From Arcobacter porcinus (lineage in GTDB: Bacteria; Campylobacterota; Campylobacteria; Campylobacterales; Arcobacteraceae), in assembly GCF_004299785.2 (NCBI RefSeq), contig NZ_CP036246.2, positions 1,178,001 to 1,242,000 of the forward strand: DNA of 64,000 bases, read 5' to 3'. The notes beneath the pieces were generated by a model. That model saw only the letters and a list, made by a program, of their open reading frames with translations. It did no database searches and was not told the origin of the DNA. Positions 1 through 64,000 of the stretch are shown here, in pieces. The position numbers were made by a program, and so were the translations under genes. Within the stretch, counting starts at the first letter, position 1. Every line of letters starts with the position of its first letter.

Positions 1-2
1 AT

Positions 3-317
3 CTTGAAGTAAGTGAATTTTTACTTCCAAAAAGTGGAGTTTATATTACAAAAACAAGTTTTGATGGAGAAACTTATCCATCAGTAAGCTTTTTAGGTCA
101 TAGAAATAGTACAGATAATATTTTTGCAGTTGAAACTCATATTTTAGATGAAGAGATAGAAGTAATCGATAAAAATGTATCAATAGAGTTTATAGAAAGA
201 ATAAGAGATAATAAGAAATTTAACTCTTTTTTAGAGCTAAAAGATGAAATAATTTGCGATGTAAACTTTGCAAAAAAATATTTTTATGAAAAGTTGGATA
301 AAATAAAGAATGACTGA
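3..317 (+). CDS. ribF: Riboflavin kinase/FAD synthetase, C-terminal part (5' end outside window)
   Basis: The open frame enters from the left edge and ends at TGA 315-317. About 104 residues are visible, beginning in the riboflavin-kinase domain: GVYITKT, then [14 protein letters not shown] and FAVETHILD, followed by the (I/V)xFIERIR and F-S-F-L-E-L-K-D helix typical of the RibF C-terminus. The enzyme phosphorylates riboflavin and adenylates FMN to FAD in the cytoplasm; the adenylyltransferase half lies outside the window. The stop overlaps the cmoA start by 8 bp, so the two are probably cotranscribed. As I recall, ribF-cmoA adjacency also occurs in Campylobacter jejuni. Confidence 0.9.
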
Positions 318-1023
318 TAAAGTATTTAATAAAAAAATAAAAAAACAATTTGAGTTTGATGAAGAAGTTGCAAGTGTTTTTGATGATATGTTGGAAAGAT
401 CAATCCCTTATTATAAAGAGATGCAAAGATTAAGCATTGCTTTGGCTAATAATTTTTTAAAAGATGATGCAAAGGTTGTTGATTTAGGTTGTTCAACTGC
501 TTCAACTTTGATTGAACTTGCAAAATCTAGTAAAGAACTAAAAAATCTAAATCTTTTTGGAGTTGATAGCTCTGAAGCTATGCTTGATTTTGCTTCAAAA
601 AAAGCAAATGCTTATGGTGTTGATATAAATTTTATTTGTGATGATATTTTCAATGTAGATTTTTCAAACTCAAATGTAATTTTTGCAAACTATACTTTGC
701 AGTTTATAAGACCACTTTTAAGAGAAAAACTTATATCAAAGATTTTTGATAGTTTAGAAGAAGGTGGAATTTTTATATTTTGTGAAAAGATTTTAGCAGA
801 ATCAAATTTGCTAAATAAACAACTAATAGATGAGTATTATAATTATAAAAAAAACCAAGGTTATAGTGAGTTTGAGATATCTCAAAAAAGAGAAGCTTTG
901 GAAAATGTTTTAATTCCATATACTCAAAAAGAGAATGAAAAAATGATAAAAGAAGCTGGTTTTTCGCATTGTGAAATGGTTTTCAAATGGGTAAACTTTG
1001 CTTTGTTTATAGCTATTAAATAA
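310..1023 (+). CDS. cmoA: Carboxy-S-adenosyl-L-methionine synthase
   Basis: A 237-residue class I SAM-dependent methyltransferase fold, close to the usual CmoA length. The family signature [12 protein letters not shown] is at residues 16-27. The SAM-binding loop DLGCSTAS is at 58-65 and the acidic GVDSS of strand 2 at 84-88. CmoA converts SAM and prephenate into carboxy-SAM, which CmoB uses to make 5-oxyacetyluridine at wobble position 34 of tRNAs. The start overlaps the end of ribF, giving translational coupling. A generic methyltransferase is possible, but the N-terminal signature favours CmoA. Confidence 0.88.
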
Positions 1024-1034
1024 AGGATTAATTT

Positions 1035-1547
1035 ATGTTAGAAATTGGAAATGTAGCACCAGATTTTTGTGCTTTCAATCAAGATGATACAGAAATATGT
1101 TTAAGAGATATAAAAGGAAATTGGATAGTTTTATACTTTTATCCAAAAGATATGACACCTGGTTGTACAACTCAAGCTTGTGATTTTTCATCAAATCTAT
1201 ATCTTTTTGATTCATTAAAAGCAAGTATAATTGGAGTAAGTGCTGATAGTAGCGAAAGACATAGAAAATTTATTGAGAAATATGATTTATCTATTTCATT
1301 ATTAGCTGATGAAGATAAAAAAATGTGTCAAGATTATGGTGTTTGGCAACTCAAAAAATTTATGGGAAAAGAGTTTATGGGAATAGTTCGAACTACTTTT
1401 ATAATTAATCCAAAAGGTGAAATTGCTCATATTTGGGATAAAGTAAGTGTTAGAAAAAAAGTAAAAAAAGATGGAAAACAAATAGAGATTTTACATGTAG
1501 ATGAAGTAAAAAACAAATTAGAAGAGTTACAAAGTGTTTATAAATAG
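1035..1547 (+). CDS. bcp: Thioredoxin-dependent thiol peroxidase (Bcp/PrxQ family)
   Basis: A 170-residue atypical 2-Cys peroxiredoxin. YPKDMTPGCTTQACDF (residues 36-51) supplies peroxidatic Cys44 and resolving Cys49 five residues on, as in the PrxQ/Bcp class. The downstream FG/TTFII segment with a conserved Arg fits the fold. It reduces hydrogen peroxide and organic hydroperoxides using thioredoxin in the cytoplasm. A GGATTA ribosome-binding site lies before the ATG. It follows cmoA by 11 bp and its last codons overlap the next gene by 14 bp, so these genes form one transcription unit. Confidence 0.92.
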   Translation: MLEIGNVAPDFCAFNQDDTEICLRDIKGNWIVLYFYPKDMTPGCTTQACDFSSNLYLFDSLKASIIGVSADSSERHRKFIEKYDLSISLLADEDKKMCQDYGVWQLKKFMGKEFMGIVRTTFIINPKGEIAHIWDKVSVRKKVKKDGKQIEILHVDEVKNKLEELQSVYK

Positions 1548-2277
1548 ATTTAAATTTTTGGCAATATTTTGCCTTTTTGTTCCATTTTTTGTTTTTGCAA
1601 ATAGTAGTTTTGAAACTATTAGTGTAGATATTACAAATATTGAGAAAAATAGAAGTAAGATAGAGATTCCAAATCTTAAAATTGGTCAGTCAGGAATAGT
1701 AATTCATACATATGATGAAAAGTTTAATACAATTGTATCAAATGCAAAAGTTATTAGCTCTGATGAGTTTGGAAGTGTTGTAGAGTTTTTCGCTTTTGAT
1801 GATTTAAAACAAGATGCAATTGCTACAACAAAAAGAAAAGTTGAAATAAATGATAAATTAATTTTAAATTATCTTTATCAAAACTCTCTTTTAATTGCTC
1901 CAAACTTTGAAGGTTTTGATGATATTTCAAAAAAATTTCCTAATTTTAGTTTTATTCATCCTGATATTTTAGGTGCAAAACTTAAATTCACAAACTCTTT
2001 GTATCCTACAAAAAAAGAGATTCAGGATTTTACAATTGAACAAAATTTGGGTACTATTTTTATCGTAGTTTTGGATAATCTTTATATATTAGATAGCAAA
2101 ACTTTTTTGATTTTAGATAAGTTTGATTATATACAAAAAGATGGTTTAGAAAAAAGATTACCATTCTTTACAAGAGTTGAAGATGTAAAAGATAGTTTTT
2201 TCAATATATCTTCTTGGTTTAAGAAAAAAGATGACTATGATTCACACTATAAAAAGATTTTAGGAATAAAAAAATGA
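1534..2277 (+). CDS. PgbA-type exported protein (plasminogen-binding protein N-terminal domain family)
   Basis: A 247-residue protein from a GTG start overlapping bcp. Residues 1-22 form a signal peptide (basic start, FLAIFCLFVPFFVFA, cleavage near ANS), so it is exported. The rest has the character of the Helicobacter PgbA N-terminal family: a region on expressed surface interaction (IGQSGIVIHTYDEKF) and a Lys-rich tail. Position supports the call, because in H. pylori pgbA lies next to glcD and here the stop overlaps the glcD start by 4 bp. Helicobacter PgbA binds plasminogen through a C-terminal Lys; this protein also ends in KK. Binding here is inference. Confidence 0.6.
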   Translation: MFINRFKFLAIFCLFVPFFVFANSSFETISVDITNIEKNRSKIEIPNLKIGQSGIVIHTYDEKFNTIVSNAKVISSDEFGSVVEFFAFDDLKQDAIATTKRKVEINDKLILNYLYQNSLLIAPNFEGFDDISKKFPNFSFIHPDILGAKLKFTNSLYPTKKEIQDFTIEQNLGTIFIVVLDNLYILDSKTFLILDKFDYIQKDGLEKRLPFFTRVEDVKDSFFNISSWFKKKDDYDSHYKKILGIKK

Positions 2278-3662
2278 TAGAAAGAAAACATTTAGATTAT
2301 ATTGCTTCTATTGTTGGAGATGAAAATATAAAGACAGATAAAGCTCACTTAATAGCTTTTTCTTATGATGCAACAAGAAGTAGATTTGAGCCAGATGCTA
2401 TTGTTTTTCCAAGAGATGAACAAGATGTAAGTAAAATATTAAAATATTGTAATGAACATAAAGTTGTAATAGTTCCAAGAGGTGCTGGAAGTGGTTTTAC
2501 AGGTGGTGCATTACCTTCAAATGGTGGAATTATTTTAAGTTTAGAAAGACATATGAATAAGCTACTTGAAATAGATATGCAAAATATGGTTGGAGTTGTT
2601 CAACCAGGACTTATAAATATGCAATTTCAAAAAGCAGTAGAAGAAGTTGGATTATTTTATCCACCAGATCCAGCAAGTGAAGAGTACTCAACTTTGGGTG
2701 GAAATGTAAGCGAAAATGCTGGTGGAATGAGAGCTGCTAAATATGGTATTACAAAAGATTATGTTGTTGCATTAAGAGCTGTTTTACCAAATGGAGATAT
2801 TATTGTTGCTGGTAAAAAAACAATAAAAGATGTTGCTGGATATAATGTTGCTGGAATTTTAATAGCAAGTGAAGGTACTTTGGCAGTTATCACTGAAATT
2901 ACATTAAAGTTAATTCCAAAACCAAAATACAAAAAAACATATATGGGTGTTTTCTCAAATGTAAATACAGCAATGACAGCTGTATTTAAATCACTTGCAA
3001 GTGGTGCAAACCCTGTTGCAATGGAGTTTTTAGATTCACTTGTTATAAAAGCTTTAAAACAAAAGTTTCCTCAAGTTAATTTACCTGAAAATGCTGGTGG
3101 AATTTTAATTGGAGATGTAGATGCTTCAAGCGAAGCTGAGATAGAAGATCAATTAAATATTTTAAAAGAGTCATTTAAAGAGAATGGTTCAATAGATTTT
3201 ATAGTAGCACAAAATGAAGATGAAGGGAAAAAACTATGGTTTGCAAGAAGAAATGCAAGTCCAGCAACTATGGTTTATGGAACAAAAAAACTAAATGAAG
3301 ATATTAGTGTTCCTAGAAGTAAGCTTCCAGAAGCACTTGATGAAATCTATAAAATTGGTGATAAATATGGTTTCCAAGTTCCATGTTTTGGACACGCAGG
3401 AGATGGAAATATTCACGTAAATGTGATGGTAAAAGATAAAACAAATGAAAAAGAGATGGCTGATGGACACAAAGCTATTGAAGAGATTTTTCAATTAGTT
3501 GTTGATATGGGTGGAACTTTAAGTGGGGAACACGGAATTGGTCTATCAAAAGCTCCATTTATGAATATTGCTTTTACAGATGCTGAGATGAATCTATTTA
3601 GAAGTATTAAAAAAGCTTTTGATCCAAATAATATTTTAAATCCATTCAAAATGGGTCTTTAG
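2274..3662 (+). CDS. glcD: FAD-linked oxidase, glycolate oxidase subunit GlcD
   Basis: A 462-residue FAD_binding_4 plus FAD-oxidase C-terminal protein. The flavin pyrophosphate loop VPRGAGSGFTGGAL spans about residues 67-80, with GGNVSENAGG further on. The C-terminal active-site motif GHAGDGNIHVN is at about 373-383 and SGEHGIG follows. The family oxidises 2-hydroxyacids such as glycolate or lactate and passes electrons on. Length is normal. It sits in the bcp-pgbA-glcD-yihY series with a 4-bp start overlap upstream and only 2 bp before the next gene. Glycolate versus D-lactate specificity cannot be read from the sequence. Confidence 0.88.
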   Translation: MIERKHLDYIASIVGDENIKTDKAHLIAFSYDATRSRFEPDAIVFPRDEQDVSKILKYCNEHKVVIVPRGAGSGFTGGALPSNGGIILSLERHMNKLLEIDMQNMVGVVQPGLINMQFQKAVEEVGLFYPPDPASEEYSTLGGNVSENAGGMRAAKYGITKDYVVALRAVLPNGDIIVAGKKTIKDVAGYNVAGILIASEGTLAVITEITLKLIPKPKYKKTYMGVFSNVNTAMTAVFKSLASGANPVAMEFLDSLVIKALKQKFPQVNLPENAGGILIGDVDASSEAEIEDQLNILKESFKENGSIDFIVAQNEDEGKKLWFARRNASPATMVYGTKKLNEDISVPRSKLPEALDEIYKIGDKYGFQVPCFGHAGDGNIHVNVMVKDKTNEKEMADGHKAIEEIFQLVVDMGGTLSGEHGIGLSKAPFMNIAFTDAEMNLFRSIKKAFDPNNILNPFKMGL

Positions 3663-3664
3663 TA

Positions 3665-4435
3665 TTGTTATATAGTAAAAAAACATTTATAAAAAAGATT
3701 ATTGCAGCTGTTAACTCATTTTTTAATGATGATACAACATACTTTGCAGCTAGTCTTAGTTTTTTTACTATATTCTCTATCTTACCTATTATTGCTCTTG
3801 CTATTGCAATAGTTTCAAATATCCCTGAATTTAACTCATATCTTGATACATTTACAAATTTTTTATTAAACTTTTTAAATCCAACTCACTCAGCTGAGAT
3901 TGTTGAAACTCTAAAGAAATATATTTCAAATTCAGGAGAACTTGGAACTATTGGAATTTTATATATGCTTTTTGTATATACAATGTTTTTCAAAGACTAT
4001 GACTATATTGTAAATAAAATACATAAAACAAAAAGAAGAGCTATTTATAAATCATTTTTTATATACTCAATCTTTTTTATAGTTTTCCCAACTGTTTTTA
4101 TGTTTTTTAATATTTTCATATCATTAAATGATGGAAATGAGTTTAAAAAACTTATTCTATTTTTATTTACTTGGTTTATGTTCTTTTCTCTTTTTAAACT
4201 TAGTGTAAACAAAAAAATATCTTTAAAAGCATCTGCTATCTCATCTTTTATAACATTAGCAACTCTTAGCATAACAAAGAATCTATTTGTATATTATGTA
4301 ATTTACAATAAAACTTATACAACAATTTATGGTTCTTTAGCAACCCTACTTTTTACATTCTTTTGGATATACATATCTTGGATTATCTATTTATATGGAA
4401 TTAAAATGTGCCATAGAATAAATACTTTTTATTAG
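3665..4435 (+). CDS. YihY/BrkB family inner-membrane protein
   Basis: 256 residues beginning at a TTG two bases after the glcD stop. Six hydrophobic segments are visible, and the early sequence DDTTYFAASLSFFTIFSILPI is the hallmark of the YihY/BrkB (formerly RNase BN) family. It is somewhat shorter than the usual 280-300 residues. Function of the family is not settled; it is an inner-membrane protein and not a nuclease. A glcD-yihY pair is, as I recall, also present in Campylobacter. Its 3' end overlaps the convergent HNH gene by 4 bp. Confidence 0.8.
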   Translation: MLYSKKTFIKKIIAAVNSFFNDDTTYFAASLSFFTIFSILPIIALAIAIVSNIPEFNSYLDTFTNFLLNFLNPTHSAEIVETLKKYISNSGELGTIGILYMLFVYTMFFKDYDYIVNKIHKTKRRAIYKSFFIYSIFFIVFPTVFMFFNIFISLNDGNEFKKLILFLFTWFMFFSLFKLSVNKKISLKASAISSFITLATLSITKNLFVYYVIYNKTYTTIYGSLATLLFTFFWIYISWIIYLYGIKMCHRINTFY

Positions 4436-5001
4436 CCTAGAAGTTCGTATAGCTTATCTCTTAAAGGTAGTAAAATATCTTTATAAGCTTTATCTTTATT
4501 TGAAAGAACTTGGTTACAATCTACACAAATTAAAGCTAAATTTTCAACATTATATCCACCACCAAACTCTACATCTTTTATAAATGAGATATAAGCTTGA
4601 TTTAGTTTTTCAATCTTGTTTCCACATCTATTGCAAATCTGTTTATCTCTTAAGAAAACAATCTCTTTTCTTCTTAAAAAATCAATAGGTCTTTTTTGAC
4701 TAGGTAAAGAGTTTACCGCATAATCACTCCACAGTATCTCTTTTTTTACCTCTTTTTGAGTAGTTTTTATATACTCAAAATTTACAAATTGCTTGATTGA
4801 TTCTTCTATTATCATTGATTTTATGAGTTTTATATCTTCAGTTTTATCAATATCTTTACAAGCGGAACAATCAAACTTTATATAAGGATGCTCTCTTTTC
4901 AAATGAACATCCACAAGACCAATAAATGCACCTAAATTTTTTAAAGCTTTCTCATCTAATTTATCTTTATTATTAAAAATATCTTTAAAAAAATTCAACA
5001 T
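4432..5001 (-). CDS. HNH endonuclease family protein
   Basis: A 189-residue protein. The C-terminal third has paired zinc cysteines CNRCG and CVDC with a short conserved stretch (VENLALICVDCNQ), the usual layout of HNH/5-methylcytosine-specific-like nuclease folds. The N-terminal half is helical with a CSAC pair and no recognised domain. It starts 2 bp after the murA stop on the same strand and is probably cotranscribed with it. This is a chromosomal housekeeping-like context, so a DNA-processing role is more likely than restriction. The catalytic His is not obvious, so activity is uncertain. Confidence 0.6.
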   Translation of the reverse strand: MLNFFKDIFNNKDKLDEKALKNLGAFIGLVDVHLKREHPYIKFDCSACKDIDKTEDIKLIKSMIIEESIKQFVNFEYIKTTQKEVKKEILWSDYAVNSLPSQKRPIDFLRRKEIVFLRDKQICNRCGNKIEKLNQAYISFIKDVEFGGGYNVENLALICVDCNQVLSNKDKAYKDILLPLRDKLYELLG

Positions 5002-5003
5002 AT

Positions 5004-6269
5004 TTACTCCTTATGTCGAGATATATCAGCACCTATTATTTTTAATTTTCCTTCTAAATCCTCATATCCTCTATCAAGATGATAAATTCTATGAATATTT
5101 GTTTCTCCATCTGCAACAAGTGCTGCAAGAACTAAAGCAGAAGATGCTCTTAAATCTGTTGCCATAACATCTGTTCCACTTAATTTACCTTTTTCTCCAA
5201 TAATTGTTGCTATATTTCCATTTAATTGAATATCAGCTCCCATTCTTAAAAGTTCACTAACATGCATAAATCTATTTTCAAATAGTCTTTCATCAATTGT
5301 ACTTGTTCCTTCAGCTTGAGTCGCAAGTGCCATAAATTGTGCTTGCATATCTGTTGGGAAACCTGGATATTCTGTTGTAATAATATTTACTGGTAAAATC
5401 TTTGATGTTGGAAAAACTGTCAATTCATCTTCTTTTATCTCAATCTCAAAATTCATCTCTTCAAGTTTAGAAATAACAGCTTCAAGATGAGCTGGAATAA
5501 TATTTTTTATAACTAATTTTTGATTAGTAATAGCAGCAGCACACATATAAGTCCCTGCTTCAATTCTATCTGGTATTACAGAAAACTCTTTTATATCTAA
5601 AAGTTTTCCACCTGTTCCTTCAATAACTATTTTTGAAGTTCCAATACCATCAATTTTTACACCTGCACTTGCAATAACTTCACAAAGTTGCACAATTTCT
5701 GGCTCTTTTGCTGCATTTACTATTGTAGTTATTCCACTTGCTAAAGCAGCTGCCATAACTGTATTTTCAGTTCCTCCAACAGTTACTTTATCAAAAACAA
5801 TTTTTGCACCTTTTAATCCATTTGGAGCTGTTGCTTTTATATAACCTTGGCAAATTTCTATTTCTGCACCTAAAGCTTCCATAGCTTTTAGATGTAAATC
5901 AACTGGTCTTTGCCCAATAGCACACCCACCTGGAAGTGAAACTTCACAGTGACCAAATCTAGCAAGAAGTGGTCCTAAAACCAAAATAGATGCTCTCATA
6001 GTTTTTACAATATCATAAGTTGCTTTTGTATTATTTATAGTGCTTGTATCAATTTTTACACAAGAAATATCTTTTTCAAAACTTCCACCTAACATTTTTA
6101 TAAGTTTCAAAAAAGTATTAATATCTGCAACATCTGGGAGATTATTTATAATAGTTTCATTTTTTGCCAAAATTGTACTTGCAATTAAAGGCAATGCTGC
6201 ATTTTTTGCTCCTGAAATTGATATTTCACCACTTAATTTTTTATTTCCAATAATTTTTAAATAATCCAT
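5004..6269 (-). CDS. murA: UDP-N-acetylglucosamine 1-carboxyvinyltransferase
   Basis: A 421-residue EPSP-synthase-fold enzyme of normal MurA length. The N-terminal SGAKNAALP (19-27) includes the substrate-binding Lys. The catalytic loop [13 protein letters not shown] has Cys116, the residue blocked by fosfomycin when present as Cys. [11 protein letters not shown] and the EARFxH-like RFMHVSEL motif follow. It transfers enolpyruvate from PEP to UDP-GlcNAc, the first committed step of peptidoglycan synthesis, in the cytoplasm. The gene is divergent from the EamA transporter across a 113-bp promoter region. Confidence 0.97.
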
Positions 6270-6382
6270 ATATTTCCTAACTAAATTTACTAAAATAGCA
6301 AAGATTTTATCTAAAACTTACTTTAAATTACTATTTTGATATACTTTTGGATTATAAATATTAATTAATAAGGATTTTACTT

Positions 6383-7261
6383 TTGGAAGAGAATGTAAAA
6401 AAAGGTGTTCAGTATATGCTTATTGCATCTTTTTTATTTGCACTTATGGGAATTACAGCAAAAGAGCTTAGTGACCATTTAAGTACTATTGAAATAGTTT
6501 TTTTTAGAAATGTTTTTGGAGTTTTTATCATACTTTTTTCTATTTACAAATTTCCATTAAATCAAATTGGTGGGAAGTTTTGGTTACTTATTTTTAGAGG
6601 AACTATTGGTTTTGCAGCTTTACTTTTCTTTTTTTATAATATTGCAAATATTCCTCTTGGTGAAGCTATGACTTTTTCTAAAACTTCTACAATTTTCACT
6701 GCATTATTAGCTTACTTTTTTTTAAAAGAGCATATAGGTTTTAAAGGTTGGATTGGAGTTTTTATAGGATTTATTGGTATTTTATTTATTGCTGAATTTG
6801 ATGGAAGCACACTTAAGAAAACTGATTATTTGGGTATTTTATCAGGAGTTGGAGCAGCTCTTGCATACACTTCAATAAGAGAGTTAAGAAAATTTTATGA
6901 TGGAAGAGCAATAGTTTTATCATTTATGGCTGTTGGTACGATATTTCCACTTATTTTTATGATAATTAGTGAGTTTTATTCAAATCCTAACTTAGATTTT
7001 ATGTTAGGAAAATTTATTATGCCAAATCCAAATGAGTGGATTATAATAATTTTACTTGGGCTATTTTCAACTTATGCACAAATTTATATGACAAAAGCAT
7101 ATGCAAGTGCAAAAGCTGGAATTGTGGGAACAGTTTCTTATAGTAATATCATTTTCTCAATATTTTTAGGATTATTAATGGGAGATGCTTTTCCATCTTT
7201 TATAGTACTTTTTGGTATAATCTTGATTATTCTTAGTGGACTAATGGTAAGTAAAAAATAA
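6383..7261 (+). CDS. EamA/DMT-superfamily transporter
   Basis: 292 residues with ten predicted hydrophobic segments arranged as two EamA repeats (each about 135 residues; second begins near DYLGILSGVGAALAYTSIRELRK). It starts at TTG 6383 with AAGGA about 10 bases upstream; no ATG precedes the first membrane segment. The substrate of this drug/metabolite exporter is unknown. In C. jejuni a similar DUF6 membrane gene also precedes kdsA, as I recall, so the pair is an old linkage. The gene ends 45 bp before kdsA. Confidence 0.82.
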   Translation: MEENVKKGVQYMLIASFLFALMGITAKELSDHLSTIEIVFFRNVFGVFIILFSIYKFPLNQIGGKFWLLIFRGTIGFAALLFFFYNIANIPLGEAMTFSKTSTIFTALLAYFFLKEHIGFKGWIGVFIGFIGILFIAEFDGSTLKKTDYLGILSGVGAALAYTSIRELRKFYDGRAIVLSFMAVGTIFPLIFMIISEFYSNPNLDFMLGKFIMPNPNEWIIIILLGLFSTYAQIYMTKAYASAKAGIVGTVSYSNIIFSIFLGLLMGDAFPSFIVLFGIILIILSGLMVSKK

Positions 7262-7306
7262 TAAATTCAAATATTTGGAATCAATTAAATAAAAGGAAAA
7301 TATATT

Positions 7307-8107
7307 ATGTTGACAGTTATGACAGGACCTTGTGTTTTAGAAGATATGGATACAGTTTTAAAAATTGCAGAAAAATTAAAACCGTTGAGTGAAGACAAAA
7401 GAGTTGACTTCTATTTTAAAGCAAGTTTTGACAAAGCAAATAGAACAAGCCTAAGCTCATTTAGAGGTCCAGGACTTGATGAAGGTTTAAAAATTTTTGA
7501 AAAAATCAAAAAAGAGTTTGGCTATAAAGTAGTTACGGATATTCACGAATCTTATCAAGCTGCACCTGCTGGTGAAGTTATGGATATTTTACAAATTCCA
7601 GCATTTTTATGCAGACAAACAGATTTACTAGTAGCTGCTGCAAAAACACCTGCAAAAATAAATATAAAAAAAGGACAATTTCTAGCAGCTGATGCTATGA
7701 AACATCCTGTTGAAAAAGTATTAAACACAAGAGGAGTAAATGAAGTTTCTTATGAAAGTAGCAAAGAAGCTGGTGTTTGGCTTTGTGAAAGAGGAAATAC
7801 TTTTGGATATGGTGCTTTAGTTGTAGATATGAGAAATCTACTTCTTTTAAGACAATATGCTCCTGTGATTTTCGATGCAACTCATAGTGTACAAATCCCT
7901 AGCACTGGAGGTACTACTGGTGGGAATAGCTCATTTGTTCCATATATGGCAAGAGCAGCTGCAAGTGTTGGAGTTGATGGTTTCTTCTTTGAAACACATA
8001 TTGATCCAAAATCAGCAAAAAGTGATGGTCCAAATATGCTTCATATTGATCAACTTTATAAAACAATGGATGAAATTTTTGCTATTAAAGAGGCTTTAGG
8101 AAACTAA
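7307..8107 (+). CDS. kdsA: 3-deoxy-8-phosphooctulonate synthase
   Basis: A 266-residue class I DAHP-synthase-type TIM barrel. Recognisable stretches include GPCVLE at the N-terminus, FKASFDKANRTS, GLKIFEKIK, TDIHE, KKGQFLAADAM and DATHSVQIPS. It condenses PEP with arabinose 5-phosphate to give KDO 8-phosphate for lipopolysaccharide inner core. AAAAGGAAAA precedes the ATG. In relatives kdsA runs directly into ribH, nusB and pyrF; here a 2.4-kb insertion separates them. Confidence 0.96.
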   Translation: MLTVMTGPCVLEDMDTVLKIAEKLKPLSEDKRVDFYFKASFDKANRTSLSSFRGPGLDEGLKIFEKIKKEFGYKVVTDIHESYQAAPAGEVMDILQIPAFLCRQTDLLVAAAKTPAKINIKKGQFLAADAMKHPVEKVLNTRGVNEVSYESSKEAGVWLCERGNTFGYGALVVDMRNLLLLRQYAPVIFDATHSVQIPSTGGTTGGNSSFVPYMARAAASVGVDGFFFETHIDPKSAKSDGPNMLHIDQLYKTMDEIFAIKEALGN

Positions 8108-8125
8108 AGTTTCTTTATTTATTAA

Positions 8126-8740
8126 ATAAGCTTATATTTTAGTATTAGCTCTGCTGAAGCTTTTATAGTATTTATTATTAACTATTATATATCAATTGAA
8201 CTATATAGAATTTTATTAGGTGCAATATTTGCTTCAATTGTTACTCTATTAGCGATATTAAAAATATTAACATATTTCCTTGATTGTTTCATTCATATAT
8301 TTGTTTCTCCTTTATTAGTGTTATGGCAAATGACAGTAAATGAAAGAACAGACAAGGTTAATTCTTGGTTAGCAGATGGTTTTGTATTATATGTATTAAA
8401 ACCAACAATATTAGTATTTGCATTTTTTATGTTTATAATATCATTTGAGATACTTCAAGGACTATATGGTTTAATGTTTGATATTATATTCTTTGTAACT
8501 GATATGAATCACAAAATGTTTGATGATGGTAGTTTAGTTTTAAGTGTTGTAGTTGAGGGTGCTATGAAAGGCTTTTCTGATATTATGATTTACTTTATTG
8601 GAATGGTTTTAGCCTATTATATAATTTTAAAAGGGGATACAATGATCCTAGCAAAATTCAAATATAATGATGATACAGATTCAGGTATTGCAAACCAAAT
8701 AGGGGAGAGAATGCAAACGATAGCTGGAGGGAAGATATAA
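8126..8740 (+). pseudogene. 5'-truncated TraY/DotA-like type IV secretion membrane protein
   Basis: The frame is open from 8126 after a TAA at 8123-8125, but the first plausible start (GTG 8318) lies well inside it. The upstream 64 codons read as protein (SSAEAFIVFIINYY, then FVSPLLVLWQMT). Visible are four hydrophobic segments and a short basic tail ending GERMQTIAGGKI. The PLLVLWQ - W - VLKPTILV pattern and topology resemble the C-terminus of TraY/DotA conjugation proteins. A full protein would be several times longer, so this looks like the 3' remnant of a conjugative gene inserted after kdsA. Family call is pattern recognition only. Confidence 0.5.
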
Positions 8741-8748
8741 ACTCCCTC

Positions 8749-9570
8749 TTAATAATAAAATAAATATAGATAAGGTAGAAAAGGAGCAAAAAGGAAAGCA
8801 TAAAGAAGAATTCTTTTTGTCCAAAAATATGGAAGCAGATCTCTTTTTAGTTTTTTTTGCAAAACAATATCAGCTATAAAAATAAATACAAGGATACAAG
8901 GGATAACATTTAAGTAGTCCCAACCTCTAAAACTCCCCTCAAGATAAAAATTCCAATAATATACAATTCCCAATATAATTCCAGTAATAATATATATTTT
9001 TTTTGTTTTTATATTTTTAACATTATTGTCAATTCTCTGTATTTCAATAACTTTATCAATTTCTGTTTCACTTAATTTTTTATTCATATCTTTTGGGAAC
9101 AAATAAACTCCAATATGTATTACAAAACTCATAGCTAAAAGACCAAGCAATAAAATAAACACAATTCCAATTAAACCACCAGTACTCAACATATAAACAA
9201 TATTTATATAAAAAAACAAAAAGATAAAATACAAGATTAACTTTTTTATCCAAAAAATATTGTTATGAACAAATTTATTTTCAATGAATTCGTAAATTAA
9301 AAGGAACATTGGAAAAAGGATAAGTGAAAAAATTGATATTCCAAAAGCTTGTGGAAACTTTTCCAATAACCTTTCAAGAAATCCACGACTTACATAGTTT
9401 TTTGTTACAGGATCTTTATCAAAAATCTTAGAGGGAAAAACAATAGCATCTGGAGTTTTTACTTCAATAGGCTCATTTCCACTTTTAAAACAAGTTCTTT
9501 CACAATTAGGACAATTCTCAGATGAAATGTCTGTAACAAGAGAACTACAATTTAAACAATATAGTTTCAT
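8749..9570 (-). CDS. Zinc-ribbon-headed multispanning membrane protein, unknown function
   Basis: Start chosen at ATG 9570 because AAGGAAAG lies 5 bases upstream; an earlier in-frame ATG at 9609 has no such site. The 273-residue protein begins with a zinc-ribbon-like CLNC - CPNC pair (residues 4-7 and about 19-22). After a linker it has roughly six hydrophobic segments in two groups of three. The family is not recognised; rubredoxin-like heads on membrane proteins are common among unknowns. It lies in the insertion between kdsA and ribH, pointing opposite to both. Confidence 0.65.
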   Translation of the reverse strand: MKLYCLNCSSLVTDISSENCPNCERTCFKSGNEPIEVKTPDAIVFPSKIFDKDPVTKNYVSRGFLERLLEKFPQAFGISIFSLILFPMFLLIYEFIENKFVHNNIFWIKKLILYFIFLFFYINIVYMLSTGGLIGIVFILLLGLLAMSFVIHIGVYLFPKDMNKKLSETEIDKVIEIQRIDNNVKNIKTKKIYIITGIILGIVYYWNFYLEGSFRGWDYLNVIPCILVFIFIADIVLQKKLKRDLLPYFWTKRILLYAFLFAPFLPYLYLFYY

Positions 9571-9738
9571 TTCTTTCCTTTGTGTAAAAAATATAAATGT
9601 ATTATACATACAATATGAGCGAAACTTTACAACAATATCGCTTAGCTAATGAAAACTACCTAATTCACAGAAATAGTATCAAAGTAAAACTTGATAATAC
9701 TTTATTATATAATTCCGTTTTAGATTGACTTTAAATAC

Positions 9739-10380
9739 CTATTTATTACATCTACTTCTTAAATTATAAAAAAAACTCTCTTCATCACTTGATACAAGAA
9801 TTGAATTCATATATTCACTAGCTCCTTCAATATTGCCAAGTGCAATTAGTTTGAAAAGTTTTGAAATATCTTCATCTTCTGAACTCATAAAATTCCAAAT
9901 TTTATCCAAATCAAAAAGTTTAAAATCTTTTACAAAAAAGATTGTATTTTCTTCTCTTTGTTCCAACGATATATTTTTAACCTTATTACTTAGAATTGAA
10001 TAAAAATAATATATATTTTTATATGCATCTTCTCCAGCCATAGCAAGTTCACTTATATGAAATTTATAAAAATTCACAATAAACTCTTCCCAAGAAACAG
10101 ATAAAACTTTTTCTAGCTTTCCATATTTTTCACTCATTTTTAAAGCTCTTTTTTCTATCATTTCATCAAATTTCTTTTGTAAATAAATCTCTATATCTTT
10201 ATTTGTTTTATATCTTTTTTCATTTGCAAGTAAAAAATAATACATAAAATCTTCTGTCATAATAGTGCTTTTTATAGCTTTGTAGCTTATAAGATCACAA
10301 ATTAATTCTTTTTTATCTTCAAAATCTTTAGAAATAAGAAAATTCATAATCAATAAAATCAATATAATAATCTTTTTCAT
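9739..10380 (-). CDS. Exported hypothetical protein
   Basis: 213 residues with a clear signal peptide (MKKIIILILLIMNFLISKD), so periplasmic or outer-membrane associated. The mature part is helical and acidic with no family I recognise and one cysteine pair spaced far apart. AGGATAGAGC lies just before the ATG. It shares strand with the neighbouring zinc-ribbon membrane gene but 168 bp separate them. It is part of the block that interrupts the kdsA-ribH linkage. Confidence 0.6.
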   Translation of the reverse strand: MKKIIILILLIMNFLISKDFEDKKELICDLISYKAIKSTIMTEDFMYYFLLANEKRYKTNKDIEIYLQKKFDEMIEKRALKMSEKYGKLEKVLSVSWEEFIVNFYKFHISELAMAGEDAYKNIYYFYSILSNKVKNISLEQREENTIFFVKDFKLFDLDKIWNFMSSEDEDISKLFKLIALGNIEGASEYMNSILVSSDEESFFYNLRSRCNK

Positions 10381-10505
10381 AGCTCTATCCTTCTATTTCA
10401 TTATTCCAAAATATTATCATTTTGATATTAAAATATAGTCAAAAAAAGATTTTAAGTACTTTTTAGCTAAAATTTACCCTATTTAAAAAAGATTTGGAGT
10501 AAAAA

Positions 10506-10976
10506 ATGAGAACAATTGAAGGTCTTTTAAGATTAAAAGGAAATGAAAAAGTAGCAATAATAAATGGAAGATTTAACCACATTATAACTGATAGATTAGT
10601 TGAAGGTGCAAAAGATGCATTTGTAAGACACGGTGGTATTGCTTCAAATTTAGATTTAATCTTAGTTCCAGGAGCATTTGAAATTCCTTTTGCCCTTGAA
10701 AAAGCACTTGCAAGTGGAAAATACGATGCCGTTTGTTGTGTTGGTGCAGTTATAAGAGGTGCAACTCCTCACTTTGATTATATAAGTGCAGAAGCTACAA
10801 AAGGTATTGCAACAGTTGCTTTAAAATATGGAAAACCTGTTTCAAATGGTGTTTTAACAACTGATACAATAGAACAAGCAATAGAAAGAGCTGGTTCAAA
10901 AGTTGGAAACAAAGGTTCAGAAGCGATGGTTACAATAATAGAGATGCTAGATTTATATAGCGAAATGGAAAAATAA
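10506..10976 (+). CDS. ribH: 6,7-dimethyl-8-ribityllumazine synthase
   Basis: A 156-residue protein of standard length. It carries [16 protein letters not shown] near residues 20-35, [29 protein letters not shown] with the catalytic His, and the C-terminal [15 protein letters not shown]. It condenses 3,4-dihydroxybutanone 4-phosphate with the ribityl pyrimidine in riboflavin synthesis and assembles into capsids. GGAG is 8 bases before the ATG. It runs straight into nusB and pyrF, the usual Campylobacterota order. Confidence 0.97.
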
Positions 10977-10977
10977 T

Positions 10978-11373
10978 TTGGCTACAAGAACACAAGCAAG
11001 AGAGTCTGTAATTGGTCTTTTATATGCCTTTGATTTAGGAAATGAAGAGATTGTAAAATTTGTTGATGATATTTTAGAAGAGAAAAAGATTAGAAATAAG
11101 CAAAAAGAGTTTGCATTAAATCTATTTAATGGAACAATCAAAAATATATCAACAATTGATGAAGAGATTGTAAAATACCTTACTCAAGGAACTTTAGAAG
11201 ATGTAGGAAGTGTTGAAAAATCTATTCTAAGACTTGCTATTTATGAAATTTTATTTGAAAATCTATCAAAAGCAATTGTAATTAATGAAGCAATAGAGTT
11301 ATCAAAAAAACTTGCAAGTGATGGTGCTCCAAAATTTATAAATGCTATTTTAGATCAAATTAAAAAGAACTAA
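10978..11373 (+). CDS. nusB: Transcription antitermination factor NusB
   Basis: 131 residues, the family's usual size, starting at TTG 10978 one base after the ribH stop. ATRTQARESVIGLLYAFD and the later DxxVEKSILRLAIYEILF and AIVINEAIELSKKLASDGAPKFINAILD segments are diagnostic. NusB binds boxA RNA with NusE and promotes rRNA antitermination. The TTG start after ribH, with no separate ribosome-binding site, suggests translational coupling. Confidence 0.95.
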   Translation: MATRTQARESVIGLLYAFDLGNEEIVKFVDDILEEKKIRNKQKEFALNLFNGTIKNISTIDEEIVKYLTQGTLEDVGSVEKSILRLAIYEILFENLSKAIVINEAIELSKKLASDGAPKFINAILDQIKKN

Positions 11374-11374
11374 T

Positions 11375-12073
11375 ATGAGTAATAATATGAAACTTTGTGT
11401 ATCTTTAGATTTGGAAAGCTCAGCTGAAAATCTAGCTTTAGTTGAAAAAATAAAAGATTTTGATGTATGGATAAAAGTTGGTTTTAGAACTTATTTAAGA
11501 GATGGAAAAAAGTTTTTAGAAAATATAAAAGCTATAAATCCAAATTTTAAAATCTTTCTTGATTTAAAATTATATGATATTCCAAATACAATGGCAGATG
11601 CAGCAGAAGATATATCTAAATTTGGTTTAGTTGATATGTTCAATGTTCATGCAAGTGCTGGTTTTGAAGCTATGCAAACTGTTATGAATAGAATAAAAGA
11701 TATTCCAAATAGACCTTTAGTTCTAGCTGTTACAGCTCTTACATCATTTGATAATGAATCTTTTAAAAAAATTTATGGAGAAGATATAGACAAAAAAGCT
11801 AGAGAATTTGCAAAAAATAGTTTTGAAGCTGGTCTTGATGGTGTTGTTTGCTCTGCTTTTGAAAGTTTAGATATCAAAAATAACACTTCTAAAGAGTTTA
11901 TAACACTTTGCCCTGGTATTCGTCCTTTTGGAGAAGATAGTGGAGATCAAAAAAGAGTTGCAGATATAAATTTCTCAAAAAACAATTTGGTTGATTTTAT
12001 TGTTGTAGGAAGACCTATATATAAAAATGAATTCCCAAAAGATATTGTTAATAAAATTATCGAAAATTTATAA
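11375..12073 (+). CDS. pyrF: Orotidine 5'-phosphate decarboxylase
   Basis: A 232-residue TIM-barrel enzyme. The catalytic tetrad region FLDLKLYDIPNTM gives Asp63, Lys65 and Asp68; earlier VSLDLES and later TPGIRP-like CPGIRPFG and VVGRPI phosphate-binding loops are present. It decarboxylates OMP to UMP, the last step of pyrimidine synthesis. It is the final gene of the ribH-nusB-pyrF run, and a hairpin terminator begins 19 bp after its stop. Confidence 0.97.
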   Translation: MSNNMKLCVSLDLESSAENLALVEKIKDFDVWIKVGFRTYLRDGKKFLENIKAINPNFKIFLDLKLYDIPNTMADAAEDISKFGLVDMFNVHASAGFEAMQTVMNRIKDIPNRPLVLAVTALTSFDNESFKKIYGEDIDKKAREFAKNSFEAGLDGVVCSAFESLDIKNNTSKEFITLCPGIRPFGEDSGDQKRVADINFSKNNLVDFIVVGRPIYKNEFPKDIVNKIIENL

Positions 12074-12091
12074 TTTTTATATAAAGCTTGA

Positions 12092-12117
12092 AAAAAAGGC
12101 TTTCTTAAGCCTTTTTT
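12092..12117 (+). terminator. Intrinsic terminator after pyrF
   Basis: A-rich strand, then AAAAAGGCTT, a three-to-four-base loop and AAGCCTTTTTT form a stem ending in a U-run. It closes the ribH-nusB-pyrF unit and its A/T symmetry could also stop transcripts from the other side. Confidence 0.85.
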
Positions 12118-12176
12118 AAGCGTTATAAAACTATAATTTCCGTCCAATTTAACTGGTTACTAACTAATTAAGAAAC

Positions 12177-12266
12177 GGACAGTTGGGTGAGTGGCTGAAA
12201 CCACCTCCCTGCTAAGGAGACGTACTGGCAACGGTACCGAGGGTTCAAATCCCTCACTGTCCGCCA
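12177..12266 (+). tRNA. tRNA-Ser (anticodon GCT)
   Basis: A 90-nt cloverleaf with a long variable arm, as expected for serine. Acceptor stem GGACAGT pairs with ACTGTCC, then discriminator G and encoded CCA. The anticodon loop reads CTGCTAA giving GCU. The variable arm ACGTACTGGCAACGGTACCG forms a stem and the T loop is GGTTCAAATC. Confidence 0.96.
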
Positions 12267-12271
12267 CTTGT

Positions 12272-12348
12272 GGGTCGTTAGCTCAGCTGGTTAGAGCACT
12301 CGGCTCATAACCGAGTGGTCGAAGGTTCGAGTCCTTCACGACCCACCA
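12272..12348 (+). tRNA. tRNA-Met (anticodon CAT), island integration target
   Basis: A 77-nt cloverleaf: acceptor GGGTCGT with ACGACCC, discriminator A, encoded CCA. The anticodon stem CTCGG/CCGAG encloses CTCATAA (CAU), and the T loop is GGTTCGAGTCC. The A73 and the elongator-like D arm favour elongator Met; a tRNA-Ile2 reading via lysidine cannot be excluded by eye. It is 5 bases after tRNA-Ser. Its last 48 bases recur at 45261-45308, so its 3' half is the left attachment site of the island. Confidence 0.93.
12301..12348. repeat. Left attachment site (attL), 48-bp direct repeat copy 1
   Basis: The stretch from the anticodon stem to the CCA end of tRNA-Met is identical to 45261-45308. Similarity continues for eight more bases with one mismatch (position 12349). 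The copy keeps the tRNA gene intact. Confidence 0.93.
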
Positions 12349-12415
12349 CTTACAAACGCCTATATTTCAAGGCTTACAGAGGTTTTTGAAACCTTTACAA
12401 AAACAATCAAAAAAC

Positions 12416-12438
12416 TTTTTTTACCACTTTTTTACCAC
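12416..12438 (+). repeat. Paired TTTTTACCAC repeats, left end (putative integrase arm sites)
   Basis: Two tandem copies of T-tract plus TACCAC at 12416-12427 and 12428-12438, 68 bases right of the attL core. The same motif pair, same orientation, is found near attR. Short direct repeats flanking a tyrosine-recombinase core are typical arm-type binding sites; the function is inferred. Confidence 0.5.
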
Positions 12439-12625
12439 AAGCACTATTTTTTAAATATTTATTAATTTTTTAATATAACTTTTTTATTTAAGCAAAAAAA
12501 TCCACTTTATTAAAATTTGCTATATAAAGATTTATTTACATTAATCATAATTATCAATTATTATTCATTTTAGCTTCAAATTTTTTTATTTACAAATTTT
12601 ATATTTCTTACTAGAATAGCTCTAT

Positions 12626-12725
12626 AAATATTTAGAGCTTGGTAAGCGAACAATCTGCTTGATAGTTTTATAACTTTATAAAGTTATCAAGCTCTAAGTA
12701 TTTATTAGATTGTTCGACTTACCAA
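12626..12725. other. 100-bp block of interleaved inverted repeats
   Basis: Arm A (12626-12640) pairs with 12689-12703 over 15 positions with one G:U. Arm B (12639-12656) pairs with 12707-12725 with a single bulge. Order is A-B-hairpin-A'-B', so the two pairings cross and are either alternative or a pseudoknot. A perfect 16-bp palindrome (12671-12686) sits in the middle within a CTTGAT/ATCAAG stem. No ORF covers it. It could be an RNA switch, a replication or transfer origin, or part of the structured region that follows. Confidence 0.5.
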
Positions 12726-12789
12726 ATCTACAATCTAATCACTTACTAAATTCACTTTATCAATATATTTGTTTTTATTTCAAGATATA

Positions 12790-13469
12790 TAAAATGTATT
12801 GATTGTTTAGGAGGAATATAATAGCCCGCAACAGTTTGGCGACCACACGAGCTATTAATATATAGATAATAAATATAACATAAATAAATAAATTTTTCAA
12901 TACTTTGTTTTTAAAAATCGTCTTAAATGATGAGGATAAAGTACTGCTTGTTAAAAAGATAGGCATAATCTCTTGTGTCTGATGAAGTAAGCATCTGTGA
13001 GGCTAATTCTAGTTGTCTGTATCTCACAAAAACGCCATTTGCTGAACAAATAAAAAAGAGACCGCATTGCGGTTGTAGTGAGATAGGAAACTATTGAAGC
13101 TAATAAGATGGACTACATGCAGATATGGCGTAGTGTTTGATACTAGACTCTCAACCAAGCTTGAGGTATTTTTGCTAAGTCTAGTTATATAACCTTACTT
13201 TGAACTAACAATCACTGATATAAATTATAACCTTAATGATATGTAAAATATATGGTATCGCATTACCCACCATGAATCCTCGCTAGTATCAGCATGTAAA
13301 AGTACTAGCTTTAGCGATAGAGACTCATTCCAAGGGTATTTTATCACAAAAGTTTGGAAGTTCTAATGCCAAACTTTTGCCCGCTCCAAAGATCTAAATC
13401 CAGAGTATTCTATAATTTTTCTAGAAAATATCTATACATATAGTTCTTAATACTATAAATAGGCTGATT
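12790..13469. ncRNA. Candidate large structured RNA, ORF-free and GC-elevated
   Basis: No convincing reading frame on either strand. Three 60-base lines counted here (12961, 13021, 13261) are 40-42% G+C, clearly above the AT-rich surroundings. Stems visible: 13020-13027 with 13078-13085 enclosing a GCATTGC hairpin; ACGCCAT 13032-13038 with ATGGCGT 13125-13131, crossing the first as a pseudoknot; CTAGACT/AGTCTAG 13143-13182 enclosing CTCAA/TTGAG; GCTAGTA/TACTAGC near 13282-13310; and an 11-bp stem CAAAAGTTTGG/CCAAACTTTTG about 13348-13377. TATAAAAT near 12787 could be a promoter for the plus strand, but the direction is uncertain. Known giant RNAs GOLLD and ROOL also sit in mobile elements near tRNAs, but I cannot match their sequence. 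Confidence 0.4.
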
Positions 13470-13515
13470 TGGAATGACTCAAAAGTATACACAAATCAAT
13501 TCAGTTAATTAAAAC
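13470..13515. mobile_element. Solo IS3-family terminus (relic)
   Basis: The block starting TGGAATGACTC and ending in CAGTTAATTAAAAC matches, over about 46 bases, the reverse complement of the IS3-like end at 27211-27259. No transposase accompanies it. From here to 13750 I see no gene, only AT-rich sequence with a weak stem CGACAGAG/CTTTGTCG near 13674-13717. Confidence 0.6.
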
Positions 13516-13750
13516 AAACCACAATAATTCCGCTTGAAGATAATGAGAGTTTGATAACTTCCAAAATTCTATGCTAGAGTTATAATCTACAACATTTTCA
13601 TTAAAATTATGGAAAAATAAACAAAGTAAGATATTGGACTAAAGGTGATTTACACAGTTTAATTTATAGTCCCGACAGAGTTAAAATTCATTTGATATTT
13701 TCAATAAATCTTTGTCGATTATAAACATTTATATATATTCAAATATTTTT

Positions 13751-14416
13751 TCATTTGCTTGTTTTCTCAAGAATATGCTTTCGCTTTTCCCAATCACTCA
13801 TGTATAGTGATAAATAATTATAAAATTCTTTAGAATGATTTGGATAGATCAAATGAACCAGTTCATGAAAAACTACATATTCTATACAAATTTTTGGCTT
13901 TTTTATAAGTTCAATGTTAAGATTTATATATGATTTATGTGGGTTACAGCTTCCCCATCTTGTTTTCATTTGTCTTATTTTTATATCTTTTATCTCTTGC
14001 TTCACAATTTTATTAAACTCTTGCAAAATATTAAAAAAATGAAGTAATGCTTTTTCATAATACCACTCGTAAACCAAATTTTGTTTTCGTTTTAAATCAT
14101 TTTTATTTTTAACATAGATTTCTAAATAGCCTCTTTGAAGCTTAACAGCTTCTTTATTTGATTCAATGACTTTCAGCCTGTAACTTCGTCCTAAATATTT
14201 AAAATCCTCTCCACTCACATACTCTTTTTCACTTGTTTCAAATGAAGCAAAAAACTCTTTCTTTTTTTCAATCCACTTGGCTCTTTTTTTGATTATAAAT
14301 TTTATATGCTCATCACTAGTCATCTTTGGAGCAGTTAAAATTACTTCTCCAGAAGGTTTTACTTTTAAAGTGATATTTTTTACATCCTTTTTAGTAATTT
14401 GAATGTTTTCAAGCAT
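13751..14416 (-). CDS. YgjP/DUF45-type zinc metallopeptidase (SprT-like)
   Basis: A 221-residue protein with the DUF45 layout: N-terminal beta region, then TRWGSC and finally FHELVHLIYPNHSKEFY, giving HExxH plus a downstream His ligand. Members resemble SprT and WLM peptidases and often sit beside type I restriction genes, but their substrate is unknown. It is the last gene of the hsd operon, overlapping hsdR by 8 bp, so it is cotranscribed. A role in trimming or turnover of the restriction complex is possible but unproven. Confidence 0.82.
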   Translation of the reverse strand: MLENIQITKKDVKNITLKVKPSGEVILTAPKMTSDEHIKFIIKKRAKWIEKKKEFFASFETSEKEYVSGEDFKYLGRSYRLKVIESNKEAVKLQRGYLEIYVKNKNDLKRKQNLVYEWYYEKALLHFFNILQEFNKIVKQEIKDIKIRQMKTRWGSCNPHKSYINLNIELIKKPKICIEYVVFHELVHLIYPNHSKEFYNYLSLYMSDWEKRKHILEKTSK

Positions 14417-17400
14417 AAAAACTTATACCTATACCTCTAATAGTTTGATAAATTTTCTCTTTGTTTTCGATTGATATATCATATTCATCTTCTACATCCC
14501 AAAGAACATCTTCCATTGCACTTGTTATTTCATTTTCGACATCTTTATTTTTATGCCATTCAGGTTTTTTAGAAGCTCCTAAATAAATCTCATCAAATTT
14601 CAAAGTCAAATTTTTAACAATCAAATCAAAATCAACAACTTCTAAGTTGCCCAAAATATCACTCAAGTTATCATAAATGGCAATTAAAGTTTTTTTATTT
14701 TCAAACTCTTTTGGGTATTTATCCTCATTTGGTTTTGACATACCTGTAATTAAGTCTTTTAATTGTTTTGCTTTTGCCAATTTTTCCTCTTCACTGAGTC
14801 TTTTAGCTTTATATTCATTAATTACATCTTCTATTTGTTGGGCAATTGACTTATAAAATGCTGGGTTTGAGTCCATTTTTTCTTTTACTACCGCACTTAC
14901 GGCACTCAAAATTGTGTCAGCTTTTGCACTTTTACCCTCAACTCTTTGAACCTCTTCTTCAAACTCTGTTTCAAATATATTTACAAGCCTTGTAAGTTCA
15001 TTAACCTCTTTGGCACTTACAAAGGTGTCAAGTAGCTTTTGCATCTGCTCTTCATATTTTCCAAAGTCACAAGTTTCGTGATATCTTAACTGCACTACTT
15101 TTCTTAGTTCATTGTAAAATTTGATTTTTTTCTTATAAAGCTTTATTTCATTTTCACTTAAAATATCATCAATTTTTTCACTAGAAAGAGCTAATTTAAA
15201 AGCTCTAGCTAAGTGTGATAACCACTCTTTGAAATCATCTCTTTTAGTAATATCTGCTAAAACAACTACATAACTTTCTAAATCATCTTTGAATTTAACA
15301 TCACTAAAAAGGTCTTCTAAATGGGTATAATAAGTTCTAGCTTTTGCTATTTCAGTTCTTACATCTACTACAGCTCCCGTCAAATCCTCTGGATCAAAAC
15401 CATCAAGTGAAGCATAATTTGTCAAAGCTTGATCAAGTTCTCCTAGAAGACCTCTATAATCCACAATATACCCATAATCTTTTCCATCATAAAGTCTATT
15501 TACCCTTGCAATTGCTTGTAAAAGGTTATGTTCTTTTAATTGTTTATCTATATAAAGTGTACTTGCTCTTGGTGCATCAAAACCAGTTAAAAGCTTATCC
15601 ACAACAATAAGCAAATCTATCTCACACCCGTGGATAAATTCATTTTTTACATATTTTAGATACTCTTCTTCACTTCCATAGTTCTTAATAGTCTCTTGCC
15701 ATGCTTTTGCAACATACTCTTTATTTCCACCATCTAGTTCTTCATGCTCATTGCTTGAGATTACATAGGCAGTTCTTATATCTCCATACTCTTCAAAAAT
15801 CTCATGATATTTTATAGCCTCGTACTTGCTACTTGTTGCAAACATCGCTTTAAATCCACTATTTGCCATTTTTAGAGTTTTTTTGAAGTGTTCATTGATG
15901 TCTAATGCTATAAGCTCAAGTCTTTGCTCACTTGATGCAACTTTTTGAAATCTTGCCCATTTGTGTTGCAAGTCTCTTTTTGCATCATCACTTAACTCTC
16001 GTGAAATCATATTAAATTTTCGCACCAATCCATCTGGGCTAAGTACCTCTTGATCTACCAGTCTTCCTTCATAAAGTAGTGGTAAAACAGCTCCATCTTT
16101 TACAGCGTCATCTATGGTATATCTATGTATTTCACCACCAAACTTTAAAAAACTGTTTTTATTTTTCTCTTTTTTAAGAAGTGGTGTTCCTGTAAATCCA
16201 AGATAACAAGCAAGAGGTAGAGCTTTTTTCATGGCATTGTGCAAATCTCCACCTTGAGTACGGTGAGACTCATCTACTAGCACGAATACATTGTTATCAT
16301 TGATAACAGTTTTTGAGTTTCTTACCTTTTCAAACTTATGTACAAGTGTTGTAATCACACTTATACCGCTTTGAAGTTTCTCTATTAAATCACTTCCACT
16401 ACTTGCTCTTCCTGCTTTGATATCCGTATTTTCAAAAGTTTTATGAATCTGCTCATCCAAATCAACTCTATCGGTTACTACTATGATTTTTGCATTAGTG
16501 TAAGTTATTTTTAGAAGTTTTGTAAGCATTACCATTGTCAGAGATTTACCACTTCCTTGAGTATGCCAAATAAGTCCGCCTGCTCTTATACCATCTGTTA
16601 TCTTTTCTACCCTTTTAAGCGTTTTTTCAATCCCAAAAAACTGTTGATAACGGCAAACTTTTTTTGTTTTATGATCAAATAGAATATAGTGTCTTATCAG
16701 TCTTAACAGCCTATCTTTTGATAAAAGTGCAAAAAGTGTAAGGTCAAGACTGCTTATTTCTCTATCTTGTACCATAGTTTTTAAAGTCTCTTTTGCCTTT
16801 TGGTTCTCTTCTTCTTTCCATAAACTATAAAACTTTAAAGGTGTTCCCATAGTTCCATATCTAGCTTCATTACTATTTGCTGCAATGGTTAGTTGGATAT
16901 ATTTAAATAGATGAGGAATTTCATCTTTCTTTTGCTCTTTTTCAAGTTGTTTGATACCATTTTCATAGTTTACACTTGATTTTTTTAGCTCAATCACCAC
17001 TAGTGGGATACCATTTACAAACACGACTAAATCAGGTCTTCTAGTCTTTGTAATTTCATTTTGGTTGGCACGATCTACTATAAACTCTTCTGTTACAAAG
17101 AAGTGGTTATTTTCAATATTTTCAAAGTCGATATATTTAAAAGAGAAACTTTTTTTAGTACCATCATCAAGATTCTCTTCATAGCTAGTACCTAAAAGTA
17201 GATGATTAGTGATTTTCTCATTTGCTACGATTAATCCCTCATTTAAAGATACATCTAAGTCTTCTACTGCTTTGGATATATTATTGGCACTAAATTTATA
17301 GTTTTGTCCTTTGTATTCATAACTATTGATGGCATAAAGTCTCTCTATAAGTATTTTTTTAAGAAGTACGGCAGATGTTTTGTTTTCTCTGAAAATAAGA

Positions 17401-17498
17401 TTATCTTCTTTGCTTATAAACTTATATCCAAACTCTTTATGGCTCAAAAGATCGATACAGTTTTGTTGTATTACTTGCTCTAATGTTATATTTTCCAT
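14409..17498 (-). CDS. hsdR: Type I restriction enzyme R subunit
   Basis: A 1029-residue HsdR. The N-terminal nuclease has RRPDLVVFVNGIPLVVIELKKS (PD-ExK site). The motor follows with Walker A TQGSGKS at about residue 313-320, LVDESHR as the DEAD-type motif, and GFTGTPLL as motif III; VDKLLTGFDAP and QAIARVNR are motifs V-VI. The C-terminal helical domain docks on the methylase. It translocates DNA and cuts unmethylated sequence when joined to HsdM/HsdS. The start is 2 bp after the Fic stop. It appears intact. Confidence 0.95.
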   Translation of the reverse strand: MENITLEQVIQQNCIDLLSHKEFGYKFISKEDNLIFRENKTSAVLLKKILIERLYAINSYEYKGQNYKFSANNISKAVEDLDVSLNEGLIVANEKITNHLLLGTSYEENLDDGTKKSFSFKYIDFENIENNHFFVTEEFIVDRANQNEITKTRRPDLVVFVNGIPLVVIELKKSSVNYENGIKQLEKEQKKDEIPHLFKYIQLTIAANSNEARYGTMGTPLKFYSLWKEEENQKAKETLKTMVQDREISSLDLTLFALLSKDRLLRLIRHYILFDHKTKKVCRYQQFFGIEKTLKRVEKITDGIRAGGLIWHTQGSGKSLTMVMLTKLLKITYTNAKIIVVTDRVDLDEQIHKTFENTDIKAGRASSGSDLIEKLQSGISVITTLVHKFEKVRNSKTVINDNNVFVLVDESHRTQGGDLHNAMKKALPLACYLGFTGTPLLKKEKNKNSFLKFGGEIHRYTIDDAVKDGAVLPLLYEGRLVDQEVLSPDGLVRKFNMISRELSDDAKRDLQHKWARFQKVASSEQRLELIALDINEHFKKTLKMANSGFKAMFATSSKYEAIKYHEIFEEYGDIRTAYVISSNEHEELDGGNKEYVAKAWQETIKNYGSEEEYLKYVKNEFIHGCEIDLLIVVDKLLTGFDAPRASTLYIDKQLKEHNLLQAIARVNRLYDGKDYGYIVDYRGLLGELDQALTNYASLDGFDPEDLTGAVVDVRTEIAKARTYYTHLEDLFSDVKFKDDLESYVVVLADITKRDDFKEWLSHLARAFKLALSSEKIDDILSENEIKLYKKKIKFYNELRKVVQLRYHETCDFGKYEEQMQKLLDTFVSAKEVNELTRLVNIFETEFEEEVQRVEGKSAKADTILSAVSAVVKEKMDSNPAFYKSIAQQIEDVINEYKAKRLSEEEKLAKAKQLKDLITGMSKPNEDKYPKEFENKKTLIAIYDNLSDILGNLEVVDFDLIVKNLTLKFDEIYLGASKKPEWHKNKDVENEITSAMEDVLWDVEDEYDISIENKEKIYQTIRGIGISFYA

Positions 17499-17500
17499 AT

Positions 17501-18220
17501 TTAAGCCACCAAGTGAGTATTTTGCTTGATATAGTAATTTACTAAATACTCTATCGCTTTTTCGATGTCATTATTGTCATAAAACTCAATCATTACCTTA
17601 TTAAATTCCAATCTATCTTTTGCTTTTATATTCAAAATAGGATAACCACTATCTAAAAGTATTCCATTCATCATAAGTCTTGATGTTCGTTTATTACCAT
17701 CAAAGAAAAATTGACTTTTAGCACCAAATAAAAAGTATGTTATAGCTTTAATTATTGGGTGAACTATTTGATTTATCTCTTTTACGCCCTCATCAAAAAT
17801 AGAATTTAACTCATCGGCTTTTGGTGGTAAATAATCTGTTCCACCTATATTTACTCCACTTGTTCTAAACTCTCCCCAAGTTATAGCTTCTTCTTCTGCC
17901 ACTTTGCCATGAAGCTTTAAAAGTGTAGATCTATCTATACAAAATTCACCCTTTTCTATCAGCTCAAAGAGTAGATTTACACTTCTGTTTTGATTAAGGA
18001 TCTGTTGCTCATCGCTTAGTTTGTGTCCACCTACTGTAATCCCTTCCAAAAGTGTCTGCACCTCTGGAAAAGTCATATCATTTCCCTCTAATGCAGAAGT
18101 ATTATAGATGAAATCTATCTTGTCTTTTTTCGCTAAGCTAAACGATAAATTTTTATTTGGTACAAAAATACTTAGATTTGTTGTACTTATGTTGTTGATA
18201 ATTTCGCTATTTATTTTCAT
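17501..18220 (-). CDS. Fic-domain protein with catalytic His replaced
   Basis: Start taken at ATG 18220, which overlaps the previous stop (ATGA) and follows GGGAGG. About 239 residues. The motif reads SQFFFDGNKRTSR where active Fic enzymes have HxFx(D/E)GN(G/K)R, so Gln stands in place of the catalytic His while Asp, Gly, Asn and Arg persist. An N-terminal inhibitory-type motif TSALEGN is present. AMP transfer is therefore doubtful; it may bind nucleotide or act as a regulator. It lies between an AlbA_2 regulator and hsdR within the restriction operon. Confidence 0.85.
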   Translation of the reverse strand: MKINSEIINNISTTNLSIFVPNKNLSFSLAKKDKIDFIYNTSALEGNDMTFPEVQTLLEGITVGGHKLSDEQQILNQNRSVNLLFELIEKGEFCIDRSTLLKLHGKVAEEEAITWGEFRTSGVNIGGTDYLPPKADELNSIFDEGVKEINQIVHPIIKAITYFLFGAKSQFFFDGNKRTSRLMMNGILLDSGYPILNIKAKDRLEFNKVMIEFYDNNDIEKAIEYLVNYYIKQNTHLVA

Positions 18221-19560
18221 TGTTTTACCTCCCAATGTCCGCCTTTAGCACCGCCTATTCGCTGGATAATATTTTTATCTTTTAGTATTTTAATATGTTT
18301 TTCTATTGCTGTTGTGCTGATTCCAAGTTCAGTAGCAAGTGCTGTAATTGCAATTTTTGGGTTATTTTGCATAAGCTTTATGATGTTTTGTTGTGTTTCA
18401 CCCAACTTTTCACCCAACTTTTCACCCAACCCATTAGGTGAACTTTTATCAGTATTAAAATAAAACTCAACCCATAAACCATTTTCCCATTTAAATTGTG
18501 GAGTTATACCATTAAACTTTTGTGATTCTTCTATGATTTTTTCTATCCCTCTTCCCCAAGACTCAATATATCCAGCTAGGAAAAATGGATATGCAACTAG
18601 AGGATTATGTGGTTCAGATGTATGTTTTCTCAAAAGTGTATCTATAGTCCAGTTTTGTGGTAAATCTCCTGCATTCCACATAAGAACTTTATCATCATAA
18701 ACACTTATTTGTATACTATTTTGTGAACTATAATCTTTATGAACAACTGCATTAATTAAAGCTTCTCTAAAAGCTAACTCTGAAATTGGAAAACTCTCTA
18801 CTCTTTGAATACCCTCATAAGTGATAAAAGCACTAAGATATTTTGTAAATATAAGCTCCATTACTTTATCCACTTGCTCAAATAGATTTCCTTCTATAAC
18901 ATCTTGATATATTAGTTCTGTATTTGATTTAAAATATCCTATTTTAATCATACTTCCCATTACATATTTCATAGGCTCTTTTGCAAACAATAGTGCAGCA
19001 GCTCTCTTTAGATAATCACCTTCACGAAGTCGTAGTTTATTTATTAAAACATCATCATTTTCTTTTAAAAGCTCGGGATCTATTCTTCTTTTTTTCTCAG
19101 CTTTTTCTCTAAATAGTTTAAAAGCATAAGGGTCTAAATCTGTAGCTCCAAAATAAGGAACTGGTACACTATCCCAAGTTTTACCCTGTTTTCCAAGTAA
19201 AAATTTATCTAAAGCCACACCTTTTAACTCTTGTGTTGTGCTTCCACTTCTGTAGTAGTATGAGCCTTTATAGCTTATAGGGTATGGGTATTTATCTGTG
19301 ATGATTTCAATGTACTCTTTATCTTCATCTTGCAAAAGATTGACATCTACCATGATTCCTAAAATATCTCGTACTTTGTTTGGTATATCTTCAAGAAGTT
19401 TTTTGGCATTATCAATGCCTTTAATTTCACCATCATCATCAACACCGATATAAAGCTTTCCACCATCAGTATTACCAAATGCACTAAGCCATTTGATATA
19501 CTCATCTCTCCAAGTTTGTTTAAACTCTATGTTTTGTGATTCGTTAATTTGTAGTTTCAT
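18217..19560 (-). CDS. AlbA_2/Schlafen-type putative DNA-binding transcriptional regulator
   Basis: Start set at ATG 19560 behind GGAAAAG. About 447 residues. The N-terminal AlbA_2 domain carries NIEFKQTW and FGNTDGGKLYIGVDDDGEIKG. A GHKL-like ATPase C-terminal part follows (FREALINAVVHKDYS, then GYIESWGRGI). The end is a winged-helix TQQNIIKLMQNNPKIAITALATE that reads like a MarR-type HTH. Between them is a short GEKL repeat encoded by a 12-bp tandem repeat. Such proteins are frequent in hsd loci and may control the operon; that is inference. Confidence 0.8.
   Translation of the reverse strand: MKLQINESQNIEFKQTWRDEYIKWLSAFGNTDGGKLYIGVDDDGEIKGIDNAKKLLEDIPNKVRDILGIMVDVNLLQDEDKEYIEIITDKYPYPISYKGSYYYRSGSTTQELKGVALDKFLLGKQGKTWDSVPVPYFGATDLDPYAFKLFREKAEKKRRIDPELLKENDDVLINKLRLREGDYLKRAAALLFAKEPMKYVMGSMIKIGYFKSNTELIYQDVIEGNLFEQVDKVMELIFTKYLSAFITYEGIQRVESFPISELAFREALINAVVHKDYSSQNSIQISVYDDKVLMWNAGDLPQNWTIDTLLRKHTSEPHNPLVAYPFFLAGYIESWGRGIEKIIEESQKFNGITPQFKWENGLWVEFYFNTDKSSPNGLGEKLGEKLGETQQNIIKLMQNNPKIAITALATELGISTTAIEKHIKILKDKNIIQRIGGAKGGHWEVKQ
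18397..18430. repeat. 12-bp tandem repeat inside the AlbA_2 gene
   Basis: About 2.8 copies of TTCACCCAACTT, encoding GEKL-type repeats before the C-terminal HTH. The unit is a multiple of three, so copy-number change would alter linker length and keep the frame. Confidence 0.8.
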
Positions 19561-19575
19561 ATTCTTTTCCAAATT

Positions 19576-21633
19576 TTATTTTTGTGAATCAAGAATAGAT
19601 TTTATTTCAACTTCTAATGTTTTATAAATTTCTTCTTTAAATCCATAGTATTTATATAATCCTGATTGTATTATTTTTCTAAACTTTAAAGTCATTTCTT
19701 TTATAAATTCTATTTTATTTCTGTAAAAATAACTTAGAATAGTTAAAGAGACAGAAACTATCCAAATAATCTTTTGTGTGGTATTATCCCATTCTAAAAT
19801 CATTGCAGTTTTTACAAAGATTATTAAAACTAAAAAAACAAAAATAAATTTTAATAAAGAACAAATATAATCTAATTTCTTTTCACTTTTTTCTTTTTTC
19901 TGAATTAAAGTAGATAATTTTTCTTGTTGCTGTAATAAATATTTTTCTTTATAGTTATTTGCTTCATTTTCTTTATTAATCAAGTTTTCTTGTAACTGTG
20001 TATTCTTTTGAGTGATATTTTCATGTTCAAGTTCTAATTGTTTTTTTTCTAATACTGTATTTTGCAAAACTTCCTCAAGTTCAATATTTTTATTACCAGA
20101 TTCAATGGCAAGTTTTTTTACGTTTTCATGTTCTAATATATAATCATCTAAAGTCGAGTCTAAAGATGACAAAATATCATTCATATTTTCATCTTGCAGT
20201 TCTTCTGGCAATTTAGAACGAGTTTTTAATTCACATAAAACTTTTAAAGCTATATCTTCCGTAATTGAACCATTATTTATTTGTTGTTGAAGTTCTAAAT
20301 AACTATTTCTAATCTTTTCTGTTAGATGTGATGATAATAAAATTTGTGCTTTTGTAGTTATTTTAAAAGAAATTGGACAATCTTTTTTTCCAAAACCTTT
20401 ATTTAATTTAAACCAAAACTTATTTGTTAGAAATTGCATATTTGTAGCTAAGGGAACTTGTCCTTGTTCTTTTATGGTTTCATCCCAAGCAACTAAATTA
20501 ATATGTCGAGATTCTGTTAAAAGAATATAACCTATATTTTCAAAATTATTTTGTTCTCGTTCTCCTCTTTTAATGCTTATATAATTCAATTTTTTAGTAA
20601 TATCTTCAATATCATCAACTTCTTGATATTTATCATATAATTCACTTGTCGTAATATTAAACTTATGATTTTCTGTTTTATAAATATCTTCCATATTTTC
20701 TTCAAAAATACCACTATTTGACAATAAGCTAAAAAGCTTTTCTTTTTTAATTAAAATATCTGTTGAACTTGTACATCCATTGATTATATTTCTCATCGCT
20801 GAAGCATTTATATTTACAGAAGAACCTTTTTGAATTATATTTTCTGCAGAGTAAAAAAAGGATTCTATCTCTTCTTTGGTTTCCGCCAAATATTTTAAAT
20901 GGATATATTTTTGTTTCGCATTTATTTCTTTAATTAATAAATATAAATCATCAATTAATGTTTTATATAAAGTTCCATTGTAACCTGCAAAATGAAAAAT
21001 AATTTCCATATTTACATAAATTGTTAAATTTGTATTCCATATTTTTGTCTGTAAATTTGGATTATATTTAAGTCCTGTATATAATACAACTCCCTCTCTT
21101 ATTGTATCCCATGTATTAATAAACTCAACATTATTTTTGTTTTCAATTATAAAAGCACTTATAAAATCTGAGTATCCATTATCAACCCTATTATCTAATA
21201 TAAAATTAGATAATGCGTGCTCAATATCATTTTTATCTTTATCAGAAAGTTTCTTATTGTTTTTTAATTCAATATATTCATGTAACTGAGAAATAAGTAA
21301 TATATGTTTTTCTGAATTAAGATTTTTTTGTTTTTCTATATTAAAAGAATCTAACTTAGATGAGTCATTTATAGTAAAAAGACCATTTTTATTAGTTAGT
21401 GCATCAATTTTCTTTAAACTTAATGCAACAACAGCATCAGGAATTTGAAAATCATAAGTTTCATTTAGTAGACTATTAACTTCTTTTGAACTGAAAGAAT
21501 AGAGACCATTTGTTTTTATTATATCAACAATAAATTCATTAAGTATGTCATTTATACTTTTACCAGATTCTTGCAATTGCCTAAAAACAGCAAGAGATGC
21601 TAATAGATTACTATCTGAGATTTTCTTATTCAC
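19576..21633 (-). CDS. Membrane-anchored coiled-coil protein, possibly PIN-like
   Basis: 685 residues from GTG 21633 preceded by AGAGGAAG. Roughly residues 1-200 are helical. Residues about 200-430 include TIYVNMEIIFHFAGYNG, LAETKEEIESFF and YILLTESRHINLVAW followed by PLATNMQFLTNKFWFKL. This order of strands resembles a large PIN-like nuclease, although the first position reads V-N rather than the expected D-T. A long coiled coil (about 470-580) leads to two transmembrane helices (about 592-640) and a cytoplasmic tail. The family is not otherwise known to me. It sits next to DUF2188 and a protease, suggesting a membrane-located effector. Confidence 0.6.
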   Translation of the reverse strand: MNKKISDSNLLASLAVFRQLQESGKSINDILNEFIVDIIKTNGLYSFSSKEVNSLLNETYDFQIPDAVVALSLKKIDALTNKNGLFTINDSSKLDSFNIEKQKNLNSEKHILLISQLHEYIELKNNKKLSDKDKNDIEHALSNFILDNRVDNGYSDFISAFIIENKNNVEFINTWDTIREGVVLYTGLKYNPNLQTKIWNTNLTIYVNMEIIFHFAGYNGTLYKTLIDDLYLLIKEINAKQKYIHLKYLAETKEEIESFFYSAENIIQKGSSVNINASAMRNIINGCTSSTDILIKKEKLFSLLSNSGIFEENMEDIYKTENHKFNITTSELYDKYQEVDDIEDITKKLNYISIKRGEREQNNFENIGYILLTESRHINLVAWDETIKEQGQVPLATNMQFLTNKFWFKLNKGFGKKDCPISFKITTKAQILLSSHLTEKIRNSYLELQQQINNGSITEDIALKVLCELKTRSKLPEELQDENMNDILSSLDSTLDDYILEHENVKKLAIESGNKNIELEEVLQNTVLEKKQLELEHENITQKNTQLQENLINKENEANNYKEKYLLQQQEKLSTLIQKKEKSEKKLDYICSLLKFIFVFLVLIIFVKTAMILEWDNTTQKIIWIVSVSLTILSYFYRNKIEFIKEMTLKFRKIIQSGLYKYYGFKEEIYKTLEVEIKSILDSQK

Positions 21634-21667
21634 TATTTTCTTCCTCTTTTTTTAAATTCAAAATATT

Positions 21668-21901
21668 TCACTTCTTATCTCTTGGTGGACAAGGATCATT
21701 TCCATAGCTATTTCCTGCTCTTATTCTTCCATCTTCACTATGTATTTTTGTATCAGATTTTTGATTTTTTGCAATTTGTTCAGCTGTTTTTATAGCTTCT
21801 TTTTGCGTTTGAGTTACTTTCGTAGCTTTAGTATTTCCTGCGCCTTTTACAGCCCATCCATTTTCATGTTTTACTACATGTTGATTTTTACCTTTTGGCA
21901 T
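21668..21901 (-). CDS. DUF2188 small protein
   Basis: 77 residues, Lys-rich. HVVKHENGWAVKGAGNTKATKVTQTQKEAIKTA is the DUF2188 pattern (H-x-V-x-x-x-x-x-G-W-x-V-K, then a K/T-rich helix), with a C-terminal RIRAGNSYGNDPCPPRDK extension. Function of the domain is unknown. Its ATG overlaps the end of the protease gene by 14 bp, so the two are translationally coupled. A partner or substrate role for the protease is an inference from the coupling. Confidence 0.75.
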   Translation of the reverse strand: MPKGKNQHVVKHENGWAVKGAGNTKATKVTQTQKEAIKTAEQIAKNQKSDTKIHSEDGRIRAGNSYGNDPCPPRDKK

Positions 21902-22709
21902 CTTCTATTTCCTTAATATGTTTTAATACTTCCTCTTTCAATGCTAATATTTCTGAAGCTTTAATGTAATATCCTAAATTAATCATTACCTGTGTATTGC
22001 TGTAAACTTCTTGTTTTGTTGGTATATCTCTTACAACAATTTTTCCTTCTGTATCAAAAGTTGGTCCTGCATACAACACACCCAATAATCCAAATCTTTG
22101 TGCTATTACGGTATTCCCATTTTTATCAGTATAGTTATCATCTACAATAAATATAGGTGAACCAGAAGAACCAGGAAAACAAGCTGCATCAATTAAACCA
22201 ATTTTTTCCCCTTTAAAATTTATGGTAGGATGACTTGAAGTCACACCTTTCCTAAATATAGGCAGATTATGAACATCGTCCCAAAGACCTATCGGATAGC
22301 CAACCATAACAATATCTTCCATTGTTTTTAATTCAGATAACTGTTTATCATTCCATATATTGTTTTCACCTATTGGAACATAATATATAGCTTTTTTTAG
22401 TGTTGAATTGCAATATTCAACCAACGGTTGAAAAAGACAACAGCATAAATCATATTTTGAATGCTCTATCCAATTAGTTTGATATTCAACATTAATATTT
22501 TCATCGGTTGGTTGTTGGTTGTAAGCCACATGTAAACTCAACGAAATGACATCAGCATCATTAACTACATGTTTATTTGTTATGATTACTGGAATTCTCA
22601 TATCTTCATTTGTAAATTCAAAAAAGAAACCAGTACCTGTTCCTGTTTTTGTGTTGATTTTTACAGTTGAAAATAGTAGTTTTTCGGTAATAGCTTGTGG
22701 ATTTATCAT
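21888..22709 (-). CDS. Trypsin-like serine protease domain protein
   Basis: 273 residues with a chymotrypsin-fold triad visible: His47 in IITNKHVV, Asp87 in SKYDLCC, and Ser182 in PGSSGSPIF. No signal peptide, so it acts in the cytoplasm. GTGTGFFFEF precedes the His strand as in other trypsin-like peptidases of defence loci. Its ATG overlaps the hsdS stop (ATGA) and its end overlaps DUF2188. Three cysteines in a row follow the Asp. Protease domains of this class act as effectors in several anti-phage systems; activation of this one is unknown. Confidence 0.82.
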   Translation of the reverse strand: MINPQAITEKLLFSTVKINTKTGTGTGFFFEFTNEDMRIPVIITNKHVVNDADVISLSLHVAYNQQPTDENINVEYQTNWIEHSKYDLCCCLFQPLVEYCNSTLKKAIYYVPIGENNIWNDKQLSELKTMEDIVMVGYPIGLWDDVHNLPIFRKGVTSSHPTINFKGEKIGLIDAACFPGSSGSPIFIVDDNYTDKNGNTVIAQRFGLLGVLYAGPTFDTEGKIVVRDIPTKQEVYSNTQVMINLGYYIKASEILALKEEVLKHIKEIEDAKR

Positions 22710-23863
22710 GCTTTAACTCTCACTTGCCCTGTTAGTAGTTTTTGCATAAGTGCTTTTTTTTGAAGTTTTAATTCTTCAAGTTCATTTTTAAGAAGATTTA
22801 TCTCATCATCGGCAAGGCTTAAAACTTCGGCTATTTTTTGTTGTTCTGGGAGAGATGGAAGTTTGATGTGTAATATTTGTAAATCTTTTGGATAAATATG
22901 TGGTTGAGCTCCTCCACTTTGTAATGCAAAAATTCTATTTTGTATTAGTGAAAGAAAAAAGAAAAGATATTTTGTATCTGAAATACTTTTTTTCCCTTTA
23001 ATTGTAAAGCTATCTGATACAAAAATAGGCTCTTCAAAATAATTTATAAAACCAGCACTTGCTCCACTACTACTTACTGTTATTGTTTTACCAATCCTAT
23101 TGTGCTCATTATGATAATAGGCAGGTTCTTTACCACCTGCAATAACGGGAATGCTTCCTTCTTTCAAATTTGCTATTGTAAAAGCTGTTCCTTTTTTAAA
23201 TTCTCCAATCTCTCCCAACTTCACTTCTTCCCACTCATCATTAAATCCATCAAAACGAACTTCACCACTTAAAAGCTTTTGCATTAAACCTTTTTTTTGT
23301 AGCTCTTTTGATTCTAAAAGCTCGGTTTGTTTGGTGATAGCTTCATCCCAAGTTGTGAGAATCTGGGCTATTTTTTCTTGCTCTTTTAGGGGTGGAAGGG
23401 GGATTGAAAATTCGTTTAATGTTTTTTTATCTATATTTGGAAAAGTTGAACCAGATGTGAGTTTTAAAATTTTTTCACTTAAAATATTCAAAATTTGCTC
23501 AATAAAATCTATATTACCCTTTTGTTTTTTATTGCTAATTGCAGCAACACCTCTTCCAATGCAATATTCATCATTAGAAATATTTATTCTACCTGTTGAG
23601 CTACCACGAACACATATTAAAATATCACCTTTTTTGCATAATTTTGTTGGCTTTGAAGTCCATTGTTTCTTTATAGGGTATCTAACTGTAAATTCTGTTG
23701 GTCCATTTATTAAAGCAACTCCTATTCGTTCAGTGTTGTAAGTATCCCCTAAAGGCGATTGTCCCATTTCAACATTTGCTATTTTTGAAAGTCCACCAAC
23801 CTCCCAATCCTCAGGAATAATCCCCACTTTTGTTTGCTTGTAGCCTTGTTTGAATTCACTCAT
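22706..23863 (-). CDS. hsdS: Type I restriction enzyme specificity subunit
   Basis: Start set at ATG 23863 (MSEFKQGYKQTKVGIIPEDWEV) behind GAGGAT, rather than an upstream TTG. About 385 residues with two target-recognition domains. The first ends in PLPPLKEQEKIAQIL and the central helical repeat KKGLMQKLL; the second ends in LPSLPEQQKIAEVLS and KKALMQKLLTG. It sets the bipartite DNA target of the M2S1 methylase and R2M2S1 nuclease. It is separated from hsdM by dinD, an unusual but recurrent insertion. Target sequence cannot be read by eye. Confidence 0.93.
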   Translation of the reverse strand: MSEFKQGYKQTKVGIIPEDWEVGGLSKIANVEMGQSPLGDTYNTERIGVALINGPTEFTVRYPIKKQWTSKPTKLCKKGDILICVRGSSTGRINISNDEYCIGRGVAAISNKKQKGNIDFIEQILNILSEKILKLTSGSTFPNIDKKTLNEFSIPLPPLKEQEKIAQILTTWDEAITKQTELLESKELQKKGLMQKLLSGEVRFDGFNDEWEEVKLGEIGEFKKGTAFTIANLKEGSIPVIAGGKEPAYYHNEHNRIGKTITVSSSGASAGFINYFEEPIFVSDSFTIKGKKSISDTKYLFFFLSLIQNRIFALQSGGAQPHIYPKDLQILHIKLPSLPEQQKIAEVLSLADDEINLLKNELEELKLQKKALMQKLLTGQVRVKA

Positions 23864-24704
23864 AGTTTTTATCCTCAAGGTTTTTTTGTGACTTTTCTAT
23901 TTTGGTTACACTCTCTTTTGGAGTTGGTAAATTCTCTGGCATAGTTCCACCCAGCTCTTTTATAGTTTCTCTTACTTTTTTGCCTACTTCATAGTATGTT
24001 TGGTTTGCTTTTGTTTTACCTTGGATATTATCTCTTTTTAATTTTTCCTCTGTTTGTGTTGCACGGAATAGATTGGCTGCTAGTTCTGTACTTCCCATAT
24101 AATCAAGGATTTTGTGTGATTTTTTTAGCCCTTTTGCTTTATGTATTCCTTTTGCGTCAAGTCCACCATATAAACCTTTGTATCCATGATTTTGGAATAT
24201 AGCAAAATCCAAATCAGTCTCAACTCCTGCAAGTTGTGCTGTTTCTACTAGTTGTTTGTTATGTTCTTTAAGCTCATTTCGTAAAAACACCCTTTTTTCA
24301 TCTTCTTTTAACTTAGCAAATGCTTCATCATTTTGTAGCTCTTGTCTTCTTGTTTGTATAGCAAAATATGTTTGCCCACTTGCTACTACTGGTTTACTTG
24401 GATCAGCATTTTGAACAACTAAATAACAAGCATATCTTGAAAGTGCAAAAGATGGATAAGGTGCACCTGCTCCTGAACCAATTTTTACCACCTCGGTGAT
24501 TTCAACGAGGTGGTCATCAGGATTAAATCCACTATTGATACAAGCTTCTTTTGCCTTAGCAATTACATTTTGAAAATTCCTAAAATCCGAATATCCTAAA
24601 AGTTTTGCTAATTCTCTTGCATACCAAAATTCATTGCCATCTTGGTCTATTTGCTTTATTTCTTCAAATGTTTGGTGGTGTTGTAGTTCAATATCTTTTT
24701 TCAT
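23856..24704 (-). CDS. dinD: DNA-damage-inducible protein D-like (DinD)
   Basis: 282 residues. ATFEEIKxIDxxGxEFWYARELAKLLGYSDFRNF and HLVEITEVVKIGSGA followed by LSRYACYLVVQNADPSKPVVASGQTYFA match DinD/BRO-N-type proteins, including the ETKANQ-like GKTKANQTYYEVGKKVR tail. In E. coli DinD is LexA-controlled and modulates RecA. It starts 1 bp after hsdM and overlaps hsdS, so it belongs to the operon. A damage or RecA link for the restriction system is inference; no SOS box is apparent here. Confidence 0.85.
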   Translation of the reverse strand: MKKDIELQHHQTFEEIKQIDQDGNEFWYARELAKLLGYSDFRNFQNVIAKAKEACINSGFNPDDHLVEITEVVKIGSGAGAPYPSFALSRYACYLVVQNADPSKPVVASGQTYFAIQTRRQELQNDEAFAKLKEDEKRVFLRNELKEHNKQLVETAQLAGVETDLDFAIFQNHGYKGLYGGLDAKGIHKAKGLKKSHKILDYMGSTELAANLFRATQTEEKLKRDNIQGKTKANQTYYEVGKKVRETIKELGGTMPENLPTPKESVTKIEKSQKNLEDKNYE

Positions 24705-24705
24705 C

Positions 24706-26205
24706 TTATAGCCCCAACTGTTTTAGATAACCACTCATTTTTGATTTTATCGCTACTAACTCATTTTCGATATTTTCGATATTTGTTTTGGTAGCATCTA
24801 AATCGATGATTTCCTCTTCTTCAAATGTATCTACATATCTTGGTATATTTAAGTTATAGTCATTTTCTTGTATCTCTTCAAGTGTCGCTACATGTGAGTA
24901 CTTCTCTATCTCTTTTCTATTTTTATAAGTTTCTACTATCTTTTTTATGTCGTTATTTTCTTCATCTTCTCTAAGATAATTTTGATTTTTGCCTTTTCCA
25001 TACTCACGACTTGCATCGATAAATATAATATCTTTATTTGGTCTATTCTTCTTGAATATTAAAATACAAGCTGGTATTGAAGTTCCAAAAAATAAGTTTG
25101 CAGGTAAGCCAATAACTGCATCAAGAAGATTATCTTCAATAAGTTTTGTTCTAATTTTGCCTTCACTTGCTCCTCTAAATAATACACCATGAGGTAATAT
25201 TACTCCCATTTTCCCATTAGAATTAAGTGAACTAATCATATGAAGAACAAAAGCAAAATCTCCTTTACTTTTTGGTGGTGTTCCATATTTAAATCTTCCA
25301 AAGCTATCTTCACTTGCTATCTCTTCTCCCCATTTATCAAGACTAAACGGTGGATTTGCTACTACTACATCAAATGTTTTAAGAAGATTGTCTTGTAGAT
25401 GAAGTGGATTTCTTATCGTATCTCCCCACTCGATAACTGCATCGTTTATCTCATGTAAAAACATATTCATCTTACAAAGTGCTTGAGTTTGTCCATTTCT
25501 CTCTTGCCCATAAAGACGGAAGTTTTTACTTCCTATCTCTTTTGATGCTTTAATAAGTAGTGAACCAGAACCACAAGTTGGATCATAAATCATATCTCCC
25601 TCTTTTGGCTCAACTAGTTTTGCTAAAAGAGTCGATACTTCACTTGGTGTATAAAATTCTCCACCTTTTTTCCCTGCATCACTTGCAAAGTGTGAGATAA
25701 GATACTCATAAGCATCTCCTATTACATCATTTCCCTCTAACATTGAAGGTCTAAGATCTAGTCTTGTATCACTAAAGTCTTCGATAAGGTTTTTTAGTAT
25801 TGTGTTTCTCTCTTTTGTATCACCTAGTTTGTTTTTGTTGTTGAAGTCTATGCTTCTAAAGATACCTTCAAGTTTGTCCCTATTGTCCTCTTCGATTCTC
25901 TCAAGTACTTTGTTCATTATCTCACCAAGATTAGAAGCCTCTTTGTGTTTAACCAAATAATCAAATGTACAACTCTCATCAAGTCTAAATTTTTCTCTTT
26001 TTAGCTTTGCTTCTATTCTATCAGTCTTATCACCGTACTCTGCTTGAAGCTGTTCTAGTTTTTCTTTGTAAAAATCAGATAGATACTTCACAAATAGCAT
26101 CGTAAGAACATAATCTTTATAATCACTTCCATCCATTGTACCTCTGAATGTATCGCAAGCTTTCCATACTACATTGTTGATTGTGCTTTGAGTCGTTTTT
26201 TGCAT
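24706..26205 (-). CDS. hsdM: Type I restriction-modification methyltransferase subunit
   Basis: 499 residues of normal HsdM length. The helical N-terminal domain (WKACDTFRGTMDGSDYKDYVL) is followed by FYTPSEVSTLLAKLV, SAM motif I DPTCGSGSLLIKA, and catalytic motif IV ANPPFSLDKW of N6-adenine methylases. It methylates the target adenine together with HsdS. AAGGAGAAT precedes the ATG and the previous half-S gene ends 4 bp upstream. Confidence 0.97.
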   Translation of the reverse strand: MQKTTQSTINNVVWKACDTFRGTMDGSDYKDYVLTMLFVKYLSDFYKEKLEQLQAEYGDKTDRIEAKLKREKFRLDESCTFDYLVKHKEASNLGEIMNKVLERIEEDNRDKLEGIFRSIDFNNKNKLGDTKERNTILKNLIEDFSDTRLDLRPSMLEGNDVIGDAYEYLISHFASDAGKKGGEFYTPSEVSTLLAKLVEPKEGDMIYDPTCGSGSLLIKASKEIGSKNFRLYGQERNGQTQALCKMNMFLHEINDAVIEWGDTIRNPLHLQDNLLKTFDVVVANPPFSLDKWGEEIASEDSFGRFKYGTPPKSKGDFAFVLHMISSLNSNGKMGVILPHGVLFRGASEGKIRTKLIEDNLLDAVIGLPANLFFGTSIPACILIFKKNRPNKDIIFIDASREYGKGKNQNYLREDEENNDIKKIVETYKNRKEIEKYSHVATLEEIQENDYNLNIPRYVDTFEEEEIIDLDATKTNIENIENELVAIKSKMSGYLKQLGL

Positions 26206-26209
26206 TTAA

Positions 26210-26797
26210 TTATTCTCCTTGTAATACTAATGTTTCAAATATCTCTTTTGAGTATTTTTGTTTTTGGTTTATTAGGTTTTGTAAAAGCTCATTTTCTTGG
26301 TGAGCAAGTTTTAAGTATTCTACTATCTTTTTTTGTTTATCTAGGTTTATAAGCGGTATTTTTATCTCGTTTACATCTGCTACTTTTATCATAGGTATTG
26401 TTGTACCTGATAGCTCAGATGAGAGTGCTTTTTTTACTGTGTTGCTATTTAGATAGTGAGCTATAAAATGTGGGTCAAATCTACTATCTTGAAGTTTCAC
26501 ACGAACCATCAAAGATGGATAGATAAGATTTTCATACTCTTTATCTATGTATACGGCAAAATTAGGTTCTCGAAGTCTTAAAAGGATGTCATCTTGCTTT
26601 ACTTGATAATCCTCTTTAATTTGCTCATTAGAGATAAACTCATCTGCAAAAGTATTATCATAGATGGCATCAACATTGAAAGACTTGAGAGATACAACAC
26701 TATAATATAACTTTTGTTCCTTGCTCATGTCAGCTTTTTTTCTGTTAAGCACAAGTCCAGTTTTTATCTCGGCTATGTCGTTTAGTTTTATTTTCAC
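26210..26797 (-). CDS. Half-length type I specificity subunit (one TRD)
   Basis: 195 residues starting at GTG 26797. One target-recognition domain (IAEIKTGLVLNRKKAD, then YPSLMVRVKL, FIAHYLNS, GTTIPMIKVADVNEIKIPL) followed by one coiled coil (KIVEYLKLAHQENELLQNLINQ). Two-TRD HsdS proteins are about twice as long; this is half, like S subunits that act as dimers. It is the first gene of the operon, upstream of hsdM. It may swap with the full-length HsdS or be a remnant. Confidence 0.82.
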   Translation of the reverse strand: MKIKLNDIAEIKTGLVLNRKKADMSKEQKLYYSVVSLKSFNVDAIYDNTFADEFISNEQIKEDYQVKQDDILLRLREPNFAVYIDKEYENLIYPSLMVRVKLQDSRFDPHFIAHYLNSNTVKKALSSELSGTTIPMIKVADVNEIKIPLINLDKQKKIVEYLKLAHQENELLQNLINQKQKYSKEIFETLVLQGE

Positions 26798-26850
26798 CTA
26801 TACACCTTATCTTTTTTGTACTATTTTAATATTAATACATTAACTTTAGA

Positions 26851-26879
26851 AGTATAGCCTGAGGAAATATAATTGTCAA
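26851..26879 (-). promoter_or_regulatory. Promoter of the 11-gene restriction operon
   Basis: On the minus strand TTGACA (26879-26874), a 17-base spacer and TATACT (26856-26851), about 54 bases before the half-S start. This is near-perfect sigma-70 consensus, unusual in Campylobacterota, where -35 boxes are often weak. Confidence 0.75.
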
Positions 26880-26910
26880 TAGTTTTCGTCATATTATTAA
26901 AATAATACAT

Positions 26911-27063
26911 TCATTTCTTAAATCTTTTCATTCTATCTTCTTCACTAATCTCTTTTTTTATATTTTTTTTCTTCACTATCTTTATATCTTCATTTTTAGG
27001 TATTGTTTTACCTTCAAGATAATCCAAAGTTTCTCTTCTTGGTAATGGTTCACTTCTATTCAT
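26911..27063 (-). CDS. 50-residue hypothetical protein or IS-derived fragment
   Basis: A short frame from ATG 27063 to TGA, very Lys/Glu rich (EPLPRRETLDYLEG, then KKKNIKKEISEEDRMKRFKK). It overlaps the end of the IS3 OrfA relic by a few bases in another frame. No family recognised, and no clear ribosome-binding site. It may be an accidental frame in decayed IS sequence. Confidence 0.3.
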   Translation of the reverse strand: MNRSEPLPRRETLDYLEGKTIPKNEDIKIVKKKNIKKEISEEDRMKRFKK

Positions 27064-27169
27064 TGTAACTACAATTATTAAAATTTGTTGTTAAGATATT
27101 TCTTTCAATTTCTATATCTTGTTTTACTGCATCTTTTCTAAACTCTTCACTATATTCTCTTCTTGCCAT
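27056..27169 (-). pseudogene. IS3-family transposase OrfA, N-terminal fragment
   Basis: 37 codons from ATG 27169 begin MARREYSEEFRKDAVKQ, the N-terminal HTH of IS3-family OrfA. The frame then diverges and stops; a whole OrfA is about 90-100 residues. The IS end lies just upstream at 27211-27259. The rest of the insertion sequence is missing. Confidence 0.7.
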
Positions 27170-27210
27170 TTTTAATTCCTTCAATTATTTACAATTTTCT
27201 CTAAATTGTT

Positions 27211-27259
27211 GTTTTAATTAACTGAATTAATTTGTGTCTACTTTTTAGGGGTCATTCCA
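27211..27259 (-). mobile_element. IS3-family terminus with outer tip TGGAATGACCCC
   Basis: Read on the minus strand the tip is TGGAATGACCCC then AAAAAGTAGACACAAATTAA. The same end occurs solo at 13470 and 34576. The orientation puts the OrfA fragment on its inside, as expected for an IS left end. Confidence 0.65.
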
Positions 27260-27349
27260 TACATCTTTTCATCTATAACCTACAATAGTAATGTGTAAGT
27301 ATAGTTTTGTAATAATTTTTCATCAAACTACAATTGGAAAGGTCATTAA

Positions 27350-28036
27350 ATGTGTAGAGGGCAAGATTACTGTACTGAATTAGATAAGGATACTAGTAAC
27401 TGGAATAAGCAAAGTTTACTTGATAATCCAAAATGGTTTAATAGTCAAATCGATATATTTATAGAAGCTGTAAAGCTTTTTGTAATATATAATGATAAAC
27501 AAGGCTGTTTGAATTTACTATCTACTCTTAGAAATGATGAAATGCAAGATTGGTTTATTGAACATGGTCAAATGTCTGGTAGGCATAGAAAAAATACTTT
27601 AAACATTCAAAAACCACCAATTATAGATGAATCATTAAGAGATGCAATTAGAAGTCCTAAAAAATATCAAAAAGCTGTATTTAAAAGAGATGGTTATAGA
27701 TGTAGATACTGTGGAATAAAATTATTGTCGCAAGAATTTGTTAAAGAGTTTTCAAAAAAACTTGATTCAAATTTATTTCAAAGAGGGAAAACCAATAAAT
27801 CCACAAATGGATTAATATTAAATTTTTGGCCAGTTGCCGACCATGTTTTCCCATGGAATATGGGAGGTCAAACAAATGAATCAAATTTAGTTAGTTCATG
27901 CTCTAGCTGTAATTATGGAAAAGATGGTTATACTTGTGAACAACTAGGTATTGAAAATCCTTTTACTAGGGAGCCAATTGTTGATGATTGGGATGGTTTA
28001 GAATCATTTATAAGCCTAATAAAACAAATGGATTAA
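27350..28036 (+). CDS. HNH endonuclease
   Basis: 228 residues. FKRDGYRCRYCGIKL starts the HNH module, then ADHVFPWNMGGQTNESNLVSSCSSCNYGKDG gives His, a conserved Asn and the second zinc Cys pair. The N-terminal half (about 100 residues) is helical and unassigned. Upstream lies an IS3 end and downstream an IS21 relic, so it is mobile cargo. Such genes can be stand-alone defence nucleases or components of modified-base restriction; no partner is visible. Confidence 0.82.
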   Translation: MCRGQDYCTELDKDTSNWNKQSLLDNPKWFNSQIDIFIEAVKLFVIYNDKQGCLNLLSTLRNDEMQDWFIEHGQMSGRHRKNTLNIQKPPIIDESLRDAIRSPKKYQKAVFKRDGYRCRYCGIKLLSQEFVKEFSKKLDSNLFQRGKTNKSTNGLILNFWPVADHVFPWNMGGQTNESNLVSSCSSCNYGKDGYTCEQLGIENPFTREPIVDDWDGLESFISLIKQMD

Positions 28037-28127
28037 ATTTTATCATTGAAGCATAACCACCATAAGTGTCAAGTGCAATCCAAAAGTGCACCAAAATGCA
28101 GTGCAAAAGTGCACCACTTATTAACAC

Positions 28128-28259
28128 CTATTTATTAGAAATATCTAACAAGCCAGCTTCTCTTTTTTGCTTTAATCTATAGCTTTCACCAGTAACATTT
28201 ATTAAATGAAAATGATGGATTAATCTATCTAAAATTACAAATGTGAATTCAAAACCTAA
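28128..28259 (-). pseudogene. IS21-family IstB C-terminal fragment
   Basis: The minus-strand frame reads GFEFTFVILDRLIHHFHLINVTGESYRLKQKREAGLL and stops at 28128-28130, the typical end of the IstB helper ATPase. The N-terminal 200 residues are missing. The adjoining GTGCACCAAAATGCAGTGCAAAAGTGCACC-like stretch (28086-28115) is an IS21-type terminus. Confidence 0.75.
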
Positions 28260-28264
28260 TAAGC

Positions 28265-28330
28265 ACTTGAGTTAGACTTGTTGCTATTTTGTCTATTATT
28301 AGGGGGTAATAGAAAATAAACTAACTCAAG
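28265..28330. repeat. 66-bp segment bounded by 11-bp inverted repeats
   Basis: ACTTGAGTTAG (28265-28275) and CTAACTCAAGT (28320-28330) are perfect inverted repeats around 44 bases. It directly abuts the broken IstB frame. It may be a miniature element, a terminator for the following minus-strand endonuclease gene, or IS debris. Confidence 0.4.
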
Positions 28331-28365
28331 TAAAATTATTATAATATTTTAATCTTAATCTATTT

Positions 28366-29061
28366 TTATTTTATATATGGATTAAAGTTACCTTGAATTT
28401 TAGCGACCCTTTTATTTTTAATTCTTTCCCACTCATCAACAGGGTCTTGTTTATTCCAAGCTTCCATTAGTTTTCTTTCTTGGTTTGAAAGATTTATATT
28501 ATATTTATCACTCATATAAAGATAAATCCTAGCAATATCACCTCTTATCTCTTTTCTTGGGTATGCTCTTTTATTTTTAAAGTTTACTTCAAACTCACAG
28601 TTACCATACATTCCTTTTTTAGGTAAATCAGCTGCAAATCTAAAATTACTTCTATCTGCATTTACTTCACCAATAGCAGGAACTAAATTATGCATATCAG
28701 CTTCCATTAAATTAAACAGTTTATCTTTACTACAAGCTTTTCTACCACCTTCTTTCCAACAAGGTAAATGTCTTCCAAAGTTTTCAGCAGGAAATACATG
28801 TTCCCACTCGATTCTTTTTGCTCTAACATTCTCATTACCTTTTTTTGTAAAAACATTTCTGGGAGTATAATATCTATCATCTTGAATAATTAAAGTAACT
28901 TCTTTATTTTTAACTCTAGTTATCTCATAAGGGTTAGAGCAATAAAAGCTTACTTTATTATCATGATATATCTGTTTTAATAGTATCTTTTTTGATTTAC
29001 TAAAATTATTAGCAAATAGTGATATTGAAATAGTTATAAGTAGTATTATAATTTTATTCAT
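28366..29061 (-). CDS. Endonuclease I family secreted DNase
   Basis: 231 residues with signal peptide (residues 1-17, ending SLFA). The nuclease core has EWEHVFPAENFGR (85-97) and EADMHNLVPAIGEVNADRSNF (120-140), matching the EndA/Dns/NucM beta-beta-alpha metal site. It should degrade double-stranded DNA outside the cytoplasm. In C. jejuni homologous dns genes on integrated elements block natural transformation, so the island may protect itself or its host from incoming DNA. Confidence 0.92.
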   Translation of the reverse strand: MNKIIILLITISISLFANNFSKSKKILLKQIYHDNKVSFYCSNPYEITRVKNKEVTLIIQDDRYYTPRNVFTKKGNENVRAKRIEWEHVFPAENFGRHLPCWKEGGRKACSKDKLFNLMEADMHNLVPAIGEVNADRSNFRFAADLPKKGMYGNCEFEVNFKNKRAYPRKEIRGDIARIYLYMSDKYNINLSNQERKLMEAWNKQDPVDEWERIKNKRVAKIQGNFNPYIK

Positions 29062-29147
29062 ATTTGATTTTACCTTGTGAAATATAGTTTAATTTATTTA
29101 ATATTTTGTATAGTGTACTAAATTAATTTTAAACTAAAAGGATATTG

Positions 29148-29573
29148 ATGAAAAAAGTAATTCAAATTCTAATAATTTGTGTATCAATTATACTTTTAGG
29201 TTGTACAAATAAAAATCAATCAGTTAAAAGTAGTGATGTAAATAGTAGTAAAATAAATACTGAGTTATACTATTTTGGAAATAAAAGTGATTATATTAAA
29301 AAACTTACATTTTTTTATGGTTTAAATAAACAAATTGTTTTTTACATAGATAAAATTCCATATAAACAAGAGTTTGATTTATGTGAAAATAGTAATAGTT
29401 CATGTCAAAGCTACTTCTATTTAAAAGAAGAAAAATCAAGTACAACAATATATCTTCCAAAAGTTAGTATTACTTTTCCAGATAGAACTAAATTTCATTC
29501 ATATGGCACATTTTTAACAAATGGAATGAATATTATTGAAAGAATAAAACCTATTAAAATTTTAATAGAATAA
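29148..29573 (+). CDS. Small lipoprotein, unknown function
   Basis: Start at ATG 29148 behind AAAAGGA; a TTG codon precedes it. 141 residues. A signal peptide ends in the lipobox LLGC, so it is lipidated and outer or inner membrane anchored. The mature part is about 115 residues with a Cys pair (ENSNSSC) and beta-like strands; family not recognised. It is divergent from the endonuclease gene across 83 bp, hinting at a shared promoter region and perhaps a link such as nuclease protection. Confidence 0.7.
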   Translation: MKKVIQILIICVSIILLGCTNKNQSVKSSDVNSSKINTELYYFGNKSDYIKKLTFFYGLNKQIVFYIDKIPYKQEFDLCENSNSSCQSYFYLKEEKSSTTIYLPKVSITFPDRTKFHSYGTFLTNGMNIIERIKPIKILIE

Positions 29574-29628
29574 AAATTATAGATTTTTCTGATAAAATGG
29601 AAAACCATATTTTACAGGGAGATTTTAA

Positions 29629-29910
29629 ATGAATAAAAATGAATTTATTGATGCAGTTGCAACAAAAGCTGGATTATCTAAAAAAGATGCAAAAAGTGCA
29701 GTTGATGCAGTATTAGAAACTATAACAGAAGCTTTAGTTAAGAAAGATTCAGTTGCATTTGTTGGATTTGGAACATTCTCAACTGCTGCAAGAGCTGCAA
29801 GAAGTGGTATAGTGCCTTCTACTGGCAAAGCAATTAATATACCTGCAACAACTGTTGCTAAATTTAAAGTTGGTAAAGCTTTAAAGGAAGCTGTTGCTAT
29901 TTCTAAATAA
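29629..29910 (+). CDS. HU-family histone-like DNA-binding protein
   Basis: 93 residues with the HU fold: NKNEFIDAVATKAGLSKKDAKSAVDAVLETI, FVGFGTFSTAARAARSG, IPATTVAKFKVGKALKEAV. It bends DNA nonspecifically as a dimer. The beta-arm is modified (SGIVPSTGKAINIPAT), suggesting an accessory HU rather than the core copy. GGGAG precedes the ATG, and a terminator follows. Confidence 0.92.
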   Translation: MNKNEFIDAVATKAGLSKKDAKSAVDAVLETITEALVKKDSVAFVGFGTFSTAARAARSGIVPSTGKAINIPATTVAKFKVGKALKEAVAISK

Positions 29911-29932
29911 TTAGATAATTAAATCTATTTAG

Positions 29933-29956
29933 CCACTTCAGGAATGAAGTGGTTTT
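29933..29956 (+). terminator. Intrinsic terminator after HU gene
   Basis: CCACTTCA, loop GGAA, TGAAGTGG, then TTTT. An 8-bp perfect stem with a U-run directly after the gene. Confidence 0.85.
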
Positions 29957-30000
29957 ATAAAATCTCAAATAAACCTTTTAATTCTATTTATAAACTGTGA

Positions 30001-30381
30001 TTAATCCCAAAATTCTATTTGTTGTTCATAATCTATTACATCTTTGTAGTTATTTTCATTTTTTAAATATATTATTGCTTTTAATCTTTTGTTGTTTACA
30101 ATTACTTCAATCTCTTTTTTTATATATAATTCAGGATAATTTTCAAGAGTATCTAGCATTTGCATAGTATATTCATCAACTTTATAAACTTCACCTAAAA
30201 GATGTGTTAATTTTTCACTATCTATTGCAAAAGGAAAATCACCATGTTTTACTTTGTATAAACCAAATTTATCAACAGTTTCAGCTGCTCCGATAAACTT
30301 TGAATTATCCAATAAGTAATTATTCCTAAATCCACTCATTAATGTACCATAAACAAAAACTAGCATATTTGTATCATTCAT
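30001..30381 (-). CDS. Gamma-glutamylcyclotransferase-like (AIG2/GGCT) protein
   Basis: 126 residues. The FVYGTLMSG loop (residues 9-17) and catalytic-type Glu80 in LDTLENYPELY are the GGCT fold signature. Members cleave gamma-glutamyl amines or related amides by cyclotransfer. GGAGG lies 12 bases before the ATG. It does not form an operon with neighbours; its role on the island is unknown. Confidence 0.82.
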   Translation of the reverse strand: MNDTNMLVFVYGTLMSGFRNNYLLDNSKFIGAAETVDKFGLYKVKHGDFPFAIDSEKLTHLLGEVYKVDEYTMQMLDTLENYPELYIKKEIEVIVNNKRLKAIIYLKNENNYKDVIDYEQQIEFWD

Positions 30382-30473
30382 TTTAATTTAATTCCTCCAA
30401 AATATCAATATATTTTTATATATTTTTCTAGCATAATTAATTACAAAATTTTATCAATTAATATAAATGACAA

Positions 30474-30602
30474 TTAAATAAGCCCAACTTTACCAACAAC
30501 TTTACCTAAGATTTGAATAGTATCAAGTTCACTTTTTTGGATTATTTCACTATTATAGTTTTTGTTATCACTTATTAGTTCTATTGAGCCATCTATTTTT
30601 TA
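30474..30602 (-). pseudogene. C-terminal fragment of an S24 (LexA/CI-like) repressor
   Basis: About 42 codons without a start read IDGSIELISDNKNYNSEII and end in ILGKVVGKVGLI, the end of an S24-peptidase phage repressor. The HTH and catalytic Ser/Lys are lost. It is likely debris of a prophage control region. Confidence 0.6.
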
Positions 30603-30926
30603 AGTTAAATATTTTTATATTGTAATACAAAAAATATAATTTATATAATTTAATTTTGGGAATGTTTACGTAATGGTATAGTGTATAAAATAAAAAATAC
30701 TTTTTAAAATTTATGATAAATAAATAATATTTTGATGTAAAATTATTTTATAGTTTCTAATTTATTTATTAAAAAAATCATTAGTGAGTAATTTATTTGA
30801 TAGTATAATAAATAGTTAAAAATTAAATGAGATTTATGTCAAATAAATTCATTTTTTATATATTTAATGTTTATAAAGGGTATTCCTTTTATTATATTTC
30901 ATTTGATAATTTAGGAGAATATAATT
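30603..30926. other. AT-rich gap before the 1218-aa gene
   Basis: 324 bases, almost all A/T, no ORF or strong hairpin. TATAAT-like sequences (for example near 30806) could be the promoter of the plus-strand gene. Nothing else is visible. Confidence 0.5.
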
Positions 30927-33900
30927 TTGGATAATTATAATAAATTACAAGATCAATTAAAAATATATGATCCGATTAAAACTACATCAGTTTTTTCGTC
31001 ATTATTGTTAAATCCTAAATATCATTACCATCAATATACATTTGAAATGATTATTAAATATTCTCTATCTTTTTGTAAAGGCAGTCAAACTCCTACACGT
31101 GAACTAATAAACAATATTTATAATGAAATTCATAATAATGTTTCTATGATGGAAGACCCTGTTGAAGATATATTTGTATCAAAGCTTTGGTTTGATGATA
31201 AAAGTTATAAAGTACAATCTGGTCTATGGGAAGGAGGTATTCATAGTACACAAATTATATTAAAAGTTTTAGAGCATTTACCTAATGAAAATTTCTTCTT
31301 AAAAATAAAAAAACAGATTAAATCTATATTAGAAGTGTCTAATATCATTATTGAAAAAAACGGTATAACGTGTAATGAATTATTAAATACAAGTCCTGTT
31401 GAAACGATAGATGATGAAGACTTAGTAAATATCGAAGAATTAATAAATAATGTAAAAATTACTTATGCAAATTTTAATTTACCTTTACTTCAAGAAAGTA
31501 GTTTTAGTACACTTTTCAATGAAACATTAGGCAATTGCATTTTAGAAAGAAATCCCTTTTATATAGTTCAAAATAATGTATATCTTTTATTACCTACTGC
31601 TATAATAGCTAGTATTAGAAGAATTGTAATAGAATTTTTTATTACCTATGATAAAAAAGATTTATTTATAGATTATTATGGACAAATATTATCAGAAGAA
31701 TTATATAAAACTAGAATTTTTGGAAAATTTGATGGTATGCCAATAAAATTTTATAAAAAAGAAGGAATATCAACTTTCAGATTTTCAGAGAATACACTTC
31801 AATTTGATAAAAATTACTTTTTTCATTTTATTTTTGTATTAGATACATTAGAAAATTTAGAAAATAGTTGGTTTGATGGGTTTGCTAAAGATGAAAAATA
31901 TAAAGTTTCTGATTTTATAGACAGTAGGATAGAAAATGCAAAACAAAATATATTAGATAAGGATATATATAATAAAGGTTGTAGTTTTATTGTACCATGT
32001 GGTGTAGGTAGAGGTTTTGTTTTGTCATCAAAATTTAAAGTAAATGACAATTGGTTTTGTGAATCAATTAGTAATCATGATTTAATAACTATAAGCAATG
32101 ATTTAGATTGTTTCCCAAATTTAATTTGGAGAATAGTTGAGGCACAGTATAAATTAAAAAAAGATGGTACACAAATATTAAATTTCAATGGCTTTCTAAA
32201 TCTTTATGGATATGTTAAAGAGAATAATTATTCAATTTTTGTAAATGAATCTTTTGATGAAGAGGTAAGTACACAACCATTTAATATGATAACAATAGGA
32301 AGTGATTACAATGCTTATATAAGAGAAAAAGTTGCATTAGATACAGATTATAGAGAAGTTATTGATATGGATGGAAAAACTATAATTGTGCGAAAAGGAT
32401 TTGCAAGTTCATTTTTTTCTACAAATATTAAATACAATCTTTATATTCCAGAAAAGTTTGATCAAAAAACTTTTATTGCTATTTATATTAATTATGGTTA
32501 CGAAATATGGCTAAAGCAAACTATAGATAGTAAGTATGATTTTACATTACAATTTAAATTATTTGATGCTTTAATTACTTGGTTTTCTAAAATGATGTCT
32601 ATTTTAAATAATTATAATATTCAAATAGATAAAAATTTAAAATTATGGAATGTAGAATTTACTTTAATTGAAGATTTATCTCATTTAGAAAAAAATATAG
32701 ATAAAGTAGATATATTTAATTCATTTAACAATACATATAATAATTCTATCTTAGATACAAAATTTAATATTAATATGCTAAAAGGTTTTATGTTCGAAGA
32801 AAATTATTCTGAACAATCAATGGTAAATGCATTTTTGAACTATTTAAGCCTAGACCCAAAAAGTATTGATATTTTATTGAAAGAAATATTTATAAATAAA
32901 GATGCAAGGTTATTCCATTTCTTTAAAGCACATAAATATAGAGAACACTTTGATATTTCAGAAAAAAAGCCAATCTCAATACATCAAATTGATGAACAAA
33001 TTATCAAGCTAAATTTAGGTTGGAGTTGTAGAAAAAGGGAAGAGGGCAATATAGTTGAAGGTATAGATGAATGTACTAAATATTTAAATAGTTTAATGGA
33101 TGTTGTTTGGAAAAATTTACAATCTAAATTAAAGATAATAGAAAGAGAAGAATTAATCAAAAAATTATTGATTAATTATGAGTACAGTGATAAAGAGAAA
33201 GACATTTGGGGAATTACTTTTAAATCAAATTTAGCATTTCAGGAAGATAAAAATAATTTGTATAAAGTGGCAATAAATAAAATTGGTGAATATAATGCAA
33301 TTTCTTTATCTTCAAGATTAGTGATTGAAATGGCTATATGTGAATGTTCAGTTAATTGTGGTAAAAGTGTATCTAAATTAGATATTCAAGAGTTATTAAG
33401 TCTTGCTTCTTTTATGCATTTAATTGGAGGTTTATCAGAAGCAATAAAATATGAAGCTATTACTCCAAGAATAGTTATTTCTAGTTTTGGTGACATTTTA
33501 TTTGAACAATCTTTTAATGAAATGATTATGCATAAATTTGGTTATATGGCAAATCAGAAAATTTTAGATTATGAATCAACCAAATATAGTGAAAAATTTA
33601 AAGAAAAAGAATATACAAAAGAAACAAATCATTTATTTGAAAAAGAGTTTATGGAGTCTTACATAGATGAATTTGGATATACAATTGATGATGCAAGATT
33701 ATTCTTAGATTTTTTAGAAGATTATGGCTTAAAAATTAATAAATTGGTTTATAGTATAACTTATAATGAACTAATAGAACAATTTGATGAATATAACAAA
33801 GAGGTCTTTATTAAAATATTAGATTCATTAATTATTCATATGAGAAAAGATTGGACTTCTATTCCAAAACCTTTTAAATCAACTGATTGGCAACCTTGGA

Positions 33901-34583
33901 AATTTAGAAGAAGATATTCAATTATCATGAAACCAATTATTGAAATTGATTCCTTTGAAGGTACATTAATAATTTCACCAGAATTAGTAAGGAGAGGATA
34001 TATTAATTTAACTAGAAATATTCACGAAGGACACTTAGAATCTAATCAATTTCAATCAAAAAAAATGCAAAAGTGGATTGGAAATTTAGTAAAAGAAAAA
34101 GGACTTTCATTTAATACGAAGGTAAAAGATAAATTTATTGAACTTGGATTTAATGCAAGAGAAGAAATTAAACTTACAGAAATCTTTAATAAGAAAATAA
34201 TTGAAGATTTTGGAGATATTGATGTTTTTGCTTGGAGTGAAGAAAAAAATATTGTATATGCTATTGAGTGTAAAGACTTGGAAATGGCAAAAACTCAAAG
34301 TGAAATAGCAAGACAACTTTATGAATTTAAAGGTCAAATTAGAAAAGTCAATAATAAAGATAAAAAAGATAGATTATATAAACATTATTTACGATATGAA
34401 GAATTAAAGAAAAATTTAGAGTCTGTTATAAGATTTACAAAAGTTGATAAAGATTTTCAATTAAAAGCTTTAGTTGTATTTTCAAATATAGTACCAATGA
34501 ATTTTGATGCAAATAGAAATTTTATAGATGAAATTTCGTTTATAAGTTATGAAGAAATAAATGAAAATATTGAGTTGGAATGA
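30927..34583 (+). CDS. Large protein with C-terminal PD-(D/E)xK-like nuclease motif, putative defence
   Basis: 1218 residues from TTG 30927 behind GGAGAA. Most of the sequence matches no family I know. The C-terminal 150 residues have FGDIDVFAWSEEKNIVYAIECKDL: Asp1097/Asp1099, then Glu1114-x-Lys1116, the D...ExK core of restriction-type nucleases, preceded by a helix-rich segment. No helicase or ATPase motifs. It stands alone in a defence-rich island. The stop codon TGA lies inside an IS3-end sequence (34576-34618), so the last residues may be altered. A DNA-cutting defence role is inference. Confidence 0.7.
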   Translation: MDNYNKLQDQLKIYDPIKTTSVFSSLLLNPKYHYHQYTFEMIIKYSLSFCKGSQTPTRELINNIYNEIHNNVSMMEDPVEDIFVSKLWFDDKSYKVQSGLWEGGIHSTQIILKVLEHLPNENFFLKIKKQIKSILEVSNIIIEKNGITCNELLNTSPVETIDDEDLVNIEELINNVKITYANFNLPLLQESSFSTLFNETLGNCILERNPFYIVQNNVYLLLPTAIIASIRRIVIEFFITYDKKDLFIDYYGQILSEELYKTRIFGKFDGMPIKFYKKEGISTFRFSENTLQFDKNYFFHFIFVLDTLENLENSWFDGFAKDEKYKVSDFIDSRIENAKQNILDKDIYNKGCSFIVPCGVGRGFVLSSKFKVNDNWFCESISNHDLITISNDLDCFPNLIWRIVEAQYKLKKDGTQILNFNGFLNLYGYVKENNYSIFVNESFDEEVSTQPFNMITIGSDYNAYIREKVALDTDYREVIDMDGKTIIVRKGFASSFFSTNIKYNLYIPEKFDQKTFIAIYINYGYEIWLKQTIDSKYDFTLQFKLFDALITWFSKMMSILNNYNIQIDKNLKLWNVEFTLIEDLSHLEKNIDKVDIFNSFNNTYNNSILDTKFNINMLKGFMFEENYSEQSMVNAFLNYLSLDPKSIDILLKEIFINKDARLFHFFKAHKYREHFDISEKKPISIHQIDEQIIKLNLGWSCRKREEGNIVEGIDECTKYLNSLMDVVWKNLQSKLKIIEREELIKKLLINYEYSDKEKDIWGITFKSNLAFQEDKNNLYKVAINKIGEYNAISLSSRLVIEMAICECSVNCGKSVSKLDIQELLSLASFMHLIGGLSEAIKYEAITPRIVISSFGDILFEQSFNEMIMHKFGYMANQKILDYESTKYSEKFKEKEYTKETNHLFEKEFMESYIDEFGYTIDDARLFLDFLEDYGLKINKLVYSITYNELIEQFDEYNKEVFIKILDSLIIHMRKDWTSIPKPFKSTDWQPWKFRRRYSIIMKPIIEIDSFEGTLIISPELVRRGYINLTRNIHEGHLESNQFQSKKMQKWIGNLVKEKGLSFNTKVKDKFIELGFNAREEIKLTEIFNKKIIEDFGDIDVFAWSEEKNIVYAIECKDLEMAKTQSEIARQLYEFKGQIRKVNNKDKKDRLYKHYLRYEELKKNLESVIRFTKVDKDFQLKALVVFSNIVPMNFDANRNFIDEISFISYEEINENIELE

Positions 34584-34618
34584 CCCCAAGTTAGTAGACA
34601 CTTTTTTATTCAGTTAAC
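34576..34618 (+). mobile_element. Solo IS3-family terminus at the gene end
   Basis: TGGAATGACCCC, GTAGACAC and ATTCAGTTAA match the IS3-like end at 27211-27259 with tip on the left. No transposase follows. It supplies the stop codon of the preceding 1218-residue gene. Confidence 0.6.
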
Positions 34619-34699
34619 ACCTTGTGTTGAGTAGCACTATCATTGTATCTTTTATTAAGTCAAATCTAGAACAACAGTTTTTTAAAAAAACTAAAACTC

Positions 34700-34728
34700 T
34701 TGCTAAAATTCAATATCTGCTATATAAT
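34700..34728 (+). promoter_or_regulatory. Promoter for the 61-aa membrane protein gene
   Basis: TTGCTA (34700-34705), 17 bases, TATAAT (34723-34728), 32 bases before the ATG at 34761. Confidence 0.65.
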
Positions 34729-34760
34729 TTTATATCAAGAATTAACACAAAGGATAAACT

Positions 34761-34946
34761 ATGAAAATTGATTTTTTAAGAATCTTAGCATTTATAAATA
34801 TTACTCTAATTTTTATAATAGCTATATATTTTGAAGGATTTAAAAATACTCTTTTTGCACTATTAATTGTTGGAACTATAGTTACATTTTTAAACTGGAA
34901 AAAAGAGGATTATAGAGTAAAGAAATTTATAAATAATTTCTTTTAA
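34761..34946 (+). CDS. 61-residue membrane protein
   Basis: Two hydrophobic segments (about residues 7-23 and 27-43) followed by a basic tail WKKEDYRVKKFINNFF. AAAGGA lies 7 bases before the ATG and a clean promoter precedes it. It points toward the seven-gene minus-strand membrane operon. Small basic-tailed bitopic proteins are often toxins, holins or membrane-complex subunits; none can be assigned. Confidence 0.6.
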   Translation: MKIDFLRILAFINITLIFIIAIYFEGFKNTLFALLIVGTIVTFLNWKKEDYRVKKFINNFF

Positions 34947-35008
34947 TTTTTAATTTACAGATATAAAATATATTATATCTGTAGCTATATTTTTTATCAT
35001 TATAAAAT

Positions 35009-35134
35009 TTAAAGTTTTCTATTTTTGTTTTTTGTTTTTGGAGCTTTCATAAAAATATTCATTAATATTGGAATTAAAGCTACAATTGTAGTAAATGTTC
35101 CTAATGCTATTAGTCCTTGAGTTTCATTAATCAT
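35009..35134 (-). CDS. Mini membrane protein 7 (41 aa)
   Basis: Last gene of the minus-strand operon. One hydrophobic segment (LIALGTFTTIVALIPILMNIF) between a short start and a Lys-rich tail (KAPKTKNKNRK). Its ATG overlaps the stop of the previous gene (ATGATTAA). Single-span basic-tail architecture is like filamentous-phage coat or minor proteins, but the sequence gives no match. It is supported by tight coupling more than by homology. Confidence 0.55.
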   Translation of the reverse strand: MINETQGLIALGTFTTIVALIPILMNIFMKAPKTKNKNRKL

Positions 35135-35246
35135 TTTTATCCTTTAAATCTTTTTCATAAAAATATTTACCGATAAGCAATAATATACCTATTAATACAA
35201 TAACTGTCATTAAAATTGAACCTGGATTTATTAAGTTTTGTTGCAT
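35127..35246 (-). CDS. Mini membrane protein 6 (39 aa), tandem paralog
   Basis: One hydrophobic segment (SILMTVIVLIGILLLIGK) then YFYEKDLKDKND. The stretch INPGSI-M-I-GKY-YEKDLKDKN is shared with the preceding gene, so the two arose by duplication. It overlaps its downstream neighbour by 8 bp and sits 1 bp from its upstream one. Function unknown; the charged KDLKDK tail probably faces the cytoplasm. Confidence 0.6.
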   Translation of the reverse strand: MQQNLINPGSILMTVIVLIGILLLIGKYFYEKDLKDKND

Positions 35247-35247
35247 A

Positions 35248-35379
35248 TTAATCCTTTTTACTATTTTCATTTTTATCTTTTAAATCTTTTTCATATGAAT
35301 ATTTTCCATAAGCAAGAAATATTGCAAATGCTAAAATTATCATCATAATTATTGATCCTGGATTAATTGGAAATTCCAT
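35248..35379 (-). CDS. Mini membrane protein 5 (43 aa), tandem paralog
   Basis: Same plan as its downstream paralog: short NPGS start, one hydrophobic segment (IIMMIILAFAIFLAYGK), then YSYEKDLKDKNENSKKD. The two copies differ in the membrane segment but keep the flanks, suggesting that the flanking motifs contact a partner. The gene is 1 bp from the next. Too short for homology calls by eye. Confidence 0.6.
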   Translation of the reverse strand: MEFPINPGSIIMMIILAFAIFLAYGKYSYEKDLKDKNENSKKD

Positions 35380-35380
35380 T

Positions 35381-35653
35381 TTATCTTCCTTTATATGATC
35401 TTATTCTTTTTAATTTTAGATATTGTTTATATCTTTTAAACTCTCGTTTAAATTTATCATTTATATCAATTGCTAGAAGTATAAATATCATAAAGCATAA
35501 TACAAAAGCTATAGCTATTTGTCCATCATTTACTCCAAAATATATATTTATTGCAATATAGATAGCTAAAATATAAATATATATTTTACCTATATTTGCA
35601 AAGTTGTATAGAAAAATAAACAAACATTTATCTAAACTATTTATTGGTAACAT
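35381..35653 (-). CDS. Mini membrane protein 4 (90 aa)
   Basis: Two or three hydrophobic segments: IYIYILAIYIAINIYFGV and IAIAFVLCFMIFILLAIDI. A strongly basic C-terminus follows (KFKREFKRYKQYLKLKRIRSYKGR), a likely cytoplasmic nucleic-acid or lipid contact. It starts 2 bp after the previous stop and lies in the middle of the operon. No family recognised. Confidence 0.6.
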   Translation of the reverse strand: MLPINSLDKCLFIFLYNFANIGKIYIYILAIYIAINIYFGVNDGQIAIAFVLCFMIFILLAIDINDKFKREFKRYKQYLKLKRIRSYKGR

Positions 35654-35655
35654 TT

Positions 35656-35940
35656 TTAATCCTTTATTTCACATTTTGTAACTGGTATAGTAGTTGAACC
35701 TTTAAAAAAACTATTTTTATCTACACTCCAGTTATCAGCTTTTGAAACATCAATTTTTAAAGAACCTATATTACAAATAAGCTCTTTATTGTTATTAAAG
35801 TCATCTATTAAATTAGCTCTTTCATTTAGATGAAAATATAAAACTATAAATGGTAATGAAAATACAACTAATATTATAAAAAATTGTGTTCTTATTTTAC
35901 TTGATAGATATTCATATTTTTTTAATCTCTTTTCATTCAT
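35656..35940 (-). CDS. Mini membrane protein 3 (94 aa), signal-anchor with Cys pair
   Basis: An N-terminal basic segment and one membrane helix (FFIILVVFSLPFIVLYF) precede a 60-residue outside domain containing NNNKELIC and ending VTKCEIKD. That domain layout is shared with the first gene of the operon, and the two Cys could form a disulfide in the periplasm. Tight spacing (2 bp) on both sides supports cotranscription. Confidence 0.65.
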   Translation of the reverse strand: MNEKRLKKYEYLSSKIRTQFFIILVVFSLPFIVLYFHLNERANLIDDFNNNKELICNIGSLKIDVSKADNWSVDKNSFFKGSTTIPVTKCEIKD

Positions 35941-35942
35941 AA

Positions 35943-36221
35943 CTATTCTTCTTTCTTAGATTTAGTTTCTTTACTATCTGATTTTAAAAAGCTATTAGGG
36001 CTTTTATCAATTATTTTTACTCCAATAGCTAATAATACAACCCAAAATGCTATATATAAGAGTCCATTATTAAAATCAAAATATTCATATTCATTATTAA
36101 AGAAAAGTGCATAAACCATAACAAATAAAAGTGAACCCACTAAAACTAAAATAGATGTTACAAAAAGAAATTCTCCAAGTCTACAAATCATTTTATTACC
36201 TATTTTATAAAAATCATACAT
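35943..36221 (-). CDS. Mini membrane protein 2 (92 aa)
   Basis: Two hydrophobic segments (FLFVTSILVLVGSLLFVMVYALFF and LLYIAFWVVLLAIGVKII) separated by an acidic loop NNEYEYFDFNNG, then a Lys/Glu/Ser-rich tail. The start at 36221 follows GGAGAG. Function unknown. Twelve bp separate it from gene 1 of the operon. Confidence 0.6.
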   Translation of the reverse strand: MYDFYKIGNKMICRLGEFLFVTSILVLVGSLLFVMVYALFFNNEYEYFDFNNGLLYIAFWVVLLAIGVKIIDKSPNSFLKSDSKETKSKKEE

Positions 36222-36233
36222 GCTATCTCTCCT

Positions 36234-36515
36234 TTATTTAATATCACAATTATAGATTGTAAATATATTTACACCATTAGTTATTTGATAAGTTCTTTTT
36301 TTATCAAATTCATAACCTAGTTCTTTCGAAACAATATTGTTCTTGCATATTAATTCTTGATTATTTTTAAATGCGTCTTCAATCTTTTTTTTATCAGATT
36401 TATTATCATAGTATAACCACCATATTAGTAGTAAGAATATTGCACCAACAGCAAAAATCCACATATAAGAAAAAAACAGTTCTTTCTCTTTTTTACAATC
36501 AATTTCTGTTTCCAT
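36234..36515 (-). CDS. Mini membrane protein 1 (93 aa), signal-anchor with Cys pair
   Basis: First gene of the operon. One membrane helix (MWIFAVGAIFLLLIWWLYY), then a periplasmic part with FKNNQELIC and a C-terminal YNCDIK, matching the NNKELIC and TKCEIK of gene 3. The pair is clearly homologous although most residues differ. AAGGAGAC precedes the ATG, and a consensus promoter lies upstream. Confidence 0.65.
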   Translation of the reverse strand: METEIDCKKEKELFFSYMWIFAVGAIFLLLIWWLYYDNKSDKKKIEDAFKNNQELICKNNIVSKELGYEFDKKRTYQITNGVNIFTIYNCDIK

Positions 36516-36529
36516 TTTGTCTCCTTGTA

Positions 36530-36640
36530 TTATCTAAAATAGATATTATTTTATATATTATATTCTATTAAGGATAATATGTCAAGAAATATAACCTATA
36601 ATAGATAAATTTATGATACAATTAAAACTATATTAGATAA
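36530..36640. promoter_or_regulatory. Three TAT(A/T)(A/T)TAGATAA sites between divergent genes
   Basis: Two plus-strand copies at 36597-36608 and 36629-36640 (32 bp apart, three helical turns) and one reversed copy at 36530-36541. They flank the operon promoter and the regulator start, as expected for operators of the Cro-like protein at 36656. Binding is inferred. Confidence 0.5.
36557..36585 (-). promoter_or_regulatory. Consensus promoter of the mini-membrane-protein operon
   Basis: Minus strand: TTGACA (36585-36580), 17 bases, TATAAT (36562-36557), 42 bases before the first ATG. A perfect sigma-70 match, so tight repression would be needed to keep it off. Confidence 0.8.
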
Positions 36641-36655
36641 TAAATAGGATAATTT

Positions 36656-36880
36656 ATGACAAAAGAAGATTTTTGTAAAAGATTAAAGGATATTAATCTT
36701 ACACAAAAAGAGTTTTCAGAAATAACTCATGTACCCTACTCTACACTAAACAATTGGGGATTTCATGATATTCAAGTTCCAAAATGGGTAGGACCATTTA
36801 TAGAACATTATGAGAAAGCTAAAAAGTATGATGCAATTAAGAAGATGATATTAGATTCAAAGGAAGTTTTGCAGGATTAA
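36656..36880 (+). CDS. Cro/CI-like HTH regulator
   Basis: 74 residues. LTQKEFSEITHVPYSTLNNWG forms a helix-turn-helix like those of phage Cro-type proteins; PVPKW-like QVPKWVGPFIEHYEKAKKYD follows. TAGGA precedes the ATG. It is divergent from the seven-gene membrane operon and flanked by three matching sites, so it very probably represses that operon and itself. Confidence 0.8.
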   Translation: MTKEDFCKRLKDINLTQKEFSEITHVPYSTLNNWGFHDIQVPKWVGPFIEHYEKAKKYDAIKKMILDSKEVLQD

Positions 36881-36966
36881 TCTTTAATGATTTCTATCTA
36901 ATACTTTGATATTGTTAAATTTTTCAAAAGCAAAAATGAAGCAATTTAATACAACTAGTAGGAAAG

Positions 36967-38103
36967 CTAAATTACATGATTAATAGTATATCTAGTTCCT
37001 CTACCTGTTGTACCCTCTACTTGTTTAATACATCCTTTAGCTAATAAATCTGCAATATCTCTTGAAGCATTAGTTTCAGCAGTCTTTGCAATTTTAACAT
37101 ATTTAGATTTTGTAAGATCACCTTTAAAGTTTTCACTTCCAATATCAAGAAGCCTATTTAATACTTTTATTTGTCTGGAATTTAGCTCATCTTCTCTATG
37201 TGCATCCCAAAACTTTGTTTTTTCTACAATATAGTTTAGTTGTTTTTGGGCATCTAATAATGCATTATATAAGGTTTTAAAAAACCATTCCATCCAGTAA
37301 GTAATATCAAGAGAATCATCTTTTTCAAATCTTCCTGTTGTTTTATCTAATGCTTCATAGTAACCAATTCTGTCTTCATAGATACTCTTTGACATAGTAT
37401 AAATTTTTGAAAAATAGGATTGTTCAAGTTTTGAAAGTACTCTATCGGTTAATGCTCTTGTAATACGACCATTTCCATCATCAAATGGGTGGATGATTAC
37501 AAACCAAAGGTGAGTTAAGCTAGCTTTTTCAAGTGTCGTAGGAGTTTCATTGAACCATTTTATAAAACTATTCATCTCTTTTTCAAGAGTATCAAAGGGC
37601 GGTGCTTCATAGTGAATTTTTTCTTTACCATAGTCACCTGAAACTACTTGCATAGCACCTTCTCCTCTAAATTGGGCTACTTTAATCTTTGAAAAGCCAC
37701 TATAACCTTTTTCAAACATTGCATTGTGCCAACCAAAAAGTTTATCAAGTGTTAAATCTTCATCATAATTTGTGTTGGCATCAATTAAAATATCTACATA
37801 ATTATCCTCTTTTCTTGTGATCTTATAATGTTCCTCAGATTCAAGTCCAAGTTTTTGTTTGATAGATGAGCGTACACTTTGACAATTGAGTATCTCACCC
37901 TCTATTTCACAACTTGCAATGATCTCATTTTCCAAAGTTTGAGCTAATGAATATCTAGTACTCTCTTTATCCATCAAAAGCATAAAGGATTTTAGTTTGC
38001 CTTGTTCATAAGCAATATCTCTTAACAGTGGTTCTAGTTTCTCTTTATCGTACTTAAAGTTGGGATATTCATCATATTCCCATATCCATTTTTGTTTTTT
38101 CAT
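36967..38103 (-). CDS. Fic-family adenylyltransferase with DUF4172 N-terminus
   Basis: 378 residues. WIWEYDEYPNFKYD begins the DUF4172-type N-terminal domain. An inhibitory motif SCEIEGE (64-70) and the intact catalytic loop HPFDDGNGRITR (His205 to Arg216) follow, and a winged-helix region closes the C-terminus. It should AMPylate a target protein once the inhibitory Glu moves aside. Unlike the Fic at 17501 its catalytic His is present. It sits alone between the Cro-like gene and a LysR relic. Confidence 0.9.
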   Translation of the reverse strand: MKKQKWIWEYDEYPNFKYDKEKLEPLLRDIAYEQGKLKSFMLLMDKESTRYSLAQTLENEIIASCEIEGEILNCQSVRSSIKQKLGLESEEHYKITRKEDNYVDILIDANTNYDEDLTLDKLFGWHNAMFEKGYSGFSKIKVAQFRGEGAMQVVSGDYGKEKIHYEAPPFDTLEKEMNSFIKWFNETPTTLEKASLTHLWFVIIHPFDDGNGRITRALTDRVLSKLEQSYFSKIYTMSKSIYEDRIGYYEALDKTTGRFEKDDSLDITYWMEWFFKTLYNALLDAQKQLNYIVEKTKFWDAHREDELNSRQIKVLNRLLDIGSENFKGDLTKSKYVKIAKTAETNASRDIADLLAKGCIKQVEGTTGRGTRYTINHVI

Positions 38104-38278
38104 AGAGTAAGTTTATCTAAAGTGGAGTGAAAAATCAAGCTTTTCATTCCATAAAGTGGTATGCAAAATATCTGTTTTCGTACCAAAAGAAAATTATGGT
38201 GACTTATTATAAGTTTAATCATGTTTTTATACATAAGAAATTGATTACTTTTTATGTACGAAAGTTGATACTTATAAT

Positions 38279-38472
38279 TCAACTAGATATTAATATAATT
38301 CTATAAGGTAGTATGGTTTTTCCCATTCCTGCTTCAATACAACCTAATATAGTTTCATAACTTGCAAATTCCATCTTTTATCAATTTGTATATTAAAAGT
38401 TTTAAAATATTCTTGAGCAAATAAATTATAAGCACAACCCTTTTTTAAACTCAAAAAAATATTTGAATACAT
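38279..38472 (-). pseudogene. LysR-type regulator, frameshifted C-terminal fragment
   Basis: Two minus-strand pieces in different frames match the LysR effector domain: KKGCAYNLFAQEYF (from about 38472) and FASYETILGCIEAGMGKTILP (from 38374). Each breaks off by frameshift or stop. The HTH half is gone. From 38473 to 38657 nothing further is recognisable. Confidence 0.6.
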
Positions 38473-38657
38473 AGATTTTTTTACAATAGACAGAGATTAC
38501 ATTCTTCAAATATATATGTCACCAAGTGAATTTGAAGATAAAATGTTACATTTAAAAATGGTTAATTAAATTATAATTTTTTTGTCCTATAAAGTGTTAA
38601 CAGATCATAATACATAAAAAGATTTAAATTAACAATATTTTATATATTATATAAATA

Positions 38658-39575
38658 TCAAGTTAAGTAATGTTCTGTAATACTTGCTCTATTGTGTTTC
38701 ATCTCATAGCTTACTTCTTGAAGTGATTGGGCATAAGAGTATCCAGCTTTAGCATATTCAAACATTCTTCTTTTTGCAAAATTCCATCTTAGTCCATGTG
38801 AAGCTTCTGGTGTTTCATTTGATAATATAGCTGCTTGTTTTATATCAATATAATAAGATTGTCTATTGATTTTAAATTTTGGATTTTGTGATAGATAATT
38901 TTCTAGTTCGTTATATGTTTCAAGTGATACTAAAACCTCTCCCTCTTTGCCACCTTTTTCTTTTGTGAATATAACCCCTTTTTGTGTATTTGTGATGGTA
39001 TCTAGTCTATTTCCAAGAAGTTGTTCAGGTTTAACAAGTGCCACACCTTCAATTCGTGCACCTCCTTGATATTGAATAGTTGCAGTTAATTTATGAAGTG
39101 GATTTTTAAGATTTGAAATTAAAAGTTCTGGATTATTGTATGCACGGTTATGGTAGTTATTTGCTACATATTTTAAATCTCTTGCTTCATCTAAAAGAGT
39201 TTGGCGGATTGAAAAATCATAATTTCTATCTTCATTATAAATATTTTTTGCAAAGAGTTTCAGAGCAATCTCAAGTTTACCTAAACTAGCCGATATTTTT
39301 TCAAGATATTGTTTTGAAGGGTAGTATTCTATTTTATAATCCATATATGCTTGGATATGTTGTGATTCAATCTTTTCAAAATCTTTTATACCCCAATGCT
39401 CTTTAAGATAGTTAAAAAAGTTGTTCCAAATTGAGCGGTAACTCTCCATTGTTTTATAACTTGCAACCTTTTGAAAATGTTCATGGTTTGGATTTATTCT
39501 ATCTTTTTTTTTAGCTCCAGATTCAAAGATTTGTTTTGCTAATTGTGAACTTTGATAATAAACACTTCCTCTCAA
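38658..39575 (-). CDS. Second tyrosine recombinase/integrase
   Basis: 305 residues with a phage-integrase SAM-like N-domain (SYRSIWNNFFNYLKEHW) and catalytic set Arg174 (GGARIEG), His260-x-x-Arg263 (HGLRW), His294 and Tyr303. All key residues are kept, so it may be active. It differs from the island integrase and lies mid-island, so it likely belonged to a nested or older element with the four genes at 40104-42144. No att repeat around it was found by eye. Confidence 0.85.
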   Translation of the reverse strand: MRGSVYYQSSQLAKQIFESGAKKKDRINPNHEHFQKVASYKTMESYRSIWNNFFNYLKEHWGIKDFEKIESQHIQAYMDYKIEYYPSKQYLEKISASLGKLEIALKLFAKNIYNEDRNYDFSIRQTLLDEARDLKYVANNYHNRAYNNPELLISNLKNPLHKLTATIQYQGGARIEGVALVKPEQLLGNRLDTITNTQKGVIFTKEKGGKEGEVLVSLETYNELENYLSQNPKFKINRQSYYIDIKQAAILSNETPEASHGLRWNFAKRRMFEYAKAGYSYAQSLQEVSYEMKHNRASITEHYLT

Positions 39576-40082
39576 AAAATTATCCTTTGGTATTTTAGTT
39601 TTGATAGTTTCAGCCTCTATCCTAGGCGGTAAATTTAGTTAAGTCAATCTGCATTTATTTTCTGATTTTTGCATCTAAATCACTAACATTTCGAGTACAC
39701 TTGTTAGAAGTAAAAATTTATAATATATATTTAAGTCACTCTTGCAAAATTAAAGCTTGCTAAACTTTTTTGATTTATTTAGTCTTGAATTTTCTAAATC
39801 AAAATAAAAGAAAATACAAACGCTCTTTTGTTTGAGATGGTATGACTTACTCGTAAGTAATATCTGGGCTCCACCTATAAGGTAATTTGTCTTTTAAAAT
39901 AAAAAACTAAAATGATTTTAACATGAAATTTTGTTTAATATTTTTGTGCAAAAAAAGAAGTAGCAACAAATATTTTTTTCAGTTTCCTTTTTTTTGGTAA
40001 TCAAACACAAGAGTGCTTTTTTGGTGGGTTTTGTGATGGTTTTGAAAATAGAGTTAAAAAACAGAAAAATAAACAAAAAACA
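39576..40082. other. Gap upstream of the second integrase
   Basis: About 500 bases without a gene. A small hairpin ACTTACTCGTAAGT lies near 39846-39859 and a GC-richer patch TCTGGGCTCCACC follows. No frame or repeat is convincing; it could hold the integrase's attachment site or a small RNA. Confidence 0.4.
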
Positions 40083-40106
40083 AACAGGTGAATAAACACC
40101 TGTTTA
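40083..40106 (-). terminator. Intrinsic terminator for the four-gene unit
   Basis: On the minus strand AAACAGGTG, loop, CACCTGTTT, followed by GTTTTTTG. The 9-bp stem begins in the last codons of the gene ending at 40104. Confidence 0.75.
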
Positions 40107-40940
40107 GAAGTTTTTAAGATATTTTTGCGGTAACTCTTCTCTTATTTTAAGTGGTTTTTGAATTTCAAAATCATTGTATGGATAAGTTTCAATATTTAAT
40201 AGTGATGTATTAATTGATTCTTTAATGAACGAGTATTCATTACTATCTGATTTTATTAATTGAACTATATTCATAATTTCATCTTTATATTCATAATTAT
40301 TTAAAATTCTCATCATCATATTAGCAGTGGATTCACTAGCGTTATAATGTGTAGATTTTTCAAGTAAAACTACAAATATTGCAATAATAATATTTTGAGC
40401 ATCTTCTTTTTTCAGTTTTAACATTTTATTGAATAAACTTTTTATTACAAACTCATATATATCTTTTAAACTAAATACATTATATGATTTTGAAGTTTTC
40501 ATCTGATTATTTTCATCTCGTATGTTTAAATTTATAACTTTTGAAGATGGATCAACAATCATAAATTCATTATCACTTAAAAATATAAGTATTTCATAGA
40601 AATTTGAGTGGAAAGGTTCATCAATCAACTCATGTTCACAAATTACTAAATCATATAAATTACTAAAACCATATAAACCATCTTTCATTGGATTATATAA
40701 AGATTTTTTTACTAATATATCAAAATCATATTCATGATTGTATTCAATTTCTTGCTTACTTTGAATCTCATCATCTTGACAATTTTCAATAACTTCGACT
40801 TCTACAATCTGCAAATCATTTTTACTTTGCAGATGATCATTATCATATTTATATTTTATATAATTTTTATATAGCTTATAAATTTGATAAATTAATAAAA
40901 TATATAGAAAAATTAAAATTAAATACATAAAAAATTTCAT
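40104..40940 (-). CDS. Membrane-anchored protein of unknown function
   Basis: 278 residues. One N-terminal membrane helix (FMYLILIFLYILLIYQIYKLY) then a cytoplasmic, acidic and helical body. No motif recognised. It ends the four-gene unit 42144 to 40104, 4 bp after the previous gene, with a terminator right behind. The unit is typical of small Campylobacterota mobile elements with an integrase and an HTH protein. Confidence 0.6.
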   Translation of the reverse strand: MKFFMYLILIFLYILLIYQIYKLYKNYIKYKYDNDHLQSKNDLQIVEVEVIENCQDDEIQSKQEIEYNHEYDFDILVKKSLYNPMKDGLYGFSNLYDLVICEHELIDEPFHSNFYEILIFLSDNEFMIVDPSSKVINLNIRDENNQMKTSKSYNVFSLKDIYEFVIKSLFNKMLKLKKEDAQNIIIAIFVVLLEKSTHYNASESTANMMMRILNNYEYKDEIMNIVQLIKSDSNEYSFIKESINTSLLNIETYPYNDFEIQKPLKIREELPQKYLKNF

Positions 40941-40944
40941 TTCA

Positions 40945-41418
40945 TTACTTATTTAATAAATTATTATCATGTAACAATTTTGTCAAAATTTGAGGTGTAA
41001 CTCTAAACTCTTTTTCAAGTACAGTAGCAACTGAATAGCCTAAAAAAGCTAAATTAAAAATCTTATACATTGCTTTTGCTTCAGATTTTGATATAAAAAT
41101 ATTTTTGTCTGTATTAGTTTTAAGTTTTAAATTTTTGGTGTTTTTATATTCAGTTATATCAAGATATTTGTTTTGATTATTGCCAGTATCAAAAAGATTC
41201 AACTCTTCTATAAAATGCACAGTATCTGCGAATGTTGAAGTAAAAATTTCATTTTCAATCAGCACTAATTCACCTCGTATAAACTTCTTATTAAGATTAT
41301 AATTTTCTTCAAAAACATGAAGTAAATAAATCTCTTTGTCAAGATTGAGTGCTACAGGTATAATTTTAAGTTCAACTCCAAAATCATCTGTTAGTTTAAA
41401 TATTTCATTCATTGCCAT
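40945..41418 (-). CDS. Hypothetical protein
   Basis: 157 residues, soluble, mixed alpha/beta at the start (FGVELKIIPVALNLDKEIYLLHV) and ending with a helix pair that reads like a DNA-binding tail (EAKAMYKIFNLAFLGYSVATVLEKEFRVTPQILTKLL). Spacing is 3 bp from its upstream gene. Function unknown; the C-terminus suggests a regulator or partition-type role. Confidence 0.55.
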   Translation of the reverse strand: MAMNEIFKLTDDFGVELKIIPVALNLDKEIYLLHVFEENYNLNKKFIRGELVLIENEIFTSTFADTVHFIEELNLFDTGNNQNKYLDITEYKNTKNLKLKTNTDKNIFISKSEAKAMYKIFNLAFLGYSVATVLEKEFRVTPQILTKLLHDNNLLNK

Positions 41419-41421
41419 TTT

Positions 41422-41877
41422 TTAATTCTCCTCTTTTTTTATATTATTTTCTAACTCAGTCCAAAGTTCATAAATTGTTGAGTAAGAAACTTCAAGCTTA
41501 TGATATTTGGCAAAATAAGTGGCTATATCTCTAAAGCTCATGTTTTGCTTAAGCTTTAAAGTTCTTACTATTCCCCAATATCCAAGCACCTTTTGTCGTT
41601 TTATCTTTGATTTGTTGTTTTTACCTCTTAACTTTATTGCATTTAAATTTACATCATCAAGCTTTTTTACAACTTTATCAATTGCTAAAATAAATGATGC
41701 GAAAGTTAAAATTTCATTTTTAATATCACTATAATTAGTTTTTAACTTATGAAATATTTGCTTTTGCTGTTCTAAAATTTGAATTTTAGTTTCGAAATCA
41801 ACTTTTGCAAAGAGCCTCAATTTTTGATTTTGAGCCTCTTGATTTTGTTTTGTTATTTTTTCTAATAATCTAATCAT
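41422..41877 (-). CDS. Hypothetical protein with C-terminal HTH-like segment
   Basis: 151 residues. The first half is a coiled coil (QNQEAQNQKLRLF..ILEQQKQIFHKL). The second half has MSFRDIATYFAKYHKLEVSYSTIYELW, which reads as a helix-turn-helix like transposase or resolvase DNA-binding modules. Cotranscribed with the neighbours. Function unknown. Confidence 0.55.
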   Translation of the reverse strand: MIRLLEKITKQNQEAQNQKLRLFAKVDFETKIQILEQQKQIFHKLKTNYSDIKNEILTFASFILAIDKVVKKLDDVNLNAIKLRGKNNKSKIKRQKVLGYWGIVRTLKLKQNMSFRDIATYFAKYHKLEVSYSTIYELWTELENNIKKEEN

Positions 41878-41889
41878 TGTTGATTATTT

Positions 41890-42144
41890 TTATTGTGCTA
41901 AAAATTTTGCAATATCAAATACATCAAATTCATATGTATAATATTTAGCACTTTTTCTTTTAAATTCTTCTTTTGAAGAAATTTTTGGAATCTTATGCAA
42001 ATCATTTGCTTCTATTATGCGATTAAAAGTTGATCTACTTTTATTTATGCATTGAAGCATCTCACCTTGATTCAGTTTTAATTTGTTTGGAAATTTTGCT
42101 TCAATTTTATTAAGATAAAATTCAAATTTTTCTTTATTCATCAT
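41890..42144 (-). CDS. Small HTH/AlpA-like DNA-binding protein
   Basis: 84 residues. LNQGEMLQCINKSRSTFNRIIEANDLHKIPKI has the layout of an excisionase/AlpA winged helix. AAAGGATA precedes the paired ATGs. First gene of the four-gene unit; an excisionase-like or regulatory role with the integrase at 38658 is plausible. Confidence 0.6.
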   Translation of the reverse strand: MMNKEKFEFYLNKIEAKFPNKLKLNQGEMLQCINKSRSTFNRIIEANDLHKIPKISSKEEFKRKSAKYYTYEFDVFDIAKFLAQ

Positions 42145-42613
42145 TATCCTTTATATTTTTTCAAGTTTCATTTATACTAATTAAAACATCATTTTTTATT
42201 TTATGACAAAAAATTAAAATAAATATTTTAAAGTTTATATATTTTTATTTTCAAATTACACTAAGTAGTAAAAAATTGTCTTAATTAAATATAGTTAGTA
42301 GAGTGAATAACTTTTTAAAAACATAGCTTTGATATTGATAAAATCGTTGTTTCTCTAAAAAAATTTACATTGGATTTTGTGTTTTTTGGAGACACCTTTA
42401 TTCACATTTGTGTTTTTTGGGGACACCTTATAAAATTAACTATATATTGGTGCTTTGGGCGAAATAAGAAGATTTTATTTATAGAAATTTTGATTAAAAA
42501 ATAATTTTCTAGCTTAAAAATATTACCTATAATTTTCAAGTAAGATTTTATTTGTTAAAACTAAGTTTGATACAATACTTTACTTTATAATTAAATAAAA
42601 AGTGGAGAGAAAA
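42145..42613. other. Gap with a 30-bp-spaced direct repeat
   Basis: No gene. A 21-base sequence TTTGTGTTTTTTGG(A/G)GACACC occurs twice, at 42377-42397 and 42407-42427, exactly 30 bp apart. It could be an iteron pair, operator or attachment-arm site for the adjoining gene unit. The rest is AT-rich. Confidence 0.5.
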
Positions 42614-43150
42614 ATGAAAAGATAAAAAACAAAAACAATAGGAATATTAATATTAATAAGTATGTTATTAGGAGTTAATTTACAAGCTAATTATTCAAGT
42701 AATCTAAATACGCTACTAAATAAATATCCAATTCAAATTGATTCAGTAGATAATTTTATTAACTTTATAAAATGTGGAAGTATTTTTAATGTTGATATAA
42801 GTCCAGATACTATACTTTGCAACATTCATAAAATAGATAGTAATAAAATTACTATATAATATGCAATTTTTCCAGATAAACAAGCTTTTAACAATTTTTG
42901 TATAAATAATTTTCAAGGGAAAGTAGAAGAACCAAAACAAAAAGACAAAAGAATTGATTATTCTTTTTGTGTAATAGGAGATAGTAAAGAACAAGCTGTA
43001 AAAACAAAAGTTTTAGCAACTGGTCAAGATGTTTATATGCTTTCATTATCAAAAAATCCGACTTTACAGGAAAGTGAATCTTTAATGTTATATTTTGAAA
43101 AAACAATAAATAACAAAGATAACAAAAAATTGATAAAAAGAAAAAATTAA
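42614..43150 (+). pseudogene. Exported protein gene with two in-frame ochre stops
   Basis: A single frame runs from ATG 42614 to TAA 43148-43150 but is interrupted at TAA 42623-42625 (codon 4) and TAA 42857-42859. Ignoring them gives about 175 residues with a signal peptide (ILILISMLLGVNLQA) and Cys-containing mature part (CGSIF, CNIHK, NFCINNF, FCVIGDS). GGAGAG precedes the ATG. An internal ATG at 42662 could restart the first part. Probable recent inactivation; family unknown. Confidence 0.65.
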
Positions 43151-43169
43151 ATCAAAAGAATATTGGTTT

Positions 43170-43337
43170 TTAAATAAAAATAGCTATATAAAAGCCATCA
43201 TCAGAATAAGTACAAAGGCTTATAGTACCTTTGTCTTTATTATAATATTCTAGGGTTTGAATTTTAAGCATTTTTAAGAGTTTGTTGGCAATTACAACAA
43301 TATACTTTACCATTAAAAAATTTGATTTTCCTAGCAT
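43170..43337 (-). CDS. Short ORF, possibly frameshifted gene
   Basis: 55 codons ending EYYNKDKGTISLCTYSDDGFYIAIFI. A second frame over the 5' half reads NGKVYCCNCQQTLKNA, a zinc-ribbon-like start that would join the first after a shift. This suggests a decayed small gene rather than an intact one. No ribosome-binding site is evident. Confidence 0.3.
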   Translation of the reverse strand: MLGKSNFLMVKYIVVIANKLLKMLKIQTLEYYNKDKGTISLCTYSDDGFYIAIFI

Positions 43338-43341
43338 ATTT

Positions 43342-43510
43342 TTACTTATTAATTAAATTTTCATCTTCATTTTTAAATATTCCAGATAATGCTAAAGTTT
43401 CTTTAACAACAACACTTTTTGATACACCTAAATTGTTTGCAATTGTATCAAGCTTTTCAATCTCATCTTCTGTAAATAAAATACTTATATTTTTCTTTCG
43501 CTTAGTAGAT
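43342..43510 (-). pseudogene. RHH (CopG-type) antitoxin-like fragment, start missing
   Basis: The frame ISILFTEDEIEKLDTIANNLGVSKSVVVKETLALSGIF has the ribbon-helix-helix layout of plasmid antitoxins or regulators. No ATG, GTG or TTG precedes it before a stop. The plus-strand frame starting at 43509 begins exactly where it breaks, pointing to a recombination junction. Confidence 0.5.
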
Positions 43511-43784
43511 GTTGAGAAAAATTTTAAAGGATGAAGAAACTAACTGGGATAAACAAAATTATAAAAATTCTATTCTCGAAAAAATAAAAAATGCAAAAGA
43601 TCCTTTTGAAAAGACAAATCAAATTTTACATTATAAAATTGATAAACTAACTGATGATGAATGTTTTTTTATTATTGAAAATAGAATAATATTTGTAAAA
43701 ATGTTAGAAAAAAAAGTTAATAAACTTGATTTAATAGCCTGGGATTTTATAGGAAAAATAAAGAATTATTTTAAAAGTTCTTAA
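43509..43784 (+). CDS. Hypothetical protein, perhaps 5'-truncated
   Basis: 91 residues, helical and Lys-rich (KNAKDPFEKTNQILHYKIDKLTDDECFFIIENR). The first codons overlap the broken RHH gene and lack a ribosome-binding site, so the true 5' end may be lost. It converges on the integrase, overlapping it by 4 bp. No family recognised. Confidence 0.45.
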   Translation: MLRKILKDEETNWDKQNYKNSILEKIKNAKDPFEKTNQILHYKIDKLTDDECFFIIENRIIFVKMLEKKVNKLDLIAWDFIGKIKNYFKSS

Positions 43785-44896
43785 AACCCAACCTTCAAGG
43801 TTGCTTCATGCCTTTTATCATCAATTAGATGTGAATAACGCATTGTTGTTTCAATCTTTTTATGCCCCAATTGTTCCTTAATGTGTAAAATATCTACGCC
43901 ACTTTGAGCTAACCATGATGCATGAGTATGTCTTAATGTATGAGTTGTTATTCTGTCTTTAGTTGCTGTCTTATTATTTTGAATTAAACCATCAACAATA
44001 ATTTGCCATTGTCGTGGCATTTTTTCATAAATATTTCCAAATTCTGTTGGAATTATAAGATGGTTTAACTTTTCTTCTTGAAGCTCTTTTATTACTTCTT
44101 TTACTCTAGTGCTCATTTTTATATATCGAGGATTCCCATCTTTTGATTCTGCAAAATAAATAAGTTCATTTGATAAATTAACATCTGCCCATGTTAACCT
44201 AGCAACTTCTGAAAATCTTGCACCTGTAAATAGTAGTAATACTGTAAATTGATATAGTTTTCTATTTGTTTTGTAATTATCAAGAGTTTCAATAAGTAAG
44301 TATGCTTGTTCTTTAGTCAAAAACCCAATTTTTGTATTTGAAACTTTAGGCATTCTAACTCTACCATTTGCAATTGGGTTAGTGAAGTTTTTAACAAGTT
44401 CATTTTTTATAGCATAGTTTATTATATGTCTTGCAGTTCCTAAAATGTGTTGTACAGTTTTTGGTGCTAGTCCCTCTTCAAGTTTTTGTTGTTTGAGCTC
44501 TTCAAAGTCTTTGGGCTTTAAACTTTTCACTTCTTTTTTTGCTAAATAGCTAAGATGTTTATTGTATACAAGTAAATCATTATGTTTCCAAGTTTTTTTA
44601 TTTGCCTTTGCCCATATTAGATATTCATCGAAAATTTTTTGAAAACTAACTTTTTCAGTTTTTTTTTGAGCTATTTTTGGAAGTTCTTCTCCTGTTGTTA
44701 ATTTGTGTTTGATTTCAATTAGTCTGTCATAGGCATCTTTTACAGTAAAATTTGATTGAGGTGTTTTTACTCCTACTTTTTTCTTTACTGATTGCCCATT
44801 TTCATCTTTATATCTTATATAGAAACTAACATTGCCATTTTTAAGTTCATTCTTTAAAACACCTTCATATTTTCCACCAACAGGAGTAATTGCCAT
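43781..44896 (-). CDS. Island tyrosine integrase
   Basis: 371 residues with an arm-binding N-domain (YIRYKDENGQ), core-binding domain and catalytic domain. Catalytic residues Arg227 (TGARFSE), Lys252, His319/Arg322 (HTLRHTHASW), His345 (LGHKKIETT) and Tyr354 (RYSHL) are all present. It should catalyse recombination between attP and the 3' end of tRNA-Met. It lies 365 bp left of attR with its 5' end toward attR, and the direct repeat matches at both island ends support the assignment. Confidence 0.95.
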   Translation of the reverse strand: MAITPVGGKYEGVLKNELKNGNVSFYIRYKDENGQSVKKKVGVKTPQSNFTVKDAYDRLIEIKHKLTTGEELPKIAQKKTEKVSFQKIFDEYLIWAKANKKTWKHNDLLVYNKHLSYLAKKEVKSLKPKDFEELKQQKLEEGLAPKTVQHILGTARHIINYAIKNELVKNFTNPIANGRVRMPKVSNTKIGFLTKEQAYLLIETLDNYKTNRKLYQFTVLLLFTGARFSEVARLTWADVNLSNELIYFAESKDGNPRYIKMSTRVKEVIKELQEEKLNHLIIPTEFGNIYEKMPRQWQIIVDGLIQNNKTATKDRITTHTLRHTHASWLAQSGVDILHIKEQLGHKKIETTMRYSHLIDDKRHEATLKVGF

Positions 44897-45260
44897 TATA
44901 GTCCTTTAACTTTTTCTAATATTATAATTACAATCAAAGAAAGTAATTATTATGCATTTGTCGACCAATTATTGAATATGCAATTAAGAATATTTAAAAA
45001 TTTAACTACTTCATTTATACTCATATTGGTTACTTATTTATATTTATTGCATAAAATTCAAATTGTTTTTATAAAAAATTTTAAAGAAGTATAACAAAAG
45101 TTAAGTTAATTTTTTTACCACAATTTTTACCACAACTTTATGAAATAATAATTAATCATGATAAATCTATTTCTTATAAAAAGTATTGTAAGATACCGTA
45201 AAATGGTAATTATATGAACATTGATGAATTATGATAAATCTTAAATAATCTTTAAAATTA
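44897..45260. promoter_or_regulatory. Integrase upstream region
   Basis: 364 bases between the integrase start and attR, no gene. It includes the TTTTTACCAC pair at 45111-45133 and AT-rich sequence suited to an integrase promoter. ATGATAAATCT occurs twice (near 45158 and 45230), possibly a further binding motif. Confidence 0.5.
45111..45133 (+). repeat. Paired TTTTTACCAC repeats, right end (putative integrase arm sites)
   Basis: Two copies, 45111-45121 and 45124-45133, in the same orientation as the left-end pair. They lie about 130 bases left of the attR core. Confidence 0.5.
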
Positions 45261-45308
45261 CGGCTCATAACCGAGTGGTCGAAGGTTCGAGTCCTTCACG
45301 ACCCACCA
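45261..45308. repeat. Right attachment site (attR), 48-bp direct repeat copy 2
   Basis: Identical to 12301-12348, the anticodon stem through CCA of tRNA-Met. The 5' half of a tRNA is absent here, so this is a duplicated fragment and not a gene. Confidence 0.93.
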
Positions 45309-45314
45309 GTTACA

Positions 45315-45356
45315 AAGCCCAATCTATAGACTTTTCAAAGTTTTTAGATTGGGCTT
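45315..45356 (+). terminator. Strong terminator right of attR
   Basis: AAGCCCAATCTA (45315-45326) pairs perfectly with TAGATTGGGCTT (45345-45356), followed by TTTT. It begins six bases after the tRNA fragment, where the tRNA-Met terminator would be before insertion, so it is probably the original terminator displaced 33 kb from its gene. Confidence 0.85.
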
Positions 45357-45373
45357 TTTTATTTAAGGTTTAT

Positions 45374-45397
45374 CTAGGTCATACTCTAGGTCATACT
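45374..45397 (+). repeat. Tandem 12-bp repeat CTAGGTCATACT x2
   Basis: Two perfect adjoining copies, beginning 66 bases after the attR core. The TTTTTACCAC pair begins 68 bases after the attL core, so the geometry is the same with a different motif. Possible arm sites of another integrase at the same tRNA. Confidence 0.5.
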
Positions 45398-45900
45398 TTC
45401 ATTTCAGATTCAAAAATAACATAAATCAATACTACGACTTTTTGCACTAATACAATATTTAAAATATTAATACTCAAGTTTATATATGGTTTAATAAATC
45501 TTTAATTGTTATAATATAGTACTTTTAAATTAATGAAAACTGATATAAACATTTATTGCATTAGTTTATAAGTAGTAACTCAACTTTCTCACATATAGCA
45601 TAACTATTATTTTTAGTATAACTCTTAGCTTATGTATGATTTTTTATAACGATGTGCTAGTTCTAACATATTAATTTAAAGCCCTATTAATAAGTATTTT
45701 ATATGAAGTATAAAAAATAAAGTAACATAAAGAGTAACATAGGACAAAAGTGAGAAGATTTTTGTGTTGTTGTTTAATTCCAAATTTTGTAAAATTTTAT
45801 GCTACCACTTATTGTTTTATATGTAGAAGCTTTTTAATAAGTGTTCATATTAACTAATCCAACTCAAATTCAAAGTAAATAAAAAAAATAGAATTAATCT
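45398..45900. other. Gene-free stretch right of the island
   Basis: About 500 bases of AT-rich sequence without a credible frame. AGTAACATA occurs twice 12 bp apart at 45721-45729 and 45733-45741, again resembling tandem arm repeats. Otherwise nothing is visible; it may be left from earlier insertions. Confidence 0.45.
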
Positions 45901-46503
45901 TTATAATAATTTTGAATTCCATTTATCTATATTATAAACCTTTGTGCAAATAGCATCAAAAGAAATACCTTCATCTTGAAGGTATTTCTTGTAATATTCT
46001 AATTTTTCGTTTTGTCCTTGTAGCTCTGGCGATACCAAACAAAACTTGAATCCATGTTCTTTCAAAAGTTTATAGTTTTCAGCAGTGATAGGTAGCTTGG
46101 TGAAACAATCTACCCATATCCATTCAACTTTACCTTTCATATTTAAAATAGTATCAATCCCTTCAAATTCTGAGAATCTTAAAGCAATATTTTTTTCTCC
46201 ACTTTTGCTAAGCAGATAAATCATTGGAAATGAGCTATCTAAAAAGAAATATTTTTTGATATTATATTTTTGTATTAGCTCTAAAACTTTATGTTCTATT
46301 CTTTCACTTTTAATATTTAAAATCATTGTTCCATGATTATAGTGCTTTAAATACTCTTCAAAATCTTCACCATCTTTAAATGGGTCGTGTTGTAGTATAA
46401 GTCTCTCTCCATAATCTCTTAAATCAAGCTCCACTCCATACTCTTTTGGAATTTGCTTTAACTCTTCAATTGTATTTATTCTATGTGCTATGTATTCCAT
46501 CAA
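45901..46503 (-). CDS. GDPD/PLC-like phosphodiesterase fold protein
   Basis: 200 residues. AHRINT, GVELDLR(D) and LILQHDPF correspond to the H-R-x(n)-E-x-D and HD strands of glycerophosphodiester phosphodiesterases, here much shortened. The later FCLVSPELQGQ fits the last TIM-barrel strands. It ends the glycan operon, its start overlapping the GT2 stop by 4 bp. Since the canonical metal set is incomplete by eye, it may hydrolyse a phosphodiester in a sugar precursor or only bind one. Confidence 0.6.
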   Translation of the reverse strand: MMEYIAHRINTIEELKQIPKEYGVELDLRDYGERLILQHDPFKDGEDFEEYLKHYNHGTMILNIKSERIEHKVLELIQKYNIKKYFFLDSSFPMIYLLSKSGEKNIALRFSEFEGIDTILNMKGKVEWIWVDCFTKLPITAENYKLLKEHGFKFCLVSPELQGQNEKLEYYKKYLQDEGISFDAICTKVYNIDKWNSKLL

Positions 46504-47201
46504 AGTTCCTTTTTTAGTTTTACACTAAAATCAAGTGTTCGTTTTATAAATTTCCATTTTGAAGCAAGTCCTGTATTCCAGCTTGATTCACCATGTAATC
46601 TTTCTGGAAAGATAACATCAAATCGAATTACATTTAAGCCTTTTTTCTTTGCCATATAAAGTAAGTATAAATCTAATGAAAAATCTTTCGGACAACTGTT
46701 TTTTACACTATCAAAAAAGCTTCTATGAAAAATATTTGGCTGTGCATTGATATCCCAAAATTTAGTTCCTAAATAGAGTGTCTCAAAAAGACTCATTCCC
46801 ATAGTAAAAAATTGGTCAAACAGAGGTCTGCCTTTTCTATCCCCTTTGATGTAGCACTCTTTTGGATTTGACTGTTTTTCTATAATCTCTAAAGCCTTTA
46901 GTGGATCAGCTGGATCGGTTTGCATATCTGCATGTGTATATCCTATAAACTCACCTTTTGCTTCAAGAAGTCCTGAAACAATACCAAAGCCATAACCTTG
47001 ATTGACTTCCACCTTTACAATTCTTGCAAATGGGTATTTTGGTATTAGGATATCTAGTATCTCTTGAGAGTTATCTATTGAGCCATTGTTTACAAGCAAC
47101 ACTTCTACATCATCTCTTTTTATTACACTTGAAAATTTTTCCAAAATCAAAGGGATGTTTTTTGATTCATTGTAACAAGGTACTACTATTGATAGTTTCA
47201 T
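46500..47201 (-). CDS. Family 2 glycosyltransferase (DPM1-like)
   Basis: 233 residues. SIVVPCYNESKNIPLILEKF, NNGSIDNS and THADMQTDP give the GT-A fold with the DxD-like DAD motif; no membrane segments. It resembles dolichyl/polyprenyl-phosphate mannosyltransferases that load a lipid carrier. It pairs with the adjacent GtrA membrane protein, which often flips such lipid-linked sugars. The acceptor is unknown. Confidence 0.85.
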   Translation of the reverse strand: MKLSIVVPCYNESKNIPLILEKFSSVIKRDDVEVLLVNNGSIDNSQEILDILIPKYPFARIVKVEVNQGYGFGIVSGLLEAKGEFIGYTHADMQTDPADPLKALEIIEKQSNPKECYIKGDRKGRPLFDQFFTMGMSLFETLYLGTKFWDINAQPNIFHRSFFDSVKNSCPKDFSLDLYLLYMAKKKGLNVIRFDVIFPERLHGESSWNTGLASKWKFIKRTLDFSVKLKKEL

Positions 47202-47212
47202 TTTTTCTCCAT

Positions 47213-47581
47213 TTATTTAAATACCCAAAATTTTTGTCCAATAAAATTAAGCACTGTACTCACTCCTGTTGCTATTAAAAAAGCTAATATTAAAATATTT
47301 GTATAATCTAAAACTAACTTATTTACCAAAACATTCGCTCCTAATGTACTTAAATACAATAAAGCAAATTTCCATATTTCACTATTATTTTTTTCATGTT
47401 TTTCAAATGTCCAGTATTTGTTTATGATAAACGCTACTATAGTTCCTAAAAGAAATGAGATTGCTTTTGCAATGTCACTATATAAAAAATTTAACAATAT
47501 ATAATAAGTAATCAAGTCAGTGCCAACAGCACTCAAACCTGCTACTAAAAATCGTTTCATTTCTTTTTTTAATTTACTCAT
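47213..47581 (-). CDS. GtrA-family membrane protein
   Basis: 122 residues with four hydrophobic segments. FLVAGLSAVGTDLITYYIL and AKAISFLLGTIVAFIINKYWTF are typical of GtrA, which is proposed to translocate polyprenyl-phosphate sugars. It overlaps the nucleotidyltransferase gene by 4 bp and precedes the GT2 gene by 11 bp. This is the classic GtrA/GtrB-like pairing. Confidence 0.85.
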   Translation of the reverse strand: MSKLKKEMKRFLVAGLSAVGTDLITYYILLNFLYSDIAKAISFLLGTIVAFIINKYWTFEKHEKNNSEIWKFALLYLSTLGANVLVNKLVLDYTNILILAFLIATGVSTVLNFIGQKFWVFK

Positions 47582-49224
47582 CGATACTCTTGCTCAAAAG
47601 TTCGATATTGTGTATCTAGCTTTTTGATTTTTTCTTTATTTACTGTGATATCTTTTTCTAAACTGTATGGATGCCATGAAACTTTATGAAAAAAACTTTG
47701 CCAATAAACAAATGTCTCATAATCATCTGGAGTCCCCCAGCAAATATAATCATCCACCTCAAAGACTTTTACATTTAGTCCTAGCTCTATTAGCTCACCC
47801 ATAAGACTATCCACATAATACTCACCATTGACTCTTATGTTTTTCTCAAGCAGTTTTTTCAAAGCTTTATTAAAATATTCCACTTTTTTAAACCAAAATG
47901 TCCCAACTATTGCATGGTCTTCATAAGGATTGTCTGAAATAGGCACTTTTACTGATACTGCTGTTGCATTGTCTTTATCATCAACTTTAACCCATCCATA
48001 CATTTGAGGGTTGTTCTTGCTGCTTATGTGGTGTTTAAATGTAAAAATAATCGCATCTACATTTTCATCTTCTATTAGATTTTGATATTTCTCATGGTTG
48101 TATATCATTCCATTATCAGTTGCAGCTATTAAAAGTGATGAATTCTCATCAGCATCTTTTAATCCCAAAGAACATGTGATAGCTTGACCTTGTGTAACTT
48201 CATCTATAGAGATGATATTTGCATCTTGGTACTCTTGTTTTAAAGTCTTTTCTAGTGGATAGTTTTCAAGATGTTCTTTTAGTGTTACAAATATATGATT
48301 TTGGCTATTTGGTAAAGAGTTTGCTGCTTGAATAATCATTGGTTTTCCACTTACTTCAATTAGTGGTTTAGGGTCTTTGTATCCAACTTTTACAAACCTA
48401 CTACCACGACCTGCAAGAGGTATAAGAGTAATGCTGTTTTCTTGTGGTTTTGGTTTTGGTTTTTCTTCTATGGCATTTTTAAAGTATTTCGACCAAGTGT
48501 TGTATTCTTCTACATCTTGTGGAGTTCCCCATTGAAGCATATGTTGAATATTGTAAATTGATACTTTCAAACCATCTTCTACTAAAAGATTATAAATAAG
48601 CGATACATAATACTCACCTTTTAGATTTATATCTCTATTTATTAGTTCTTTAAAATATTTTTTTACATATGAGCCTTTTTTAAAGTAGTAAGTTCCATTT
48701 GATGCATATTCTTGCATTCTGTTATTTGTAAATGGCTCTTTTTCTTTAATTTCTAACATCCATTGATTTTCATCTCGCATAAAAGCATAGTTTGTATTTC
48801 CTAGCATATGAGGATGAAATCCTTTATAAGAAGGTATTGCACCATCTGCATCTCTATTTCTTGTATGTTTTAAAAAATCTTCATAATCCCAATATGTTCC
48901 AAAATCACAATAATTTACTATAACCTCTTCGTCATCTTCTATTAAATATTCCACTAAAGAAACTGCATATACAGGACCTTTTTTATGGTTTGGAATCTCT
49001 ACTATATTTGCATTTGGTTTGATGCTTTGTAGCACTTCTCTCATATTTGTTTCAGATAGATGCTTTGAATTACAAATAAATGTAAATTTATCTTCATTTG
49101 GAAACAGATTGCAAACATGCTCTATGATAGGTTTACCGTCAATGACGATTAATGGCTTTGGCTCTTTGTAACCAGCCTCGATAAATCTATTGCCAACTCC
49201 TGACATTGGGATTATTATGTGCAT
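47578..49224 (-). CDS. Tandem sugar nucleotidyltransferase (two NTP-transferase domains)
   Basis: 548 residues made of two similar NTP_transferase domains, about 1-235 and 268-510. Each starts with the nucleotide loop: IIPMSGVGNRFIEAGYKEPKPLI and LIPLAGRGSRFVKVGYKDPKPLI. Both keep G-x-G-x-R-F and the PKPL Lys. Such enzymes join a sugar 1-phosphate or other phosphate to a nucleotide. Two active-looking copies in one chain suggest two related activations or one regulatory domain. Neighbouring GTs, aldolase and phosphatase point to surface glycan precursor synthesis. Confidence 0.85.
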   Translation of the reverse strand: MHIIIPMSGVGNRFIEAGYKEPKPLIVIDGKPIIEHVCNLFPNEDKFTFICNSKHLSETNMREVLQSIKPNANIVEIPNHKKGPVYAVSLVEYLIEDDEEVIVNYCDFGTYWDYEDFLKHTRNRDADGAIPSYKGFHPHMLGNTNYAFMRDENQWMLEIKEKEPFTNNRMQEYASNGTYYFKKGSYVKKYFKELINRDINLKGEYYVSLIYNLLVEDGLKVSIYNIQHMLQWGTPQDVEEYNTWSKYFKNAIEEKPKPKPQENSITLIPLAGRGSRFVKVGYKDPKPLIEVSGKPMIIQAANSLPNSQNHIFVTLKEHLENYPLEKTLKQEYQDANIISIDEVTQGQAITCSLGLKDADENSSLLIAATDNGMIYNHEKYQNLIEDENVDAIIFTFKHHISSKNNPQMYGWVKVDDKDNATAVSVKVPISDNPYEDHAIVGTFWFKKVEYFNKALKKLLEKNIRVNGEYYVDSLMGELIELGLNVKVFEVDDYICWGTPDDYETFVYWQSFFHKVSWHPYSLEKDITVNKEKIKKLDTQYRTFEQEYR

Positions 49225-51119
49225 TATTTTGTCTCCTCTTTATTGTTTCTAACCAATGCAATAATCTCATCAGTTGTATTTTCATTTGAAAATCTTTTCC
49301 ATTCTTTAAAACCGTTGTTAATTAGTTCGGTACGAATACTCTCTTTTCTGTTGCCCATATCTGAAAGCATCACTAATTTAATGTTTTGATTTTGAGCTAA
49401 AGAATCTATATCAATATCTTTGAAGTAATTAAATTCTTTATGAAATTCAGCTTGTTTTTTGATTTCACTTAAGGTATAACCGTACAAAACCTCATTCATG
49501 ATTCCATATGTTACTCCGAGTGTTGCGGTACTTCCTGCATAACCATTTTCTTTTGCTATTCTAAATGCTGCTTCATAGTCATAAACTGAGTGATGAGCGA
49601 TTACAGAATTTCCATTGACTGTCATATCTTTATGAGCATGTGAGATTGTAATAGTGTATAGATTATAAGTTAATAAGCTTAGCAGGGCGATGGATACAAG
49701 ATACTTGCTGATTTTGTACTTACCATCAAATAAAATTGTTAAAAATCTTACTGCTCCTAAAATTATTAATGGGATAAGATACTCTGCCTGATATCTAGGT
49801 TGTCCCCATAAAACTGGTCTTATTGAGTAGAAAACAATAAAGGCACTTATAGTAAATAGTAAAATAGTAATAAAATATCTTACACGATTGTTTTTAGTTG
49901 GTACAAATGCAAATAGTATAAAAATTGACCAAATTTCAAAATTATTTAGAATAATGTCTTTTAGCATTCCAGATGAAATAACATTGTATAGTTTTTCCAA
50001 TAATGTCCATTGAACCTCAGTGTCTGTACTTGCTTGTGCAGGAGTTCCCAATATTATACTTCTAATAAGAAATGGCAAAACTACCAATAATGGAGATAAT
50101 GTAACTATAGTTTCTTTCCAATTCTTAAACAGTAAACTTTTTCTTTCCATTACAAACACGAATAGCATTGGTAGAGCAATAAAAGCTAATGATTGTCTCA
50201 TGAGAATGAATACAGCCAATAATAAAAACCATGTAAAAAAACTAAATTTATTAAGCTTATCAGCTTGAAAGGTTAATAAAAATAAAGTTGAAAACAATGC
50301 TGCCCAAATCGATGGCTCTACTATGTATGAAGTGTGCCAAAGTAAAGGAATTGAAATTAGTGTAAAAACACTTAACCATAAAAGTAAAGAAGATCTTATC
50401 TTTGGTTTAAGTACTTTGTAAATAATTAAACCTATTAAACTTAGCCCTATCACCCCAGGTAATCTAAATGAAAAGTTAGATAGTGAAAATATGGTACTAG
50501 ATAGCCAAAGCGGAAACAATCTAAATGGAGGATGAGAAGGATCTAGTCCTCCAAGTAAAATATAGGCAGCTCTGAAAAATAACAAGAACAAAATAGAAAT
50601 AACAATATACTTATATTTGAAATTCCATTTGTTTATATAATAGATTAATACGATTGACCCTATAAGCACAAAGCTTGCTATAATCCAAACAAGCAAAGAT
50701 GCCTTTTGTTCAACGATAAAACTAGGTAATCTATCTGCTAAAAGTTGTAATCCATAAATTGCATGAAATTGGGATGATTGAGAATGAGATAATTCATCAT
50801 TTACAAGTGAAAAAAACATATATTCAGAACCCAATAACAGCACCACGGGAAGAATAAGCAAAACTAATTTAATATCATTTTTGCTTATTACAATAGTGTC
50901 AATTCTTCTATTTTTGGAAATATATTTTTCATAAATAAAAAATAAAAATAATAGTAAGCCTATCAAACAACTTGTTATTACGATCTGTAAACCCAAACTT
51001 GATTTGGTTAAAGCCCCTATATATCCATAAGTCCATAAAAAGACTAGTATTAGTAGAGGAAATAAACTAATGTGAATATTTTCTGATTTAATCATGCTTT
51101 TAAAAAAACCACTAAACAT
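49224..51119 (-). CDS. Multispanning membrane glycosyltransferase-like protein
   Basis: 631 residues, about twelve hydrophobic segments and a C-terminal soluble domain. FFSLVNDELSHSQSSQFHAIYGLQ is an early loop with acidic and His residues, as in GT-C enzymes such as ArnT/PMT. GGLDPSHPPFRLFPLW and RQSLAFIALP follow. It should use a lipid-linked sugar at the periplasmic face. Start is at ATG 51119; an internal Met (residue 9) is also possible. It ends at the start of the nucleotidyltransferase gene, overlapping by 1 bp. Confidence 0.7.
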   Translation of the reverse strand: MFSGFFKSMIKSENIHISLFPLLILVFLWTYGYIGALTKSSLGLQIVITSCLIGLLLFLFFIYEKYISKNRRIDTIVISKNDIKLVLLILPVVLLLGSEYMFFSLVNDELSHSQSSQFHAIYGLQLLADRLPSFIVEQKASLLVWIIASFVLIGSIVLIYYINKWNFKYKYIVISILFLLFFRAAYILLGGLDPSHPPFRLFPLWLSSTIFSLSNFSFRLPGVIGLSLIGLIIYKVLKPKIRSSLLLWLSVFTLISIPLLWHTSYIVEPSIWAALFSTLFLLTFQADKLNKFSFFTWFLLLAVFILMRQSLAFIALPMLFVFVMERKSLLFKNWKETIVTLSPLLVVLPFLIRSIILGTPAQASTDTEVQWTLLEKLYNVISSGMLKDIILNNFEIWSIFILFAFVPTKNNRVRYFITILLFTISAFIVFYSIRPVLWGQPRYQAEYLIPLIILGAVRFLTILFDGKYKISKYLVSIALLSLLTYNLYTITISHAHKDMTVNGNSVIAHHSVYDYEAAFRIAKENGYAGSTATLGVTYGIMNEVLYGYTLSEIKKQAEFHKEFNYFKDIDIDSLAQNQNIKLVMLSDMGNRKESIRTELINNGFKEWKRFSNENTTDEIIALVRNNKEETK

Positions 51120-51123
51120 CTGT

Positions 51124-52194
51124 TTACACCTTCTGTCTAAACTTTTCAGCTTCCCAATTATTGAGATACGCCAACTCTTCTAACTCTAAAAAGTTTTTAT
51201 CACTTTTTACACTTTGCTCTAATACCATAATATGAAACTTCATAACTTCTTCCATCTCCTTTGCTTTTTTAATATTTGATGTTATAAAAAATAGCCTATT
51301 TTCAAAAACTAAAACTTTTGGTATTTCAAAATACTTATCTTTATATTTTTTTAAATTTTCAATATCAAATAAATCTTCTATTTCACAACAACTCACTCCA
51401 CAATAAACCAAACTATCTGGACAAAATGGAGTATTAAAAAATAAATCTCTATTTTTTTCTAAGTGATTATTTAAAAAGCTATCTTCACTAAGATATGAAA
51501 TGTTTGAGTTTTTTTCAAAACTATTTAAAAGGTATGTAATATCTGTTGTCAATTTGTATCTTTTCATATCTATATTTAAGTAAGTCTCTATTCTTTGCAA
51601 TACAAATTCTGTTAAGTTTTTTATATCTTGTTTATGTTCAGATGAAACTATTAATCCATGATTTTGCAAAAATATAATTTTTGGAATTTCATTATAATTA
51701 TTTAGCTCTTTATGAAGCTCAAGAGCTAGTTCAATTCCTGGAGTTTTATAATCCACAAATACTATTTCAAAATCATAAAAAATAGTTTTTAGTATCTCTT
51801 TATAGTTTTTTTGAATTACAATCATATTTACCACAATTGGATGCATATGCAAAGTATATTTGTATAAAAAAGAGTGTAGTAACGTCTCTATAGATGGACG
51901 ATTTACTTTATCTAGAGTTGCTTCTTGTACTAATTTTGAAGTTAATGCTTCTCTTTGTCTTTTATTGTTTTCATTTATAATTTTTTCATTTTTTACAATA
52001 CTTGCTATTTTTTTAGTATCTACTTTTGAATAGCCACTATTTTGAGTCATATCGCTTAATAAAAAGCCCGATGCTTTTATAAACATTTCGCCACTATCTA
52101 GCTTAACAGAGCTATTTCCACCACCTGCTTGAACTAGATCAAATCGCTCACCTGCATATTTTGATATCTCTACAAAATCTCTTATTTCATTCAT
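51124..52194 (-). CDS. Class II aldolase/adducin family protein
   Basis: 356 residues. The N-terminal two thirds have the class II aldolase fold: GGGNSSVKL near residue 25, KASGFLLSDMT, LHMHPIVVNM giving zinc His pair, and LQNHGLIVSS. It is longer than simple RhaD/FucA enzymes, with a C-terminal unassigned extension. Likely catalyses a retro-aldol or related step on a phosphorylated sugar. Overlaps the HAD gene by 4 bp, suggesting aldolase and phosphatase act in sequence. Confidence 0.82.
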   Translation of the reverse strand: MNEIRDFVEISKYAGERFDLVQAGGGNSSVKLDSGEMFIKASGFLLSDMTQNSGYSKVDTKKIASIVKNEKIINENNKRQREALTSKLVQEATLDKVNRPSIETLLHSFLYKYTLHMHPIVVNMIVIQKNYKEILKTIFYDFEIVFVDYKTPGIELALELHKELNNYNEIPKIIFLQNHGLIVSSEHKQDIKNLTEFVLQRIETYLNIDMKRYKLTTDITYLLNSFEKNSNISYLSEDSFLNNHLEKNRDLFFNTPFCPDSLVYCGVSCCEIEDLFDIENLKKYKDKYFEIPKVLVFENRLFFITSNIKKAKEMEEVMKFHIMVLEQSVKSDKNFLELEELAYLNNWEAEKFRQKV

Positions 52195-52871
52195 ATTAGC
52201 TCCAAAATCTCATCAAATATTTTTACCTCTTTTATTAGATCACTCTCTATTGATTCACTTTTATTTTCATGGTTAAACCAAATTGCATTTATTCCCAAAT
52301 TAGAAGCACCAAAAATATCTTTTTTAAAGCTATCCCCTATCATACATACTTCATCTGCTTTTAAATCAAGCTTTTTAAGTGCTAGCATAAACATATAAGG
52401 GTGTGGTTTTTCTTTTCCTGCTTCTTCACTTGTAACTATTGCTTGACAATATTCATTGAGCTTTAGTTTTTCTACTTTTCTATATTGGATATGAGCAGTT
52501 AAATCTGTAACTAGGCAAATATTATTTTTATATTTTTCTAACAATTTATATACCCCATCAAAAGGAATAATGTTTTCTAAAAAAGCATCCCAATATATGT
52601 TATAAATAATAAAGCTACTTTCAAGAGGATTTATTTTTAAAATTTCGCACATCTTTTGAAAATAAATTAATCTATTGTGAGATGCAGCTGTTTCGCTTAG
52701 TTCTATATGAACATTTTTTCTAGCTTTTTCATAAGCTTTTAATATAACTTTTTCATCTATGTTAAATTTATTTTTGCAAAATTCTACAACACTTTTTTTT
52801 GCTATGTTATGCGTACTATTGTAGTCATAAAGCGTGTTGTCAATATCTAGTAGTAGAGCTTTAAATTTCAT
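52191..52871 (-). CDS. HAD-superfamily hydrolase
   Basis: 226 residues. LLLDIDNTLYDYN provides the nucleophile Asp and its partner; VTDLTAHIQYRKVEKL is motif II; KPHPYMF carries Lys; CMIGDSFKKDIFGASNLG is motif IV. It fits the YjjG/PGP-like subgroup that dephosphorylates sugar or nucleoside phosphates. It ends at the fused membrane/kinase gene (adjacent). It probably makes or recycles a sugar intermediate in the glycan pathway. Confidence 0.88.
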   Translation of the reverse strand: MKFKALLLDIDNTLYDYNSTHNIAKKSVVEFCKNKFNIDEKVILKAYEKARKNVHIELSETAASHNRLIYFQKMCEILKINPLESSFIIYNIYWDAFLENIIPFDGVYKLLEKYKNNICLVTDLTAHIQYRKVEKLKLNEYCQAIVTSEEAGKEKPHPYMFMLALKKLDLKADEVCMIGDSFKKDIFGASNLGINAIWFNHENKSESIESDLIKEVKIFDEILELI

Positions 52872-54731
52872 CTATTCTTTTTCCTCTTTTAGTTTTTCAC
52901 TAATCATCTTTAAAGAAATAAGCTGAATAAGTCCATCATATCCTTTATCCCATTTTGCATCTTGAGTTATAATCTCGTTTATATTATCAATTGTATCAAT
53001 GGCTATATTTTCAAAATCAACTAGTGGGATAGTTTTTAACTCTATGTATTGCGATTTCAAATCATCGTTATAATCCCATACAAAATCGCACTCAAGTCTT
53101 TCTAAGATATTTTCTATATGAATATTGGCATCAAAAGTAATTTTTAATCCAATATTTATATCTGCATTTTCACTACCTAAATCAATCTTATTTATAGGAA
53201 AAAAATTAACTATTATGTCTGCAAAATTTTTTTGTGGATAGATATATTTCTTAGCATCATCTATTCTGCTTTCAATCTGTTCTAAAATCTTATCTAGACT
53301 GTAGCCTCGTTTTTTAGTATCTCGTAATATTTTCCAATGTCTTCGCAAGTTTTCATCTGTATCTATATAGATTTTTAAATCAATATTTTTTCTAAGCTTT
53401 GGTAAATAAAAAGGGTGAAGTCCAGCAATTACTATAAACTCTTTTGGCTCTACTTTTTGAGGTTTTGTAAATTTGCCGTTGGCATGGTCGTATTCGCTTC
53501 TATAGATAGTTTGGTTGTGTTTTAGCTCATAAATAGCTTCTGCTTGCTTGTGGATGTGGTTTGCTTTTGGGTCAAGATGTGTGAATTTATTCCAGTTTTG
53601 ATCTCCTCTTTCCCATTTATGTTCACCATCTCCTTCTATTTGAAGTAATTTATCTCCTAATATATCTTTTAGATTTTTAACAAGTGTACTTTTACCAACT
53701 CCACTGTCACCACCAATTCCAATTGAAAGATTTGTTTGTTTTTTATAAATAGAGTTACTTTTTATTCCATATTTATAAAAAGCATATAATAGTGCCAAAA
53801 GAGTTGCTTCTAAAATTGTAAAAAATAAATTTCTTAATTTTTCAACATCAATTTTTAAATCTATATTATTTCCTAAAAAGATAATATCTTTATACTCACT
53901 TTTATAAAAGAAGATAAAAAAGATTAAATAAGCCAATGAAAATGCACCATAAAGTAGTACAGATTTTTTTTGGTTTTGATTCTGAATAAAATATATTGAT
54001 AAAAATGGAATCATCCACACATACCAAGCAGGTGCTGGGTAGATAAAAAATACTGTAGCTGTAAACAATAATCCAAAATAGAAAAACAATAAGTCTTGAT
54101 TTACTTTATTTTGATTAAAAAAATGTAAATATACCATCAAGATAGCAGCAATTGGAAGAAGAATTTTCAGCGTTCCAATACTATAAAAAGTATCAAAAAG
54201 TAAAGTTTGTTTTGGATTTAGTAAAACCATATTCAAGAAGCCTTCGCTAAATAAAAAGGGTAAATCAAGCAATAATAGAATAAAAAATGAAATAGCTATA
54301 TATTCAACAACTTTAATTGATTTTTGTTTTTTGTATAGATAAAAAAGAACAAGAGGTAAAGCTATAATAACATGAAATTTTGTAGAGAGTGCAAGACCAA
54401 AAAATATTGATGAGATTTTTATTTTATCTAGTAATAAAAAATATACACTTCCAAAAAGTAAAGCTGTTGGGATTATATCAAGTTGAGAGTGAATATAAAT
54501 AGAATAAATTATTATAGGATTTAAAAAATAAAATAAAATCAACTTTTGTTTTTTATGTGGGAATATTTTTACTAGAAAAAATAATATCGCTAAGTCAGCA
54601 AGTAGTAATGGAATTTTTATTATAGATTCATTATCACCAAAAATAGTTCCAATGTATGCAAAAGGAGCTAACAGATAAAGCATCAATCCATGATAAGGAA
54701 AAGAATCTACAAAACTTCTATCATAATACAA
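52872..54731 (-). CDS. Membrane glycosyltransferase-like domain fused to uridine-kinase-like domain
   Basis: At least 619 residues. The first 330 have about nine hydrophobic segments (YHGLMLYLLAPFAYIG, FYFLNPIIIYSIYIHSQLD, APAWYVWMIPFLSIYF). The rest is a P-loop kinase: GIGGDSGVGKSTLVKNL, then DGEHKWERGD, HLDPKANH, IAGLHPFYL, RHWKILRDTKKRGYS, like uridine kinase/phosphoribulokinase. The first start codon is TTG 54731, but the frame stays open to 54914 and reads as membrane protein (IIIAVLLLKVFLIFTFSSGYNTELFYPFL), so the true start may be a non-standard ATT near 54899. It is first in the glycan operon. Confidence 0.75.
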   Translation of the reverse strand: MYYDRSFVDSFPYHGLMLYLLAPFAYIGTIFGDNESIIKIPLLLADLAILFFLVKIFPHKKQKLILFYFLNPIIIYSIYIHSQLDIIPTALLFGSVYFLLLDKIKISSIFFGLALSTKFHVIIALPLVLFYLYKKQKSIKVVEYIAISFFILLLLDLPFLFSEGFLNMVLLNPKQTLLFDTFYSIGTLKILLPIAAILMVYLHFFNQNKVNQDLLFFYFGLLFTATVFFIYPAPAWYVWMIPFLSIYFIQNQNQKKSVLLYGAFSLAYLIFFIFFYKSEYKDIIFLGNNIDLKIDVEKLRNLFFTILEATLLALLYAFYKYGIKSNSIYKKQTNLSIGIGGDSGVGKSTLVKNLKDILGDKLLQIEGDGEHKWERGDQNWNKFTHLDPKANHIHKQAEAIYELKHNQTIYRSEYDHANGKFTKPQKVEPKEFIVIAGLHPFYLPKLRKNIDLKIYIDTDENLRRHWKILRDTKKRGYSLDKILEQIESRIDDAKKYIYPQKNFADIIVNFFPINKIDLGSENADINIGLKITFDANIHIENILERLECDFVWDYNDDLKSQYIELKTIPLVDFENIAIDTIDNINEIITQDAKWDKGYDGLIQLISLKMISEKLKEEKE

Positions 54732-54962
54732 CTGCCAAGGATTAAGATTTTCAAATGAAATTGATGTTAAAAAAGGATAAAATAATTCTGTATTATAACC
54801 AGATGAAAAAGTAAATATTAAAAATACTTTTAGTAATAAAACAGCAATAATAATTTTACCTGATTTATCAGTTATGTATTTTTTAGTTTCTATTTTAATC
54901 TTCCCTAGTTCAAGCTATTTTTCTAAAAAAAATATGAATAATTTAAAAATTTATATATTCAC

Positions 54963-55019
54963 TCTGTAATTACGGTGCATTATATAAAATTATTTCTTAA
55001 TCTAACCCGTAATTACAGA
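54963..55019. promoter_or_regulatory. Perfect 13-bp inverted repeat, each arm with palindrome GTAATTAC
   Basis: TCTGTAATTACGG (54963-54975) and CCGTAATTACAGA (55007-55019) are mirror copies, centres 43 bp apart. Each has its own 8-bp palindrome, so two dimer sites are likely. They lie immediately left of the XRE gene promoter and right of the glycan operon start. Confidence 0.6.
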
Positions 55020-55048
55020 TTGCTTAAAATATTCTATTAAATTAATAT
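55020..55048 (+). promoter_or_regulatory. Promoter of the XRE regulator
   Basis: TTGCTT (55020-55025), 17 bases, TAATAT (55043-55048), about 29 bases before the ATG and touching the right arm of the inverted repeat. Confidence 0.5.
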
Positions 55049-55076
55049 CACTCTGCAGTAATAGAGGGATAAATTT

Positions 55077-55334
55077 ATGGAAGAGTTTAGAAACATTGAA
55101 GATTTTACAGAAGAACAACTTGAAAAATTCTATAAAAAAATTGGAAGTAATGTTGCTAGACTTAGAAAAAAGCATAAACTTTCACAACTCAAATTAAGTT
55201 TACTTATTGGGCATAAATCAACATCTCTGGTAAGTGGTGCTGAAATTTATTATAAAAAACAGCACTTTTCTCTTGAACATCTAGCCAGCATATCTTTTGT
55301 TTTGAAAGAAGATTTAAACGAATTTTTTAAATAA
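55077..55334 (+). CDS. XRE-family HTH regulator
   Basis: 85 residues. IGSNVARLRKKHKLSQLKLSLLIGHKSTSLVSGAE is an XRE-type helix-turn-helix, followed by FSLEHLASISFVLKEDLNEFF. AGAGGGA precedes the ATG. It lies alone and divergent from the glycan operon, with a double GTAATTAC site upstream. It may control itself, or the glycan or satellite genes. Confidence 0.8.
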   Translation: MEEFRNIEDFTEEQLEKFYKKIGSNVARLRKKHKLSQLKLSLLIGHKSTSLVSGAEIYYKKQHFSLEHLASISFVLKEDLNEFFK

Positions 55335-55396
55335 TAAAAATAAATATTTTTTTGATTCTAGAGTCCTTGTTTTACACAATCACACAAACAATTTGA

Positions 55397-55553
55397 CTAC
55401 GCAAGTATCTGAAAAAAAGCCACTAAAAGTTTTATAATTTCATTTTCATCTCCTTTGGCATTTCTTATTTTACCTAATCGAGACAGAATTTATTAAACTC
55501 TCAAGATGTAGTATTGATGGAATTTTTACTTTTGTATTTTCATCGTGTTTCAT
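55397..55553 (-). pseudogene. Frameshifted short gene
   Basis: ATG 55553 (behind TAGGAAC) reads MKHDENTKVKIPSILHLESL then stops early at 55470. A second frame continues SRLGKIRNAKGDENEIIKLLVAFFQILA to 55397. One base shift near TCTGTCTCG would join them into a protein of about 50 residues. A small regulatory protein of the element is possible. Bases 55335-55396 hold nothing visible. Confidence 0.35.
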
Positions 55554-55599
55554 CTTGTTCCTAAAACATTAATTATAAAGAGTTTATCTAAGATAAGTT

Positions 55600-56223
55600 T
55601 TAAGATAGGTTATTTGCATCTTTTTTAACATTACCTTTACTTCTAGGTCTCCCTGCTTTACTTTTAGCCTTTGGTATAGTTCCTCTAACTATCGCTCTAT
55701 CTTTTGGATTTGATTTAATTTCATCTATAGATTGCTTATCAGTTTTATAGAAATAAGATACAGCATGTTTTTTTAAATTATTGATTTTTTCCTCATCTGT
55801 GTAATCTACCATTCCAATACCGTTGTTTTTATATTCTCTTCTATTACAGTTCTCATAACACCCTTTTCCTTTAGTAATATCTTCACTCCAGTACTTTCCT
55901 ATTTGGTCTGCTTTATAAGCTGCTTTTTGTACTTTATTACCATCTTCTAAAAACAGAGCATGTAGATGAGGATTCCCTTTATCACTAATTTCCTTTTTGA
56001 TAATGTAACCAAGGTTATTACCAAATACAGTTTTGTTGTTTCTTCTGTTATCTAACATTCTTTTTAAATCTTTGTTTATAGTATCTAAGCTTACATCTTT
56101 TGCAAACTCTTGTTTATACTTTAAATCAACTCTAACACCACATAGTTTAGAGTTGTTATCAAGTAGTGCATCTATGTATTTTTCAGTACTTTGTTTTCTT
56201 CTGTTAAATGTATTGTTACTCAT
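55600..56223 (-). CDS. YfjJ/inovirus Gp2-like HUH-motif protein
   Basis: 207 residues. GNPHLHALFLEDG gives a His-hydrophobic-His motif (His86, His88), and WSEDITKGKGCYENCNRREYKNNGIGMVDY followed by HAVSYFYKTDKQ has the later Tyr/Lys of the YagK/YfjJ-type family found in inoviruses and P4-like satellites. These are likely rolling-circle or relaxase-type initiators. The tail KSKAGRPRSKG is AT-hook-like. Last gene of the satellite block; from here to 56519 is gene-free AT sequence. Confidence 0.75.
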   Translation of the reverse strand: MSNNTFNRRKQSTEKYIDALLDNNSKLCGVRVDLKYKQEFAKDVSLDTINKDLKRMLDNRRNNKTVFGNNLGYIIKKEISDKGNPHLHALFLEDGNKVQKAAYKADQIGKYWSEDITKGKGCYENCNRREYKNNGIGMVDYTDEEKINNLKKHAVSYFYKTDKQSIDEIKSNPKDRAIVRGTIPKAKSKAGRPRSKGNVKKDANNLS

Positions 56224-56519
56224 GGTCTATCCTTTGTATTTTAAATATAAATATTTCTATTCATATAAGTACAAAGTTTGTATACTATTATTATTTTATT
56301 TCTCTACTATCAGTATATAGCTATCTATCTATTATTTAATATATTATTATAATTATAAATTATAAATATTACTAATAACCTATATTTTTATTTTAGAATA
56401 ATAAACAAATATCGTATACAAAGCTAATGTTTTTTTAAAAAAATTATATATTTTAAATATACGAAGTTATGTTAAAAAAAATAACAACTTGTAACCCAAA
56501 CCATTTAAGGCTTGAGTTA

Positions 56520-56681
56520 CTATCTTTTATTTAAATCGTCTAAAATCTTCTTAATCCTTTTCCTCTCTTTTTCATCTTGTAGATTTTTATACTGTTTTCT
56601 TAAATGGTCAAGTCCTGCTTGTGTCCAGTCTTTGAATTTGTTTTTACTCTCTTTGATTATGTAGTAATCCCATGCCAACAT
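56520..56681 (-). CDS. 53-residue hypothetical protein
   Basis: Start at ATG 56681 behind AAAGGAG, not at the ATG 56714 that lies inside the neighbour. Charged and helical: WTQAGLDHLRKQYKNLQDEKERKRIKKILDDLNKR. It overlaps the preceding gene by 38 bp. Likely a small DNA- or protein-binding accessory factor; no family recognised. Confidence 0.6.
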   Translation of the reverse strand: MLAWDYYIIKESKNKFKDWTQAGLDHLRKQYKNLQDEKERKRIKKILDDLNKR

Positions 56682-56862
56682 TTTTAATCTCCTTTGTTTT
56701 ATATTCAAATCCAAACTCTTTTAAACTATTTTTAGCACTATTCCCACTAGCAAATCTTTTTGCTAGTGATTTTGGAGTGAAACAATTTATTTTATAGTTC
56801 GGATATAGTTCTGCTACATTTTTAGCAATTTTTACAGTTGTGATAAATGTAAATTCTTTCAC
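56644..56862 (-). CDS. 72-residue hypothetical protein
   Basis: Start GTG 56862 behind AAAGGA. Residues FTFITTVKIAKNVAELYPNYKINCFTPKSLAKRFASGN are mixed alpha/beta; no known motif. It follows the DUF2958 gene by 3 bp and overlaps the next start, in keeping with an operon of small phage-like genes. Confidence 0.55.
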   Translation of the reverse strand: MKEFTFITTVKIAKNVAELYPNYKINCFTPKSLAKRFASGNSAKNSLKEFGFEYKTKEIKNVGMGLLHNQRE

Positions 56863-56865
56863 AAT

Positions 56866-57165
56866 CTATCCTTTAATTTTTGATAATCTTGTAGCTTTAA
56901 AACTACTATCAAGTTCAGCTTTTAGTCCATAACTATCACTTATGCTTTCAAGCTCACTTAGACTAAAATATCCTAGCTCTTGCTCAAAGCCATCTACTAA
57001 ACCATAACAAGTGTTATAGTCTGATTTATCAATCTCTATTATGTACCAAGTCCAGTTTGAATTTGGTAGAAATATTTTAAATCTACATATTGGGTCTTTT
57101 AGTATTGTAGAAGCATATAGCTCTGGAATTGATTTTAATTGCTCATTTGTAAGTAAGCTACTCAT
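56866..57165 (-). CDS. DUF2958 protein
   Basis: 99 residues of normal family length. LLTNEQLKSIPELYAS, SNWTWYIIEID, YGLVDGFEQELGYFSLSELE are diagnostic. DUF2958 is common on plasmids and prophages near recombination genes; the role is unknown. It overlaps the end of the Rad52 gene by 1 bp. Confidence 0.85.
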   Translation of the reverse strand: MSSLLTNEQLKSIPELYASTILKDPICRFKIFLPNSNWTWYIIEIDKSDYNTCYGLVDGFEQELGYFSLSELESISDSYGLKAELDSSFKATRLSKIKG

Positions 57166-57890
57166 TATGCAGCTCCTTGTTCAATTTGTTTGTACCAGCT
57201 TTTTGTTTTACCATCCCATCTAAAACCACAAGCTTTGATACTATCTTTCTTTGCAAATATATCATCACCAGTTACGATTAAAAAGCCGTTTTGTTCAACT
57301 ACATCAAGCCCTATTCTAAATAGTGATTCATACTCGTATGGGTCATAGCTTTGTTTAATGTTTCTATTGTGATTTGTAGTTACATTTGTAGCTGTTGGTG
57401 AAGATTGCCTATAGTTTGTTTGTTGTGGTTTTGATGGTATTGATTCATTATTAGCTTGATGATTCTTTGTTTTATCATAAAGAGAGTTTCCAAATTGATT
57501 ACCAAAGCTTCTCATAGCTCTTTTAAGTGCATCAGTAACTGCTTCTTTTGCTGCTCCTTCGTGTGCATCAGCTTGTGTTTTTGCAACACCTGTTCCAAAT
57601 CCCACATCTTCTCTACTTACATCAAGAGTATGATTTTCACTATGAACCAATACTTGAACTATTGCCTTATAGCAAATAACTTGATTTTGGTTTTGATTTT
57701 GCTCTTGGCTAACATGTTCTAGTTTTGAGATAGAATAAGACCAGTTACCAAATCCAAATACTTTATTTGCTGTTTCAATTACATCATGACCTTCGATATA
57801 AGATAAAGAAATATTTCCCTTTTCTCTTGTTTTAATTCTTGAACTATCAAGTTCTTGATTTAATATATCTAACTGTTTTTTATCAAACAT
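57165..57890 (-). CDS. Rad52-type single-strand annealing protein
   Basis: 241 residues. ISYIEGHDVIETANKVFGFGNWSYSI, REDVGFGTGVAKTQADAHEGAAKEAVTDALKRAMRSFGNQFGNSLYD are the Rad52/22 core. A C-terminal segment FAKKDSIKACGFRWDGKTKSWYK is a DUF5710-like module. It anneals complementary ssDNA and supports phage or satellite recombination. First in the pair with DUF2958. AAAGGAGATAAA precedes the ATG. Confidence 0.92.
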   Translation of the reverse strand: MFDKKQLDILNQELDSSRIKTREKGNISLSYIEGHDVIETANKVFGFGNWSYSISKLEHVSQEQNQNQNQVICYKAIVQVLVHSENHTLDVSREDVGFGTGVAKTQADAHEGAAKEAVTDALKRAMRSFGNQFGNSLYDKTKNHQANNESIPSKPQQTNYRQSSPTATNVTTNHNRNIKQSYDPYEYESLFRIGLDVVEQNGFLIVTGDDIFAKKDSIKACGFRWDGKTKSWYKQIEQGAA

Positions 57891-57933
57891 TGTTTTATCT
57901 CCTTTTTATAAAGATTTTTACTATTGGCTTTAA

Positions 57934-58572
57934 CTAAGCAACATTTTCTAAATTATCGTTGTAATCTTCGCTGTACTCTTCATTGTTACTCTCATTAACA
58001 ACTATTTCTAAAGTTACAGGTTTATTAGTTGCATCTTTTTGCTTTTTAGAATTTACTTTTACCTTTGGTTTTATTGTTGTAGTTTCTATAATAACTGATA
58101 CAAGACCTTCAAGCTCTTTTTTACCTTTTGAGGTTTGTAAAGCTATTTTTATTGCTTCAATATCAGGAGTGAACTTTACATACCCCAAAGTCATAACTTT
58201 GTTTTCATCAAGTATGATTAAATCAGTTTTACTACTTGTTGATTCAGCTTGAAGTGTTAGTGAAGATATAAGATTTCCATCTACTCTATCTACACCATTT
58301 GATATAAAAACATCTGCAACTAACTCTTTTGCAAGAGTTAGTGCAGTTTGTAGTTTCTTTTTATAAGCTTGTAATTCTCTAATATCAGTACCTATGTACT
58401 CAATTTTTGAAGCTATCTCTTGCAAAGATAATCCTATATAATCAGCCTTTTGAAAGTATGGTGTGTTTGAATCTTCTAAAATTGATTTTAGATACTCTTT
58501 GAAGTATTGGTTTGTAGAATCTTCATTTAGATTTTCCATTTGTGTTTGAAGTTTATAGTTTACAAATTTCAT
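57934..58572 (-). CDS. Gp157-like phage protein
   Basis: 212 residues. LQEIASKIEYIGTDIRELQAYKKKLQTALTLAKELVADVF and GVDRVDGNLISSLTL fit siphovirus Gp157-type proteins, linked in Streptococcus phage Sfi to phage resistance. A coiled coil occupies about residues 50-90, then a beta domain and an acidic tail. Near Rad52 and DUF932 this is a usual phage early-gene neighbourhood. Confidence 0.6.
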   Translation of the reverse strand: MKFVNYKLQTQMENLNEDSTNQYFKEYLKSILEDSNTPYFQKADYIGLSLQEIASKIEYIGTDIRELQAYKKKLQTALTLAKELVADVFISNGVDRVDGNLISSLTLQAESTSSKTDLIILDENKVMTLGYVKFTPDIEAIKIALQTSKGKKELEGLVSVIIETTTIKPKVKVNSKKQKDATNKPVTLEIVVNESNNEEYSEDYNDNLENVA

Positions 58573-58582
58573 ATCATACCTC

Positions 58583-59419
58583 TTAAGCTACAGCTTTATA
58601 ATCTGTTTTTAAAAGTGCAACTTGTTCAACTGCTTCAAATAGCTCTTTATTAAACTTAATAGTTGCATCAATACCATTTATTGCTTTTGAGGTGAAGTTT
58701 TTATTTGTAATTAGATTCTTCATTTTAACTCCTCCTCTAATCATTGCTTCTTGAATACGATTATATGCACTCCAAAGTGTTGGTGTATTATCTTCCTCAT
58801 AATTTACCTTTAAAAGCTCATCAGCTTTTATATAGTGTGTGTTTGTATCAAATCTAATATCTATTGCTGCATTTGCTAACATCTGTTCTTCTGCTTTTGA
58901 GAGATGAATAGATTTAAAAGTAGCAACTAGCTCTTTTATCTTTGGCATATATGATGTTACTTCAGCTATTGCATTTTTAACTTTCTCTTGTGTAAAACCT
59001 ACATGAACTATTGAAGCGTGAACAAAGCTCTTACTTGGAACTACAAGCATATTTGAGCAAACTATTCTAAATATTGCTAAATCAACAATAAAGCTAGATG
59101 TTCTATTATGAGAGTTTGTTAAAACTATATCTTCATACTCATCTTTTGCATTTGGTCGAAGAAGGTTTTCTAAACTTCTAAACTGGATTATGTGTTTTTG
59201 GTATCCTTGATTCTCTTCATCTCTAACTTTACTCTCACTTGCCATTATTGGATAGTATCCTGCATCTCTAAAAGTATCAAGAAGTTTAAATGTAGGAACA
59301 AAGGCATATTTATCGCTAACTGTTTCTATTGGACTTTCGCTAAAAATTGATGGAGCTACATTAAAAAGCTCATCATTACTTAATGGTTTAACTGTTTTAT
59401 TTATTTGGTTTACTGACAT
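58583..59419 (-). CDS. DUF932 (DUF945-like) protein
   Basis: 278 residues. VSDKYAFVPTFKLLDTFRDAGYYPIMASESKVRD, HIIQFRS, EIVLTNSHNRTSSF and RIVCSNMLVVPS are hallmarks of the DUF932 plasmid/phage family. The function is unknown, often beside single-strand annealing genes. It starts behind AAAAAAGGAAAAAATC and leads the Gp157-Rad52 set. Confidence 0.85.
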   Translation of the reverse strand: MSVNQINKTVKPLSNDELFNVAPSIFSESPIETVSDKYAFVPTFKLLDTFRDAGYYPIMASESKVRDEENQGYQKHIIQFRSLENLLRPNAKDEYEDIVLTNSHNRTSSFIVDLAIFRIVCSNMLVVPSKSFVHASIVHVGFTQEKVKNAIAEVTSYMPKIKELVATFKSIHLSKAEEQMLANAAIDIRFDTNTHYIKADELLKVNYEEDNTPTLWSAYNRIQEAMIRGGVKMKNLITNKNFTSKAINGIDATIKFNKELFEAVEQVALLKTDYKAVA

Positions 59420-59495
59420 GATTTTTTCCTTTTTGTGTTTATTTTTTTCTTTGTTTCTTTTGCTATACGAACATATTTAAAGATAAACTCTATAT

Positions 59496-59582
59496 TTAGA
59501 ATTTATCTTCACTATTTTTTAATACAGTTGCAACTGTTGTTGCTACTTCTAAAGTTGTTACTAATACACTTAAAAATGACAT
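59496..59582 (-). CDS. 28-residue hydrophobic peptide
   Basis: Frame starting at ATG 59582, three bases from the end of the 74-residue gene: MSFLSVLVTTLEVATTVATVLKNSEDKF. Amphipathic and short; ribosome-binding site overlaps the neighbour (TAGGAGC). It may be a real leader-like or toxin-like peptide or only chance. Confidence 0.35.
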   Translation of the reverse strand: MSFLSVLVTTLEVATTVATVLKNSEDKF

Positions 59583-59583
59583 C

Positions 59584-59808
59584 TTATGCTCCTATATATG
59601 GTGAATATGAACTATTGTTAAAAGGTTTTAAATCTTTTAGCCACTCTTTAAACTCTATTTGCTCTTTTTGTAAAGATTGTTTTTTTCTATCCAAACTATC
59701 TTTTATTTTTGCAAAGAGTTTTACTCTATAGCCATCAATTAGTTTTTGATTAATTGTTGTGGGAAAGTAAGAGATTAAATCTCTTGAACTGTTTTTTATT
59801 TTTCTCAT
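59584..59808 (-). CDS. 74-residue hypothetical protein
   Basis: A basic helical protein: DLISYFPTTINQKLIDGYRVKLFAKIKDSLDRKKQSLQKEQIEF. AGGAGAAAAG precedes the ATG. It lies between DUF932 and the helicase-like gene. No family recognised; probably a small accessory of the satellite. Confidence 0.6.
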   Translation of the reverse strand: MRKIKNSSRDLISYFPTTINQKLIDGYRVKLFAKIKDSLDRKKQSLQKEQIEFKEWLKDLKPFNNSSYSPYIGA

Positions 59809-59880
59809 CTTTTCTCCTAAAGGGTATTTTATTTACAAGCTAGGATTATTTCCTTTGCTTGTCTAACCTTATGATATGTG

Positions 59881-59997
59881 ATTGAAAAAAATTGGGTTGT
59901 TTATGAAATTGAAAATGAAGAGTTATTAATTTACACTATCGCAATTGAAAAAAGAGATGATAAGGAAGTTTATAAAAAAGCAAATGAGAGATTGTAA
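59881..59997 (+). pseudogene. RelE/ParE toxin C-terminal fragment
   Basis: 38 codons to TAA 59995: NWVVYEIENEELLIYTIAIEKRDDKEVYKKANERL, the last strand and Tyr of RelE-type toxins. The N-terminal part and any antitoxin are missing. The rest of 59809-60249 is gene-free, with a TTGGAAT/ATTCCAA hairpin at 60163-60180 that may end the minus-strand gene from 61872. Confidence 0.55.
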
Positions 59998-60249
59998 AGT
60001 TTTTCAATTTTAAAGTAATAATATCACCCAAAAAGTCTAAAAAAAGGAAAAATATAACATTAAAAAATTAAAGTTTAAGTTTATATATCAAGACACTACA
60101 GAATAGAGCTTTAAAGAATTAATTATACTGTAATTTATAAGAGTTTTTCTAGCAATTAAAGCTTGGAATAATGATTCCAAACTCTAATTAAATACCTATA
60201 AAATTACTATGTAATTTTTATCAAATATTGAGAATATCCTAACTTAAAA

Positions 60250-61872
60250 CTATAATCTATAGTAAACTCTACCATTATTGTTAAAAGTTGCAATATTCCC
60301 AAAAGGCTCTTTTGCGTCAGACAAATCTTTCAAATCTTTTATAAGTTGATTATTATTTCTATAGATACTTTCACCAAACAAAGCACTAAAATATTCAAAA
60401 AGATTTTTTCTATCAACTCTATTTTTCTCAAAATCTTCTACTAGTTTATTATACAATTTCTTGTTTTGATTTTTTAAATTATCAAATGGGACAATATCTT
60501 TGTTTTTAATGATATTTTCAAATGCATCTAAAACATCTTTACTAGCATCTAGCATATCCATATTTTCATAATTATAAAAACTACATGGATTTTCTTTTTC
60601 TAAATTATTAAAATCAATATATTTTAAAATAGTAGAAAAATTAGATAAATCTTTATTGATTAGCTCTACAGCCTGATTATAATTTAATTTTAAATTATCC
60701 AAATTTGATTCTACTTCTATGAATATACAAGATATATCTCTACTAATTAAAGGTATGTATTTAGTAGTTGAAGATATAAATACATTAGCTAAAGTTGTAA
60801 CGATTTTATTTCCTATTTTTAGTTCATCTTTATTTATTAATTTATACATAAAATCATTTGATGATAAATTTAAAATATTAGATGTTGTAATATTGTGAAA
60901 ATTATAAATAACCTTTTCATCAAGCTTATTTATAAGTAATTTTTCATCAACTGTATCATTAGAAAATTTTTCACAATATGAGGGATTTAATAGTGGTTCA
61001 ACTATCTCTTCCCAAAACAGTTTAATGCAAGAATCATCTGTACTATGAAACACTAATGGATATGGTAATTTATTTTTAGAATTTACAACATATACTAACC
61101 ATTTAAAAATCATCATTACATTGTCAATATTATCTTTTGCCAAAAATAAAATAAATGTCATTATGAATGAATTTTCAAAATCATATTCACTTAAATTTTG
61201 AATCTGGTATTTTGAAGGAACATAACTGTTTTTGCAATTCATATTTTTTTCATAAAAAAAAGCCATATTAATATTTGGTCTAAATAATGTTTTATAAACT
61301 ATAGGCAGTTCATCTATTTTAATATATAGTGTTCTAAGATGAGATTCTAAATAATATGTTGAAAGCTGTATAATACCATTATATAGGCTTTCTTGGTTTT
61401 GTAATGGATGTTGATAATTATTTTGCTGAATAACAGGAACACTATTTAAATATCCATTGGATAAATAAGGTAATGAATCATTTGTAAAATTCATTCCACC
61501 ATTATATAAATTATGTCTCTCTAAATCACCAATTCCTTTATTCAATTGTGCTTGTGCACTAACCATTTTTTTAAGATGCTCTTTCTCATTATTTACAACT
61601 TCAATTTCACATTGAAAATGTTGGCTAAGAACATTTCCAAGTTTTATGGCACTTGTTGTAAAATATTCTCTATCGTATATATCAAAACAATAACATACTT
61701 GTCCTTTTGCATCTTGCCATAAAAAAATATATTTACCATTTATAAAAAGTTGAGCTACATTCCCTATAGAAAAATGAATTGGGGGCATTAACTTGCATAA
61801 ATACTTTTTTATTTTCATTTTATATTCGTTATTTTTTATATCTACAATTGTTTTTCCATTAAATCTTACCAT
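60250..61872 (-). CDS. Large hypothetical, perhaps a degenerate helicase-like partner
   Basis: 540 residues. The order FKWLVYVVNSKNKLPYPLVFHSTDDSCIKLFWEEIVEPLLNP, then KVIYNFHNI and LKIGNKIVTTLANVFISSTT, resembles the SF3 helicase strand order of phage primase-helicases, but the Walker A GxxGxGKS is replaced by HSTDDSC. The N-terminal 150 residues include a CYCFDIYDRE patch. It sits beside an intact SF3 helicase, so a structural or loader role is conceivable. This reading is inference; no family is confirmed. Confidence 0.5.
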   Translation of the reverse strand: MVRFNGKTIVDIKNNEYKMKIKKYLCKLMPPIHFSIGNVAQLFINGKYIFLWQDAKGQVCYCFDIYDREYFTTSAIKLGNVLSQHFQCEIEVVNNEKEHLKKMVSAQAQLNKGIGDLERHNLYNGGMNFTNDSLPYLSNGYLNSVPVIQQNNYQHPLQNQESLYNGIIQLSTYYLESHLRTLYIKIDELPIVYKTLFRPNINMAFFYEKNMNCKNSYVPSKYQIQNLSEYDFENSFIMTFILFLAKDNIDNVMMIFKWLVYVVNSKNKLPYPLVFHSTDDSCIKLFWEEIVEPLLNPSYCEKFSNDTVDEKLLINKLDEKVIYNFHNITTSNILNLSSNDFMYKLINKDELKIGNKIVTTLANVFISSTTKYIPLISRDISCIFIEVESNLDNLKLNYNQAVELINKDLSNFSTILKYIDFNNLEKENPCSFYNYENMDMLDASKDVLDAFENIIKNKDIVPFDNLKNQNKKLYNKLVEDFEKNRVDRKNLFEYFSALFGESIYRNNNQLIKDLKDLSDAKEPFGNIATFNNNGRVYYRL

Positions 61873-61986
61873 TTTTTTTCCTTTTTTATTTTAATTTTTT
61901 TTAAAATACAGTTTTATCTATACTAGACTTTTTACTGTATCTTCTGCATCAATCTTCTATAAAACCTATAAAATAGGTATTTATAG

Positions 61987-62017
61987 GGTGTAGTTGGAAC
62001 TAAATTCCAACTACACC
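61987..62017 (-). terminator. Perfect 13-bp hairpin after the SF3 helicase gene
   Basis: GGTGTAGTTGGAA, loop CTAAA, TTCCAACTACACC. It starts 17 bases past the minus-strand helicase stop. No U-run follows, so it may be a weak terminator, an RNA-stability element or a regulatory site. Confidence 0.5.
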
Positions 62018-62033
62018 TTCATGCACCATTTTC

Positions 62034-63521
62034 TTAATTAACCCTTGCAAACCAAACATTGCCTTGTTTTTTTCTTTTGAATTCAAAACCTAATCTTTTA
62101 AGATCAGCGTTAAAATTTCTTTGAGCAACTGCTTTTTCACCTTGCTTCTTACAAAATTCTCTAAACATCTCATACATTTGTTGAAAATCAATTGTTTCAG
62201 TACCACCTAGATCTGTTGAAGTCAAATTACTAACTTCTATAAACAACTGTATAGGACTTGATTCTCTTTTAAAGTTATCTAAGAAATTTTCACATTTTTC
62301 AGATACAAATATATCTTCATTTATTAACACTTCTTCAATTCCTTCAATAATCCAATTCATAACACCAGTTTTATTTTGTAAAATTTTTTTATGAAGATTT
62401 TTATCTTGGTCTTTTTTTTCAATAACTTGCTCAAAAGGGATAAATAATAATCTTCTTCCAAAACCATGTGTATTTTCAACGTCAGCATCATCTAGCTTAT
62501 TAACATTAAAAATTAATTTTGCATAGTTTTTCATTGTGAATGATTTTTCTCTTATTTGTCTTGTACCAATAGGCTCACCTGAAGCTATCTGTTTAAAAAT
62601 AGCCAAATCTACATTCTTCATCGATATGTCAGTTCCATAATTTATAAGCTTATTATTCAAGTCTGCTAATTGATAGCCTAAATGATTAGTTAAGCTAGCC
62701 AAAGAATAATTCGTCATCATATCTACAGATAAAATGCCTTTAATTATCTCAAATATGACACTTTTACCATTTGAGCCAATACCATACAAAAAAATTACCT
62801 TTTCAAGTTTTAAATCTTTAATAAATAGATATCCAATTGCTTGCTGTAAAGTTTTTTGAGTATCTTTATCAGGAAGAACTTTATTCAAAAAATCTAACCA
62901 AACTTGATTTACTCTATTTTTATCGTATTCAAAATCTAACTGATGAGTTAGAAAATGTTTAGAATCAAAATCTCTTAGGTTAACACCATCTAAATCTATT
63001 TTGATAGTTCCATTTAATACATTCAAGTACGTTACATTATCTTGAATCATCTTTTCAAAAAATCCTGATTCTATGAGTTGTTCATATGTACTTTTTATAA
63101 ATTTCACACAACTACTTAAACCAATTGGAATACCCATTTTTTGAGCAGCCATATGAAGAAAACTTTTAAGCAAATCTTCGCTAATTTTTATCCAATATTG
63201 ATTATTATATACATAGAAATGATTCCCATCTTTTGCAAAATGAATATTCCCTTTATTCGCCTGATCTATCAAAGACCTTATAAAACCTATTCGATAGTAA
63301 TCTTTTGAAGTTAAGCATCTACCAATCATTCCTGAATTTAGTTGATCGTGTACTTTTTCCCACTTAGATTGGTCAAAACATTCTATTTTTGACAATAAAT
63401 AATTTAATTTATTTTTAATTTCTTGTTCTTCTGTATCTTTTTCTTCAAATTTAGTATTTTCTTTAATTACTCCTTGTTTTTCATTATTAATATATTTATT
63501 ATCTATATTTAGATTTTCCAT
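62034..63521 (-). CDS. P4-type SF3 helicase-primase
   Basis: Start set at ATG 63521 behind GAAGGA; an upstream ATG at 63545 overlaps the HTH gene. About 495 residues. The D5_N-like N-domain leads to QVWLDFLNKVLPDKDTQKTLQQAIGYL, Walker A GIGSNGKS, IFEIIKG, KLINYGTDIS (motif B), and KQIASGEPIGTRQI, KLIFNVNKLDD(A)D as SF3 motif C. A C-terminal D5-type domain ends the protein. It unwinds origin DNA for the element's own replication. No zinc-finger primase is seen. Confidence 0.9.
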   Translation of the reverse strand: MENLNIDNKYINNEKQGVIKENTKFEEKDTEEQEIKNKLNYLLSKIECFDQSKWEKVHDQLNSGMIGRCLTSKDYYRIGFIRSLIDQANKGNIHFAKDGNHFYVYNNQYWIKISEDLLKSFLHMAAQKMGIPIGLSSCVKFIKSTYEQLIESGFFEKMIQDNVTYLNVLNGTIKIDLDGVNLRDFDSKHFLTHQLDFEYDKNRVNQVWLDFLNKVLPDKDTQKTLQQAIGYLFIKDLKLEKVIFLYGIGSNGKSVIFEIIKGILSVDMMTNYSLASLTNHLGYQLADLNNKLINYGTDISMKNVDLAIFKQIASGEPIGTRQIREKSFTMKNYAKLIFNVNKLDDADVENTHGFGRRLLFIPFEQVIEKKDQDKNLHKKILQNKTGVMNWIIEGIEEVLINEDIFVSEKCENFLDNFKRESSPIQLFIEVSNLTSTDLGGTETIDFQQMYEMFREFCKKQGEKAVAQRNFNADLKRLGFEFKRKKQGNVWFARVN

Positions 63522-63522
63522 A

Positions 63523-63768
63523 TTAATATCCTTCTTTAACTGCATTATTTTCTAACCATTTATCAATGGCAACTCTATCGTATCTGATATACTTTCCTCC
63601 AATCTTAGAAAATGGGATAGTTGAACTATTATTTGCCATTCTCATTTTTGCTTGTGTTGATTTACTAAAACCATACTCTAACGCTAATTCTTCTGGGGAC
63701 ATCCATCTTTTTTGATTACCTAAATACTTTGATGTAAAATCCAATTTGTCATGTAAATTAATTGACAT
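63523..63768 (-). CDS. AlpA-like HTH (excisionase-type) protein
   Basis: 81 residues. RWMSPEELALEYGFSKSTQAKMRMANNSSTIPFSKIGGKYIRYDRVAIDKWLENN is the winged-HTH MerR/excisionase layout. AAGGAAGG precedes the ATG. It is followed at once by the SF3 helicase, as in P4-like elements, where AlpA-type proteins control integrase expression. The remaining 232 bases to the window edge hold no gene. Confidence 0.8.
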   Translation of the reverse strand: MSINLHDKLDFTSKYLGNQKRWMSPEELALEYGFSKSTQAKMRMANNSSTIPFSKIGGKYIRYDRVAIDKWLENNAVKEGY

Positions 63769-64000
63769 AAGAATCCTTCCTTATTAAAATTAGAAATTGC
63801 AATTCCTTTTAGTGTAGGAAACAATATTGAAGCTTCTTTTTGCTTCCCACAGTTTGAAATAATCACAAAAAAATTTCATTTTGATAAGGGGGAATTTTTT
63901 GCAAATTTTCCCAATGACTAATTTATAGGCTTTAGATAATTTAAAATATAAATTTTATTTTGATTCAATCTTATTTTTATAGTTTATATGTATAATATTT

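Follow-up and report, generated by a model that had tools for sequence, protein, structure and literature searches.

What occupies the roughly 680 bases beside the tRNA genes at the start of a mobile element in Arcobacter porcinus, where no protein seems to be encoded? A preliminary description of this stretch of DNA (64,000 nt, hereafter the window, in whose coordinates positions are given) had proposed positions 12790-13469 as a candidate large structured RNA. Homologs, covariation, and an att repeat with its integrase now support that proposal, and we are nearly certain that the region is a real structured RNA of the mobile element. From sequence comparison, we further consider it likely that positions 12624-13409 form a large non-coding structured RNA, promoter-driven and perhaps trans-acting, which belongs to a family of tRNA-integrating islands in the Campylobacterales.

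A GC-raised stretch with homologs in several families

The preliminary description correctly noted that 12790-13469 has no long coding frame, as the ORFs of at least 40 aa that touch it measure 63, 44, 40, and 40 aa. Its raised base composition was also reproduced: GC content is 32.1%, compared with 26.7% in the island and 27.1% in the window, which places the stretch in the top 11% of 680-nt windows, and single 60-nt lines reach 40-42%. When the sequence was folded by itself, the + strand gave z = -2.65, equaled or bettered by 1 of 20 shuffles, and the - strand z = -1.27, equaled or bettered by 3 of 20. Such folding is weak evidence, and the case rests on comparison.

A blastn search against 100 relatives returned four strong, near-full-query matches outside the window's genome (84, 81, 74, and 74% identity). 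In the window's family, 9 of 104 genomes carry the RNA, the window's genome included, and we named this subfamily type I. Its carriers apparently include Poseidonibacter lekithochrous (Arcobacteraceae, Campylobacterales), Epsilonproteobacteria bacterium UBA4036, and Arcobacteraceae bacterium RS_7_4. Relaxed blastn limits hit 70 of the 100 genomes at E ≤ 0.01, mostly through AT-rich chance similarity or an IS3 end; stricter limits were used for that reason, and short stretches of weak similarity (34-116 nt, E 1e-7 to 1e-4) were discounted as well.

We built a covariance model, R1, on the conserved core (12953-13063). Across the 104 family genomes it recovered the same nine carriers, plus three weak matches (E 0.02-0.09) that we dropped as chance, in G007, in G027, and at a second site in G038. 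Across 397 genomes of the phylum it gave 11 further weaker, consistent matches in two other families (28-37 bits). Nine of the 11 loci have a tRNA array upstream, and they have in common a core, GATAGGC...GTCTGGTGAAGTA, as well as later blocks; we named this subfamily type II. With one of these loci as the blastn query, the RNA was found in 24 of 151 genomes of the second family and 3 of 44 genomes of the third. A second model, R2, built from 26 sequences of both types, matched 21 of 398 genomes of the order, among them a genome used in neither model (G169), from a fourth family. Here the RNA follows another tRNA gene, tRNA-Leu(caa), at a distance of ~410 nt, and by eye has the same 5' pseudoknot with both stems, the letters of stem B being changed. 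We regard this fourth family as a tentative carrier because the assembly consists of 230 contigs with 4% contamination and the RNA is near a contig end. In total, 36 further genomes of the sample carry the RNA, one of them (G321) by a 66-nt match only.

The similarities among carriers do not always follow their families. The RNAs of G152 and G241 are 83-85% identical to that of G388, a carrier of another family, whereas for some members of G388's own family the values are 72% (G621) and 66% (G149). Because G152 and G241 are thus closer to G388 than some of its own relatives are, the sequences point to horizontal transfer of the RNA between families. Damaged copies also occur: the 3' domain is missing in G343 and G241, and a deletion reaches into the RNA of G209. 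In the latter (locus L088, ~2134-2343) the RNA breaks off half-way, and the next ~70 codons match a portion of a 305-aa recombinase (described below) at 86% identity, so that the break is probably a deletion junction. Separately, G047 holds a second, partial copy (L021, 4076-4230) consisting of the 3' quarter of the RNA only, 217 kb from the full copy.

Extent of the RNA gene and its predicted promoter

All nine close homologs share similarity from ~12589 to ~13409. In the upstream alignment, conservation passes the left edge that had first been proposed and continues up to a promoter-like site, which gives the following features:

12589-12617, + strand: sigma-70-like promoter TTTACA-17-TAGAAT of the RNA, also found in homologs
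12624-13409, + strand: RNA gene, with predicted start at 12624 and conserved 3' limit at ~13409

The original limits, 12790-13469, consequently need revision at both ends, since the left edge misses the 5' pseudoknot domain (12624-12739) and the right end enters an IS3-type end at 13466-13517. The type I RNA is predicted to be ~790 nt long and the type II RNA ~600 nt.

In the 50 nt preceding stem A of the pseudoknot, 21 of 31 sequences have a promoter-like site with a 10/12 match and a spacing of 17 nt (type I, 7 of 9; type II, 14 of 22); the remaining sequences score 9/12 (two) or 7-8/12 (eight). Shuffled 50-nt stretches average 7-8/12, and 8 of the 31 homologous sequences score no higher than this. 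Scanned as a whole, the RNA region of the window has about as many promoter-like sites as its shuffles (11 versus 9.4 ± 3.1). A search of the + strand of this region turned up no intrinsic terminator.

The sequence abutting the 3' side of the RNA (13466-13517) is a copy of a dispersed ~50-bp repeat that has many copies in the genus and a further one in the window at 27209-27259. This repeat is probably an IS end or remnant, because a small transposase-like ORF (IS3 type, by eye) adjoins it at locus L006.

We also looked for a conserved protein frame hidden in the homologs, a possibility that the preliminary description had named as a refutation. Among type I rows the stop-to-stop runs extend to 59-104 codons, and among type II rows to 70-115 codons, with some overlap among rows. 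The longest run of a row is interrupted by a stop in the partner in most row pairs, namely in 63 of 72 (+) and 66 of 72 (-) for type I, and in 347 of 380 (+) and 319 of 380 (-) for type II. In these longest frames, substitutions at codon positions 1, 2, and 3 number 591, 713, and 688 (+) and 1135, 1141, and 1079 (-) in type I, and 6111, 6431, and 6422 (+) and 5524, 5780, and 6187 (-) in type II. The near-even spread over codon positions, in both types and on both strands, amounts to no coding signal. A leader or riboswitch role is disfavored because, in the window, the RNA and the gene after it are convergent and because the downstream gene differs between the compared loci (by eye). The RNA region is neither an mRNA nor the leader of the next gene.

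Compensatory changes support a conserved structure with a 5' pseudoknot

The covariation analysis exceeded all 500 of 500 shuffles in compensatory changes in both subfamilies. For type II (20 sequences), a structure of 142 pairs that includes two pseudoknotted stems has 93.0% of its cells paired; 41 pairs changed on both sides, a number that none of the 500 shuffles attained (18.4 ± 2.6), and 106 cells changed on both sides, compared with 35.0. When the 3' strands were shifted as a slide control, 12-19 pairs changed on both sides versus the 41 observed. For type I (9 sequences), the RNAalifold structure of 97 pairs has 24 changed on both sides, again more than in any of the 500 shuffles (10.1 ± 2.0) and compared with 3-7 in slides; of the five measures, that of further pair types was equaled in 9 of 500 type I shuffles. 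These comparisons should be considered under the constraints that the shuffles leave relatedness in place and that each structure was scored on the alignment from which it had been built. The alignment (A8) leaves out the 3'-truncated G343 and G241, the partial matches in G209, G659, G673, G686, and G321, and G169, which was found later.

The 5' end is an H-type pseudoknot, located at 12624-12716 in the window, and the main structural features are as follows:

12624-12645, + strand: stem A, 5' strand, pairing with 12684-12705
12647-12657, + strand: stem B, 5' strand, pairing with 12706-12716
12684-12705, + strand: stem A, 3' strand, pairing with 12624-12645
12706-12716, + strand: stem B, 3' strand, with an alternative 10-bp hairpin to ~12730-12739
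12953-13063, + strand: most conserved core, the basis of R1, with helices 12961-12967 x 12974-12980 and 12996-13004 x 13018-13028
13126-13269, + strand: long-range helix 13126-13145 x 13253-13269, largely without variation and with two-sided change in 1 of 17 pairs
13282-13309, + strand: hairpin 13282-13289 x 13302-13309, with type I covariation
13349-13377, + strand: 3' hairpin 13349-13356 x 13370-13377, with type I covariation

In type I, stem A is paired in 196 of 198 cells and 8 of its 22 pairs changed on both sides. In type II, 97.7% of the cells of stem A (13 pairs) and 94.2% of those of stem B (13 pairs) are paired, with one and three pairs changed on both sides, respectively. The two subfamilies have this pseudoknot layout in common with different letters; because the types are unalignable here, this agreement entered no count. 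An automatic pseudoknot finder recovered stems A and B in six of seven type I inputs (it failed for G135) and both stems in one of eight type II inputs (G423); it is the alignment count that supports the type II stems.

In six of nine type I sequences, a downstream strand offers the 3' strand of stem B an alternative partner over 10-12 bp (at most 2 of 200 shuffles as good). This alternative hairpin is absent in G135, G124, and G123, and is not above chance in most single type II sequences. Judging from these sequences, stem B and the downstream hairpin could possibly constitute a switch.

The preliminary description had drawn two stems crossing as a pseudoknot further downstream. Both are perfect in the window (8/8 and 7/7 pairs), but the crossing finds no support in the homologs. 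The former stem (13020-13027 x 13078-13085) keeps only 2-4 of its 8 pairs in G135, G018, G017, and G109, and its 5' strand is used instead by the covarying hairpin 12996-13004 x 13018-13028. The latter (13032-13038 x 13125-13131) retains 7/7 pairs in eight of nine homologs, where the changes are G-U swaps only, but 4/7 in the most divergent one, so that it is undemonstrated.

The RNA lies inside the tRNA end of an integrated island

The window contains an island of 33.0 kb flanked by a 48-bp att repeat, with the RNA just inside attL and directed into the island:

12301-12348, + strand: attL, the 3' part of tRNA-Met and copy 1 of the 48-bp direct repeat (a sequence repeat)
12417-12438, + strand: two tandem TTTTTTACCAC repeats near attL, candidate integrase arm sites
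43781-44896, - strand: tyrosine integrase adjoining attR (PF00589 Phage_integrase, E 5e-28)
45261-45308, + strand: attR, the identical copy 2 of the 48-bp repeat at the far end (a sequence repeat)

Both marks of a tRNA-integrated genomic island, a duplicated tRNA 3' end and an integrase, are present in the window. A query made of the joined flanks matched 28 of 31 genomes of the genus, mostly at tRNA genes only. The match (93% overall) continues for 52 bases past the junction in G018 and G020, compared with 26 bases in G015 and at most 8 in most others. The integration site is thus apparently uninterrupted in two of the 31 genus genomes, as judged from sequence.

The same plan recurs elsewhere in the order tRNA, inward RNA, cargo, integrase, and repeat, and relatives of the window's integrase lie at the far end of other RNA islands. 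We surveyed att repeats and tRNA genes in 30 of 31 regions (G621 was missed by the motif), many of which are contig ends or stretches of at most 20 kb, and absent repeats or integrases mean little for that reason. Direct repeats derived from tRNAs, 24-81 bp long, flank 10 of the 30 elements (G000, G017, G018, G038, G174, G297, G343, G403, G423, and G673), and 8 of these 10 have an integrase no more than 0.75 kb from the far copy. The repeat of G038 may represent ordinary gene copies rather than an att scar, as it is a whole tRNA-Gly gene found twice more. Element size ranges from 4 kb (G343) to 69 kb (G018). The 4-kb element (L084 / L098), with its 31-bp flanking repeat, integrase, and 3'-truncated RNA, is possibly a minimal or decaying form.

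Of the 30 regions with a located core, 21 have a tRNA gene no more than 1.2 kb upstream, as does G169. In these 21 regions, the distance from the tRNA end to the RNA core is 397-452 nt in 17/17 type II regions and 559-620 nt in 4/4 type I regions. By eye, G047, G017, G018, and some type II loci also have repeats similar to TTTTTACTAC close to the tRNA.

A sister island of ~19 kb in G015 (L144 / L078) uses the same tRNA-Met and has an integrase 71% identical to that of the window. No RNA was detected over the whole of this island, which indicates that the RNA is not a universal part of such islands. It offers a natural control for RNA function.

Cargo and proteins found with the RNA

We scanned the cargo of the window island with a defense library; cargo sets vary among islands and include anti-phage genes. 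The window's cargo is largely anti-phage:

14409-26205, - strand: type I restriction-modification genes and neighbors, including the candidate defense gene PDC-S45
30927-34583, + strand: Upx-like anti-phage protein of 1218 aa (E 2e-214; below the NCBIfam cut-off)
36967-38103, - strand: Fic-domain protein (SoFic-like)
Two further proteins of the window island recur among the RNA regions:

38658-39575, - strand: 305-aa recombinase-like (Xer-like) protein, with homologs in 13 of 30 RNA regions
41422-41877, - strand: 151-aa protein, with homologs in 11 of 30 RNA regions

Across 30 genomes (G152 left out), whose regions are incomplete, relatives of the integrase were found in 15 regions, of the 305-aa protein in 13, of the 151-aa protein in 11, and of the type I restriction-modification and Fic proteins in 10 each. 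We rejected the 305-aa recombinase as a specific partner of the RNA because it also occurs in genomes in which the RNA was not detected and has further copies in the window's genome. The 352-aa protein that follows the RNA in G123 and G124 was likewise dropped, having relatives in only 4 of 30 regions. We noticed filamentous-phage-like genes (GPA-type replication protein, secretin, and Zot family) near the RNA element of G047 (L022, 9933-15430), and, by eye, a type III CRISPR-Cas-like module inside the RNA-bearing element of G288 (L090, 8188-13828).

Possible roles of the RNA

We propose that the RNA would be transcribed from the promoter at 12589-12617 as a transcript of ~790 nt and would work in trans, as a folded RNA or an RNP, for the element itself. 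By analogy with GOLLD and ROOL, its tasks might include maintenance of the element, its transfer, or competition with other elements. Whether the RNA acts in trans is, in our estimate, an even bet. More tentatively, and with rather more doubt than confidence, it could represent a new class of large ornate RNA at the core of tRNA-targeting, defense-carrying islands, with a pseudoknot that switches partners and a fold or assembly, perhaps a multimer like those of GOLLD and ROOL, that controls mobility or the contest with phages and rivals.

The chief alternative places the function at the DNA level or in cis, as a module of the element end (arm sites, excision control, or a transcript regulating the integrase) whose RNA would act on the integration switch only. 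The near-constant distance between the tRNA end and the RNA fits such a module, as do the tandem TTTTTACYAC-like repeats between tRNA and RNA at several loci and the possible switch between stem B and the downstream hairpin in six of nine type I sequences; in an excised circle, moreover, the integrase and the RNA would flank attP in opposite directions. However, several hundred nucleotides of covarying helices far exceed what arm sites need, and the sister island of G015 has a related integrase and the same tRNA with no detectable RNA, so we consider this reading unlikely. It is less probable still that the RNA serves replication or copy control of the excised circle, for instance as a primer like ColE1 RNA II. 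Known primer RNAs are of similar length, and at least 8 of 30 RNA regions contain ParA-like genes (a cluster in G149, G174, G288, G423, and G443; Pfam matches in G038, G135, and G109), but several loop and strand sequences are invariant, which is not required of a primer.

It is very improbable that the locus is what remains of a ribozyme or of a group I or group II intron, or a protein gene that is decayed or short. ORF-less group II introns have a length near that of the present RNA, and two elements carry 3'-truncated copies. Yet conservation with compensatory change across genera is the opposite of decay, and Rfam gave nothing beyond chance-like matches for the window region at E up to 10 and, tRNAs apart, nothing for five type II loci at gathering scores. 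Rfam contains models of group I and group II introns, and these recognized no catalytic core in the window and the further loci scanned. For a protein, one could point to runs of at least 60 codons that, with frames pooled, coincide at a single column: on the - strand they do so in 8 of 9 type I rows, and in type II in 16 of 20 (+) and 14 of 20 (-) rows, to two + frames of ~90-106 aa each common to four type II genomes, and to 39 aa on the - strand common to G047 and G038; against this, the longest frames are stopped in most partner rows and codon-position bias is absent. The RNA sits at a defined place in tractable elements and is amenable to deletion, expression, and imaging. Its tie to islands carrying anti-phage genes makes its function accessible through excision, transfer, and phage challenge.

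Comparison with known RNAs

In a cmscan of the 64-kb window at the gathering score, no family of Rfam 15 matched the RNA. No real match appeared for 12600-13800 at E up to 10 or, with E up to 1, for three more type I loci, and five type II loci gave tRNAs only at the gathering score; matches below gathering were microRNA-like or other short chance matches. The preliminary description had reported no sequence match to the giant RNAs GOLLD and ROOL, and had noted that a position near tRNAs is shared with both; cmscan and the homologs agree on the two points. The RNA was not matched in 50,697 phage records or in the plasmid records searched. Five pattern scans of IMG/VR returned two matches only (L145 and L146), neither of them the RNA; both belong to one phage protein gene.

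In searchable titles, abstracts, and passages, a range that excludes subscription papers and supplements, the RNA is undescribed. As far as searched, it is therefore apparently an undescribed class, which is large, structured, and tied to tRNA-integrating islands. According to the accessible text of Stav et al. 2019, a search of GC-raised gaps in Arcobacter sp. L yielded the motifs HRC-4 (small) and sig70 (large) (PMC6429828). The search idea, GC-raised gaps of an Arcobacter genome, is the same as here; identity with the present RNA is unlikely, and HRC-4 is described as relatively small. Passages on phage ICP1 and the PLE satellites describe abundant non-coding transcripts, that of ICP1 being ~800 nt (PMC7567579). 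They are likewise non-coding RNAs of mobile elements, as far as those passages go, but come from another host and other elements, and their sequences were compared via the search of the phage collection only.

The accessible passages on very large structured bacterial RNAs name few described classes, with roles mostly open (PMC12286853). GOLLD is presented there as ornate, non-coding, and carried on mobile DNA, often near tRNA islands, with many members >800 nt, and ROOL as ~660 nt in the solved example, with multiple pseudoknots, often near tRNA islands and with no known partner protein; both form cages, and their functions are poorly understood (PMC12286853). Neither has a covariance-model match to the present RNA. 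For GOLLD, the setting differs, as GOLLD is assigned to phages or prophages whereas copies of the present RNA lie in tRNA-integrated islands; the location near tRNA genes is the same. ROOL differs further in that the present RNA had no match in the phage and plasmid records searched. In the accessible descriptions, GOLLD, ROOL, and the present RNA are alike in size class, in ornateness, and in their tRNA neighborhood.
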